Assembly: GCA_001786835.1 (NCBI GenBank)
Contig: MFTO01000008.1
Coordinates: forward strand, 1 to 33,132
DNA: 33,132 nucleotides
From: Candidatus Nomurabacteria bacterium RIFCSPHIGHO2_01_FULL_40_20
Lineage (GTDB): Bacteria; Patescibacteriota; Minisyncoccia; Phycocordibacterales; UBA9973
Direction: 5' to 3'
Shown here: positions 1 through 33,132 of the stretch, piece by piece
Layout of the letters: every line of letters begins with the position of its first letter
Numbering within the stretch: the first letter of the stretch is position 1
The notes under the pieces: generated by a model
Database searches by the model: none
Told to the model about the DNA's origin: nothing
What the model saw: only the letters and a program-made list of their open reading frames with translations
Position numbers and translations under genes: made by a program

Positions 1-655
1 CAAGCAAAAGTCCCGCGGCAAAATCATAACTACTCAAACCAAATTTTATATCCGCTTCAGTGCTACCCCGCGCCACATAAGCCAAATCAAAAGCGGTGCA
101 ACCAAAATCACGCACCGCAGAAACCACATTATCCGGTAAGTAATGCATTAAATTTCTACGCAATTCCTTATGGGCCGGCATTTTACCGGAAGCAACCGTT
201 ACTATCCCTTTTTTTGCCTCGTCTTTGGAGACATGAATTTTTTTATCGTTCCAATAGGCGCCTTTGCCTTTCTCCGCGTAAAAAAGAGTGTTCAGATTAG
301 GATTGTGAATTACCCCCACGATTAGTTCCCTTTTGTACGCAAGCGCAATAGACACCGCGAAAAGCGGAATTCCATTTGAGTAGTTCCGGGTGCCGTCGAG
401 CGGATCCACATGCCAAACATAATCGCTTTGCTCTCCCGTCATGCCAGTTTCTTCGCCTAAAATTGAGTGTTCCGGAAAATTTTCTAAAATTATTTTTTTT
501 ATTAGTTCTTCGGATTCCTTGTCGGCAATAGTGGTAATGCTGGCATCTTCTTTGAACTCTTTTAAAATCTCGGTCTCAAAATACTTTTCCAAAATTTTAC
601 CTGCCTCCTGCGCCGCCTTTATAGCCACTTCTAAACTTTTTGATTTATCCTGCAT
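1..655 (-). CDS. Inositol monophosphatase family protein (3' end cut off)
   Basis: Metal-dependent sugar-phosphate phosphatase of the inositol monophosphatase/FBPase fold, open at the window edge (about 218 codons visible). I translated it by hand from the ATG at 653-655. The family metal site is visible: GEETG near residue 68 followed by WHVDPLDGTRNYSNGIP near residue 82, where D-P-L-D-G-T binds Mg2+. Near the cut end, SSYDFAAGLLL matches the C-terminal substrate-side Asp motif, so only roughly the last 40 residues are missing. It begins 8 bases after the rpiB stop and probably shares its transcript. No clear Shine-Dalgarno is seen. Substrate could be inositol phosphate, fructose 1,6-bisphosphate or PAP; the sequence does not decide. 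Confidence 0.88.
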   Translation of the reverse strand, partial: MQDKSKSLEVAIKAAQEAGKILEKYFETEILKEFKEDASITTIADKESEELIKKIILENFPEHSILGEETGMTGEQSDYVWHVDPLDGTRNYSNGIPLFAVSIALAYKRELIVGVIHNPNLNTLFYAEKGKGAYWNDKKIHVSKDEAKKGIVTVASGKMPAHKELRRNLMHYLPDNVVSAVRDFGCTAFDLAYVARGSTEADIKFGLSSYDFAAGLLL

Positions 656-663
656 AAATTAGT

Positions 664-1134
664 CTAGTCAAGTTTTTTAATACGCCTAATATGGCGCTCA
701 TCTTCAGAGAATTTTGTACTAAGAAAAAGCTCCACCGCGAATTTGGCTTCGTCTTCAGAAATAAAATTACCACCCAAAGATAAGACGTTTGCGTCATTGT
801 GCTCCCTAGCAAGTTTTATTATCTCAAAGCTATCTGACTTTTTTTCCCCAACATCTGGGAGTTCTTGACCATAGAAGACTGCAGCGCGAACTCCTTTAAC
901 TCTGTTTGCGCACATAGCTTCCCCTTGCCCAGACTTACCTGAAATTATTCCAAACGCACCTTTCTCGCTGGCAACACGTTCCGCTAGCGGTCTGATATAG
1001 TCTGGATAATCATCCGTAGCTACATAATTGTAAGGACCCATGTCCTCAATCTCATACCCGAGTAGAGAGAGATAAATTTTTAATTTCTCTTTTAATTCAT
1101 AACCTGCGTGATCTGTTGCTAAATATATTTTCAT
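664..1134 (-). CDS. rpiB: Ribose-5-phosphate isomerase B (RpiB/LacAB family)
   Basis: Interconverts ribose 5-phosphate and ribulose 5-phosphate in the pentose phosphate pathway. 156 aa, normal family length. Visible family features: ATDHAG at residues 6-11 (Asp8, His9 substrate contacts), the anion loop SGKSGQGEAMCANR at 65-78, and EHNDANVL at 110-117 (His111, Asn112). The usual E. coli catalytic cysteine of CGTGVG is Ser65 here, while Glu72 sits in a G-x-G-E motif like that of the mycobacterial type, where a glutamate is the base; activity is therefore still expected. The start ATG lies inside the right arm of a 68-base inverted repeat (1133-1200), so translation may be controlled by that structure. 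Confidence 0.93.
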   Translation of the reverse strand: MKIYLATDHAGYELKEKLKIYLSLLGYEIEDMGPYNYVATDDYPDYIRPLAERVASEKGAFGIISGKSGQGEAMCANRVKGVRAAVFYGQELPDVGEKKSDSFEIIKLAREHNDANVLSLGGNFISEDEAKFAVELFLSTKFSEDERHIRRIKKLD

Positions 1135-1200
1135 CCCGTTAGAAATTAATTAATTTATAATTTTTACTAATTTTCCCGTCCGTTGAATTTCTAACGGGAT
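1133..1200 (-). repeat. 68-base start-codon inverted repeat, copy 1 (rpiB leader)
   Basis: On the minus strand the element starts with ATCCCGTTAGAAATT (1200-1186) and ends with the exact reverse complement AATTTCTAACGGGAT (1147-1133), a perfect 15-bp stem. The last two bases are the A and T of the rpiB ATG. A middle segment AACGGACGGG (1184-1175) can pair instead with CCCGTT of the left arm, giving a local hairpin that frees the right arm. Same length and plan as the copies at 13161 and 24746. Confidence 0.9.
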
Positions 1201-1207
1201 TCATAAA

Positions 1208-2239
1208 TTACTTTATCGTCTTCCCTGTTTTTATAACATGCTCAACCAAAGTGTAAGTGTACCCCATTTCGTTATCATACCAGCCCATGACTTTGACTAA
1301 ATTCCCACCGACAACTCGGGTAAGCGCCAAGTCCGCGATACAGCCGTGTGGGTTGCCTAGGATATCTGTTGACACTAGTGCTTCTTCGGTTATGGTAAAA
1401 ACTTTATTCCAGCGTGGATCCATAGACGCTTTTTTCAAAATTTCATTTACTTCAAGCGCGCTGGTGGTGCGTTTGGCGATGAAAGTGATGTCCACGATTG
1501 ATCCTGCCGGCACCGGCACGCGAATAGAAATACCGTCAAAAAGGCCCGAAAGCGATGGATAGGCTTTAGTGACCGCGATAGCGGCTCCAGTAGAAGAAGG
1601 CACGATGTTTTGCGCCGCCGCCCGTCCTTCGCGCAAATCTTTTTTACTTGGACCGTCCACCAGCGCCTGCGAGGCAGTGTATCCATGCACTGTGTTTAAA
1701 ATCGCTTTCTCAACTCCGAGCGCTTCATCTAGTATGCCTATGAGTGGCGAAGCGGCGTTGGTGGTGCAAGAAGCGTTGGAAGTAATATCGCAAGTGCCGA
1801 ATTTATCTTCATTCACCGACATTAAAATAGTTTCTCCTGGAAAAGAGCCGTCGCCTTTAGAGGGAGCGGTAATTACAACTTTTTTCGCTCCTTGGTCTAG
1901 GTGAAATTTCGCTTTTTCATAAGCGGTAAAAAGTCCGGTAGATTCTACTACCACATCAATATTCAAAACACCCCACGGCAACTTCGTCGTATCTTTTTCG
2001 GAAATAAATTTAACCGGCATGCCGTCAATAATAATCTCTCCATCTTTATGAACTATTTTTTTCTGCCAAGTCCGATACACTGTGTCGTATTTCAATAGAT
2101 ACGTCAAACTCTCTATGGACCCCAAATCATTTATCGCCACCACTTCTATCTCCGGTCGCTCCCAAGCAATTTTTAAAAATGCCCGACCGATTCTACCAAA
2201 ACCATTTATCGCTACACGTAATTTTTTTGTATCACTCAT
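1208..2239 (-). CDS. gap: Type I glyceraldehyde-3-phosphate dehydrogenase
   Basis: Glycolytic enzyme that oxidises glyceraldehyde 3-phosphate to 1,3-bisphosphoglycerate with NAD+. 343 aa, the usual length. Rossmann motif INGFGRIGRAFL at residues 11-22, Asp38 in AINDL (favours NAD+ over NADP+), catalytic Cys158 in SNASCTTNAASP, catalytic His in the HGYTASQ stretch near 185, phosphate-binding GRAAAQNIVPSSTGAA near 205-220, and C-terminal GWYDNEMGYTYTLVEH. The start is the only ATG that keeps the Rossmann strand; no Shine-Dalgarno precedes it, only AT-rich sequence. It lies 20 bases after the repeat-fibre gene and before rpiB, so a shared minus-strand transcript is likely. Confidence 0.97.
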   Translation of the reverse strand: MSDTKKLRVAINGFGRIGRAFLKIAWERPEIEVVAINDLGSIESLTYLLKYDTVYRTWQKKIVHKDGEIIIDGMPVKFISEKDTTKLPWGVLNIDVVVESTGLFTAYEKAKFHLDQGAKKVVITAPSKGDGSFPGETILMSVNEDKFGTCDITSNASCTTNAASPLIGILDEALGVEKAILNTVHGYTASQALVDGPSKKDLREGRAAAQNIVPSSTGAAIAVTKAYPSLSGLFDGISIRVPVPAGSIVDITFIAKRTTSALEVNEILKKASMDPRWNKVFTITEEALVSTDILGNPHGCIADLALTRVVGGNLVKVMGWYDNEMGYTYTLVEHVIKTGKTIK

Positions 2240-2259
2240 ATAAAATTAATTAATAAAAA

Positions 2260-5200
2260 TTATAAAACTTCCTCCTCGCTTGGCTCTGGCTCTGCGGGCC
2301 CGGGTTCCTGTATTATTTCCTCTTCCGGTTCTAATTCGGATTGAATTTCTTCTTCTTGATTAATAATCTCATCATATATTATATCATTTTCTTCTATTAC
2401 TGTGTCCTCCGTAGCCTCTGGCGTAGGAGAGATAACATCTTCTTCTAAAATTTCTTCAGTACTATCTTCCACAATTTCTTCCTCTTCTACTTCTTCCTCT
2501 GTATTTCCGTTATTATTGCTCTGATTAGAAATACTTTTTTCCTCCAAAATTTTCTTCAAGTCTTCTTCGTTGATACAAGTCTCGCCGATACATATTTCTT
2601 CCGTCGCCTCAAATCGCTCTCCCCTAAACACTTTGGCAAATATTTGACTGACTCCATTTTCAATATTTCCGAGCCACGCCCGCAACTTATCTCCAAAACT
2701 ATTTCCTTCGCTTTGGTCTTCGTTTGCAAAATCTTTAATTTCTTCTAACTGTAAATTAAGCTCGCCGATGGCACCCACTACATAAGGCATCATTCCACCC
2801 ATGGATAGAAATAGTCTATTTGTGCCATCTATCCACTGGCTTTTTTTTACTAAATCAGGGAATAATTCTTGCACTTCCTGAGCGATGAAACCGTATTTAA
2901 TCGGGTCGTTCGCGCCGTCGGTCTGCCAATAATAGGAAACAGGTCGAAGCTCTGAAACTTTTTCCAAAAGTCCAGTGCCGGAAAGAGTTTTTATATTTTT
3001 CTTGAGTGTCTGGTCGGATCCGCAAGTTGGACTGCCAGCATCGGCGGTAAAATTACAAGTAGAATTGGCGTCTTCGGTGCGGATTAGATTTGTAGCATCA
3101 GTGGTAGCGCTAGAGCCGACATGGAGCGCTACCGCGGGTGCAGAGTTTTGAATGCCGATTTCATTGTTCGCTAAATCTCCATACAAAGTGTCGCCGATAT
3201 TGAGTTCGTCGCTAGCTCCAACAGCTGTGGTATCAACATCATGACCGATTAAGATATTGCCACTTCCGGTAGTAACGGCATTACCAGCCTGAAAACCAAC
3301 GGCAACATTTGATCCGCCAGTAGCCGAAATAAGAGCGTCTTGGCCTATAGCCACATTTTGAGCGCCTGATATGACCGTACTAAGCGCATTTTTGCCGATA
3401 GCAAGATTGCCTTCTCCAGTAGTATTCGCATCTAAAGCATTCGGACCAATAGCGAAATTGTCGTCGCCTGTGTTAACTAACAACGCTTGGTATCCGATGG
3501 CAATATTGTTGTTCCCGATTAAATTCGCTCCTAGAGCATTGAGACCAATAGCTAGATTTGGCGTGCCGGAAGTATTTACATCGAGCGCGCCAAAACCTAT
3601 AGCAAAATTGTTACTTGCAGTGTTAACACGAAGAGAATCGTGCCCTATCGCTATGTTGGAGTCTCCAGAAATGTTTGTGGTAAGCGATTCGTGGCCAATG
3701 GCAAGGTTACTATCACCAATGGTATTGTTTGCAAGAGATAAACGACCAATAGCTAAATTGTGATTATTCGTATTGTCTTCAAGAGCTTGCGAACCAATAG
3801 CTAGGTTATTAAAACCTGTCTGATTTGCAGTTAAAGAATTGTAGCCAATTGCTAAATTAGTGGCACCTGTGGTATTTGCATCAAGAGCGTAAGATCCGAT
3901 TGCTAAGTTTGCGCTAGCAGTATTTAAGAGAAGAGCATTATATCCTATAGCCAAACTATCATCATCGTTCACATTGGCACCAAGAGCGCTAGAACCTATA
4001 GCCAAATTGCGAGTACCCGAAGTGTTGGCATCAAGTGCACTATCACCAATGGCTAAATTATTATCTCCGGTGCTTAAAAGAAGCGCTTGGTCGCCAATGG
4101 CAAGATTAGAATTTCCTGAAATATTTGCCCCAAGGGCATTCCGGCCGATCGCCAAGTTCGGCGTGCCCGTAGAATTATCATCAAGGGCATTAGAACCGAG
4201 GGCGATGTTGTTGCTGGCAGTGTTTAATGCCAAAGCGCTGTGGCCTATGGCAAGAATGTCATTACCTATCGTATTGGTGCCTAAAACGGAATTTTGGCCG
4301 ATAGCTATATTGCGAGTTCCTGAAGTATTAGAATCCATAGCATTGGCTCCGATTCCAGTGTTGTAATTTCCAGTATTTGCAAGTAGCGCTGAAACGCCGA
4401 TGGCTAAATTACTAAGTCCGCCTTGATTAGCTCCCAAGGCATCTACGCCAATAGCTACGTTGTGAGTACCTGTCGTATTCGCATCAAGAGCATTGGGACC
4501 GACGGCGAGATTGTAATTCCCGGTAGTCAAAAGCAGTGCTTGATAACCAACTGCAATATTAGAAGCGCCCGTCAGATTCGCGCCTAGAGCATTTACCCCA
4601 ATCGCCAAGTTTGGTGTGCCGGTAGAGTTTAAATCCAGCGCGCCGGAACCAATGGCAAGATTGTTGCTCACAGTGTTGTCTCCCAAGGCGTCATAACCTA
4701 TGGCTAAAATATCGTCCCCGGAACTGTTGGTGTAGAGCGAAGTGTAACCGATAGCTAAATTTCGAGCGCCGGTCGTATTTGTAAAGAGTGAGTTGTAACC
4801 GATGGCTAAATTGTTACTTCCAGTGCTGTTGTTGAGAGCAAAATTACCAATAGCAAGCAAGCCCGTACCGCTGGTGTTGTCATAGAGCGCTTGGACACCG
4901 ATAGCCAAGTTGTCGCTCGCAGTATTGCTCCGCAGAGCTTCCGCCCCAAAAGCAACGTTTTGGTCTCCAGTAGAAAGTAGAAGTGCTTGGTATCCTACCG
5001 CGGTATTCCAACTCCCCGTCAGGTTCGCGCCTAGAGCATTGAGACCGATAGCGAGGTTCGGCGTGCCGGTAGTATTGGCATCAAGCGCATTAGGTCCTAT
5101 AGCTAAGTTATTATCTCCGGTGCTTAAAAGAAGTGCTTGGTCGCCAATGGCAAGATTAGAATTTCCTGAAATATTTGCGCCGAGAGCATTTACACCAATA

Positions 5201-6318
5201 GCTAGGTTCGGTGTACCAGTGGTATTCACATCGAGCGCGTTCCTGCCTATTGCAATATTATTACTTGCAGTGGAAAGGCGCAGTGCCTGATATCCTATAG
5301 CGATGCCATTGTCACTTGAGATATTTCCAGCAAGAGAATCATTTCCAATGCCTATGTTGAACGAACCAGTAGTGTTGGAATCAAGTGAGCCACTACCTAT
5401 AGCGAGATTTTGTTGTGAAGCGTTTACAAGAAGCGCTTGATAACCGATGGCTATATTTTCATTGCCAACATTATCTGCGCTTAAAGATTGGTAGCCGATA
5501 GCTATGTTTAATGTGCCGATGACTCCTCCACCATCCAAAGCAAATGGCCCTATCGCTAGGTTGGGACCATCATCAGCGTTAAGTAAAGCGTCTTCGCCAA
5601 TAGCAATACTTTGAAATGCACCTACCCCATTCCCTAACGCGTTTTTGCCTATTGCTACATTCGTCAGACCGGAAATATTGGCGCCAAGAGCATTGGAACC
5701 TATAGCTATGTTGCTACTTCCATCTGTGTTTACATCAAGAGCGCCATAGCCTATGCCGATGTTGTCGTCCCCGATTGTATTATCATTCAAAACATTCTGT
5801 CCAAAAGCTATATTATACTGCCCGCCGATAGCTATAGCTGCTCCAGCTCCACTTCCGCAAAACATATTGAAATCAGTGGCGTAGTCGGTGATACAATCGC
5901 TTAAGCCATTTAAAGTGGTAGATCCACCCGTCACCAATTCAAATTCATCAGTAGTGGAATTGTAAGTGACCACATCGCCGTTTGAAGGTGTGGTAAATTC
6001 TGCTATCGGCATTGCTACAATTCCCTGCTCCTCGCCCCCGTAAAATTTTATTACCCCAGTCGTAAAATCCGTAACCGTGGTATCAAAATAAATTTCCCCG
6101 TTGGAGTCCACTGTCGGAGTAGCCGAGCTCGGCATGCCGAAAGTCACATAACAATTTGAATCCGAGGGTCCACATCCACCCCAAGCGGTACCCGTATCTC
6201 CCGGGTCTTGAATATTGTCCGAAGGTATAATAGGCGAAGCAGGGTTTCCGGCAAGCACGACAAAAGCCGAGGAGAGAAATAAAGCCAAAACATAAGCCAA
6301 AAACTTTTTCGCTTTCAT
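2260..6318 (-). CDS. Secreted repeat fibre with S74 peptidase (intramolecular chaperone) domain
   Basis: 1352-aa exported protein. Residues 1-24 form a signal peptide (KAKK then a hydrophobic run ending VVLAG). Residues about 165-1045 are roughly 50 tandem 17-residue units of the type N-L-A-I-G-x-x-A-L-x-x-N-T-x-G-x-x, like the head repeats of YadA/Hep_Hag proteins, which form trimeric left-handed beta-rolls. From Ser1101 (SDQTLKKNI) an S74 endosialidase-type chaperone domain follows, with the Ser and Lys pair used for self-cleavage, then SYYWQTD and GFIAQEVQELFPDLV. A coiled-coil-prone segment and a Glu/Pro-rich acidic tail (about 1240-1352) end the protein. No beta-barrel anchor, LPXTG or C-terminal membrane segment is seen, so attachment is unclear. 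Likely role is a surface fibre for adhesion (inference). Confidence 0.9.
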   Translation of the reverse strand: MKAKKFLAYVLALFLSSAFVVLAGNPASPIIPSDNIQDPGDTGTAWGGCGPSDSNCYVTFGMPSSATPTVDSNGEIYFDTTVTDFTTGVIKFYGGEEQGIVAMPIAEFTTPSNGDVVTYNSTTDEFELVTGGSTTLNGLSDCITDYATDFNMFCGSGAGAAIAIGGQYNIAFGQNVLNDNTIGDDNIGIGYGALDVNTDGSSNIAIGSNALGANISGLTNVAIGKNALGNGVGAFQSIAIGEDALLNADDGPNLAIGPFALDGGGVIGTLNIAIGYQSLSADNVGNENIAIGYQALLVNASQQNLAIGSGSLDSNTTGSFNIGIGNDSLAGNISSDNGIAIGYQALRLSTASNNIAIGRNALDVNTTGTPNLAIGVNALGANISGNSNLAIGDQALLLSTGDNNLAIGPNALDANTTGTPNLAIGLNALGANLTGSWNTAVGYQALLLSTGDQNVAFGAEALRSNTASDNLAIGVQALYDNTSGTGLLAIGNFALNNSTGSNNLAIGYNSLFTNTTGARNLAIGYTSLYTNSSGDDILAIGYDALGDNTVSNNLAIGSGALDLNSTGTPNLAIGVNALGANLTGASNIAVGYQALLLTTGNYNLAVGPNALDANTTGTHNVAIGVDALGANQGGLSNLAIGVSALLANTGNYNTGIGANAMDSNTSGTRNIAIGQNSVLGTNTIGNDILAIGHSALALNTASNNIALGSNALDDNSTGTPNLAIGRNALGANISGNSNLAIGDQALLLSTGDNNLAIGDSALDANTSGTRNLAIGSSALGANVNDDDSLAIGYNALLLNTASANLAIGSYALDANTTGATNLAIGYNSLTANQTGFNNLAIGSQALEDNTNNHNLAIGRLSLANNTIGDSNLAIGHESLTTNISGDSNIAIGHDSLRVNTASNNFAIGFGALDVNTSGTPNLAIGLNALGANLIGNNNIAIGYQALLVNTGDDNFAIGPNALDANTTGEGNLAIGKNALSTVISGAQNVAIGQDALISATGGSNVAVGFQAGNAVTTGSGNILIGHDVDTTAVGASDELNIGDTLYGDLANNEIGIQNSAPAVALHVGSSATTDATNLIRTEDANSTCNFTADAGSPTCGSDQTLKKNIKTLSGTGLLEKVSELRPVSYYWQTDGANDPIKYGFIAQEVQELFPDLVKKSQWIDGTNRLFLSMGGMMPYVVGAIGELNLQLEEIKDFANEDQSEGNSFGDKLRAWLGNIENGVSQIFAKVFRGERFEATEEICIGETCINEEDLKKILEEKSISNQSNNNGNTEEEVEEEEIVEDSTEEILEEDVISPTPEATEDTVIEENDIIYDEIINQEEEIQSELEPEEEIIQEPGPAEPEPSEEEVL
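3240..5820 (-). repeat. About 50 tandem 51-bp coding repeats in the fibre gene
   Basis: The repeat region is built from 51-bp units with a visible higher-order period of three units (types GANISG, LLLSTGD, DANTTGTP in turn). Some stretches are nearly identical at the DNA level: about 75 bases around 4055-4140 match 5105-5185 with only a few changes. That points to recent duplication or gene conversion, and unit number could vary between strains. Confidence 0.85.
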
Positions 6319-6325
6319 TCTTTTA

Positions 6326-6331
6326 ATTATA
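6326..6331 (-). promoter_or_regulatory. -10 box of the fibre gene (near-leaderless)
   Basis: On the minus strand TGATATAAT is an extended -10 (TGnTATAAT) seven bases before the fibre ATG. The transcript should start at or next to the ATG. No convincing -35 is seen, which the TG extension could compensate for. Confidence 0.6.
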
Positions 6332-6358
6332 TCAGAAAAAGGAAGGAAAATGTGAATA

Positions 6359-6367
6359 TGTTATGAT
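6359..6367 (+). promoter_or_regulatory. Extended -10 box upstream of dnaE
   Basis: TGTTATGAT fits TGnTATAAT with one change. It would give a leader of about 90 bases before the dnaE ATG at 6464. It is divergent from the fibre promoter less than 40 bases away. Confidence 0.4.
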
Positions 6368-6419
6368 ATTAATAGTGGAAACAAAAAATAAGCCAAAATT
6401 CGTGCATTTACACCCCAGA

Positions 6420-6455
6420 ACCAAAGCGCTTCGCGCTTGGTACGGGGCAGGTACC
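6420..6455 (+). repeat. Two overlapping hairpins in the dnaE leader
   Basis: ACCAAAGCGC (6420-6429) pairs with GCGCTTGGT (6433-6441) with one bulged A, and GGTAC (6439-6443) pairs with GTACC (6451-6455). The two stems share GGT and so compete. The second ends eight bases before the ATG. Such GC-rich palindromes contrast with the AT-rich leader and look like an inserted palindromic repeat. Confidence 0.6.
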
Positions 6456-6463
6456 CATTCCCA

Positions 6464-9400
6464 ATGAAACCACAATTTATACATTTACACACGCATTCAC
6501 ATTACTCGTTATTAGACGGGCTTTCTAAGGTTGGAAAGCTGGTTGAATTGGCCAAAGATTTCGGCATGCCCGCGCTCGCCATCACCGACCATGGCAATAT
6601 GTATGGCGCTATAGAGTTCTATAAACTTGCGAAAAAAGCAGGTATCAAACCAATTATCGGAGTGGAAGCCTACGTGGCAAATCGCAGTCGCCTACAAAAA
6701 GAGTCCGGCATAGATAACAAGCGCTACCACTTGACTCTCTTGGCAAAGAATTTGGAAGGCTATAAAAATTTGATGAAGTTGGTCACTCTCTCCCATATTG
6801 AGGGTTATTATTACAAACCCCGCATGGATAAAGAAATTTTGAAAAAATATTCAAGCGGTATTATCGCGCTCTCCGGATGTCTCGGAGGAGAACTCTCTCG
6901 AGCGCTTCAAAATGGGGATGAGGCGGAAGCGGAGAAAGTAATAAAAGAACATCAAGAAATTTTCGGCAAAGAAAATTATTTTCTGGAAGTGATGAGAGAT
7001 TTGAAAATAGACGGCGCACCCCTCGTGCGAAGTGGCATCATAAAACTTTCTAAAAAACTAGGGATTCCACTAGTGGCTACCATTGACTCACACTACCCGA
7101 GCGAAGAAGACCAGAAGGCGCACGATACTCTTCTCTCAATTCAAACCAATTCTGACATCAAAGATGAAAACAAATTTTCTTTCGGCGAGGACGATTATTC
7201 TTTTGTGAGCGCCGAAAAAGCTCTGGAATTTTTTTCCGATATTCCGAAAGCCGTGGAAAATACTATGAAAGTCGCGGAGATGTGCAATGTAGAATTAGAA
7301 TTAGGCAAATGGGTCTTCCCTGATTTTCCAGTGGAAAAAGGAAAAAGTTATGATGAAAAACTGCGCGAGCTCGCCTATGAGGGTTTTAGGAGACTTGGCA
7401 TAGAGCAAACAAATACCTTAAAAGAGCGAGTGGAATACGAATTAAAAATTATTTTAGATAAAGGTTACGCGCCGTATTTTCTGGTCGTGGGCGACCTCTT
7501 GCGTTATGCCAAAGAAAACGGCATCTTGACGACTATCCGCGGGTCGGTCGCCGGCTCTCTCGTAACTTATTTACTTGGAATAACAAATGTCAATCCCATA
7601 GAATATAAACTTCCTTTTGAAAGATTTTTAAATCCTTTCCGCCCGTCGCCACCCGACATTGATATGGATTTTGCCGACAACCGCCGAGACGAGATGATTG
7701 AATATGCTAAGCAAAAATATGGCGAAGACAAAGTAGCCCAAGTCGGAACTTTCGGCACTATGATGGCGCGTGGCGCAGTGCGCGATGTAGCGCGAGCGCG
7801 GGGCTTTGAATACACCGTCGGCGACAGAATTTCCAAAATGATTCCGCTCGGTAGTCAAGGCATGCCGATGACCATAGACCATGCCATGGAAATCGTGCCG
7901 GAGCTTCTAGAGGCTTATAAAAGTGAAAAAGATACCAGAGAAATTATTGACCTTGCAAAAAAATTGGAGGGATGTGTCCGGCATATTTCCGTCCACGCCG
8001 CCGGCGTGGTTATCTCGCCTTTACCGCTTCCGGAATATGTGCCGATTCAACACGACCCGAAGGGTGGAAAAATAATCACGGAGTATGATATGTATAGTAT
8101 TGAAGAAGCGGGACTTCTCAAATTTGATTTTTTAGGAATTAGAAATTTGGCAATACTTGCGGACGCCGTTCATCTGGTAAAGAAGTTTTATGATGTAGAT
8201 ATAGATATTGAACGCATTCCACTAAACGACAAAAAAACTTTTTCGCTCTTGGCCAAAGGTCAAACGGAAGGACTTTTCCAATTAAACGGCGCCGGCATGA
8301 CTCGCTATTTGAAAGAATTGAAACCCACCACGATTCACGACATCAATGCCATGGTGGCGCTGTATCGTCCGGGCCCGATGGAAATAATTCCCGAATACAT
8401 AAAGCGCAAACACAATCCGGCGCTCGTAAAATATTTAGACCCGCGAATGAAGAAATTCTTGGGTGAATCCTATGGATTAATAGTTTATCAAGACGATTTG
8501 CTTTTCTGCGCCTTGGAACTTGCCGGCTACAACTGGGAAGAAGTCGATAAATTCCGCTACGCCGTCGGTAAAAAAATTCCGAAAGAAATGGCAGCGCAGT
8601 ATGAAAAATTCACCGACGGTATCGTGAAAAACGGACAGACCAGAGAATTTGCCGAGAAACTCTGGAAACTTTTTGAACCGTTTCAAGCGTATGGTTTTAA
8701 CAAAGCGCATGCGGCCTCCTACGGCAAAGTCGCTTATCAGACAGCGTATATGAAAGCAAACTACCCGGTAGAATATATGACGGCGATACTCACCGCCGAG
8801 AGCGGAGATGTAGAAAAAATTGCGCAAATTATTGAAGAATGTAAAAATATGAAAATCCCGGTGCTTCCGCCAAACATCAACGAGAGCTATGGAGGATTTA
8901 CCGTTATTCGTTTTCCTTCTCCCGAGACCGAACCTCCAAGAGGAGGTTCGGTCTCTATGAAGTCCAAAGAAATTCGCTTCGGGCTTTACACTATAAAAAA
9001 CTTGGGCACCGATATAGGAGACACCATAATTGCCGAGCGAAAACAAAATGGAAAGTTTACATCAATTACAAATTTTTTAGACCGAATTAAGCATAAAAAT
9101 TTAAACAAGAAATCACTGGAAGCGCTCATCAAGAGCGGAAGCATGGATGACTTTGGCGAGCGCGGAGCTATGCTCTTTGGCCTAGAAGACATGCTTACCT
9201 ACAACCGCGAATCGTCAAATCAAAATGCAAATCAGACCTCACTTTTTGGGAGTGCAAATCCAAGCAACGCTCCGGAATTCAAATTAAAAAATACTGAAGT
9301 TGCGAGCCAGAAGGATAAACTGCTTTGGGAAAAAGAACTGCTTGGACTTTATATTTCCGGACATCCGCTGGACCGGGTGCGAGATAAACTGGAAAAGCGG

Positions 9401-9697
9401 GATATCAATATTAAAAAAATAAAAGAAGACAAAGAAAATAATTTGAGAAACGGTTCGCCGGTCACTATCGCCGGCATCATTGAAAGCGTTCGGCCTATTA
9501 TCACCAAAGGCAATGAGCGGATGGCATTTCTCAAAATTGCGGACTTTACGGATTCCATAGAAGCGGTGGCCTTCCCGAGTGTTTTTCAAGGTATGGCTGA
9601 TATCCTCGTGCCCGAGAACTGCATCGCCCTCTCGGGCAAAATCTCTTTGCGTTCCGGCGAGCGGAGTATTATAATTGAGGGAGTAAAAGTTATTTAG
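6464..9697 (+). CDS. dnaE: DNA polymerase III alpha subunit
   Basis: Replicative DNA polymerase catalytic subunit, 1077 aa. The N-terminal PHP domain begins right at the start with FIHLHTHSHYSLLDG (residues 5-19). Catalytic aspartates are Asp400 and Asp402 in PDIDMDFAD and Asp555 in KFDFLGIRNL. The fingers motif appears as VYQDDLLFCALELAGYNWEE followed by FRYAVGKK. A C-terminal OB fold (VTIAGIIESVRPIITKGN) follows the helix-hairpin-helix region. The ATG at 6464 is chosen because PHP homology starts there; an upstream in-frame TTG at 6437 would add leader residues from a palindrome. Residues about 814-833 are an extra loop containing a perfect palindrome (8924-8955). No Shine-Dalgarno at normal spacing. 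Confidence 0.97.
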   Translation: MKPQFIHLHTHSHYSLLDGLSKVGKLVELAKDFGMPALAITDHGNMYGAIEFYKLAKKAGIKPIIGVEAYVANRSRLQKESGIDNKRYHLTLLAKNLEGYKNLMKLVTLSHIEGYYYKPRMDKEILKKYSSGIIALSGCLGGELSRALQNGDEAEAEKVIKEHQEIFGKENYFLEVMRDLKIDGAPLVRSGIIKLSKKLGIPLVATIDSHYPSEEDQKAHDTLLSIQTNSDIKDENKFSFGEDDYSFVSAEKALEFFSDIPKAVENTMKVAEMCNVELELGKWVFPDFPVEKGKSYDEKLRELAYEGFRRLGIEQTNTLKERVEYELKIILDKGYAPYFLVVGDLLRYAKENGILTTIRGSVAGSLVTYLLGITNVNPIEYKLPFERFLNPFRPSPPDIDMDFADNRRDEMIEYAKQKYGEDKVAQVGTFGTMMARGAVRDVARARGFEYTVGDRISKMIPLGSQGMPMTIDHAMEIVPELLEAYKSEKDTREIIDLAKKLEGCVRHISVHAAGVVISPLPLPEYVPIQHDPKGGKIITEYDMYSIEEAGLLKFDFLGIRNLAILADAVHLVKKFYDVDIDIERIPLNDKKTFSLLAKGQTEGLFQLNGAGMTRYLKELKPTTIHDINAMVALYRPGPMEIIPEYIKRKHNPALVKYLDPRMKKFLGESYGLIVYQDDLLFCALELAGYNWEEVDKFRYAVGKKIPKEMAAQYEKFTDGIVKNGQTREFAEKLWKLFEPFQAYGFNKAHAASYGKVAYQTAYMKANYPVEYMTAILTAESGDVEKIAQIIEECKNMKIPVLPPNINESYGGFTVIRFPSPETEPPRGGSVSMKSKEIRFGLYTIKNLGTDIGDTIIAERKQNGKFTSITNFLDRIKHKNLNKKSLEALIKSGSMDDFGERGAMLFGLEDMLTYNRESSNQNANQTSLFGSANPSNAPEFKLKNTEVASQKDKLLWEKELLGLYISGHPLDRVRDKLEKRDINIKKIKEDKENNLRNGSPVTIAGIIESVRPIITKGNERMAFLKIADFTDSIEAVAFPSVFQGMADILVPENCIALSGKISLRSGERSIIIEGVKVI
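8924..8955 (+). repeat. In-frame palindrome within dnaE
   Basis: GAGACCGAACCTCC (8924-8937), loop AAGA, then GGAGGTTCGGTCTC (8942-8955): a perfect 14-bp stem. It encodes ETEPPRGGSVS in a linker just before the conserved EIRFGLYTIKNLG, in a spot where other DnaE proteins lack these residues, so it looks like a tolerated in-frame insertion. Confidence 0.8.
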
Positions 9698-9721
9698 TAA
9701 TTATTTTTTTAATCAAAAGCC

Positions 9722-9919
9722 ATGAAAAATAACATAGAGAAAAATTCTGTGATTGAAATCCCTTTCCCAAAACCAAGAGAGCTCAGTATTCTAGAGCTAC
9801 AAGATAAGTTTAGTAAAGGTGGTAAGGGTGCCTTGACCGGCAAGGAGTTTCTCCGTCTTCAGCAATATCAAATGCAGGAAGATAAGGAGGACAATAATCC
9901 ATACAGACCAAGAAGTTAA
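9722..9919 (+). CDS. Small hypothetical protein downstream of dnaE
   Basis: 65 aa, unrecognised. Hydrophilic, Lys/Glu-rich, with a likely amphipathic helix (SILELQDKFSKGG, then GKEFLRLQQYQMQEDKED). No membrane segment or cysteine. It starts 24 bases after the dnaE stop and ends inside the stem of an intrinsic terminator, so it appears to be the last gene of the dnaE transcript. The well-placed terminator argues that it is real. No Shine-Dalgarno is seen. Confidence 0.65.
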   Translation: MKNNIEKNSVIEIPFPKPRELSILELQDKFSKGGKGALTGKEFLRLQQYQMQEDKEDNNPYRPRS

Positions 9920-9941
9920 ACTAAGTTTTAACTTCTTTTTT
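9910..9941 (+). terminator. Intrinsic terminator of the dnaE transcript
   Basis: AAGAAGTTAAA (9910-9920), loop CTAAGT, TTTAACTTCTT (9927-9937), within a run of T to 9941. The stop codon of the small gene (9917-9919) lies within the left stem. Confidence 0.85.
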
Positions 9942-9959
9942 AATTATATAAACAAAAGG

Positions 9960-10199
9960 TTAATGTTTCGTCCATTCACGCCAAATTTTTTTATCGATTT
10001 TTGATTGACGTATCATTGTTTCAAGAGTCTTTGGACGAAAACTTTTTGAGCCATGAAAATTAATTTCCACTACCGCCTGAGTTTGGACATTAATCCAAGC
10101 TTCATGAGAACCTTTTCTTTGTTCGTTAAACTCAAAACCATTTTCCTTTAGAAAATCAGTAACATCTCTAAAATTCCAATTCAAGAGACCTTTCGGCAT
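9960..10199 (-). CDS. hicA: HicA-family mRNA interferase toxin
   Basis: 79 aa, typical HicA size. HicA toxins are small double-stranded-RNA-binding-like proteins that cleave mRNA, using a conserved His. Here the motif GSHEAW is at residues 30-35, with His32 the likely catalytic residue; the following strand VVEINFHGSKSF and the helix PKTLETMIRQSKI match the family pattern of a strand, His-Gly, then a helix with TLxxIxR. It starts three bases after the stop of the HicB-like gene, so the two are co-transcribed in the order antitoxin then toxin. A second, different pair sits at 22156-22582. Confidence 0.85.
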   Translation of the reverse strand: MPKGLLNWNFRDVTDFLKENGFEFNEQRKGSHEAWINVQTQAVVEINFHGSKSFRPKTLETMIRQSKIDKKIWREWTKH

Positions 10200-10202
10200 A
10201 CA

Positions 10203-10550
10203 TTAAGCAAATTCTGGGATAACTGATCGTTGATAAGGTGAGACAATAGCAAAATTTGTAGATTTTTTTAGGGATGCCACTTGCATTTTTTTTGTTGCCT
10301 CAAAATATTTTTTCCAATACGGAAGTGGAGCATATCTGTTGAGTAAATCATCAGACATATTATTTTTTATTACAGTATCTAAATGTAATTGCACCGCTTC
10401 TTTTATACTCCTTAGAACAACTAGGGGGTCGCTTCCTTCTTCTACAATGTCAAAGGTAAGGCATACACCCACAAAAACATTCTTTTCTTTGTAAACAAGA
10501 ATTTCAACCATTCCTTCTTTTTTTGTGTTAAACGGGCGTTGTATTTTCAT
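10203..10550 (-). CDS. hicB: HicB-like antitoxin
   Basis: 115 aa from the ATG at 10548-10550. The HicB fold is suggested by VEILVYKEKNVFVGVCLTFDIVEEGSDPLVVLRSIKEAVQLHL, split here as the strand VEILVYKEK, the FVGVCLTFDIVEEGSDP strands and the VLRSIKEAVQLHL helix. HicB binds HicA and usually represses the operon. I prefer the ATG at 10550 over an upstream TTG at 10580 because a strong promoter (TTGTAT, 17 bases, TATAAT) has its -10 six bases before this ATG, which excludes the longer form. No clear C-terminal ribbon-helix-helix was recognised; the tail VASLKKSTNF is basic. Confidence 0.75.
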   Translation of the reverse strand: MKIQRPFNTKKEGMVEILVYKEKNVFVGVCLTFDIVEEGSDPLVVLRSIKEAVQLHLDTVIKNNMSDDLLNRYAPLPYWKKYFEATKKMQVASLKKSTNFAIVSPYQRSVIPEFA

Positions 10551-10556
10551 ATAGTG

Positions 10557-10585
10557 ATTATATCTTATTAACTTTCGCAATACAA
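10557..10585 (-). promoter_or_regulatory. Promoter of hicB-hicA, leaderless
   Basis: Minus strand: TTGTAT (10585-10580), 17-base spacer, TATAAT (10562-10557), six bases, then the hicB ATG. The predicted transcription start coincides with the ATG. Confidence 0.75.
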
Positions 10586-10598
10586 GGGAATATCTAGC

Positions 10599-11138
10599 TT
10601 ATTTATTATACAAACTCATCGCCTTCCAAAGCCCTTCGGCGTAAATCATCTCCACTGCTTCGGTGACTTTTTTGGAAAGTTTTTTGATTGCGTCAAGTTC
10701 TGGCTTTTTGAATTCACCCAAGAGGAAATTTAACACCGCCTTCTCCCCTTTTGGTTTTTTTACTACTCCTTTCGGTGTCGCGGGCGAAATACCGATTCTG
10801 ATGCGCGCAAATTCTTGGCTTTTGAGTGATTTGATAATTGAGCCCAGCCCGTTGTGCCCGCCGGAAGAGCGGTTAAAAGAAATTTTCATTTTACCGAGAG
10901 GCAAATCTATATCATCGTAAACCACCACTAAATCTTTCAGGTCCTTTTTGCTTTTGATAAGTGGTGCCACAGCCTTCCCTGAATTATTCATAAAATTATC
11001 TGGCAAAAGGAATTTGAGGAATTTTATCTTTGAGTTTTCTAATCTTTTAGCAACGTGCCCTGCCACAATACGCCCTGTATTGTGCCGAGTGTTCTCATAT
11101 TCACTTCCCGGATTTCCAAGTCCTACCACAAGTCTCAT
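10599..11138 (-). CDS. pth: Peptidyl-tRNA hydrolase
   Basis: Releases tRNA from peptidyl-tRNA dropped from ribosomes. 179 aa, somewhat shorter than the usual 185-195. Visible: VVGLGNPGSEYENTRHNTG (residues 4-22) with the catalytic His19, NFMNNSG at 48-54, DDIDLPLGKMKI with the catalytic Asp at 75, SSGGHNGLGSIIKSL near 91, and RIRIGI near 112. The shortfall is between His19 and the NFMN motif, where the segment that normally carries the KxKF...G-E region is compressed; active-site residues are kept. The ATG follows a -10 box by six bases, so it is probably leaderless. Confidence 0.95.
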   Translation of the reverse strand: MRLVVGLGNPGSEYENTRHNTGRIVAGHVAKRLENSKIKFLKFLLPDNFMNNSGKAVAPLIKSKKDLKDLVVVYDDIDLPLGKMKISFNRSSGGHNGLGSIIKSLKSQEFARIRIGISPATPKGVVKKPKGEKAVLNFLLGEFKKPELDAIKKLSKKVTEAVEMIYAEGLWKAMSLYNK

Positions 11139-11144
11139 GTTCCA

Positions 11145-11172
11145 ATCTTAACATCAATTAAGTTCTAAGCAA
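11145..11172 (-). promoter_or_regulatory. Promoter of pth, leaderless
   Basis: Minus strand: TTGCTT (11172-11167), 16-base spacer, TAAGAT (11150-11145), six bases, ATG. Spacing to the ATG is the same as at hicB. Confidence 0.6.
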
Positions 11173-11223
11173 AACATAATAAGAAAACACTTTTACCCCT
11201 TACGTCAAGGGTTTTTTGTGCTA

Positions 11224-11229
11224 TATTAT
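11224..11229 (+). promoter_or_regulatory. -10 box of lepB
   Basis: TATTAT lies six bases before the lepB ATG at 11236. Overlapping TGCTATATT (11219-11227) is an alternative extended -10. Either gives an RNA that begins at or within two bases of the start codon. A small CCCTT/AAGGG hairpin followed by six T (11196-11216) lies just upstream and may end readthrough. Confidence 0.5.
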
Positions 11230-11235
11230 AAGGCA

Positions 11236-11826
11236 ATGGAAAGTGAAACAGAAAAGACAGAGAGAAAAACAATCCCAGTTAAAATTGAGAAAGAAAAAAG
11301 TTCATTTTGGGAACTTGTTCGTTTTGCGCTTATTGCTATAGCAGTTGTTTTACCTGTCCGATTTTTCATTGCTCAACCCTTTGTGGTTTCCGGTTCTTCT
11401 ATGGTACCGACTTTTGAAAATGGCGATTACTTGATAGTAGATGAGATATCCTACACTCTGGGCACTCCCAAGCGAGGCGACGTGGTGATTTTTCGCTATC
11501 CCAAAGACCCAAGCAAATTTTTTATAAAAAGAATCATCGGTCTGCCGGATGAAACTGTGAGCATAAAAGGCAATATTGTTACAATCGTAAATAAAGAAAA
11601 TCCAGATGGCTTTGAACTTTTGGAACCGTTTATAAAAAATACTGCTAATAACAACACCAGCGTAAAGTTAGACGATGATGAATACTTTGTGATGGGTGAT
11701 AATCGCTCCGGCAGTTCGGACTCGCGCGTCTGGGGTCCGGTAAAGAAAAATCTTTTAGTAGGTAGAGCCCTGCTACGTCTTTTGCCAGTAAATAAAATAG
11801 GTGTAATGCCGGGTCAGTTGGAATAA
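11236..11826 (+). CDS. lepB: Signal peptidase I
   Basis: Membrane serine protease that removes signal peptides from exported proteins. 196 aa from ATG 11236; an in-frame TTG at 11218 would overlap the -10 box and is rejected. A charged N-terminus is followed by one membrane segment (residues about 27-46). The catalytic Ser55 is in VVSGSSMVPTFENGD and the catalytic Lys98 in FFIKRIIGLPDE; the box GDNRSGSSDSRVWGPV follows. First gene of a plus-strand run lepB-hisS-def-fmt. Its substrates would include the repeat fibre at 2260-6318. Confidence 0.95.
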   Translation: MESETEKTERKTIPVKIEKEKSSFWELVRFALIAIAVVLPVRFFIAQPFVVSGSSMVPTFENGDYLIVDEISYTLGTPKRGDVVIFRYPKDPSKFFIKRIIGLPDETVSIKGNIVTIVNKENPDGFELLEPFIKNTANNNTSVKLDDDEYFVMGDNRSGSSDSRVWGPVKKNLLVGRALLRLLPVNKIGVMPGQLE

Positions 11827-11841
11827 ACTAAAAATAAAAAT

Positions 11842-13155
11842 ATGAGCAGAATAAAAAAAGAAACGACAAAATCAAATAAAGGTAAAGAAATTTCTTCTCC
11901 GAAAGGAATGCGCGATATTATGAACGAGGAATACTATAGTTTTCAAGGATTTTTTGAAAAAGCGCAAGAAGTTGCGGTGTATTATGGCTTCAAGCCCATA
12001 GAAACTCCGATGTTGGAACACGAAAATATTTTTACTTCCGGTATAGGTCTTGGCACAGACATCATAGACAAAGAAATGTACACCCTCAAAACCAAAGGTG
12101 GCGACCACTTAGCGCTCCGACCCGAGCACACCGCCCCGCTCATGCGCGCTTATATCGAGCACGGTATGCAGACTATGCCCCAGCCGGTAATGTTTTACCA
12201 ATACGGTCCAGTTTTTAGACACGATAATCCGCAAGCTGGACGCTACCGACAATTTTACCAATTTGATTTGGATTCATTGGGTAGTGACAAGAGCATTATG
12301 GATGCGTTAGTTATCAAAGCTGGAATGAGCATTCTGGAAGAGGCTGGCGCAGAAAACATTTCTATCGACATTAATTCTATTGGAGATAAAGAATGCAGAG
12401 GTGTATATATCAGGGAATTAACAAGCTACTATCGAAAACATATAAACAGTTTATCGACTATGGAACGTGAACGATTAAAAATAAATCCGCTTCGAATTCT
12501 AGACTCTAAAGAAGAAAAGACAAAAGAAATAAATGTCGGGGCTCCAGATGCAGTTTCGTATCTATGCTCTTCTTGCAAAAAACATTTTAAAGAAGTTTTG
12601 GAGTATCTGGAAGAGCTCGGCATAAATTATAATATCAACAAAAATTTAGTGCGAGGACTTTCATATTACACTCGTACTGTTTTTGAAGTGTACACAAAAA
12701 ATGAAAAAGAGGGTGGTTTGCCAGTACAGGTAGCTTCTGGAGGACGTTACGACTACTTAGCTCGTCAAATTGGTGGCAAGAGAGATATACCTTCTGTTGG
12801 TTTCTCGATGGGGGTAGATAGAGTCGTCGGTTCGCCTTGGTATAAAAAACTTTCGCCTCGCATTATCAAGAAGCCAAAAGTTTATTTTATTCAGCTTGGC
12901 GCCGAAGCAAAATTAAAAAGTCTTAACATCGTAGAAATACTTCGCAAAGCGCATGTACCCATAGCTCAATCTCTCTCTAGAGATTCACTGGGTTCTCAGC
13001 TTGCCATTGCGGAGAAACTCGCCATTCCCTACACTCTCATTTTCGGAGTCAAAGAAGCGATAGAAAACACAGTGATAGTGCGAAATATGTCAAATAGGTC
13101 TCAAGACACCGTGAAGCTCCCAAAACTTTTGGAATACTTAAAAGAACTGAAATAA
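11842..13155 (+). CDS. hisS: Histidyl-tRNA synthetase
   Basis: Class II synthetase that charges tRNA-His, 437 aa. Motif 1 region follows PKGMRDI (residues 20-26); motif 2 appears as FYQYGPVFRHDNPQAGRYRQFYQFD, here split as YGPVFRHDNP and GRYRQFYQFD; the histidine-specific motif LVRGLSYYTRTVFE is near residues 270-283; motif 3 is SVGFSMGVDRV near 318. A C-terminal anticodon-binding domain starts with KPKVYFIQLG. An odd Cys pair, YLCSSCKKHF, near residue 240 is also seen in many HisS proteins. It starts 15 bases after lepB with no Shine-Dalgarno. Confidence 0.97.
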   Translation: MSRIKKETTKSNKGKEISSPKGMRDIMNEEYYSFQGFFEKAQEVAVYYGFKPIETPMLEHENIFTSGIGLGTDIIDKEMYTLKTKGGDHLALRPEHTAPLMRAYIEHGMQTMPQPVMFYQYGPVFRHDNPQAGRYRQFYQFDLDSLGSDKSIMDALVIKAGMSILEEAGAENISIDINSIGDKECRGVYIRELTSYYRKHINSLSTMERERLKINPLRILDSKEEKTKEINVGAPDAVSYLCSSCKKHFKEVLEYLEELGINYNINKNLVRGLSYYTRTVFEVYTKNEKEGGLPVQVASGGRYDYLARQIGGKRDIPSVGFSMGVDRVVGSPWYKKLSPRIIKKPKVYFIQLGAEAKLKSLNIVEILRKAHVPIAQSLSRDSLGSQLAIAEKLAIPYTLIFGVKEAIENTVIVRNMSNRSQDTVKLPKLLEYLKELK

Positions 13156-13160
13156 AATGA

Positions 13161-13228
13161 ATCCCGTTTAGAAATTTTGATAACGGGAATAAGGATTAAA
13201 TTATTAATATTAAATTTCTAAACGGGAT
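13161..13228 (+). repeat. 68-base start-codon inverted repeat, copy 2 (def leader)
   Basis: ATCCCGTTTAGAAATTT (13161-13177) is the exact reverse complement of AAATTTCTAAACGGGAT (13212-13228), a 17-bp stem whose last two bases are the A and T of the def ATG. Middle segment AACGGG (13182-13187) can pair with CCCGTT of the left arm. Relative to the rpiB and hpf copies both arms carry one extra T/A pair, a compensatory change that supports pairing. Confidence 0.9.
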
Positions 13229-13805
13229 GAAGCAAATCTTGCAAAAAGAAGAACTGGTCTTGCGTAAAGTCGCGAAAGAAGTTCCCCTATCGCAAATCAA
13301 ATCTCCTAAAATTCAAAAAATACTAAAAGAAATGTCTGTCTCTCTCAAAAGTCAAGCCGATGGGGTGGCTATCGCGGCTCCGCAGATAGGATATTCTCTG
13401 TGCATCTTCGTCGTCTCGGGAAAAGTTTTTGAAAAAGATTTTTTGAAAAAAAGAACCTTCCCGACGTCCAACGTCGGGGAAAACGTCGGGGAAACGTCTA
13501 AAGATAACAACACCTCTCAGAGAGATTCCGCTGTGAAGAATATGGTTTTCATCAACCCGAAAATCTCCAAACTCTCAAAAGAGAAAGAATGGACTCCGGA
13601 AGGATGCCTCTCGGTGCGTTGGCTTTACGGCAAAACCTATCGCTCAAAAAAAGCGAGCATATCTGCTTACGATGAAAATAGCAAGAAATTTACCCGTGGG
13701 GCTTCGGGACTTCTGGCGCAAATTTTTCAGCACGAGACGGATCACTTAAACGGTATACTTTTTATAGACCATGCAAAAGATATCAAAGAGGAACTACCGA
13801 AGTAG
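13227..13805 (+). CDS. def: Peptide deformylase
   Basis: Metal-dependent enzyme that removes the formyl group from new proteins. 192 aa. All three motifs are visible: GVAIAAPQIG (residues 46-55), EGCLSV (125-130, metal ligand Cys127) and QHETDHLNG (168-176, metal ligands His169 and His173, catalytic Glu170). Residues about 77-104 form an extra loop between the first two motifs; its DNA holds a GC-rich palindrome (13459-13480) plus a further copy of AACGTCGGGGAA. The start ATG sits in the right arm of the 68-base repeat. It is followed by fmt, its functional partner in formyl-Met metabolism, 29 bases downstream. Confidence 0.95.
   Translation: MKQILQKEELVLRKVAKEVPLSQIKSPKIQKILKEMSVSLKSQADGVAIAAPQIGYSLCIFVVSGKVFEKDFLKKRTFPTSNVGENVGETSKDNNTSQRDSAVKNMVFINPKISKLSKEKEWTPEGCLSVRWLYGKTYRSKKASISAYDENSKKFTRGASGLLAQIFQHETDHLNGILFIDHAKDIKEELPK
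13459..13499 (+). repeat. GC-rich palindrome inserted in def
   Basis: TCCCGACGT (13459-13467) pairs with ACGTCGGGGA (13471-13480), then AACGTCGGGG repeats directly (13482-13491) and GACGTT-related sequence continues. It encodes the NVGENVGET part of a loop absent from typical Def. It belongs with the GTCGGGG-type palindromes at 17329 and 27888. Confidence 0.7.
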
Positions 13806-13834
13806 TTATAAAGTTAAAAGTTGAAAGTTATAAA

Positions 13835-14755
13835 GTGAAAAAAGATAATATTAATTTTATATTCTTTGGGACACCGGACGTGGCAAGTGAGACGCTTGAA
13901 ATTTTAAAGCAAGCTGGATTTTTGCCCTCGCTCATCGTAACCGCGCCCGACCGCCCCGCCGGACGCAAAATGCTGTTAACTCCTCCACCTGTTAAAGCTT
14001 GGGCGATAGCAAACAATATTCCATACATTCAGCCAGAAAACTTAAAAATCAAAACGGAAATTGTTTTTACGACCTCTTCGCAGGCTGGCGAGCCGAGAAA
14101 AGCAATTTCCCAACAGGGAAATATGCGTGAAAGTAAAAATAATTTCCGTTTTGATTTTGCTATAGTTGTGGCTTATGGAAAAATTTTGTCGGAAGAAATA
14201 TTGAAAGCTCCTCGCTTGGGCTCAATAAACATTCACTATTCCCTACTTCCAAAATATCGCGGGGCTTCCCCTGTTGAATCCGCAATACTAAATGGCGACA
14301 CGGAAACAGGAGTATCCATCCAGCAAATGGAATTAAAGATGGATACAGGTCCAATCCTCGCGCAAGAAAAAGTGGCTATTATGCCCGACGAAAAAGCACC
14401 CGAGCTTCGCAAACGTTTGATAAAATTAGGCGGAGAGCTTTTGGTAAAAACATTGCCTGATTTTATAGAAGGAAAAATCACCCAAACACCTCAAGACGAA
14501 TCTCTTTCAACCTATTGCAAAAAAATGACCAAAGAAGACGGTCTAGTCAACTTGGAGGTTGAACCTCCAAGTGCGCTTTACAACAAGTTCCGCGCATACG
14601 CCACTTGGCCCCGCACTTACTTTTTTAAGGACGGCCTGCCTGCGCAGGCAGGTAAAAGAATAATTATCACAGATGCTGTATTAGAAAATAATCAGTTCAT
14701 TATAAAGAAAGTAATTCCCGAGGGCGGAAAAGAAAGAACTTATTCCGAGCTCTAG
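13835..14755 (+). CDS. fmt: Methionyl-tRNA formyltransferase with palindromic insertions
   Basis: Formylates initiator Met-tRNA. 306 aa with GTG start (MKKDNINFIFFGTPDVASE). The formyl-THF-binding core is intact: NIHYSLLPKYRGASP near residue 130 (Asn, His of the active site) and ETGVSIQQMELKMDTG near 152-167 with the catalytic Asp. The gene carries a 114-base hairpin element in frame at about residues 71-108 (the QAGEPRKAISQQGN stretch), splitting the segment before DFAIVVAYGKIL, and an LPAQAG insertion near residue 270 from an 18-base palindrome. It ends early at ...RTYSEL because the stop codon lies inside another palindrome, removing the usual last residues. Function is probably kept, since the insertions are in loops. 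Confidence 0.93.
   Translation: MKKDNINFIFFGTPDVASETLEILKQAGFLPSLIVTAPDRPAGRKMLLTPPPVKAWAIANNIPYIQPENLKIKTEIVFTTSSQAGEPRKAISQQGNMRESKNNFRFDFAIVVAYGKILSEEILKAPRLGSINIHYSLLPKYRGASPVESAILNGDTETGVSIQQMELKMDTGPILAQEKVAIMPDEKAPELRKRLIKLGGELLVKTLPDFIEGKITQTPQDESLSTYCKKMTKEDGLVNLEVEPPSALYNKFRAYATWPRTYFFKDGLPAQAGKRIIITDAVLENNQFIIKKVIPEGGKERTYSEL
14045..14158 (+). repeat. 114-base MITE-like hairpin element inside fmt
   Basis: Left arm 14045-14070 and right arm 14133-14158 are 26-base inverted copies with a single mismatch (a possible G-U pair). Between them lie two smaller hairpins, GGCT/AGCC (14083-14094) and ATTTCCC/GGGAAAT (14105-14122). The whole element is read through in frame and adds about 38 residues to Fmt where other family members have only a short loop. 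Confidence 0.85.
14550..14572 (+). repeat. 23-base palindrome inside fmt
   Basis: CTTGGAGGTT (14551-14560) and AACCTCCAAG (14562-14571) are perfect inverted copies around one G, extended by an A/T pair. It shares GAACCTCCAAG with the dnaE palindrome at 8930-8940. It does not lengthen the protein relative to the family. Confidence 0.7.
14635..14652 (+). repeat. 18-base perfect palindrome in fmt (LPAQAG)
   Basis: CCTGCCTGC followed directly by GCAGGCAGG. Read in frame as LPAQAG within a surface loop that other Fmt proteins lack. Confidence 0.8.
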
Positions 14756-14772
14756 AGCTAACTCTAGAGCTC
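14747..14772 (+). repeat. Palindrome carrying the fmt stop codon
   Basis: GAGCTCTAGAG (14747-14757), loop CTAA, CTCTAGAGCTC (14762-14772). The fmt TAG (14753-14755) is in the left arm. There is no T-run after it, so it is not a classic intrinsic terminator, but the stem could still slow polymerase or protect the 3' end. Confidence 0.75.
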
Positions 14773-14778
14773 AAAACC

Positions 14779-14838
14779 ATTCTCTTATTCCCTCCTTCGC
14801 TAAAGCTACGGCCGGGCACAGCGTGCGAATTAGAGAAT
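14779..14838. repeat. 60-base inverted repeat between fmt and the first cysteine-rich gene
   Basis: ATTCTCTTATTC (14779-14790) and GAATTAGAGAAT (14827-14838) are inverted copies with one mismatch, around a GC-richer core with CCTTCGCTAAAGCTACGG. It sits between convergent genes and has no T-run; a palindromic repeat element is the likeliest reading. Confidence 0.6.
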
Positions 14839-14876
14839 ACTTAATAGCAACACGTGTTTGTATTGAGTAATGTTTG

Positions 14877-16610
14877 CTAAAAAACTTCTTCTTTGTAGCA
14901 ACGGTCACAATAAATTATTTCCGGTCTATCTAGAGAATAGGTGGTCTCAAATTCGTTTTCACATCCATCTTTCATGCATTTTCGATGGTAAAGTTTAATA
15001 CCAGTTCTCTGTTTTAAACGCTCAAAGGTTCTGCAGTTCGGGCAAAGACGTGGTAATGGTAAATTCATCTTGCGGTAAAGAATAAGTTCGTTTTCTAAAA
15101 CTTTAAAAGCTGTGGTACAAAGCTGGTTACATTTTCCGTTATGCTCGCATCTTATAACTTTATTCACAAAATCATCCCCTACGTCTGCAATGCTGTTTGG
15201 AATATTCATTGTCTCAATATCTATCTTGTAATTTCTCTCCGTGTCTTCTTCCCAAACATAGCCCTCTTCTATGACCTCTCCCTTAGTTAAAGGGAAATAT
15301 TCTTGTGCCAGCGTAGTATTGTAAGAAACTGGTGAAAGTTCGCTCGGGAAAAATTCCCCGTATTTATAAACCCTACCCTTTTTGTCTATATAAGGCATTT
15401 CGTTCATTTGTGTTTTTATTCTCTCCACTATATTTTCATACTCTTCCTTGCTGTATTGTTTATTCAAAATACAATACTGTTTGCCTCGCAAACTAATACA
15501 ACCAAACAAATTCTCTGACCCGCGAGTACAAAACATCGAATATTCCAGATCATGCACATTTTCCTGACATAGTACGCAGAACTTAATATTTTGGATACCA
15601 ACTCCACACGAATGAGATTCGTAGACTAGCTCGCTTGCGTCTCCCCAGATTGAATAATCCCAGCAATCTTTACACCCCGGAATTTCCAGTAAATTCTGGC
15701 AGTAGCGCAAATTCTGCCCCTCGCGAATCAAAAAAGAATTGAAAACTTCTTTGGAATGCTCGATATAGTTGCCCGAAACACTAGTATTTTGAAAACCTTG
15801 GATAAATTTATTCGGAAACTTCATCCAAAAATCATAGACTTCTTTCTTTATTTTTTGTAAGTCTTCATAAGAACCTAAATTAAATGACTTTATTTTTTTT
15901 AAATATTCTTCTTTGGAGTATTCTTCGTTGAAAATACAGTAGGACTTATTGCGCAAATTCACACAGCCAAAGCAATCTTGACATCCCGAGCAATTTTTAG
16001 AAAACATCATATTAAAAGAGCTCTCACATTGGGAAGAAAACACCGAATTAGAACACTGGGCGAGCCAAAACCCTTCATAACAATATTCGCATTTAGAAAC
16101 ATGAGAGATGTCCATACAGAAACAAGACTGGTTTATACCGTGGCCATACATGCAGTCTTCTGGCTCTTTGGCGTTGAAAACTAGATAGCTATTCTTTGGA
16201 CTACTGATGTGGTTCACATATGGACTATTCACTTGAAACGTCACACCTAAATTTCTAACCGGCACTTTTTTAAGGAGTTCAAAGAATTGAGTGAAAAACG
16301 GTTTGGAAAAATCATAGTCCTCTCCATACTCCATCGGGTCCCACTGGTCACTCTGCCATACCTCGTTCTCGTATACTGTCATCTCAGACTCTGGAGAAAA
16401 CATAGAAAAAATCTCTTTACCTGAAAAATCACTTTTCTTCTTGTAAAGCACTCTCTCGTTTCTAAATGTAAACCTCCTCTGCGCTCGGCACAGATGGCAA
16501 AACGTCGGTGGAGGAACTTTTATTTTCTCGTAAAAATTTTTGTCTTCGCTATCTATAACGAAATCTTGCTTACAATTTTGGCATATTCTATTTTGTGATT
16601 TATGTTCCAT
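14877..16610 (-). CDS. Cysteine-rich double-zinc-finger protein, paralogue 1
   Basis: 577 aa, function unknown; one of four paralogues in this window. Order of parts: N-terminal treble-clef-like finger with Cys10, Cys13, Cys38, Cys41 (CQNCKQDFVI ... VPPPTFCHLCRAQRR); conserved DQWDPMEYGEDYDFSKPFF near residue 90; a Cys-rich middle with two copies of a motif like FGCVNLRNKSYCIFNEEYSKEEY (here near residues 215-240, again as FGCISLRGKQYCILNKQYSKEEY near 370-395); a C-terminal finger region (NLPLPRLCPNCRTFER) and YCDRCYKEEVF end. No signal peptide or membrane segment, so cytoplasmic. Cys pairs suggest zinc binding (inference). Start ATG is preceded by weak AGAAAAG and by an inverted repeat at 16620-16682. 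Confidence 0.85.
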   Translation of the reverse strand: MEHKSQNRICQNCKQDFVIDSEDKNFYEKIKVPPPTFCHLCRAQRRFTFRNERVLYKKKSDFSGKEIFSMFSPESEMTVYENEVWQSDQWDPMEYGEDYDFSKPFFTQFFELLKKVPVRNLGVTFQVNSPYVNHISSPKNSYLVFNAKEPEDCMYGHGINQSCFCMDISHVSKCEYCYEGFWLAQCSNSVFSSQCESSFNMMFSKNCSGCQDCFGCVNLRNKSYCIFNEEYSKEEYLKKIKSFNLGSYEDLQKIKKEVYDFWMKFPNKFIQGFQNTSVSGNYIEHSKEVFNSFLIREGQNLRYCQNLLEIPGCKDCWDYSIWGDASELVYESHSCGVGIQNIKFCVLCQENVHDLEYSMFCTRGSENLFGCISLRGKQYCILNKQYSKEEYENIVERIKTQMNEMPYIDKKGRVYKYGEFFPSELSPVSYNTTLAQEYFPLTKGEVIEEGYVWEEDTERNYKIDIETMNIPNSIADVGDDFVNKVIRCEHNGKCNQLCTTAFKVLENELILYRKMNLPLPRLCPNCRTFERLKQRTGIKLYHRKCMKDGCENEFETTYSLDRPEIIYCDRCYKEEVF

Positions 16611-16619
16611 ATCTTTTCT

Positions 16620-16682
16620 ATCCCGATTCTGATTAATCAGAATCGTGGATCCTCGATTTCTTAAAATTTAAGAAATCGGGAT
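16620..16682 (-). repeat. 63-base inverted repeat upstream of cysteine-rich paralogue 1
   Basis: Outer arms ATCCCGATT and AATCGGGAT close two perfect inner palindromes: CGATTTCTTAAA with TTTAAGAAATCG, and CGATTCTGATT with AATCAGAATCG (minus-strand order). The inner and outer stems share CGATT/AATCG, so only one arrangement can form at a time. It ends ten bases before the ATG. The ends match ATCCCG...CGGGAT of the 68-base family, but the interior differs. Confidence 0.8.
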
Positions 16683-16715
16683 AGTTCTGACAGTTTCGGT
16701 TTTCCACTTTTTCAT

Positions 16716-16743
16716 TTGACATATCTTTATGATTTGCTATAAT
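16716..16743 (+). promoter_or_regulatory. Consensus promoter with no plus-strand gene
   Basis: TTGACA (16716-16721), 16-base spacer, TATAAT (16738-16743). Both boxes are perfect consensus, the best promoter seen in the window, yet the next genes are on the minus strand. Predicted start is about 16750. Confidence 0.75.
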
Positions 16744-16749
16744 GGTAAT

Positions 16750-16801
16750 ATCCATAAGGAAACGCATCTCGTAGTCTTTCGTGTCTACGCGGTGCGTTTC
16801 C
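16750..16801 (+). ncRNA. Candidate short structured RNA from the orphan promoter
   Basis: Right after the promoter comes a long hairpin: GGAAACGCA (16758-16766) with TGCGTTTCC (16793-16801), a 3x3 internal loop, then CGTAG (16770-16774) with CTACG (16785-16789). There is no ORF. The 3' end is uncertain because only GTTTAG follows; a T-run is found at 16822-16827, in which case the RNA would overlap the 3' end of the NYN gene in antisense. The same hairpin could serve as the terminator of the NYN gene. Confidence 0.5.
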
Positions 16802-16809
16802 GTTTAGAC

Positions 16810-17295
16810 TCATCTCTTAAGTTTTTTGCTTAAATTATCCATTGAATATATTTTCTCTTTAGCTTCTTTCTTTAAAAGTTTTGAACAAGTTTTTACATAG
16901 GGACTTAAAACCAGTAAAAGTTTATCGTTTTCATATAAATATCTAACGAGAGAATAGAAATCTCCGTCGCTAGTTACAATAATCGCTTTGTCGTAATTAT
17001 CTTTTTCAAGAATAGCATAAAGTACTAGATCAGCATCACAATTACCCTTAACTTTACCTTCTCCATCAAGAATGACTGGTTTGAATATTAAAATATATCC
17101 TGCTTTTTGCAGGCTAGAATAAAGTTTTTGATTTGATTGAATAAATCCAATAAAAATATATGCTGTAGTAATATCGTACTTTTCTTTAAGGTGCACTCTA
17201 AATTTTATCCAGTCTAAATCCCAACCAAGAGATTTTATTCCTAAATGAACATTCTGTGCGTCTATAAAAGCATAATTATTTGATTCAACTTTCAT
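16810..17295 (-). CDS. NYN/LabA-type PIN-fold ribonuclease
   Basis: 161 aa. NYN domains are metal-dependent RNases of the PIN-like fold. The acidic active site is visible: Asp12 in FIDAQN, Asp87 and Asp89 in NCDADLVLYAI, and Asp110 and Asp112 in IVTSDGDFYSLVRYL. It fills nearly the whole protein, so there is no extra targeting domain, only a basic C-terminal tail (SKKLKR). It lies between two cysteine-rich paralogues on the same strand. A TAATAT box six bases before the ATG suggests its own leaderless promoter. It ends in TGA, supporting the standard code. Confidence 0.88.
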   Translation of the reverse strand: MKVESNNYAFIDAQNVHLGIKSLGWDLDWIKFRVHLKEKYDITTAYIFIGFIQSNQKLYSSLQKAGYILIFKPVILDGEGKVKGNCDADLVLYAILEKDNYDKAIIVTSDGDFYSLVRYLYENDKLLLVLSPYVKTCSKLLKKEAKEKIYSMDNLSKKLKR

Positions 17296-17301
17296 AGTTA
17301 T

Positions 17302-17307
17302 ATATTA
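17302..17307 (-). promoter_or_regulatory. -10 box of the NYN gene, leaderless
   Basis: Minus strand TAATAT, six bases before the ATG. No clear -35; the spacing to the ATG is the main support. Confidence 0.4.
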
Positions 17308-17328
17308 CCATACTTAATAAACCTCCTG

Positions 17329-17366
17329 CCCCGACGCTTTGGTCGGGGTCCCGACAGAATCGTCGG
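17329..17366. repeat. Twin GC-rich palindromes (GTCGGGG type)
   Basis: CCCCGAC (17329-17335) with GTCGGGG (17342-17348), then CCGAC (17351-17355) with GTCGG (17362-17366). They stand between the NYN gene and cysteine-rich paralogue 2 in otherwise AT-rich sequence. The first closely resembles the palindrome inside the GH130 gene at 27888-27908. Confidence 0.75.
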
Positions 17367-17374
17367 AATTGATA

Positions 17375-19099
17375 TCAATAGATTTCATTCTGATAACATT
17401 TCTCACAATACACTACTTCTGCTCGGTCGGGAGCGTATGAAGTTTCAAATTCCACTTCGCACTTACCTTCGTGGTGTGTATGCTTTTTATCACACATACA
17501 CTTCCGATGATAAAAATTAGGCGAGTTTCTTAGTGAGAGACGTTCATAATGTCGACAATTGGTACACAACCGAGGTAAAGGAATGTTCATTCTTTTGCAA
17601 AAATCAAGTTCCATTTGTATTATACGGAACGCGCCAGTGCATTCGTGCTTACAATTTCCAGTATGTTTACACTCAATTACCTCGTTAAGAATATTTACAT
17701 CTACATCTCTGATATGGTTAGGAATCTGCGTGGCAATTAAAGTAATTTTGTAATCTTGCTTTACGGTTTCATACCACAAAAATCCTACAACTTCCGCCTC
17801 TTCCTTATTGAGCGGAAAAAATTCATAAGCCTGTGTTATTTGATACGGAAAAGGAGAGAGCGAAGCCGGAAAAAATTCTCCATATTCTTTTGTACTTTTC
17901 ATATGTTTAATTATCTTTGGCACGATTTTTTCATACTCCTCTTTTGTGTATTGTTTGTTTAAAATACAGTGCTGTTTTTTACGAAGAGAAACACATCCGA
18001 ACAGATCAGAAGAATTATGGCAAAAAACACAATAACTTAAATTTTGCACATTGACATAGGATTGGACAGTAAATTTAACATTGTAAACACCCTCTCCGAC
18101 AATTAAAGATTCATAGACAAGTTCCGTGTTATCACCCCAATTAGTATAATCGTAGCAATCTTTAACTGGCCCAGTAAGGATATTTTGGACGAATTTACTA
18201 TCCTCTACTCCTCTTACACGATAACAGTTTTTTGAGTTTTTTGATTCATAAATGTAATCGCCGGAAGCGTTTACGTTGTGATACCCGTGTATATACTTTT
18301 GTGGGTAATTCAACCAGTGTTGATATGCTTTGACTTTTAAATTTTCAATTGATTTGTAGGATCCTAAATTAAACTTATTAATTTTTTTCAAGTATTCTTC
18401 TTTGCTGTATTGTTCATTAAAAATGCAATAAGATTTATTACGAAGACCAATTGAAGCAATACAGCTATTGCAACCAACACAATCTTTACATAAAATCATT
18501 TCTTGGCAACTCTCGCAGTCAACTGAGAAGAACGTTTTATAACAAATAATTGTATTTACGTTCCCGTAAGAAAGTTCACATCCATTTGTCATATGACTAT
18601 CAAAACACTGCTTTGATGCTTGGTCCCAGATAAGATAGGCAGAATCCTCTGTATATGCGACACCTCTGCATAAATAACAATTTTTTATACTACTGGCGTT
18701 AGCACAATAATGACTGTTTACTACATTGGTCATTGAGTGAGAAGGCATTGGTACTTTGGAAAGCAACTCTTTGAATTGCTCAAAAAAGGGCTTGGAAAAA
18801 TCATAATCTACACCGTACTCAACAGGGTCCCAGGCATCTGAAATCCAATAATCTCGATCATAAATTTTTACCGGACTTTCTTCTGGAAACAAGGAAAAAA
18901 TTACTTCCCCCGTGCGCGCATCTTTTTTGCGAAACATATGCCAATCGTTACGCCAAGCAACCATGCGTTGCAGGCGACACTCCGGGCAAAAAGTCGGCGG
19001 TGGAACTTTGATTTTCTCATAAAATAAAAAATCGTCTGGCTCGATTACAAAGTCTTTTTTACAATTTTGGCATATTCTATTTTCGCTTTTATATTCCAT
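17375..19099 (-). CDS. Cysteine-rich double-zinc-finger protein, paralogue 2
   Basis: 574 aa, function unknown, full-length homologue of paralogue 1. N-terminal finger CQNCKKDFVI ... VPPPTFCPECRLQR; DAWDPVEYGVDYDFSKPFFEQ; middle motifs IGLRNKSYCIFNEQYSKEEY and FGCVSLRKKQHCILNKQY; C-terminal CKHTGNCKHECTGAF, then IPLPRLCTNCRHYERL, an extra His/Cys-rich insert KCMCDKKHTHHEGKC, and YCEKCYQNEIY. The His-rich insert is not in paralogue 1 and may add a metal site. A good Shine-Dalgarno (AGGAAA, four bases before ATG) supports the start. Upstream is a hairpin at 19108-19145. Ends in TGA. Confidence 0.85.
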   Translation of the reverse strand: MEYKSENRICQNCKKDFVIEPDDFLFYEKIKVPPPTFCPECRLQRMVAWRNDWHMFRKKDARTGEVIFSLFPEESPVKIYDRDYWISDAWDPVEYGVDYDFSKPFFEQFKELLSKVPMPSHSMTNVVNSHYCANASSIKNCYLCRGVAYTEDSAYLIWDQASKQCFDSHMTNGCELSYGNVNTIICYKTFFSVDCESCQEMILCKDCVGCNSCIASIGLRNKSYCIFNEQYSKEEYLKKINKFNLGSYKSIENLKVKAYQHWLNYPQKYIHGYHNVNASGDYIYESKNSKNCYRVRGVEDSKFVQNILTGPVKDCYDYTNWGDNTELVYESLIVGEGVYNVKFTVQSYVNVQNLSYCVFCHNSSDLFGCVSLRKKQHCILNKQYTKEEYEKIVPKIIKHMKSTKEYGEFFPASLSPFPYQITQAYEFFPLNKEEAEVVGFLWYETVKQDYKITLIATQIPNHIRDVDVNILNEVIECKHTGNCKHECTGAFRIIQMELDFCKRMNIPLPRLCTNCRHYERLSLRNSPNFYHRKCMCDKKHTHHEGKCEVEFETSYAPDRAEVVYCEKCYQNEIY

Positions 19100-19107
19100 A
19101 CTTTCCT

Positions 19108-19145
19108 AATTACCTAACTTTTGCGACCGCTAGAGTTAAGTAATT
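19108..19145 (-). promoter_or_regulatory. Leader hairpin of cysteine-rich paralogue 2
   Basis: Minus strand: AATTACTTAACT (19145-19134) pairs with AGTTAGGTAATT (19119-19108) with one mismatch. The loop holds TAGCGGTCGCA, which differs at two positions from TAGCGATAGCA in the loop of the hairpin before paralogue 4. The stem ends just before the AGGAAA ribosome site. Confidence 0.55.
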
Positions 19146-19154
19146 TATGTTAAC

Positions 19155-20909
19155 TTAGTACACCTCTTGTTGATAACATTTTTCACAATAAACTATTTCC
19201 GGGCGCTCGGGAGCATAACCAGTCTTAAATATTTCCGGGCAAGGAGAATCTTTATGGTCATGGGATACGGTATTTTTGTATTTACCTGTTTCATCAGAAA
19301 TACCGGCACACATACAGGTTCTCTCGTGCAAAAATAACTTGAGTCTGTCGCTGATTCGGCGTTCGAATCTGCATTCGTTACATATTCTAGGAAGTGGAAG
19401 TTTTTCTTTTTTGTAAAAAATTAGTTCATTTCCTAATATACGGTAAGGATTCTTGCAATTTTCACATTCCAATACTTCTTTTAGAATTTGTTCGATACCA
19501 TCATGAGCGGAATCTGGGATTTCCGAAGCCTTTTGGGTGATTTTATACTCGCCCTTTTCGGTTTCTACCCATGCGTAGTTTTTTGCTTCTGCTTCTTCTT
19601 TGGTTATAGAAAAATGCTGAGTTGCTAAAGTATTGTTATATCCAAAAGGTGAGAACTCTAACGGGAAAAACTCTCCATATTTGTAAACTAAACCTAGAGA
19701 ATCTATATAAGGCATTTCGTCCATATGGCGTTTGATTTTTGGTACAAGTTCTTCGTACTCCTCTTTTGTATATTGTTTATTAAAGATGCAATATTGCTTC
19801 TTCTTCAGCCCTACACAACCGAAACAATCAGAACAACTAAAAAGATGCACACAGTATTCCAAATTCCTGCAAGCCGGCCAGCAATTTCTGGAAAGCTTGT
19901 TATTGTAAGAATTCTCTCCACATTCTATGATTTCATAACAAAGCTCTGTATCTTCACCCCAATTACTGACATCGTAATTGTCTTTATTACCCGGCAATTG
20001 CATGTATTGGCAAAAGCGCATATTTTCGCTTCCTCTGATTAAATAACTGTCGTTTACATATTTACAATCTGTGACATAAGAACCAGTTGAATTTAAATTT
20101 CTTACCCCTTGCTGATGTCTGGTAATTTGCGTGTCCCAAAAAGATCTGGCTTTCTTCCTTGCTTCTTCCAGTCCGGAAGCCGTATCGAGTCGCATTTTAG
20201 CAATTTCTTTTTCATATTCTTCTTTTGTATATTGCTGGTTAAATATGCAATGAGAAGATTTACGTAAATTAACACAACCAAAACAATCACTGCACCCGAG
20301 ACAGTCTCTGGAGAACCAAACATTCCTAGAGTCCGCAGACATTATCGTGAAATAACATTGATAGCATTTAGAAAGCCAGAAACACTCGTAACACCGCTCG
20401 GATTCATTTATATGAGAATTATCCACGCAATCCTTGCAACGATCAATCGCATTGCCATACATACAATCCTCCGAGTAGCTAGAATTAACGACCAAGTAGC
20501 TATTTTTCAACGCCGTGGCATTGAAGGCGTACGGGCTGTTGACCATTCTGATAACATTAAAATTATACATGGGGACTTTTTTCTCGAGCTCTTGCTGTTG
20601 TTCAAAAAAACTTCTAGAGAAATCATACTCTTGACCGTATTCCATAGCATCCCAATTATCGCTAAGCCAAGCATCCCGAGTAATAATTTTTCTCCCGCTT
20701 TCCGCCGGATAAGTAGAAAAAATATCCTGGCCAGTCAGAGCATCTTTCACTTTAAAAAGCTTCCTTTCATTTCTAAAAGCCAACCTCCTCTGTGCTCGGC
20801 ACAGATGGCAAAAAGTCGGTGGAGGAACTTTTATTTTTTCATAAAACGAAAAATCATCCGGCTCGATGGTGAAATCATTTTTACAATTCTGACAATTTTT
20901 GGTTTCCAT
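19155..20909 (-). CDS. Cysteine-rich double-zinc-finger protein, paralogue 3
   Basis: 584 aa, function unknown. N-terminal finger CQNCKNDFTI ... VPPPTFCHLCRAQRR; DNWDAMEYGQEYDFSRSFFEQ; middle motifs FGCVNLRKSSHCIFNQQY and FGCVGLKKKQYCIFNKQYTKEEY; C-terminal CENCKNPYRI, LPLPRICNECRFERR, a longer insert with CMCAGISDETGKYKN, and YCEKCYQQEVY. The CENCKNPYRI stretch makes the similarity of the C-terminal and N-terminal fingers plain. It starts METKNCQNC without the usual KSE residues. No Shine-Dalgarno is seen. The gap to paralogue 2 is 55 bases, so the two may be co-transcribed. Confidence 0.85.
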   Translation of the reverse strand: METKNCQNCKNDFTIEPDDFSFYEKIKVPPPTFCHLCRAQRRLAFRNERKLFKVKDALTGQDIFSTYPAESGRKIITRDAWLSDNWDAMEYGQEYDFSRSFFEQQQELEKKVPMYNFNVIRMVNSPYAFNATALKNSYLVVNSSYSEDCMYGNAIDRCKDCVDNSHINESERCYECFWLSKCYQCYFTIMSADSRNVWFSRDCLGCSDCFGCVNLRKSSHCIFNQQYTKEEYEKEIAKMRLDTASGLEEARKKARSFWDTQITRHQQGVRNLNSTGSYVTDCKYVNDSYLIRGSENMRFCQYMQLPGNKDNYDVSNWGEDTELCYEIIECGENSYNNKLSRNCWPACRNLEYCVHLFSCSDCFGCVGLKKKQYCIFNKQYTKEEYEELVPKIKRHMDEMPYIDSLGLVYKYGEFFPLEFSPFGYNNTLATQHFSITKEEAEAKNYAWVETEKGEYKITQKASEIPDSAHDGIEQILKEVLECENCKNPYRILGNELIFYKKEKLPLPRICNECRFERRISDRLKLFLHERTCMCAGISDETGKYKNTVSHDHKDSPCPEIFKTGYAPERPEIVYCEKCYQQEVY

Positions 20910-20921
20910 AAGTCTTTTATA

Positions 20922-20995
20922 TTATCTCATAATTAATCCACGAGTGAAACTCACGAACTAAATAATGAGGATAACCAACTTTCATTGGTTATCCT
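20922..20995 (-). terminator. Hairpin terminator of the small membrane gene, with possible alternative pairing
   Basis: AGGATAACCAA (20968-20978) and TTGGTTATCCT (20985-20995) form an 11-bp perfect stem six bases after the stop of the 21001-21210 gene. On the minus strand it is followed by the T-rich but imperfect CATTATTTAG. The downstream side TTATCCTCATTATT can also pair with AATTATGAGATAA (20934-20922) just before paralogue 3, so two structures compete. Confidence 0.6.
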
Positions 20996-21000
20996 AACTT

Positions 21001-21210
21001 TTAATGCTGGAAAATTTCTTTCTCAGTTAAGGGGTACGGCTGCATCTGGTGAAAGATTTGAGTACGAATATAGTCAGGATCTTTCATCAGTTCGATTTGC
21101 TTTTTAAGCAGATCATTTTCCTTTTCACACTGTATGCCCTTATCGTACTGATAAATAGAAAACACAGTTATAAGAAGGAGGACTACCCGGCAAAGCAATA
21201 ACTTTTTCAT
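21001..21210 (-). CDS. Small single-span membrane protein, possibly DivIC/FtsB-like
   Basis: 69 aa from the ATG at 21208-21210. A short basic start (MKKLLLCR) leads into one membrane segment (about residues 8-22), then a coiled-coil-prone stretch ending in LLKKQIELMKDPDYIRTQIF. The K-D-P-D-Y-I pattern after a short coiled coil resembles the FtsB/DivIC cell-division proteins, but the protein is shorter and no other division gene is near, so this is only a suggestion. A good promoter (TTGACT, 17 bases, TATTAT) lies upstream and excludes a longer TTG start at 21243. A terminator hairpin follows directly. Confidence 0.65.
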   Translation of the reverse strand: MKKLLLCRVVLLLITVFSIYQYDKGIQCEKENDLLKKQIELMKDPDYIRTQIFHQMQPYPLTEKEIFQH

Positions 21211-21234
21211 AATTATAAGGATTTGTTTAATTAA

Positions 21235-21263
21235 ATAATACAATCTTTTTTACTAATAGTCAA
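21235..21263 (-). promoter_or_regulatory. Promoter of the small membrane gene
   Basis: Minus strand: TTGACT (21263-21258), 17-base spacer, TATTAT (21240-21235). The leader is about 20 bases. It is divergent from the regulator promoter at 21339-21367. Confidence 0.7.
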
Positions 21264-21286
21264 AAATAATACTGAAAAATTGCTTT

Positions 21287-21297
21287 ATTTACTGTAA
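21287..21297. promoter_or_regulatory. Possible operator between divergent promoters
   Basis: TTTACTGTAAA is a small perfect palindrome around one base, lying between the two divergent promoters and close to ATTGCTTTATTT and ATGCTTATTTT, which are similar to each other. It could be the binding site of the regulator encoded next to it; this is inference only. Confidence 0.3.
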
Positions 21298-21338
21298 AAA
21301 TGCTTATTTTATAAGATTAAAATAGTGTCAAATAAAAG

Positions 21339-21367
21339 TTGACAAAAATACTCTAATTTGCTAAGAT
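21339..21367 (+). promoter_or_regulatory. Promoter of the TrmB-like regulator, leaderless
   Basis: TTGACA (21339-21344), 17-base spacer, TAAGAT (21362-21367), six bases, ATG at 21374. Strong match, and the RNA should start at the A of ATG. Confidence 0.8.
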
Positions 21368-21373
21368 ATAAGT

Positions 21374-22147
21374 ATGGACTTAAAAAACTTTGAACAACTG
21401 GGGCTTAACCAAACCGAGATCAAAATACTCAAGTGTATCTTTGAATTCGGCACCATATCCCCCGCGCTCGTCGCCAAGCAAACTGGGCTCAAGCGCCCGA
21501 CGGTGTATGCTGGTGCGGAGGGCTTGATAGAATCTGGATTTATCCGAGAAGATATTTCCGGAAAAAATATTCGCTACACAGCGCTTTACGAAACTGGTTT
21601 TAAAAACTATTTAATATCTCAAAAAAGAAAATTAGCAGAAAAAGAAGCGTTGATAACTGAACTTGCCAATACTCTAGAGAAAACTCCCCGTCCGCGCGGA
21701 TACAATATACCAAAGGTGACAAGAATAGAAGGCAAAGAAGAAATATTGGATTTTTTATATACTCAAACACCCGTGTGGAATGAAAGTATAATAAAGACAC
21801 ATGCCCACACATGGTGGGGCTTTCAAGACCACATTTTTGTTGAAGATAAAGAATATAGAAAATGGATTAAATGGTACTGGAATACCGCGCCAGAAAAAAT
21901 AGACTTAAATCTTTTTTCTAATGACTCGGAAATTGAAAAAACACGTGAAGTGCAGACTATAGATAGGCGAAGACATATAAAATTTTGGAAAGGTGATAAA
22001 ATCACTGCAACAGAGTGGATTGTCGGAGAATACATTATCACTATCGTACTCGATGGCACACATCACACTCTCATAGAAACCCGCGACCAAATTCTAGCCG
22101 AGAACCTGCGTAACGTTTTCAAATTCGCTTGGAGTGCTGTTTCGTAA
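21374..22147 (+). CDS. TrmB-like winged-helix transcriptional regulator
   Basis: 257 aa. An N-terminal winged helix (residues about 5-75) begins LGLNQTEIKILKCIFEFG and has the recognition-helix region SPALVAKQTGLKRPTVYAGAEGLIESGFI, here quoted in parts as VAKQTGLKRPTVYAG. The remainder carries a TrmB-type effector region, with EGKEEILDFLYTQTP near 117-131. The natural ligand cannot be read from sequence. It is the only plus-strand gene among the cysteine-rich genes and faces the small membrane gene, sharing a 160-base divergent promoter region that may hold its operator. Start is fixed by the promoter six bases upstream. Confidence 0.85.
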   Translation: MDLKNFEQLGLNQTEIKILKCIFEFGTISPALVAKQTGLKRPTVYAGAEGLIESGFIREDISGKNIRYTALYETGFKNYLISQKRKLAEKEALITELANTLEKTPRPRGYNIPKVTRIEGKEEILDFLYTQTPVWNESIIKTHAHTWWGFQDHIFVEDKEYRKWIKWYWNTAPEKIDLNLFSNDSEIEKTREVQTIDRRRHIKFWKGDKITATEWIVGEYIITIVLDGTHHTLIETRDQILAENLRNVFKFAWSAVS

Positions 22148-22155
22148 AAAGAAAT

Positions 22156-22350
22156 TTATTTTTTCTGAATCATCGGCACGCCAAGATCGCGACAGATTTT
22201 TCTGCCAGTAAAGGTATTTATTTCAGAATGTCTCGGGATAGAAGAAACCCTGCTGTTTTCTGGATTAAAATAAATACTATGGGAATTTCCCTCTCTTAGA
22301 AAGACCACACCATTTTTTCGGAGATGTAAGATTAGGTCGGTGCGCTTCAT
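22156..22350 (-). CDS. hicA: HicA-family toxin, second module
   Basis: 64 aa, a complete small HicA. Typical features: MKRTDLILHLRKNGVVFLREG, the active-site region GNSHSIYFNPE with His24, and the closing pattern SIPRHSEINTFTGRKICRDLGV that occurs in many bacterial HicA proteins. It follows its antitoxin gene by 13 bases on the same strand. It is only distantly similar to the HicA at 9960-10199, so the two modules are not a recent duplication. Confidence 0.88.
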   Translation of the reverse strand: MKRTDLILHLRKNGVVFLREGNSHSIYFNPENSRVSSIPRHSEINTFTGRKICRDLGVPMIQKK

Positions 22351-22363
22351 AGAGAGAAAGAAA

Positions 22364-22582
22364 TTAAAAAGATAGTACTTCCTTTTTTATAAAACCAGGA
22401 CCTGCTTCTTTTAAAACTACGGAACGCTGGGTTTCTAGCACTAGCTCTAAGGCTTCTTTCAAGTTTTCGCGAGCCTCGCTCAAAGTGCGCCCTTGGGTAT
22501 TAACCCCAGGCACTTCCTCAATCCAAGCGGCATAAAACTTGCCTACCTTTTTAAACAAAGCTGTAAAATTTCTTGATTTCAT
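22364..22582 (-). CDS. hicB: HicB-family antitoxin, second module
   Basis: 72 aa. The partial RNase-H-like HicB fold is recognisable: FTALFKKVGKFYAAWIEEVPGVNTQG, with the family W-I-E-E-V-P-G-V motif at residues 20-27, then the helix TLSEARENLKEALELVLE. It is short and lacks a visible C-terminal DNA-binding domain, so autoregulation may be weak or absent. The ATG lies six bases after a TAAAAT box. It ends close to hicA; the pair stands between the regulator and paralogue 4. Confidence 0.88.
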   Translation of the reverse strand: MKSRNFTALFKKVGKFYAAWIEEVPGVNTQGRTLSEARENLKEALELVLETQRSVVLKEAGPGFIKKEVLSF

Positions 22583-22588
22583 AGATTT

Positions 22589-22617
22589 ATTTTACCATAT
22601 TTGATTTTTTAAAACAA
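22589..22617 (-). promoter_or_regulatory. Promoter of the second hicB-hicA pair, leaderless
   Basis: Minus strand: TTGTTT (22617-22612), 17-base spacer, TAAAAT (22594-22589) with a TG extension (TGGTAAAAT), six bases, ATG. Confidence 0.65.
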
Positions 22618-22620
22618 ATT

Positions 22621-24306
22621 CTAATAAACCTCCTGCTGGTAACATTTTTCGCAATAGATTATAGGCGCATAAGATTCTGTGTAGACTGTCTCTACTTCTA
22701 AGTCACACTTTGAACAATTTCGTTTGATTATTTTTAATAATGGACGCTTCTGTAAGCGTTTAGTGTGACGCACATCAAAGCAAGCCCGAGATAACGGCAA
22801 GTCCATTCTTCTATAGAAAGATAATTCGTTTTCCGTAATTCTATACGCTCCTGTGGAATAAGCTTTATCTTTTTCCACGCAACCTATTACTTCTTTCAGT
22901 ATAGAGTCTGTAACTTCTGCTATAGTTTCTGGAAGATCTTTGCCTTCTATAGTTATATCATAATCTTTCTTTTCCCGGTCTTTCCATCTATAACCTCTCT
23001 TTAGAGCTTCTTCTTTAGACAAAGGGAAAAAGTCTACGGCAGCCGTTTCATTGTAAGCAAAAGGAGAAATATCAGGTGGGAAAAATTCTCCATATTCACT
23101 TGTATTTTTCATATGCTCTATTATTTTTTCTTTCATTTTTTCGTATTCTTCTTTACTGTATTGTTTGTTTAAAATAGAATATTCGCCCTTCTTTAGTCCT
23201 ATACAACCAAAACAATTCGCGGAACTTGGACATGAATCGCAATAATAAAGATCATGGGCACTCATCCAACACTGAGAGCAAAAGAAAATTCTGGAATCAT
23301 TTATACCGCAGTTAGCTGATTCATAGATAAGTTCTGAAGAATCTCCCCACTGAAAATGATCCATGCAATCTTGTTCATTGAATGCAAAATAAATATATCT
23401 GCAGTCTTTTAAATTCACGCAGCTGAAAGAATTTTTTACATTTTCGCAATTCAAAAACCAATTACCTAAAACTTTACTTGATTTTAAGGACATAATCGCC
23501 TTTTGGGGAAACTTCTTCCTAAATTCGGCAAACTTAGTCTCCATTTGAGTAGTGCCTAAAACCGTGTTCAACTTAAGTTCCTTGAGTCTCCTAGAATATT
23601 CTTCTTTAGAATATTGCTCATTAAAAATACAAAATTGCTTGTTAATTAAATTCACACAACTGACACAGTTCGAGCAGTTACGACAGGAGTATAGAAAAAA
23701 TGAATCTCTACATTCATTTGATTCTTGAGAGAATAATGTTTTATAGCATTTATTACAGTCTATACATTCATAACAAAGTTCGGAATAATTTACGTTAAAA
23801 CAATCAACGCAATTTTTAATACCAAGAGCTGTATAGATGTAAAGCGAATCTTCGCAGTCAGAAGCTCGGAAAACCATGTAGCAATTCTTTAAGTCATGGA
23901 CACGATGAGTGTATTCACTATTTATTGAAAAACCTTGCCGAACAAGCGCCATGCGAGGAACCTTATTAAATAGTTCTTTAAACTGTTCAAAGAACGGTTT
24001 TTTGAAATCATAATCCATGCCATACTGGTACGGATCCCATTGATCTGAGTAAAATTCTTTCGTTTCATATACTGGAAATGGTGCTTCCGGCGGATACATA
24101 CTAAAAATATCGACTCCACTCAAGTCAGATTTTCTTTTGTAGAATACTCGTTCGTTAGCACCAATCATCCGCCTTATTTGCCTACACTCTGGACAAAAAG
24201 TCGGCGGAGGAACTTTGATTTTTTCGTAAAAAGAAAAGTCATCCGGCTCGATGGTGAAATCTTGCTTGCAGTTCTGACAATTTTTAGTTTCGCTTTTATG
24301 TTCCAT
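22621..24306 (-). CDS. Cysteine-rich double-zinc-finger protein, paralogue 4
   Basis: 561 aa from the ATG at 24304-24306, chosen because GGAG stands five bases before it and MEHKSE matches paralogue 1; a start six codons upstream is less likely. N-terminal finger CQNCKQDFTI ... VPPPTFCPECRQIRR; DQWDPYQYGMDYDFKKPFFEQ; middle motifs VSCVNLINKQFCIFNEQYSKEEY-like (CVNLINKQFCIFNEQY) and FGCIGLKKGEYSILNKQY, where the Cys of YCILN is Ser; C-terminal part ENELSFYRRMDLPLSRACFDVRHTKR has lost one Cys of the second finger (CFDV instead of CPNC), so that site may be damaged. Ends with YCEKCYQQEVY. Function unknown. Confidence 0.85.
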   Translation of the reverse strand: MEHKSETKNCQNCKQDFTIEPDDFSFYEKIKVPPPTFCPECRQIRRMIGANERVFYKRKSDLSGVDIFSMYPPEAPFPVYETKEFYSDQWDPYQYGMDYDFKKPFFEQFKELFNKVPRMALVRQGFSINSEYTHRVHDLKNCYMVFRASDCEDSLYIYTALGIKNCVDCFNVNYSELCYECIDCNKCYKTLFSQESNECRDSFFLYSCRNCSNCVSCVNLINKQFCIFNEQYSKEEYSRRLKELKLNTVLGTTQMETKFAEFRKKFPQKAIMSLKSSKVLGNWFLNCENVKNSFSCVNLKDCRYIYFAFNEQDCMDHFQWGDSSELIYESANCGINDSRIFFCSQCWMSAHDLYYCDSCPSSANCFGCIGLKKGEYSILNKQYSKEEYEKMKEKIIEHMKNTSEYGEFFPPDISPFAYNETAAVDFFPLSKEEALKRGYRWKDREKKDYDITIEGKDLPETIAEVTDSILKEVIGCVEKDKAYSTGAYRITENELSFYRRMDLPLSRACFDVRHTKRLQKRPLLKIIKRNCSKCDLEVETVYTESYAPIIYCEKCYQQEVY

Positions 24307-24316
24307 CTTCACTCCA

Positions 24317-24350
24317 ATACTCAAATTCTGCTATCGCTAATTTTGAGTAT
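24317..24350 (-). promoter_or_regulatory. Leader hairpin of cysteine-rich paralogue 4
   Basis: Minus strand: ATACTCAAA (24350-24342) and TTTGAGTAT (24325-24317) form a perfect 9-bp stem. The loop contains TAGCGATAGCA, like the loop before paralogue 2. It lies between the hpf stop and the GGAG ribosome site of paralogue 4. Confidence 0.55.
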
Positions 24351-24354
24351 ATAA

Positions 24355-24747
24355 TTATTTCTTCCAAGGGCGGTAGCTCCTGAGGCCTTTCATCATGTCT
24401 TTTACTTTGCGGGCGCCACGGAAAAATAGGGCTTCTTTTTTGTTTTTCTTCTTGGTAATGTCTTGAAAAACTTTTTCTTTGATTTCATCTATCGCGGTTT
24501 TCTCGTCTTCCGCGTCCGCGCTGGCGTAAAATTTCTCACCGTTGATATTTATCAGGCAGTCCGCGTGAAAAACTTGCCCTTGATTATGATGTTTGGTGCT
24601 TTTGGAAATTTCAAAATTGATACTGACTTCCCCGCCTCCCTTCTCGGTATTCGCCAAAAATTTCTCCAGATTGGTGACTTTTTTAAGGGCATAATCTTTG
24701 ACATCCTCGGTTAAATTTATATTTTTGCTATGAATATTTATGTTCAT
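24355..24747 (-). CDS. hpf: Ribosome hibernation promoting factor (HPF/RaiA family, short form)
   Basis: 130 aa; binds the small ribosomal subunit decoding region and stabilises idle ribosomes. The fold beta-alpha-beta-beta-beta-alpha is recognisable: MNINIHSKNINLTEDVKDYALKK with MNINIHSKNINLTED at residues 1-15, then a Lys-rich helix, EVSINFEISKSTKHH, GQVFHADCLINING, EKFYASADAEDEKTAID. A basic tail (KDMMKGLRSYRPWKK) follows, but not the long-form dimerisation domain. The ATG is inside the right arm of the 68-base repeat at 24746-24813, the third gene with this arrangement, which is interesting for a stress-linked factor. Confidence 0.92.
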   Translation of the reverse strand: MNINIHSKNINLTEDVKDYALKKVTNLEKFLANTEKGGGEVSINFEISKSTKHHNQGQVFHADCLININGEKFYASADAEDEKTAIDEIKEKVFQDITKKKNKKEALFFRGARKVKDMMKGLRSYRPWKK

Positions 24748-24813
24748 CCCGTTAGAAATTTATTTAATAATCAACCTTCACTACAACCCCGTTTTGTGAA
24801 TTTCTAACGGGAT
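24746..24813 (-). repeat. 68-base start-codon inverted repeat, copy 3 (hpf leader)
   Basis: Minus strand: ATCCCGTTAGAAATT (24813-24799) and AATTTCTAACGGGAT (24760-24746) form a perfect 15-bp stem, identical in both arms to the rpiB copy. Middle AAAACGGGG (24795-24787) can pair with CCCGTT of the left arm. The remaining loop sequence is unrelated to the rpiB copy, so only the pairing segments and total length are conserved. Confidence 0.9.
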
Positions 24814-24850
24814 TTATCCTTTGATTATATCATCCGCTTTTACGTCTCAC

Positions 24851-26776
24851 TCAATTACGCAAGGCTTTTAAAATTATGTCTAGTTTCATTGTAGCCACCC
24901 CCACCACTTTATCCGCTCCGCCATAGTAAATATAAAGCAGTCCTTTGCGCACAATCACCCCGCACGGAAAAACCACATTATTCACAGAACCGCTTTTCTC
25001 ATATTCCATCTCTGGTTCAAAAATCGGGTCGGTAGAACGAGCAAGAACTATTGCCGGATCTTTGAGGTCGAGTAGCACCGCCCCCACCCGATAAGTGTTG
25101 TGACTGCGAGAAACTCCATGATAAAGAAGAAGCCAACCATACCTCGTCTTTATCGGTGGAGTAGCGATACCGACTTTGGCAGAATCCCAAGTATTGTTCC
25201 GTGGGCCGATAATGCGGATACATTTTTTCACTTCCTCCTTCTCTAAATCAAGCGAATGGATATAGTCTCCGCAGACTTCTCCACCCACTCTGTGGGCAAC
25301 CAAATACCCGTCGCGCAATTTTTCAGGAAATATGCAAGTGTCTTTGTCATCCAAATCGCGCGGAGTGATAAGCGAGGGTTTCGCCCAATTCCACGCTCTA
25401 GCCAAAAAATCTTTTAGAGTTATCGAAGTAATCGCTACTCGGGGCGGACCGATAGAATCATAAGCAGTATAACACATATAAAGGGTGCTTCCGATTTTGG
25501 TAATCCGCGGGTCTTCGCATCCGGAAAAACCGTTTTCAATTTTTTTCTTTTCAAAATCCTCGCGCGGAGTATAAATCGGATCTTCCAATCTCTCTATGAT
25601 ATCCGTGCCGTTTTTGCTAACCGCAAGCCCAATCGTGGAAGTATTGTCAGCGGAAAACGCTCGATAAAGAATATACACTTTGCCCTTGAGGTCTATCGCC
25701 GCCGGATTGAAAGTAGCTTGAGCTTCCCAAGCGTTTTCGGACCTAGGAATAATGATAGGATTTTTCGCGAAACGTTTGAAGAAAAACTTTTCGCTTGACT
25801 GCGGGCGCATACTGCCGAGCAAATCGCGGAGGTTGACTCGAGCCGAGCAGACTGTGGTGTCGGTAGCGCCGTAGTAAATCACCAGCTCGCCCCCTTCTAC
25901 GAGCGCGCCGGTGGGAAAAATAACATTGTCGACATAGCCCGACAGTTCATAGGGCTCTTCCGGCACAAGTATCGGTCCGCGGGTCCGACCGATAATTTTT
26001 TGAGGATCTTGCAAGTGGAGCAAAAGAGCTTCAACCCCGAATACTACCCCCAGATGACTATTCTGGTCGGTGCGAATATAATTTTGAATGTGGGAGTAAA
26101 CCAAGAGCCAACCGTACTTGGTTTTAATCGGGGGCGCGCCGACTTCGGCATGGTCAAATTCTCCCCGCTCCGGTTTAATAGTATACAGGTCCATATTTTT
26201 CTCCCACTCCCGCCAAAAATCCGGCGACCAAAGGTCTTCAATTTTATCCAAGTAAGCAAAAACCATCTTGGCCGGAGGCGTGTCGGTGCGCGCGGAAAAA
26301 ATCACCACGATTTTTCCGCCAATCCGTTCGGGAAAAAGGGTCATGGCTTTAGCGTTAAATGGAGTGACAAAATGCCTCTCCCCTATGTTTTTTAAATCCT
26401 TGGAAACCGCCACCGCCACCTTGATACCTTCTGGGCCGAAAGGATATTTGGAAAGCGCGGTATAAAAAATGTAGTACTTGCCTTCAAAAAAAGTCACTCG
26501 CGGGTCCTCACAGCCGTACAAGTCCCACTCTTCCCCGGGGGCGAGAAATATCCGGCGATTGGTAAAATTTACGCCGTCTCTACTCTCGGCTATGCCCACC
26601 ACCGAAATTTGTTTCTGTTCGCGCATATGGTCTATGGCAGACATAGCCCGATACAGTCCATAGACAGTTTCCCCTTTTTTGACCACGCACATATTGAAAA
26701 CAGCGAAGCTTTCCCAATAGTGATTGCGATTTGGGACAAGTATGGGATTGTGCTCGGATCTTTTAGTTACAAACAT
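24851..26776 (-). CDS. Fused double GH130 beta-mannoside phosphorylase
   Basis: 641 aa: two complete GH130 five-bladed beta-propeller domains in one chain (about 1-323 and 329-641). GH130 enzymes split beta-1,2- or beta-1,4-mannosides with phosphate, giving mannose 1-phosphate; some members are hydrolases. Each half has the GCEDPR motif with the catalytic Asp (Asp91 and Asp422) and the closing pattern of aromatic blades (KTKYGWLLVYSHI and KTRYGWLLLYHGV). Both halves therefore look active. No signal peptide, so it acts in the cytoplasm. It starts seven bases after the single-domain GH130 gene and ends the mannose locus. Exact substrate linkage is unknown. Confidence 0.9.
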   Translation of the reverse strand: MFVTKRSEHNPILVPNRNHYWESFAVFNMCVVKKGETVYGLYRAMSAIDHMREQKQISVVGIAESRDGVNFTNRRIFLAPGEEWDLYGCEDPRVTFFEGKYYIFYTALSKYPFGPEGIKVAVAVSKDLKNIGERHFVTPFNAKAMTLFPERIGGKIVVIFSARTDTPPAKMVFAYLDKIEDLWSPDFWREWEKNMDLYTIKPERGEFDHAEVGAPPIKTKYGWLLVYSHIQNYIRTDQNSHLGVVFGVEALLLHLQDPQKIIGRTRGPILVPEEPYELSGYVDNVIFPTGALVEGGELVIYYGATDTTVCSARVNLRDLLGSMRPQSSEKFFFKRFAKNPIIIPRSENAWEAQATFNPAAIDLKGKVYILYRAFSADNTSTIGLAVSKNGTDIIERLEDPIYTPREDFEKKKIENGFSGCEDPRITKIGSTLYMCYTAYDSIGPPRVAITSITLKDFLARAWNWAKPSLITPRDLDDKDTCIFPEKLRDGYLVAHRVGGEVCGDYIHSLDLEKEEVKKCIRIIGPRNNTWDSAKVGIATPPIKTRYGWLLLYHGVSRSHNTYRVGAVLLDLKDPAIVLARSTDPIFEPEMEYEKSGSVNNVVFPCGVIVRKGLLYIYYGGADKVVGVATMKLDIILKALRN

Positions 26777-26783
26777 TTTAGTT

Positions 26784-27980
26784 TTACTCTGCCCTGAAAA
26801 GTTTTTCCTGTTTTAATTTTATCGGCTTTTGCTGTTTCAAATTCTCCAGCATCTCTTTCAAATCAATAGACGCGAGCGCCACGTATTTATCTCCACCGCC
26901 ATAATAAACCAGAAGCTTGCCGTCTTTGACCACTGCGCCGGAGGCGTAAATAATTCCCGGTTTGTAATTATTCTCATACCAATGGTCCGGTTTGAGTATT
27001 GGATTTTGCGCTCGGTATAAAACTTTTTCCGGATTTTTTAGATCCAAGAGCATTGCGCCGACTTTATATCTGCCCCCGTCATTTCTATCCATGGCGTGGT
27101 AAAGCAAAAGCCAGCCGTCCTTGGTTTTAATCGGAGGCGAAGCGGCGCTACGGGTGCGATTGTGCCAAGCCACACTGTGGTCCGGCAACATCTGCGGGTC
27201 GGGAGCTTGCTCGGGACTCGGGGTCTCTGTCTCATCTAAATTATTTATGAAAGCAATATGCACTCTACTTGGGTCGCCTTTGTCTAGATTATAAAACAGC
27301 GCAAATTTTCCGTTTATTTTCTCCGGGAAAAGCACCCAGTTTTTCTGCCGACTTCCGCGCGAAAGATAGGAAAAATTCTTCCAGAGCCATTTTTTCGCGA
27401 GCAAATCCTCTTCGGCAATAGAAGTCACCGCCACCCGCATAGAATGCCAGCCGTTAAACATATTGAAAGTCATGTAAACTATGCCATCAATAATTACCGC
27501 TCTCGGGTCTTCGCACCCGCCCCAACCTCCACCGGAAGAATAAGCTTTGGGGTCGTAGACTAAACGCGCCGGCGTTGTCATCGGCCAGTGCTTTTGCGCT
27601 TCCTCAAAATTCTGGGCGACATAAACGGGATGCGTCAGTCGAATATCAAAATTTATTCCGTCAGGACTGGAAGCATAACCAATTCTAGAAATACCGTCGG
27701 GCCCGAGCGCGCGATAAAAAAGATGCACTCGCCCGCCGGAGACTACCGCCGCCGGATTGAAAGTGGCAAACGATTCCCAAGGGTAAGGCGTGGGCACGAT
27801 AATAGGATTCCTGACCGAGCGCTTGAGTTTTATCTCGCCTTTTTTCGCCCCCCTCTTATAAACTCTTTTTTTAACAACAACCTTTTTCCCCGATGCTTTC
27901 GATCGGGGCCCCGACCCCTGATTTTTTATCTTTGGGCGTCGGGACTTAATTTTTGTTTTTTTCTTTTTAAGCTCTGCCAT
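26784..27980 (-). CDS. GH130 beta-mannoside phosphorylase with basic N-terminal extension
   Basis: 398 aa from ATG 27978-27980 (MAELKKKK); this start overlaps the end of the cupin gene by 14 bases, suggesting translational coupling, and is preferred to a TTG four codons upstream. Residues 1-54 are Lys/Arg-rich and low in complexity; part of it (about 13-32) is encoded by a GC-rich palindrome at 27888-27943. The GH130 domain follows: NPIIVPTPYPWESFATFNPA, GCEDPRAVI at 155-163 (Asp158 likely catalytic), FPEKINGKFALFYN, and PPIKTKDGWLLLYHAMD. Expected to release mannose 1-phosphate. The basic tail could bind RNA or envelope polymers, or just be tolerated insertion sequence. Confidence 0.9.
   Translation of the reverse strand: MAELKKKKTKIKSRRPKIKNQGSGPRSKASGKKVVVKKRVYKRGAKKGEIKLKRSVRNPIIVPTPYPWESFATFNPAAVVSGGRVHLFYRALGPDGISRIGYASSPDGINFDIRLTHPVYVAQNFEEAQKHWPMTTPARLVYDPKAYSSGGGWGGCEDPRAVIIDGIVYMTFNMFNGWHSMRVAVTSIAEEDLLAKKWLWKNFSYLSRGSRQKNWVLFPEKINGKFALFYNLDKGDPSRVHIAFINNLDETETPSPEQAPDPQMLPDHSVAWHNRTRSAASPPIKTKDGWLLLYHAMDRNDGGRYKVGAMLLDLKNPEKVLYRAQNPILKPDHWYENNYKPGIIYASGAVVKDGKLLVYYGGGDKYVALASIDLKEMLENLKQQKPIKLKQEKLFRAE
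27888..27943. repeat. GC-rich palindromes in the 5' end of the GH130 gene
   Basis: CCCCGAT (27888-27894) with ATCGGGG (27902-27908), then CCCGAC (27910-27915) with GTCGGG (27938-27943). The first hairpin loop, GCTTTCG, is nearly that of 17329-17348 (GCTTTG), so the two are likely the same repeat family. Confidence 0.7.
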
Positions 27981-28320
27981 ATTTGTCTTCAAATCGAACT
28001 TCGTCGATTTCTTCTAAAAATTCACCGATAGCAATTTCTAGCATCGCCACGCCATAAGGTCCAGCTACCATCCTGTGTTTGGCGCCAATATTTATTGTGT
28101 ATTCCTTGCCTTCCGTAGCTTCAAAAGACATGTCATCAATTTCCACGGTGCCAGAACCGGAAATTATGTGCCAAAATTCAGCGCGCTTCTTGTGACTTTG
28201 TAAAGACAGCTTTTCATTTGGATTTACAGTGATAATTTTTACTGTGGATGGAGTATTCAAAGTAAACTGGCGAAAATTTCCCCAAGGTCTATTCACTTCA
28301 AAAGGCTTCACTTCTTCCAT
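27967..28320 (-). CDS. Cupin protein, type II mannose-6-phosphate isomerase-like
   Basis: 117 aa from the ATG at 28318-28320 (MEEVKPFEVNRPWG). It matches the stand-alone C-terminal domain of ManC-type bifunctional enzymes: NRPWGNFRQF, KIITVNPNEKLSLQSHKKRAEFWHI (metal-binding His/Glu cluster), GKEYTINIGAKHRM with the further His, and the closing EFLEEIDEVRFEDKYGR. It would interconvert mannose 6-phosphate and fructose 6-phosphate. Next to GH130 genes this links released mannose to glycolysis, though a phosphomannomutase is not in the window. A TATAAT box six bases before this ATG excludes the upstream ATG at 28326, which would overlap the predicted RNA start. Confidence 0.85.
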   Translation of the reverse strand: MEEVKPFEVNRPWGNFRQFTLNTPSTVKIITVNPNEKLSLQSHKKRAEFWHIISGSGTVEIDDMSFEATEGKEYTINIGAKHRMVAGPYGVAMLEIAIGEFLEEIDEVRFEDKYGRA

Positions 28321-28326
28321 AGACAT

Positions 28327-28332
28327 ATTATA
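28327..28332 (-). promoter_or_regulatory. -10 box of the cupin-GH130 transcript, leaderless
   Basis: Minus strand TATAAT, six bases before the ATG at 28320. The -35 is weak (CTTGGT at 17 bases). It suggests that cupin and the two GH130 genes form one transcript separate from the nucleotidyltransferase. Confidence 0.55.
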
Positions 28333-28359
28333 ACCCAAAAATACTTAAAACCAAGCAAA

Positions 28360-28869
28360 CTAGACCTTCTTCTTGTTTTTAGTTAGCTTGTGTTTTTCCA
28401 CATAAGCTTTCAAAAGTTCTGAAGAACTTCGCACTTTGCCTCCGCGCCCCACATTGAAAACCATCTCAATACCTAATTTTTTACATAGCTTAAACTCAGG
28501 AATATCGTCTGCAAACCTGTCTCCGCCATTAGCAAAAATATCTGGTCGGAGCTCTTCAAGCTCTCGGCATATGCTGTATTCTTTGGTGTTGCGATTAAAA
28601 ACTTTTTTAGAGCGCTTGTGTTTGCTTAAAATCACCCTATCTACTGATTTAAATTCTTCAATAACTTCTTTGCGTTCCCGCGCGGACATAAACATATGTC
28701 GTCCTTTTATCCCAAACCAATTATCATTATTCAAAATTACTACCAATTCATCCCCTAGCGCCTTGGCCTCCTGAAAGAGTCTGACATGCCCCACATGAAC
28801 CGGGTCAAAACCCCCAGAAACAGCCACCACTTTTTTTGCTTTGCGAGATTTGTTAGCCTTCCTTGCCAT
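28360..28869 (-). CDS. Cytidylyltransferase-like nucleotidyltransferase
   Basis: 169 aa of the HxGH nucleotidyltransferase superfamily (glycerol-3-phosphate cytidylyltransferase, RfaE C-domain, FAD synthetase types). Seen: VVAVSGGFDPVHVGHVRLF with His25 and His28 of the HxGH motif, NNDNWFGIKG at 47-56, an NGGDR stretch at 114-118, and RSSSEL at 147-152 in place of the usual (I)SxTxL nucleotide motif. The N-terminus is basic (MARKANKSRKAKK). It probably activates a sugar or alcohol phosphate; the acceptor is unknown, though the mannose locus downstream suggests an envelope-glycan role. TATAAT lies five bases before the ATG. Confidence 0.85.
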   Translation of the reverse strand: MARKANKSRKAKKVVAVSGGFDPVHVGHVRLFQEAKALGDELVVILNNDNWFGIKGRHMFMSARERKEVIEEFKSVDRVILSKHKRSKKVFNRNTKEYSICRELEELRPDIFANGGDRFADDIPEFKLCKKLGIEMVFNVGRGGKVRSSSELLKAYVEKHKLTKNKKKV

Positions 28870-28874
28870 ACCCT

Positions 28875-28880
28875 ATTATA
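28875..28880 (-). promoter_or_regulatory. -10 box of the nucleotidyltransferase gene
   Basis: Minus strand TATAAT, five bases (AGGGT) before the ATG. It lies just after the terminator of the previous gene, as expected of a new transcript. Confidence 0.5.
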
Positions 28881-28896
28881 GAAAATTTTGGGGAAT

Positions 28897-28937
28897 AAAA
28901 AAAGGGCGAGAAAAAACGTGCCTGTTTTTTCTCGCCC
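28897..28937 (-). terminator. Strong intrinsic terminator
   Basis: GGGCGAGAAAAAAC (28904-28917) and GTTTTTTCTCGCCC (28924-28937), a perfect 14-bp stem with a six-base loop. On the minus strand it is followed by seven T (28903-28897). It ends the 28946-29152 gene. Confidence 0.92.
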
Positions 28938-28945
28938 AGTGACTT

Positions 28946-29152
28946 TTACATCACCTTCGTTTTTTTGTTTTTGGGCTTTCTCTTGTTCATCCGAACCCTA
29001 GGCTCTGCTTGTTTTGCAAGCTTACCCATGCATTGTACATAGGCCTTGCTTGTAGAGATAATTCTCTTAGCAAGCAGTTCTTTTTTTGTTGCTTCTTTTT
29101 TGGTTTCGGGGTCGGTGTCGGTGGTGTGGATAAAACCGTTAAGTTTGCTCAT
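28946..29152 (-). CDS. Small basic hypothetical protein
   Basis: 68 aa, unrecognised. Very basic, with a Lys/Arg-rich end (RVRMNKRKPKNKKTK) and a central helix-prone part (KKELLAKRIISTSKAYVQCMGKLAKQ). No membrane segment. Nucleic-acid binding would fit the charge but nothing more specific is seen. Placed directly before a strong terminator, which supports it being a real gene. Confidence 0.6.
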   Translation of the reverse strand: MSKLNGFIHTTDTDPETKKEATKKELLAKRIISTSKAYVQCMGKLAKQAEPRVRMNKRKPKNKKTKVM

Positions 29153-29230
29153 AGTTCAAAAAGTTTGAAAAAAGTGAAGAAATAGATTCAAAAACAATAC
29201 TATCAAAAATAAGTAAAAAAGAAAAGTAAA

Positions 29231-29267
29231 TAAAAAAGTCCCGGAAACACATGGTCGCGTTCCCGGG
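29231..29267 (-). terminator. Intrinsic terminator after the 29307-29606 gene
   Basis: Minus strand: CCCGGGAAC (29267-29259) pairs with GTTTCCGGG (29248-29240) with a single bulge on each side, followed after AC by six T (29237-29232). Confidence 0.75.
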
Positions 29268-29306
29268 CATTCTCTTTGGTTGGTTCTTGTAGATTCTTGA
29301 GGGTTT

Positions 29307-29606
29307 TTACTCAAGACTTGCATAATCCTCTGGGTCAGATTCATCATCGTGGTTGGGAAGTAGAATATCTGTCTTCTCCCGATCCATAATGAGGTCCTCC
29401 ACCCCTTTAACGTACCCGACCACTGCTTCGAACTCCTCCACGAAAAAAGATTCGTGTAAATTCTCCACAAGACTGAGTACGCCCCCACCTGCTGTTCTTT
29501 TTTGCTTGCCTAATCCCTGTATTACAGGGTCAAGCTGGTTGATTTTGTCGAGGCAGGACTCGACTTTTTTCACTCGTCCTTTAAGGACTTTCTTTTTTTT
29601 ACCCAT
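29307..29606 (-). CDS. Small hypothetical protein
   Basis: 99 aa from ATG 29604-29606 (MGKKKKVLKGRVKK). Unrecognised. A basic N-terminus, a helical middle (VESCLDKINQLDPVIQGLG, then FFVEEFEAVVGYVKGVEDLIMD) and an acidic end (HDDESDPEDYASLE), so the charge is strongly split. The longer reading from 29675 would add a hydrophobic piece with no start support. The stop codon lies in a small hairpin (TCTTGAG/CTCAAGA, 29292-29313) and a terminator follows. Confidence 0.6.
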   Translation of the reverse strand: MGKKKKVLKGRVKKVESCLDKINQLDPVIQGLGKQKRTAGGGVLSLVENLHESFFVEEFEAVVGYVKGVEDLIMDREKTDILLPNHDDESDPEDYASLE

Positions 29607-29717
29607 GAAAAAAAATTTAAAGAGATGTACAATATTTACCGAAAACATCATACCATGAAATTCTAAAAACTCCAAATTTTTACAAAAACTGTGGAAAACC
29701 CGGTAAATAAATTAATA

Positions 29718-29726
29718 TGCTATAAT
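29718..29726 (+). promoter_or_regulatory. Extended -10 box of the flavin reductase gene, leaderless
   Basis: TGCTATAAT, a perfect extended -10, six bases before the ATG at 29733. This fixes the start and excludes a longer reading from 29691. Confidence 0.75.
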
Positions 29727-29732
29727 AAGACT

Positions 29733-30323
29733 ATGTTAAACATAAAAATAATCATAGGGAGCACGCGACCGAATAGGTTTAGCGAACATGCTGGAGCTTG
29801 GATATATGAGATTGCCAAAGCGCGCACAGATATGGAGGTTGAAGTCTTGGACTTGCGGGATTATCCGATGCCTTTCTACAATGAACCGATTTCCCCTTCT
29901 TATATTATGGGCGAATACCCAAACCCCGAGGTAAATAATTGGGCAAAGAAAATCGCCGAAGCAGACGGTTTTATCATCGTCGCTCCGGAATACAATCGCG
30001 GGCCGTCGGCTGTACTCAAAAACTCGCTTGACTCAATATCAAAAGAATGGAAATACAAAGCCATAACATTCGTGGGCTATGGCTCTGTGGGAGGAGGACG
30101 TTCCATAGAACAACTTCGCTTAAACTCCGTGGAGCTCTGGATGACACCCACCCGAAACGCCGTGCATATCTTTGAGCCATGGACTTTAGTAGATGAAAAA
30201 AATAATTTGAAAGCAGGCGTTCTAGACCACTATGAAGGGTCTGCTATCGGCGCCCTGGATAACCTCGTCTTCCTCGCCACCGCCCTGCAAGAAGCCCGCG
30301 CAAAGATTTCCACAGGAAAGTAA
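29733..30323 (+). CDS. NADPH-dependent FMN reductase family protein
   Basis: 196 aa flavodoxin-like oxidoreductase. IIGSTRPNRFSEHAG (residues 6-20) is the FMN-phosphate loop; APEYNRGPSAVLKNSLD (about 88-104) is the isoalloxazine-side motif, usually PEYNxSxPG; YGSVGGGRSIEQLR (about 122-135) is the third contact. Such enzymes reduce quinones, azo compounds or free flavin with NAD(P)H and may serve in redox protection. It stands alone on the plus strand with its own leaderless promoter. The stop is directly followed by a second promoter (30324-30351). Confidence 0.93.
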   Translation: MLNIKIIIGSTRPNRFSEHAGAWIYEIAKARTDMEVEVLDLRDYPMPFYNEPISPSYIMGEYPNPEVNNWAKKIAEADGFIIVAPEYNRGPSAVLKNSLDSISKEWKYKAITFVGYGSVGGGRSIEQLRLNSVELWMTPTRNAVHIFEPWTLVDEKNNLKAGVLDHYEGSAIGALDNLVFLATALQEARAKISTGK

Positions 30324-30351
30324 TTGATTCTTGATAAAAACAAGATACAAT
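30324..30351 (+). promoter_or_regulatory. Promoter of a candidate small RNA
   Basis: TTGATT (30324-30329), 16-base spacer, TACAAT (30346-30351). It starts one base after the reductase stop and points to a terminator about 40 bases away, with no ORF between. Confidence 0.6.
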
Positions 30352-30357
30352 AAAACC

Positions 30358-30431
30358 AGTTAAGGGTGGTTTAACCAGTAGTCTGGAAATCCTGGCTTCC
30401 TTTTTAAAGAATTAGGAAGCGGGATTTTTTT
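30358..30431 (+). ncRNA. Candidate 74-base small RNA
   Basis: Runs from the predicted start to the T-run of an intrinsic terminator. The 5' half can fold as GTTAA/TTAAC around GGGTGGT and CCAG/CTGG around TAGT; the 3' half is the terminator. No ORF, tRNA or known riboswitch pattern was recognised. If the promoter is not used, the region is simply the 3' untranslated part of the reductase mRNA. Confidence 0.5.
30387..30431 (+). terminator. Intrinsic terminator of the small RNA / reductase
   Basis: AAATCC-TG-GCTTCCT (30387-30401) pairs with AGGAAGC-G-GGATTT (30414-30427), then seven T (30425-30431). Confidence 0.88.
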
Positions 30432-30696
30432 ATTTATCTTCAGTATTTGAGTTCTCTCCTTCTTTTTTCTTTAGTTTGTTTTTTAGATTTTGGAAATGAG
30501 GCATTAGGTGTGGCAAGGCATAGAGGTAAAATATCTCAAGCAAGCCAAAAGTGTTGATGACAAGTATCGCGATAAACCAGCCCTTCTCGCTCCCCTTGGC
30601 TGACTTCCAAAGCGCTATACCTTTCCATACTAACGACCATGCCATAAGGATTATAAATAGTCCCGGCTTGTCCTCAAAAATTTGAAATAGATTCAT
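30430..30696 (-). CDS. DUF5652-type small membrane protein
   Basis: 88 aa. Two membrane segments (about residues 12-30, FIILMAWSLVWKGIALW, and 40-61, WFIAILVINTFGLLEIFYLY) and a Lys/Glu-rich cytoplasmic-type tail. The W-K-x-x-A-L-W and G-W-F-x-x-x-x-x-x-N-T pattern fits DUF5652, a family common in CPR bacteria; function unknown. An extended -10 box six bases before the ATG gives it its own leaderless start. Confidence 0.82.
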   Translation of the reverse strand: MNLFQIFEDKPGLFIILMAWSLVWKGIALWKSAKGSEKGWFIAILVINTFGLLEIFYLYALPHLMPHFQNLKNKLKKKEGENSNTEDK

Positions 30697-30702
30697 AGGG
30701 CT

Positions 30703-30711
30703 AATATAGCA
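30703..30711 (-). promoter_or_regulatory. Extended -10 box of the DUF5652 gene, leaderless
   Basis: Minus strand TGCTATATT, with TATATT six bases before the ATG. Located just past the stop of the upstream helical-protein gene. Confidence 0.6.
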
Positions 30712-30728
30712 TTTAACTTGTTTTATGG

Positions 30729-31766
30729 CTACTTTTTACCTTCTAGTTTTTTAACCATAGAATCTAACTCCTCTTTTATATCTACATAATCCATCTCTCC
30801 AGAGACAACAAATTCTGATATTTTGGATAAAAATTTTTTTGCTCCAAAAAGGAGAATTTCCTTATATCTTGACCTTAATTCAGTATTGCCTTTGTCTATG
30901 AGTTGCATTCTTAAAACAAAGAAACGCAACATCTTATAGCAATTATCAAAAGCAAGTTCTACTGTATCCTCTAATCTATATTTCTTGTCTATACCCTCAA
31001 GAGCTCCAAGTGAGAGTGAAAGTTTTGTATGAAATACTTTAATAACTTTTTTGATATCTTCTAGGTCAGTCATTTCTTCTCCGGTTTTACTGGAACAAAA
31101 ATTTGTTGAATAAGAATTTATAATTTTATCCGCTCCAGGATTTTCAACCTCAAACAGTTCTGCTTTGTAGATTTTGATAAAATCCTGTAAAAATCCGCTT
31201 TTTGTTGCATGTTCGTAATATTTCAAAAAAACCCCAATACCACTAATTTTTATTAAATTTGGTTGTGCTACTGATATCTCTTTCAAAGCATTAAAAATCT
31301 TAGTTGATTCTTTTGCAAGTTCTTTAAAGAAGTTCTCTGTATTTTCATTTTTCTCATATAATAATTTTATTATCTGCTCATCAACACAAGATGTCACAAT
31401 AGAAACTAAAGACCTCGCCTCTTCTTCACTGAGAGCGCCTGCCGGAATAAGGGAAAGTGTATCAGAAAATTTTTTTATATTTTGCAAGATAAGTTTTGCT
31501 TCTTCTGGTTCATCAACGTCTTTTGATAACTCAAAAACAAATCCGACTCTTGCTAAAGAATCTTCATGTTTTTTTTCTAATTTCCATAAATCTACAATAA
31601 GATTTGACTTTATGTCTTTTAGTTTTGACTCGCTTATATTATCCATAGAAAAATCATCCCTAAAATTAGAGTCGTTATCTTGAACCTTATTATTAAAATC
31701 AATTAACCCCTTGATATCCTCCACCGGGTCGTGCTGTTCTTGTTTTGGTATTTTATATTCAGACAT
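30729..31766 (-). CDS. Helix-rich hypothetical protein A
   Basis: 345 aa, unrecognised. Acidic and almost entirely helix-prone, without signal peptide, membrane segment or Cys cluster. Examples: DEPEEAKLILQNIKKFSD near 80, GALSEEEARSLVSIVTS near 113, YRLEDTVELAFDNCYKML near 265. It starts six bases after the stop of the 31773-32678 gene, which encodes a protein of similar type and spacing of helices, so the two may be distant paralogues or partners. No function is proposed. Confidence 0.75.
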   Translation of the reverse strand: MSEYKIPKQEQHDPVEDIKGLIDFNNKVQDNDSNFRDDFSMDNISESKLKDIKSNLIVDLWKLEKKHEDSLARVGFVFELSKDVDEPEEAKLILQNIKKFSDTLSLIPAGALSEEEARSLVSIVTSCVDEQIIKLLYEKNENTENFFKELAKESTKIFNALKEISVAQPNLIKISGIGVFLKYYEHATKSGFLQDFIKIYKAELFEVENPGADKIINSYSTNFCSSKTGEEMTDLEDIKKVIKVFHTKLSLSLGALEGIDKKYRLEDTVELAFDNCYKMLRFFVLRMQLIDKGNTELRSRYKEILLFGAKKFLSKISEFVVSGEMDYVDIKEELDSMVKKLEGKK

Positions 31767-31772
31767 TGGAGT

Positions 31773-32678
31773 TTAATTTAATCCGTTAAAAAATTTTTTA
31801 TAATCTTCATATAAATTTTTATAGAAATTATCGCCTTCAAAACTTCGGACCTTTTTCATGACCGCATGCGCGCTGTTTTTAAGCGCATCTATGTAAATTC
31901 TCCTTATATTCTTGTTTTTTATATAATAAAGAACTTCTTTGTGCAAGGTCAAGTACTCCAAAAAATTCTCAAAGGCTTCGCGCACCAGAGCCAAATCTTT
32001 TTTGGATTCGTCAATATCCAGTAAAATCTCAACGCACAGTTCCATATGGCGCCTCTCCTCCTCCGCGCTCTCTGTGGCTTCTACTGGAAAAAGCCTTCTG
32101 TATTCGTTTTCTGGAGTATGCTCCAAAAAGTGGGGCTTCTGAAGCAATCCGGCCAAGTAAAACCCAATGAGCTCTTTTTTGTACCCGCCCTTGTCCGCCT
32201 CGCCGTACTGTTCCAATAAAAGCTCCAGGTCTTTTTTAAGGTCCGATCCTAAAACTCTCACGAGCTCCCTTTCCAAGCCGGAAGAATGTTTGTGCAAGTC
32301 AAGGTCAATGTCATTTATCTCGCCCGCCGGAAGGCGGTAGATTTTCTCCAAACTGGGTCGGAGCGATGCACTCAAAAGGTAAGATAATTGTTGCTTGTCT
32401 TCCTGACCTAGGTCATTCTCATTCAACGAGGGAACATTTTTCAAAAACTCATAGAAGTGATTCAAATATTCCAATCTCAAATTAAAATCTTTTCCTTCTT
32501 CCGTTTTGGGAAAACCCAGAATATTCAGCACTTTACCGTATTTTCCGGCTAAATCTTTATACTCGTCCTCCGGAGCCTTTTCTCGTTCCAAATCCTGAAA
32601 TTCTTCCCAAAAACGGACCACTTCCCGCAATCCTTCAGTTGGAGTCATTTCTTTTAATACCCATTTTTCCTGTTCCAT
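31773..32678 (-). CDS. Helix-rich hypothetical protein B
   Basis: 301 aa, unrecognised. Acidic and helix-rich: REVVRFWEEFQDLEREKAPED near 18, ELVRVLGSDLKKDLELLLEQYG near 138, ERRHMELCVEILLDIDESKK near 208. It has no signal peptide. It lies 29 bases after the VanY gene and six before protein A, so all three probably share a transcript; the VanY link hints at, but does not show, a cell-wall role. An upstream TATAAA two bases before the ATG is too close to be its -10. Confidence 0.75.
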   Translation of the reverse strand: MEQEKWVLKEMTPTEGLREVVRFWEEFQDLEREKAPEDEYKDLAGKYGKVLNILGFPKTEEGKDFNLRLEYLNHFYEFLKNVPSLNENDLGQEDKQQLSYLLSASLRPSLEKIYRLPAGEINDIDLDLHKHSSGLERELVRVLGSDLKKDLELLLEQYGEADKGGYKKELIGFYLAGLLQKPHFLEHTPENEYRRLFPVEATESAEEERRHMELCVEILLDIDESKKDLALVREAFENFLEYLTLHKEVLYYIKNKNIRRIYIDALKNSAHAVMKKVRSFEGDNFYKNLYEDYKKFFNGLN

Positions 32679-32707
32679 AATTTATAAAAAATTAAACGGA
32701 TAAGAAT

Positions 32708-33132
32708 TTACTCAAAAATATCCACCAAATACTCGTCTATTTTGCGCTGGTCTAGCTCGTAGAAATATTTCTCTTGACGGTGTAAATATCGCGCCAAATC
32801 TTGCCCCACAAAACGCCAATGCCATGGCTCGTATTTGTAATAGGTGTTCCCTTTTGGATATGAAAGTATAAAACCCTGCTTGTAGGCATTTTCGGTGAGC
32901 CATTTAAAAGCAATGGTGTTTTCAAAACTCGTGGCGACAGCACCGCTGATTGCAGGAGTTGTAAAATCAACCGTCGTGCCCAGCTGGTGCTCGGAATATC
33001 CTTGCTCTGCGGAAAAACTATTTGCTGTTCCCGCCCCGTATTGCACGCTATATGCATTTTTTAAATTCTTCTGCTCCTCAAACGAGCGATACCCCGAGGC
33101 AACCAGTATGTTGACATCGTCTCGCTTGGCAT
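32708..33132 (-). CDS. VanY-type D-alanyl-D-alanine carboxypeptidase (5' end cut off)
   Basis: Zinc peptidase of the M15B family that trims the terminal D-Ala from peptidoglycan stems. About 141 residues are visible; the start is beyond the window. I extended it by hand past the first internal GTG: VNILVASGYRSFEEQKNL leads into it. Zinc ligands are seen: His in GYSEHQLGTTVDF, Asp five residues later in that motif, and His in YEPWHWRFVG near the end, with the Glu before it as catalytic base. It implies a peptidoglycan wall. It probably heads an operon with the helical proteins B and A. Confidence 0.93.
   Translation of the reverse strand, partial: AKRDDVNILVASGYRSFEEQKNLKNAYSVQYGAGTANSFSAEQGYSEHQLGTTVDFTTPAISGAVATSFENTIAFKWLTENAYKQGFILSYPKGNTYYKYEPWHWRFVGQDLARYLHRQEKYFYELDQRKIDEYLVDIFE

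Follow-up and report, generated by a model that had tools for sequence, protein, structure and literature searches.

A probable MITE-like palindrome inserted on start codons, and duplicating them, in Nomurabacteria and other Patescibacteria

In the 33,132-nucleotide stretch of Candidatus Nomurabacteria DNA analysed here (the window), the genes rpiB, def and hpf each begin within the right arm of a palindrome, which raises the question of whether these palindromes are RNA switches acting on translation or mobile DNA that came to rest on start codons. An earlier note on the sequence had placed the three starts inside inverted repeats of exactly 68 nt, had pointed to a middle segment that could pair with the left arm instead, and had offered both a switch and a mobile palindrome bringing its own ATG as readings. 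The features concerned are the following.

664-1134, minus strand: rpiB (RpiB, Pfam PF02502)
1130-1133, minus strand: TGAA, gene-side copy of the target duplication, within the rpiB start ATGAA (from sequence)
1133-1200, minus strand: palindromic element at rpiB, inverted repeat 1133-1147/1186-1200, 15-bp arms, 100% matched
1135-1198, minus strand: core of the rpiB element, CCCGTT..AACGGG
1175-1184, minus strand: AACGGACGGG, interior alternative partner of the rpiB 5' arm (from sequence and strand-specific conservation)
1200-1203, minus strand: TGAA, upstream duplication copy at rpiB (ATGAAT 1204-1199 in gene sense; from sequence)
13157-13162, plus strand: upstream duplicated hexamer ATGAAT at def (gene copy ATGAAG, 13227-13232)
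13161-13228, plus strand: palindromic element at def, arms 13161-13177/13212-13228, 17 bp, 100% matched
13163-13226, plus strand: core of the def element
13180-13187, plus strand: ATAACGGG, interior alternative partner of the def 5' arm (from sequence and strand-specific conservation)
13227-13805, plus strand: def, peptide deformylase (Pfam PF01327)
14877-16610, 17375-19099, 19155-20909 and 22621-24324, all minus strand: CxxC paralogues
24355-24747, minus strand: hpf, ribosome hibernation factor (hibernation-promoting factor, Pfam PF02482)
24746-24813, minus strand: palindromic element at hpf, arms 24746-24760/24799-24813, 15 bp, 100% matched
24748-24811, minus strand: core of the hpf element
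24787-24795, minus strand: AAAACGGGG, interior alternative partner of the hpf 5' arm (from sequence and strand-specific conservation)
24812-24817, minus strand: upstream hexamer ATAAAT at hpf, a decayed duplication (gene copy ATGAAC, 24747-24742)
24824-24829, minus strand: -10 box TATAAT at hpf, 6 nt 5' of the upstream hexamer (from sequence and orthologue comparison)

The placement of the three starts inside 68-nt inverted repeats was borne out, with perfect arms of 15, 17 and 15 bp at rpiB, def and hpf, respectively, and an interior segment able to pair with the left arm was present in all three. At each gene the right arm ends with the AT of the ATG, the G lying just beyond it. The window contains 11 exact 13-mer inverted repeats with loops of 20-60 nt, all of them from the arms of these elements, compared to 11 such repeats summed over 100 first-order Markov windows (0.11 per window). 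Elsewhere in the window, positions 14877-24324 hold a cluster of four paralogues, cysteine-rich (CxxC) proteins that are each about 570-580 aa long, and positions 2260-6318 (minus strand) encode a 1352-aa protein with many NLAIGxxAL-type repeats, the C-terminal part of which resembles an endosialidase-chaperone domain.

We searched the source genome (a 551-kb assembly, 78% complete) by pattern and found a fourth close copy of 66 nt at dnaG, as well as two further copies, at aspS and rplS, that belong to a variant class. The identical length thus holds for the three copies in the window but not as a rule: 68 nt is a size class, and the cores of the start-codon set in relatives range from 57 to 79 nt. 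A pattern search of 100 relatives detected the palindrome in 33, nearly all of the same genus (Nomurabacteria), while the reversed-pattern control was almost always zero. Together, the related genomes carry more than 100 copies, and de-duplication left 82 with the right arm directly before the ATG that opens an ORF of 30 codons or more; since the search required intact arms, it under-counts decayed copies, and conservation of the arms is unusable as a score of selection. The genomes are all draft or metagenome-assembled, and orthologous copies are non-independent. The genes behind the 82 copies are unrelated housekeeping genes with no common function or ligand theme, including dnaG, rpsI, rpsB, rplI, rplD, infB, aspS, metG, leuS, murJ, rarA, gatC, pilT and pilB (names mostly read from sequence, with nine proteins confirmed with Pfam). 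The same gene usually has the identical subclass across species in the case of metG, rarA, gatC, pilT, pilB and mltG, which suggests old, retained insertions.

The bases that flank the palindrome carry the main evidence for its origin. In gene sense the layout is R-TNNA-Y-CCCGTTAGAA...TTCTAAYGGG-R-TNNA, a short, non-coding element with the ends YCCCGTTAGAA / TTCTAAYGGGR (end pair CCCGTTAGAA / TTCTAACGGG) and a terminal repeat of 12-bp perfect arms. When the upstream copy of the start was compared with the gene, the +4 base (after the ATG) was the same in 55 of 60 pairs (24.3 expected; 0 of 20000 shuffles), the +5 base in 56 of 60 (52.3 expected), and the +6 base at chance (23 of 60; 23.4 expected). 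Identity at +4 is the mark of a target duplication of 4 bp, which is exact in 56 of 88 start-codon copies and in 9 of 12 copies located inside ORFs. In a few copies an upstream GTG is paired with a downstream ATG, and ATA with ATA was also seen; both patterns would follow from a TNNA duplication with the outer base pair forming part of the element. A GTGGAC...GTGGAT copy has a C-G outer pair. The same ends in other lineages are flanked by the non-ATG duplications GTATAC, GTTCAC, GTCAAT and GTAAAC. No duplication was found in the variant class of 22 among the 82 copies, in which TACNTGT stands upstream and the right arm contains AATGGG. In three copies (loci L070, L100 and L034) both the upstream and the gene-side ATG are replaced by ATA; there, an in-frame ATG within the element may be the start, as in MEISNG-/MKISNG- before a RodA/FtsW-like protein.

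Orthologous genes provide the sites as they look without the palindrome. The site is uninterrupted in 28 of 32 other hpf orthologues and in most of about 29 other rpiB orthologues. The GAPDH-linked, 70% identical rpiB orthologue at locus L286 reads TAATTTTT-ATGAAAATATAT with no element, and the same stretch in the window reads TAATTT-ATGAAT-[element]-ATGAAAATATAT. Among further rpiB orthologues, one starts with GTG behind a similar element, a second has a possible remnant, and a third bears a copy from a different subclass that is decayed and reversed. Given these empty sites at both genes, insertion is a simpler reading than a conserved architecture. Element-free hpf orthologues usually have a TATAAT -10 box about 6-8 nt before the ATG and, because the box is so near, are apparently leaderless; in hpf orthologues with the element, the same -10 box precedes the upstream duplicated hexamer. 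TGN-TATAAT was found upstream of 33% of copies compared to 3% of shuffles, and the distance from the TGN-extended -10 box to the upstream ATG was most often exactly 6 nt (21 copies). Several window genes also have TATAAT-like boxes, about 6-8 nt ahead of the start codon, which suggests that leaderless transcripts may be common in this lineage.

Within the genus, the 116 distinct copies comprised 88 at start codons, 12 inside ORFs and 16 elsewhere, whereas only 2.9% would be expected at start codons from the TNNA sites of the window that are intergenic or at starts. The start-codon copies are AT-rich (mean GC 30%) with lengths uniform modulo 3 (27, 28 and 33), and the in-ORF copies are GC-rich (mean GC 63%) with a length divisible by 3 in 12 of 12. 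At loci L266-L281 (Nomurabacteria), GC-rich copies of 48, 66 and 69 nt lie in conserved ORFs, to which they add short peptides. Because the in-ORF duplications are not ATG-like, the target itself leaves the start-codon bias unexplained, and the bias reflects retention, or else an unrecognised second targeting mode.

The palindrome also extends beyond the genus: many of the ultra-small Patescibacteria have copies with matching ends, duplications and positions at gene starts. A GTDB scan, taking one genome per species and requiring an ATG, returned at least 119 stretches, spread over many groups of Patescibacteria. Among the matches listed, 95 of the 118 ATGs begin an ORF of 60 codons or longer, compared to 25% of random ATGs. 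When an ATG was not required in the sampling of other lineages, 12 of 43 copies were at start codons and 31 were not. Palindromes on start codons also occur in a few MAGs with the labels Phycisphaerae, Sedimentisphaerales and Omnitrophica, among others (L328, L335, L370, L393 and L411), possibly by transfer or mis-binning. Four IMG/VR contigs carry the palindrome (L434-L437); these viral-collection contigs could be carrying it from host to host, or could be host DNA that was wrongly assigned.

Taken together, a mobile palindrome fits these observations better than an RNA switch. Mobility is indicated by the duplication, the empty sites, the unrelated genes, the in-ORF copies and the phylum-wide spread; the part of the earlier proposal that gave way is that the element brings its own ATG, as it duplicates that of the target instead. 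By anatomy the palindrome is MITE-like, being short and non-coding, with terminal inverted repeats, a target duplication (except in the TACNTGT class) and presence or absence among hpf and rpiB orthologues, and its in-ORF population behaves like Rickettsia palindromic elements. A partial search found no autonomous transposon with the same ends, and no transposase, in the loci read, for which reason no named transposon family can be claimed, and pairs of terminal repeats 0.3-4 kb apart, considered as an autonomous element, proved merely to be neighbouring short copies. We regard the 68-nt repeats as probably copies of a non-autonomous MITE-like palindrome that inserted on start codons, duplicated them and was kept as a leader. 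An insertion of this kind would enter a TNNA target on the start codon (A-TGNA) and duplicate TGNN. One copy of the start would stay at the old site, right behind the old promoter where present, and the other, adjoining the right end of the palindrome, would be the start codon used now, so that leaderless genes or closely spaced operon genes would gain a 5' leader of 60-80 nt. The transposition itself would lie in the past and would be the work of a transposase, and selection would presumably have retained the start-codon copies. Since the target outside genes is not ATG-specific, it is most likely that these copies were kept as functioning leaders in a single orientation.

The alternative closest to the earlier note is an RNA switch: the 5' arm would pair with an interior CTAACGGG-like segment, leaving the start free, or with the right arm, hiding it, and would so regulate translation. 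We consider such a switch unlikely. The interior complement to the 5' arm matches better than chance (mean best match 5.57 of 8; shuffled interiors gave 4.34 and the reverse motif 4.23) and is conserved in gene sense only, and the orientation of the element to the gene is nearly fixed, which together probably indicate an interior function with polarity. The predicted probability of the local hairpin was likewise above that with shuffled interiors (0.024 versus 0.003). In silico folding at equilibrium nevertheless gave the long stem a mean probability of 0.96 over the 82 copies; it hides the AU of the AUG, which was on average 21% unpaired, and at rpiB it reached -19.7 kcal/mol compared to -9.6 kcal/mol with the right arm open and the local hairpin formed. 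The conservation of the local hairpin on the gene-sense strand stands, and with the long stem ahead by about 10 kcal/mol at rpiB the hairpin is a weak competitor, conserved strand-specifically. Covariation, which the earlier note had proposed as a check, is present in the arms: positions 11 and 12 are Watson-Crick in 81 and 79 of 82 copies (71.7 and 65 expected), positions 1-10 being largely fixed by the search pattern. Pairing is at chance from position 13 on, so covariation is confined to the 12-bp terminal repeat, and it does not discriminate between the readings, because transposition preserves arms as well as RNA function does. Changes in the right arm are mostly C to T, with 23 G.U cells against 1 A.C at position 4, and leave the sense RNA able to pair, but most of the G.U cells come from one class and hence from few events; transitions in the interior complement show no clear wobble preference (12 compatible, 10 incompatible). 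Placement and orientation gave a divided answer, as copies in the genus lie mostly at starts, with one reversed (and decayed), whereas many in other lineages lie away from them. The lack of a common function or ligand theme among the genes also speaks against a switch, and Rfam 15, compared with the window and eight loci, yielded no match to a described RNA family. Control by a leader peptide from the upstream ATG was rejected, as the ORF that starts there ends ahead of the gene in 45 of 50 cases compared to 44.6 when interiors are shuffled, showing no constraint. A Shine-Dalgarno motif in the interior was weakly enriched in class 1 only (25% versus 12%).

If the mobile palindrome was kept as a leader, translation would have to pass the stem that hides the AU. 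In our view this would most likely occur by cleavage of the stem by RNase III, which is encoded in the source genome; initiation might instead use transcripts or folding intermediates whose 5' arm is either absent or engaged in the local hairpin. We propose only tentatively that, across the phylum, the start-codon palindrome is a portable leader whose stem gates translation, being opened by RNase III or the local hairpin, and which makes leaderless housekeeping genes leadered and open to post-transcriptional control.

The element might alternatively be a mobile promoter, kept because transcription starts within it, 3' of the 5' arm, an idea with a precedent in Correia elements (PMC10969869) that we hold to be rather improbable here. 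A TGN with at least 5 of 6 matches to TATAAT was found in 32% of the TACNTGT class compared to 7% of shuffles, and six copies of that class (L014, L080, L090, L117, L170 and L176) have the strong extended -10 box TGTTATAAT 33-35 nt before the ATG. Yet the classes of the window copies were not enriched (0.07 versus 0.05 and 0.06 versus 0.08), and for many copies a native -10 box is already present upstream; an internal promoter as a general function was rejected, the enrichment being confined to the TACNTGT class.

It is very unlikely that we are dealing with a REP/BIME-type palindrome moved by a RAYT (Y1, HUH) transposase. The palindromes are small and Y1 transposases are common in the genus; however, TTTCTAACGGG-type ends were within about 1.5 kb of Y1 genes in 0 of 30 sampled loci, the 78%-complete source assembly gave no Y1 match, and Y1 counts did not correlate with palindrome copy number (Spearman 0.07). 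Target duplications, present here, are not expected of HUH transposition. A vertically inherited cis-regulatory RNA leader that was never mobile, its ATGNN repeat being functional, would account for a gene often having one and the same subclass across species, but is scarcely credible given the empty orthologous sites, the copies before unrelated genes, the in-frame in-ORF copies with duplications, and the occurrence of these ends in distant phyla next to duplications other than ATG (GTATAC, GTTCAC and GTCAAT).

Our literature search, for which most subscription journals were out of reach, found no published description of the palindrome. Rickettsia palindromic elements are small mobile palindromes that insert in frame into unrelated genes (PMC10969869), a habit shared here by the GC-rich copies only, the window copies not being in ORFs. 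Those elements, set apart here by description, measure about 150 bp compared to about 48-80 nt and belong to a different phylum, and the present palindrome, unlike them, combines a common terminal repeat, CCCGTTAGAA, and a TNNA duplication with a second, AT-rich population on start codons. The Correia/NEMIS elements of Neisseria are MITEs located just 5' of genes, some with promoters, whose terminal repeats are cleaved by RNase III (PMC10969869). By description they share the placement just upstream of genes, but the review (PMC10969869) does not describe them as inserting at the start codon and duplicating it. REP/BIME/REPIN sequences with RAYT are likewise abundant short bacterial palindromes, from which the present element differs in its target duplication and in that no RAYT link was found. 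Translational riboswitches and RNA thermometers also combine a start-codon stem with a competing upstream pairing; the present element differs in the absence of an Rfam match and of a ligand or function theme, in having an identical stem before unrelated genes, and in its hallmarks of mobile DNA.

Such palindromes could be mistaken for riboswitches or, within ORFs, for genuine protein sequence. If our reading is correct, this would be a mobile element with the start codon as its main surviving insertion site, where the duplication itself preserves the function of the gene, and it would offer a natural route from a leaderless gene to one with a 5' leader. One family of elements would then have reshaped both leaders and, through in-frame peptides, proteins across a major and mostly uncultured bacterial lineage.

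Follow-up and report, generated by a model that had tools for sequence, protein, structure and literature searches.

The gene fmt, encoding methionyl-tRNA formyltransferase, occupies positions 13835-14755 on the forward strand of the window, by which we mean the whole stretch of 33,132 nucleotides analysed, from the Candidatus Nomurabacteria bacterium RIFCSPHIGHO2_01_FULL_40_20. Its ORF of 306 aa matches the Pfam family Formyl_trans_N (E = 1e-35) and scores 217.8 bits against NCBIfam TIGR00460, for which the cut-off is 201.5. Open in frame within this gene lies a palindrome (14045-14158, forward strand), recovered from the ORF list, the predicted fold and an inverted-repeat search. Its left arm (14045-14070) and right arm (14133-14158) are 26 nt long, 96% complementary with a single mismatch, and separated by a spacer of 62 nt, in which the predicted fold places one inner hairpin at 14077-14099 and a second at 14102-14126. 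As RNA, the palindrome folds at -48.8 kcal/mol, compared with a mean of -20.6 for shuffled sequences (z = -9.2), and none of 200 shuffles equalled it. The earlier note had described an in-frame inverted repeat with two inner hairpins at this position, and this description is borne out. No plasmid relatives of fmt were found by blastn.

Other palindromes lie close by. The adjacent deformylase gene def (13227-13805) contains a different small palindrome in frame (13434-13510), about where the deformylase at another locus (L184) carries a copy of the repeat described below. Two further palindromes occur at the end of fmt, one in the C-terminal domain (14632-14654) and one containing the stop codon (14741-14774). 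Three intergenic inverted repeats (1133-1200, 13161-13228 and 24746-24813), with nearly identical arms of 15-17 nt and 34-38 nt between them, each touch a gene end and represent another repeat family. Finally, the minus strand between 14877 and 24324 carries a row of four paralogous ORFs, each 567-584 aa long and containing repeated pairs of cysteines, with other genes between them.

In an AlphaFold2 model of Fmt built on a 30-sequence alignment (mean pLDDT 82.6), with which Fmt structures rank first in a Foldseek search, the sole segment with a pLDDT below 50 comprises residues 78-102, whose codons (14066-14140) lie within the palindrome. By sequence, the insert falls in a region equivalent to E. 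coli Fmt residues 71-79, approximately. It is predicted to form a disordered loop, in keeping with the surface loop that the earlier note had asked about. The insert had also been credited with 38 extra residues, which is too many. Fmt proteins with this type of insert have 39-42 residues between the conserved PE and VVAYG motifs, compared with mostly 15-20 in short alleles (two have 9 and 11, and one short site, with 25 residues, forms its own small hairpin). The net gain is about 19-27 residues, less than 38 because the outer arms partly occupy what is native sequence in other species.

The fmt palindrome is one copy of a dispersed repeat, and the unit that recurs is a core of about 82 nt (14061-14142; 86.9 bits with the covariance model R1) rather than the palindrome as a whole. 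The outer parts of the two arms, 14045-14060 and 14143-14158, are unique to the fmt copy. The 26-nt arms, which the earlier note had proposed as a search sequence, are thus not themselves the repeated unit, the outer arms being copy-specific. BLAST of the source genome (550,711 bases, 77.7% complete) identified a second copy on another contig, directly upstream of an ORF that by eye is murI-like, and a 78-nt core search of 100 relatives matched 44 at E <= 0.1. Most of the early copies, when folded, share a basal stem, a nearly invariant hairpin 1 and a variable but paired hairpin 2; across copies the sequence of hairpin 1 is almost unchanged, whereas the stem bases of hairpin 2 differ with pairing kept. 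R1, which was trained on 28 copies from these early searches, detects the core at 16 places in the source genome and in 79 of 80 genomes of the genus at E <= 0.01, with 785 matches in total over the 80 genomes, and at E <= 1e-5 in 44 of 285 sampled genomes of the class, representing 29 of 221 genera; these E-values are approximate, and copies used for training are bound to match. The genomes compared are species representatives.

Among the full-length R1 matches listed are Nomurabacteria, Zambryskibacteria, Kaiserbacteria, other Paceibacterota and MAGs; the pattern scan behind the named loci returned at least 119 stretches, of which 80 are listed. Pattern matches beyond Patescibacteria (e.g. 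Streptomyces, Pseudomonas and Acidobacteria) cover model positions 17-39 or fewer and look like chance, and viral carriage was set aside, the single 19-nt match in viral contigs scoring as a fragment only. In one locus (L226, positions 10-185), two R1-like cores form a direct tandem repeat whose period is 88 bp. For quantitative analyses, copies were taken from the 99 of 121 and 67 of 75 rows of two model searches that remained after requiring at least 40 bits over the whole model and removing one contig duplicate, together with 23 first-round copies; collapsing these left 159, and the 158 with 40-base flanks constitute the working set.

Nearly half of these copies (76 of 158) are spanned by an ORF of 120 aa or more, and the others include intergenic copies. 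Pfam families were recognised in 25 of 30 spanning ORFs scanned; the remaining five may not be genes. The families hit repeatedly are M1 peptidase (two), UvrD (three), phosphoglucomutase (two), TGT (two), TsaD (three), MnmA (two) and release factor (two), and those hit once are class I tRNA synthetase, PolyA_pol (a CCA-adding-type enzyme), class V aminotransferase, KsgA, RsmE, deformylase, TruB and an amidotransferase/phosphoribosyltransferase, in addition to one ORF with weak cyclase-like matches only. The release factors and the amidotransferase are weaker cases, with the repeat at the N-terminal edge, ahead of the domain. The named host genes thus comprise fmt, uvrD/pcrA, tsaD, tgt, mnmA, ksgA, rsmE, def, truB and others, with the repeat on either strand and free of stops; in the source genome, the genes for Fmt, M1 peptidase, TGT and class V aminotransferase are among those that carry it. 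Copies are read on both strands and in all frames, mostly in two frames that are often stop-free. Of 35 stop-poor cores (type C), 28 lie in ORFs of 200 aa or more, compared with 40 of the 123 cores of types A and B (p = 6e-7), an enrichment that is suggestive only because stop-poor sequence also favours ORF calling. From the conserved open frames, we infer that copies in genes are translated as part of the host protein. One tsaD (L290 in genome G039) has the only clear frame break, at an A-run just upstream of the insert, for which sequencing error, a pseudogene and slippage are indistinguishable explanations. The suggestion that the fmt palindrome resembles the Rickettsia palindromic elements (RPEs) in a CPR-type genome fits well with a core dispersed in frame in many unrelated conserved genes as well as between genes.

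The same gene sites have different content in different species. At the fmt site, compared in 33 rows from 32 genomes (G005 appears twice), R1 is present in 10 rows from nine genomes, while three rows have a palindrome of a TLGR type, four a PSAF-type one, one another long insert, and 15 only 9-25 residues. The comparison of alleles that had been proposed thus finds fmt with the element, without it and with other palindromes in its place; relatives do not all share the same residues, and the core is dispersed elsewhere in their genomes. One short fmt site (L061 in G027) appears to be a leftover that retains the 3' portion of a TLGR-type insert, which suggests that the rest was lost.

At the UvrD site, an insert is present in 51 of 61 species and absent from the other 10; by peptide patterns, on which these class assignments are based, the inserts are R1 forward (17), R1 reverse (9), TLGR (9) and other (16). 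On a weakly supported tree, in which 32 of 57 inner branches are open, the fewest changes are 32 for all states (shuffled mean 36.0, minimum 30), 14 for R1 versus not R1 (mean 19.95, minimum 15), 8 for filled versus empty (mean 9.4) and 9 for orientation (mean 7.7); therefore, the presence of R1 is partly inherited, and orientation is not. Sister pairs G008/G009 (support 99), G027/G056 (83) and G006/G058 (81) have opposite orientations, and core type and orientation at the uvrD site turn over among close relatives. The TsaD site holds 26-55 residues in all 30 loci parsed; R1 occurs there in either orientation, alongside other inserts. An argument from serine codons, with TCN at filled and AGY at empty uvrD sites, was abandoned once additional empty sites proved mostly to use TCN as well; for uvrD, 46 of 48 loci were parsed, and in a further set 17 of 23 loci yielded the site.

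Outside the core, pairing continues while sequence conservation does not. Across the 158 copies, conservation drops to background within a few bases past the model ends, yet the flanks of a copy pair mutually with a mean local score of 12.0, compared with 6.6 for flanks taken from different copies, and exceed the 95% point of the null in 100 of 158 copies; by location, 50 of 76 copies in ORFs and 40 of 82 elsewhere have paired flanks. Comparison of arms across species at a single site gives the same picture. In uvrD, at the 18 of 46 loci with exactly 48 residues, where three with another core register dilute the signal, left and right arms are 73.5% Watson-Crick paired, compared with 48.3% when arms are re-dealt among species (maximum 57.4 in 1000). 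In tsaD, at the 12 of 30 loci with exactly 44 residues, the values are 73.9% and 63.0% (maximum 71.2), and sliding the arms by 1-3 bases reduces pairing to 37-51%. It could be argued that both arms travel with the element, or that it inserts only into long inverted repeats already in place, so that no rewriting is involved, and some empty uvrD sites (e.g. in G042 and G016) do bear a short native inverted repeat. We judge this unlikely, given that the flanks beyond the core share almost no sequence, that the uvrD arms vary among species with left and right changing together, and that the native repeats are much shorter than the arms of filled sites.

Could the hairpin instead be a functional RNA involved in mRNA stability, processing or regulation, with compensatory changes selected at the RNA level? 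The strong fold of 14045-14158 and the covariation of both inner hairpins would agree with this, as would mismatches over the outer arms of all copies (48 G-U, 33 A-C) and over the whole basal stem in the larger group, where G-U (145) outnumbers A-C (49). The inner stem may therein carry inherited G-U pairs or be under some RNA constraint. Elsewhere, however, mismatches show no preference for G-U over A-C: hairpin 2 has seven G-U and seven A-C (in the 153 of 158 copies whose best register has at least five Watson-Crick pairs) and the uvrD arms have 19 and 24, compared with 22 and 0 in a control of 100 tRNA acceptor stems, for which the tRNA finder itself favours G-U. The tsaD arms have 15 G-U and 11 A-C. 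That the uvrD arms co-vary with no G-U excess over A-C favours rewriting of the arms at the DNA level over selection on an RNA fold. Moreover, the orientation of the repeat relative to the gene is free, and the mRNA would therefore carry either strand, and a covariance-model scan of Rfam (E <= 5) found no family over 14045-14158, its three weak reports lying elsewhere. Altogether, a selected RNA seems to us quite unlikely.

Hairpin repeats are typical cargo of Y1 (RAYT) transposases, and a REP-like element mobilised by such an enzyme deserves consideration because 55 of 80 genomes of the genus contain Y1_Tnp, with up to 13 matches per genome. Nevertheless, the source genome (at its completeness of 77.7%) has no Y1_Tnp, the number of cores is uncorrelated with the number of Y1 matches (rho 0.08, p 0.49, n = 80), and no core lies within the six Y1 loci read; Y1 mobilisation seems to us rather improbable. 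An ordinary species-specific Fmt loop whose DNA is palindromic by chance would fit the varying length of the fmt site across the genus but is ruled out for practical purposes by the fold (z = -9.2) and by the same core in many unrelated genes and between genes; because the core recurs in the source genome and across the genus, the fmt palindrome is more than chance.

Altogether, these results make it probable that the palindrome belongs to a non-autonomous family of hairpin repeats with a core of about 82 nt, which spreads as selfish DNA across Paceibacteria, is tolerated in frame in genes, and has its arms rewritten by template switching. In our model, the core would disperse through Paceibacteria as selfish DNA, and a copy landing in a gene would persist if its net length keeps the frame, if a stop-free frame is read and if a disordered surface loop is tolerated. 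The hairpin formed by the DNA would provoke template switching by DNA polymerase, in which one arm serves as the template and the second becomes its reverse complement; in this way the inverted repeat would grow outwards into the host sequence at either side, and the arms of each copy would stay paired. We speculate further, as a possibility that we hold tentatively, that the core drives template switching repeatedly, so that host codons on both sides become reverse complements and the flanking residues of the protein coevolve through DNA pairing rather than through protein or RNA function.

The repeat appears to work like RPEs, a statement that refers to behaviour and not to sequence. The NCBIfam library holds an RPE model, and a scan of six insert-bearing proteins returned no RPE domain at E <= 1, a comparison made at the protein level. 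RPEs (Ogata et al. 2000, 2002, as described in PMC10969869 and PMC2229807; see also PMC2635572) are hairpin repeats of about 105-150 bp that form several families in reduced genomes, occur intergenically and as in-frame fusions within conserved protein-coding genes, and are tolerated as a translated insert in gmk (as cited in PMC2229807). Similarly, the repeat described here is a dispersed palindrome of RPE size (114 bp, with the 82-nt core at 16 places in the source genome) that is also in frame in unrelated conserved protein genes. It differs from RPEs in belonging to another phylum, in being read on both strands, in having copy-specific outer arms that run on into host codons, and in sharing gene sites that are refilled by different families and orientations. 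The protein-coding palindromic repeats of Wolbachia (Ogata 2005, via PMC2229807) likewise place palindromes in the protein genes of a reduced genome. Correia/NEMIS and ERIC MITEs are also small non-autonomous repeats with long stem-loops, and in Correia elements the open-frame variant is the intra-ORF one (PMC2229807), as type C seems to be here. MITEs, however, end in conserved inverted repeats and are often flanked by target duplications (PMC2229807), whereas the termini here are not conserved, and in the 158 copies we found no conserved terminal inverted repeats of the MITE type.

In yeast coding genes, template switching has been found to homogenise the arms of inverted repeats and to invert the spacer between them (PMC8604942), and hairpins can both arise and be maintained through it (PMC8794818). 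Such quasipalindrome correction resembles our case in arm homogenisation, spacer inversion and paired multi-base changes in coding DNA (PMC8604942, PMC8794818); it is known as a mutation mechanism, whereas the process proposed here would recur around a mobile repeat found in many genes of a single bacterial genus. In mitochondria of Nematomorpha, inverted repeats within protein genes also have both arms coding, but these are long perfect repeats in organelle genes, apparently with no dispersed core (PMC6649704). No report of such elements in Patescibacteria was found in the literature searched, which took in few subscription papers.

The hairpin repeats found in protein genes thus make up a real family that spans the genus, and the copy-specific and apparently rewritten arms are its new feature. 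Palindromic elements that code for protein were already known in Rickettsia and, by citation in PMC2229807, in Wolbachia; the present family extends their range to a distant radiation of very reduced bacteria and to a broad set of housekeeping genes, in which the same site may be filled in one species, empty in another and refilled in a third. If template switching does rewrite the arms, the repeats would provide hundreds of natural replicates in which to measure this process in protein genes, together with a warning that covariation in a stem need not imply a functional RNA. Moreover, if the core does drive repeated rewriting, it would be a standing generator of multi-residue changes in the housekeeping proteins of a whole genus of reduced bacteria.

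Follow-up and report, generated by a model that had tools for sequence, protein, structure and literature searches.

A palindrome at the start codon of hpf in a Nomurabacteria genome is probably a copy of a MITE-like mobile element

We analyzed a 33,132-nt stretch of a Candidatus Nomurabacteria draft genome (contig MFTO01000008.1, positions 1 to 33,132), referred to here as the window. Its minus strand carries hpf (24355..24747), encoding a ribosome hibernation-promoting factor of the HPF/YfiA family (TIGR00741). At the start of this gene lies a 66-bp palindromic element (24747..24812, minus strand) with the terminal inverted repeats TCCCGTTAGAAATT and AATTTCTAACGGGA, so arranged that the minus strand reads ATAAA, then TCCCGTTAGAAATT-loop-AATTTCTAACGGGA, then TGAAC. 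The hpf start codon is located inside the right arm: the element's terminal A (24747) and the adjoining TGAA (24743..24746, minus strand), which is the right copy of a target duplication, together make up the ATG. The left copy (24813..24816, minus strand) has decayed to TAAA, matching at three of four bases, and the upstream copy of the ATG has decayed to ATA. Within the loop, a middle arm, AAACGGGG (24787..24794, minus strand), can pair with the left arm. Further upstream is a -10-like box, TATAAT (24824..24829, minus strand), also found 5' of the ATG in most element-free hpf orthologues; the minus-strand sequence leading into the gene is TATAAT CAAAGG A TAAA, followed by TCCCGTTAGAAATTCACAAAACGGGGTTGTAGTGAAGGTTGATTATTAAATAAATTTCTAACGGGA and TGAACATAAAT.

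Two sister copies, both 66 bp long, occupy the same position at other genes of the window. The first (1134..1199, minus strand) precedes rpiB, identified by family match as ribose-5-phosphate isomerase B (664..1134, minus strand), about 23.6 kb from hpf. It is flanked by TGAA on both sides (1130-1133 and 1200-1203, minus strand) and holds the middle arm GGACGGGA in its loop (1174-1181, minus strand). The second (13162..13227, plus strand) precedes def, matched to the peptide deformylase family (13227..13805, plus strand). Its arms are those of the hpf copy plus one extra base pair (CCCGTTTAG/CTAAACGGG), its two target duplications both read TGAA (13158-13161 and 13228-13231, plus strand), and its loop contains the middle arm TAACGGGA (13181-13188, plus strand); in the window this copy reads gaactgaaataaaATGAA-element-TGAAGC. 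An earlier reading of the sequence alone had observed that the hpf and rpiB arms are identical, which we confirmed, and had called the loops unrelated. The latter is slightly too strong, since the two sequences differ yet share A/T-richness and a CGGG middle arm. The left, middle and right arrangement described there is real, follows the orientation of the gene and is seen again in other phyla. The short direct repeats on either side of the hpf, rpiB and def copies had not been remarked upon, nor had the position of the start codon within the right arm.

To place these copies in their genomic context, we searched the whole 551-kb draft genome. The motif TTTCTAACGGGATG, allowing at most one mismatch, occurred 15 times, compared with 0 for the reversed control, and the paired-arm pattern gave 8 strand-matches, compared with 0 in the control; the hpf-type arms are therefore not a product of chance. 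Overall, the genome holds about 10 element sites, at rpiB, hpf, def, dnaG, aspartyl-tRNA synthetase, rplS, secG, gatC, ddl and one unnamed gene (gene families were matched for nine of them). The element is non-coding and present in several copies per genome. In congeners, identical ends enclose unrelated loops. Over all copies, element sizes range from 32 to 123 bp.

The element's borders carry the marks of insertion. Its ends are terminal inverted repeats of 11-15 bp, TCCCGTTAGAA...TTCTAACGGGA, and the unit can be written as T CCCGTTAGAA...TTCTAACGGG A with a 4-bp target duplication. We examined the duplication in 105 copies that were picked without requiring an ATG after the right arm. The TNNA duplication was perfect in 87 of these, as opposed to a mean of 11.6 and a maximum of 24 with shuffled partners, while the next four bases outward were identical in just 5. 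Among 165 distinct copies a single register stood out, its inner four bases matching at 81-86%. Orthologous sites were empty at hpf in 27 of 30 congeners, where a TATAAT-like box mostly lies about 6-8 nt 5' of the ATG, and at def in 29 of 30. In the other two hpf carriers, G011 and G017, the loops are different, and the G017 copy retains a perfect TGAA duplication. Terminal inverted repeats, a fixed 4-bp duplication, empty sites, and short non-coding sequence in multiple copies are features of a miniature inverted-repeat transposable element (MITE).

These data bear directly on the proposal that the hairpin is a dedicated RNA switch, conserved in front of hpf, def and rpiB together for control in growth and starvation. 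An effect on translation is plausible because the start codon is part of the right arm, and the left arm could pair with either the middle or the right arm. A regulon of the three genes, however, is contradicted by the rarity of the element at hpf and def across the genus, by the three different loops at the three hpf carriers, and by the target duplications. Moreover, relatives carry copies elsewhere, both at the start codons of unrelated housekeeping genes (glyA, purC, tsaD, atpA, leuS, mreB and ssb, identified by eye) and at some other sites, which is the outcome that the sequence-only reading had itself named as refuting its proposal. In related bacteria the element thus stands at other genes and is no switch dedicated to starvation, and we regard this explanation as extremely improbable. 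The sequence-only reading had also taken identical arms around differing loops as a sign of function rather than of a fresh copy; at hpf they are equally the typical appearance of terminal inverted repeats in a MITE family. Besides hpf, a further recurrent target is atpA: in three congeners (loci L353, L354 and L366) the element sits on the start codon of an apparent atpA, judged by eye, with at least two different loops.

The element is spread widely but patchily, through Patescibacteria, Omnitrophota and Planctomycetota. Of 379 genomes from across the phylum, 11 held an exact pattern of this size class, a patchiness expected of a mobile element. Carriage by viruses was set aside, a scan of IMG/VR having matched a single contig. 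One Omnitrophota genome (G084) has five copies of 52 bp (L309, L313, L314, L316 and L320) that are identical to one another and lie in nearly identical flanking sequence, apparently as part of a larger repeat.

The duplicated sequence shows how insertion at a start codon can be tolerated. A target A-TGNA becomes A-TGNA-[T...A]-TGNA, in which the element's terminal A and the duplicated TGNA form an in-frame ATG before the gene and the original ATG is left upstream. With the ATG recreated in frame, the gene body survives the insertion. The upstream ATG copy translates as MNPVRN. Some proteins of these groups may be annotated with such a start; a text search of the literature for this peptide found nothing.

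The start codon of an open frame was precisely the site of 46 of 63 genus copies, 15 of 30 Omnitrophota copies and 4 of 12 Planctomycetota copies; genomes of the last two phyla were reached through matches with an ATG after the right arm, and their other copies were then taken unconditionally. As a rough expectation, based on our own gene calls in one window, start codons make up 15 of its 413 start-codon and intergenic TNNA sites (about 4%), the intergenic sites being about 26-fold more numerous. Elsewhere, 13 of the 105 copies sit in an open frame, whereas those at hpf, rpiB and def precede the gene. A TANNNT box was found 6-8 nt 5' of the upstream ATG copy in 20 of the 46 genus start-codon copies, against about 5.5 expected from other distances. 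Given this enrichment, the start codon and the transcription start are indistinguishable as the target.

The same counts could in principle reflect a plain MITE with no translational role, whose start-codon copies dominate as other insertions are lethal in compact genomes and whose middle arm is an internal transposition site. Selection alone could purge intragenic copies, and some copies are indeed located in frame or at other positions. The counts do not tell targeting from survival, but survival alone must explain why so few copies are found at the roughly 26-fold commoner intergenic sites of the window.

The interior of the element points beyond a symmetrical palindrome. In gene orientation, the loops of 41 copies contain YGGG and those of 2 contain the reverse motif, CCCR, with loops of related copies counting as dependent observations. 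Short genus copies matched TAACGGGA at six or more of eight positions in 21 of 26 cases, compared with 14% of shuffled loops, and Omnitrophota copies did so in 14 of 15, compared with 11%. The 115-123-bp genus copies mostly have no clear middle arm. In short start-codon copies, the middle arm is oriented and capable of pairing with the left arm. Immediately 5' of the right arm, moreover, a Shine-Dalgarno (SD)-like core was present under a loose definition in 13 of 15 Omnitrophota and 4 of 4 Planctomycetota copies, while the mirror position had it in 1 of 15 and 0 of 4, respectively. A strict definition gave 7 of 15 versus 1 of 15 at the mirror position. One example reads GGAGG-TTTCTAACGGG-ATG. 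Among genus start-codon copies, hpf included, the tract was seen in 1 of 46, and a baseline from ordinary genes was uninformative given few open reading frames (ORFs) and uncertain starts. Symmetrical ends alone would not yield a gene-oriented middle arm and SD-like tract; together with the dominance of start-codon copies, this leads us to lean against the plain MITE, which we nevertheless hold to be a real possibility. Separately, we noted that TTTCTAA resembles the 3' end of 16S rRNA; no 16S match was found in the draft genome.

The minimal-energy fold is the left-right stem in every full-length start-codon copy, so an open state would not be the equilibrium one and would have to be kinetic or ribosome-assisted. 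During transcription, the middle arm may capture the left arm first, which would leave the right arm and the AUG open; in Omnitrophota and Planctomycetota this pairing would also leave the SD-like tract open. Once complete, the left-right stem is the more stable fold. Pairing of the left arm in the 5' fragment was dropped as a folding test when shuffled loops passed it too, and the motif and orientation counts were used instead. We infer that the element is a mobile translation-initiation module limiting its own damage, not a dedicated hibernation switch.

At some genes, an old insertion might have been kept as a regulatory RNA hairpin. The clearest case is rplS, where five genes from five species belong to one subfamily. 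Their left arm and ATCAG are invariant and the right arm, ATTTT(C/T)TAATGG(G/A)ATG, is nearly so, while the loop shows hardly any conservation. Changes from C to T maintain G-U pairing in RNA but break the DNA palindrome, a combination of conserved arms and drifting loops consistent with such domestication. Compensatory arm changes were set aside as proof of RNA function, as end variants from a mobile pool or palindrome correction would give the same pattern. On a tree of rplS proteins, however, the five carriers are scattered, their 5 changes being no improvement on shuffled labels, so descent is not established and repeated gain of one subfamily is possible. The middle arm, in addition, has been lost from three of the five copies, and the evidence concerns rplS, not hpf. 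These findings suggest occasional later retention of copies as an RNA hairpin, as at rplS, although for such domestication at some genes we place the chances slightly below even.

We then asked what might move the element. By end pattern, no autonomous parent with the same ends was found among the matches listed for 21 genomes (exact patterns, draft assemblies), and ends paired within 5 kb in relatives' loci were only pairs resembling neighboring short copies. Repetitive extragenic palindromes (REPs), moved by Y1 (RAYT/IS200-like) transposases, are also short and dispersed, and Y1 transposases occur in 27 of 36 genus genomes. Unlike REPs, the copies described here are flanked by a 4-bp target duplication and show no association with Y1 genes. 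The window's genome has no Y1 match, a complete arm pair lay near a Y1 gene in only 1 of 30 Y1 loci, and element and Y1 copy numbers are uncorrelated (rho -0.02). Mobilization as a REP is thus highly unlikely, and we rejected the element's identification as one on the lack of Y1 linkage or correlation.

Comparison with other known systems gave partial likenesses. Rickettsia palindromic elements (RPEs) are in-frame palindromes tolerated at genes in small genomes (PMC10969869), and some 50-71-bp copies here are likewise open throughout and in frame. RPEs, however, are about 150 bp long and known for in-frame insertion inside proteins, whereas the hpf type precedes the gene and rebuilds its start codon; none of the hpf, rpiB and def copies is an in-frame insertion within coding sequence. 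The element could also work like a translational riboswitch or RNA thermometer, with alternative pairing exposing or masking the AUG, but differs from these in being placed by insertion. Rfam returned 0 families at gathering score and only weak sub-threshold matches, the best of them to unrelated families, and a known RNA family identity was accordingly rejected.

Several other repeats were observed in the window. In-frame peptide inserts such as PTENVG or PTSNVGENVG occur in def (13227-13805, residues ~75-94) and, elsewhere in the genome, at the rplS C-terminus and in dnaG. The def insert is missing from the G018 and G011 orthologues, and the tail of rplS has matches in congeners to long open frames that are unrelated. 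Probably, these inserts represent another mobile palindrome, similar to RPEs and located within proteins. A row of four related minus-strand ORFs, each about 570 aa long (14877-24324; repeat families D4-D8), is by eye rich in cysteine-like motifs. Also on the minus strand, a 1352-aa ORF (2260-6318) is made up of tandem repeats spaced at about 50 and 150 nt (families D1-D3). Family D20 has related repeats at 25121, 26096 and 27099 (24851-27992, minus strand), which suggest paralogous domains in adjoining ORFs. A 26-bp inverted repeat, 96% complementary with its arms 62 nt apart, lies at 14045-14158 within the ORF 13835-14755.

Taken together, our results make it probable that the hpf hairpin is a copy of a short, non-coding, palindromic, MITE-like mobile element; its copies on start codons would, in our reading, act as imported translation-initiation regions. 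Bacterial MITEs are the nearest known kind, sharing short non-coding sequence, terminal inverted repeats, target duplication, many copies and patchy spread (PMC10969869). The hpf-type element differs from them in that no parent transposon of the same ends was found among the matches listed for the genomes covered and copies go down to 32 bp, as well as in its strong occurrence on start codons, the rebuilt ATG, the oriented internal arm, and the SD-like tract in two phyla. Start codons are nowhere mentioned in the MITE review text (PMC10969869). A literature search, with most subscription journals outside its reach, returned no paper describing the element, and as far as this literature shows, start-codon rebuilding and an oriented initiation module are undescribed. 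A fuller model is more tentative, and we consider it rather unlikely in its entirety: a mobile initiation cassette of Patescibacteria, Omnitrophota and Planctomycetota that homes in on start codons, or on the point where transcription of leaderless genes begins, recreates the ATG, supplies its own initiation region and keeps the AUG open by a kinetic left-middle hairpin, moved by an enzyme that would need no autonomous copy and handle as little as 32 bp.

If our interpretation is correct, recreating the start codon would be a mobile element's solution to the problem of inserting at essential genes. Apparently leaderless genes of tiny-genome bacteria would repeatedly gain structured leaders in this way. 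The insertions would also be a possible source of N-termini such as MNPVRN... in predicted proteins of these groups, and a "conserved hairpin" located at a start codon in genomes of this kind may in fact be an insertion.
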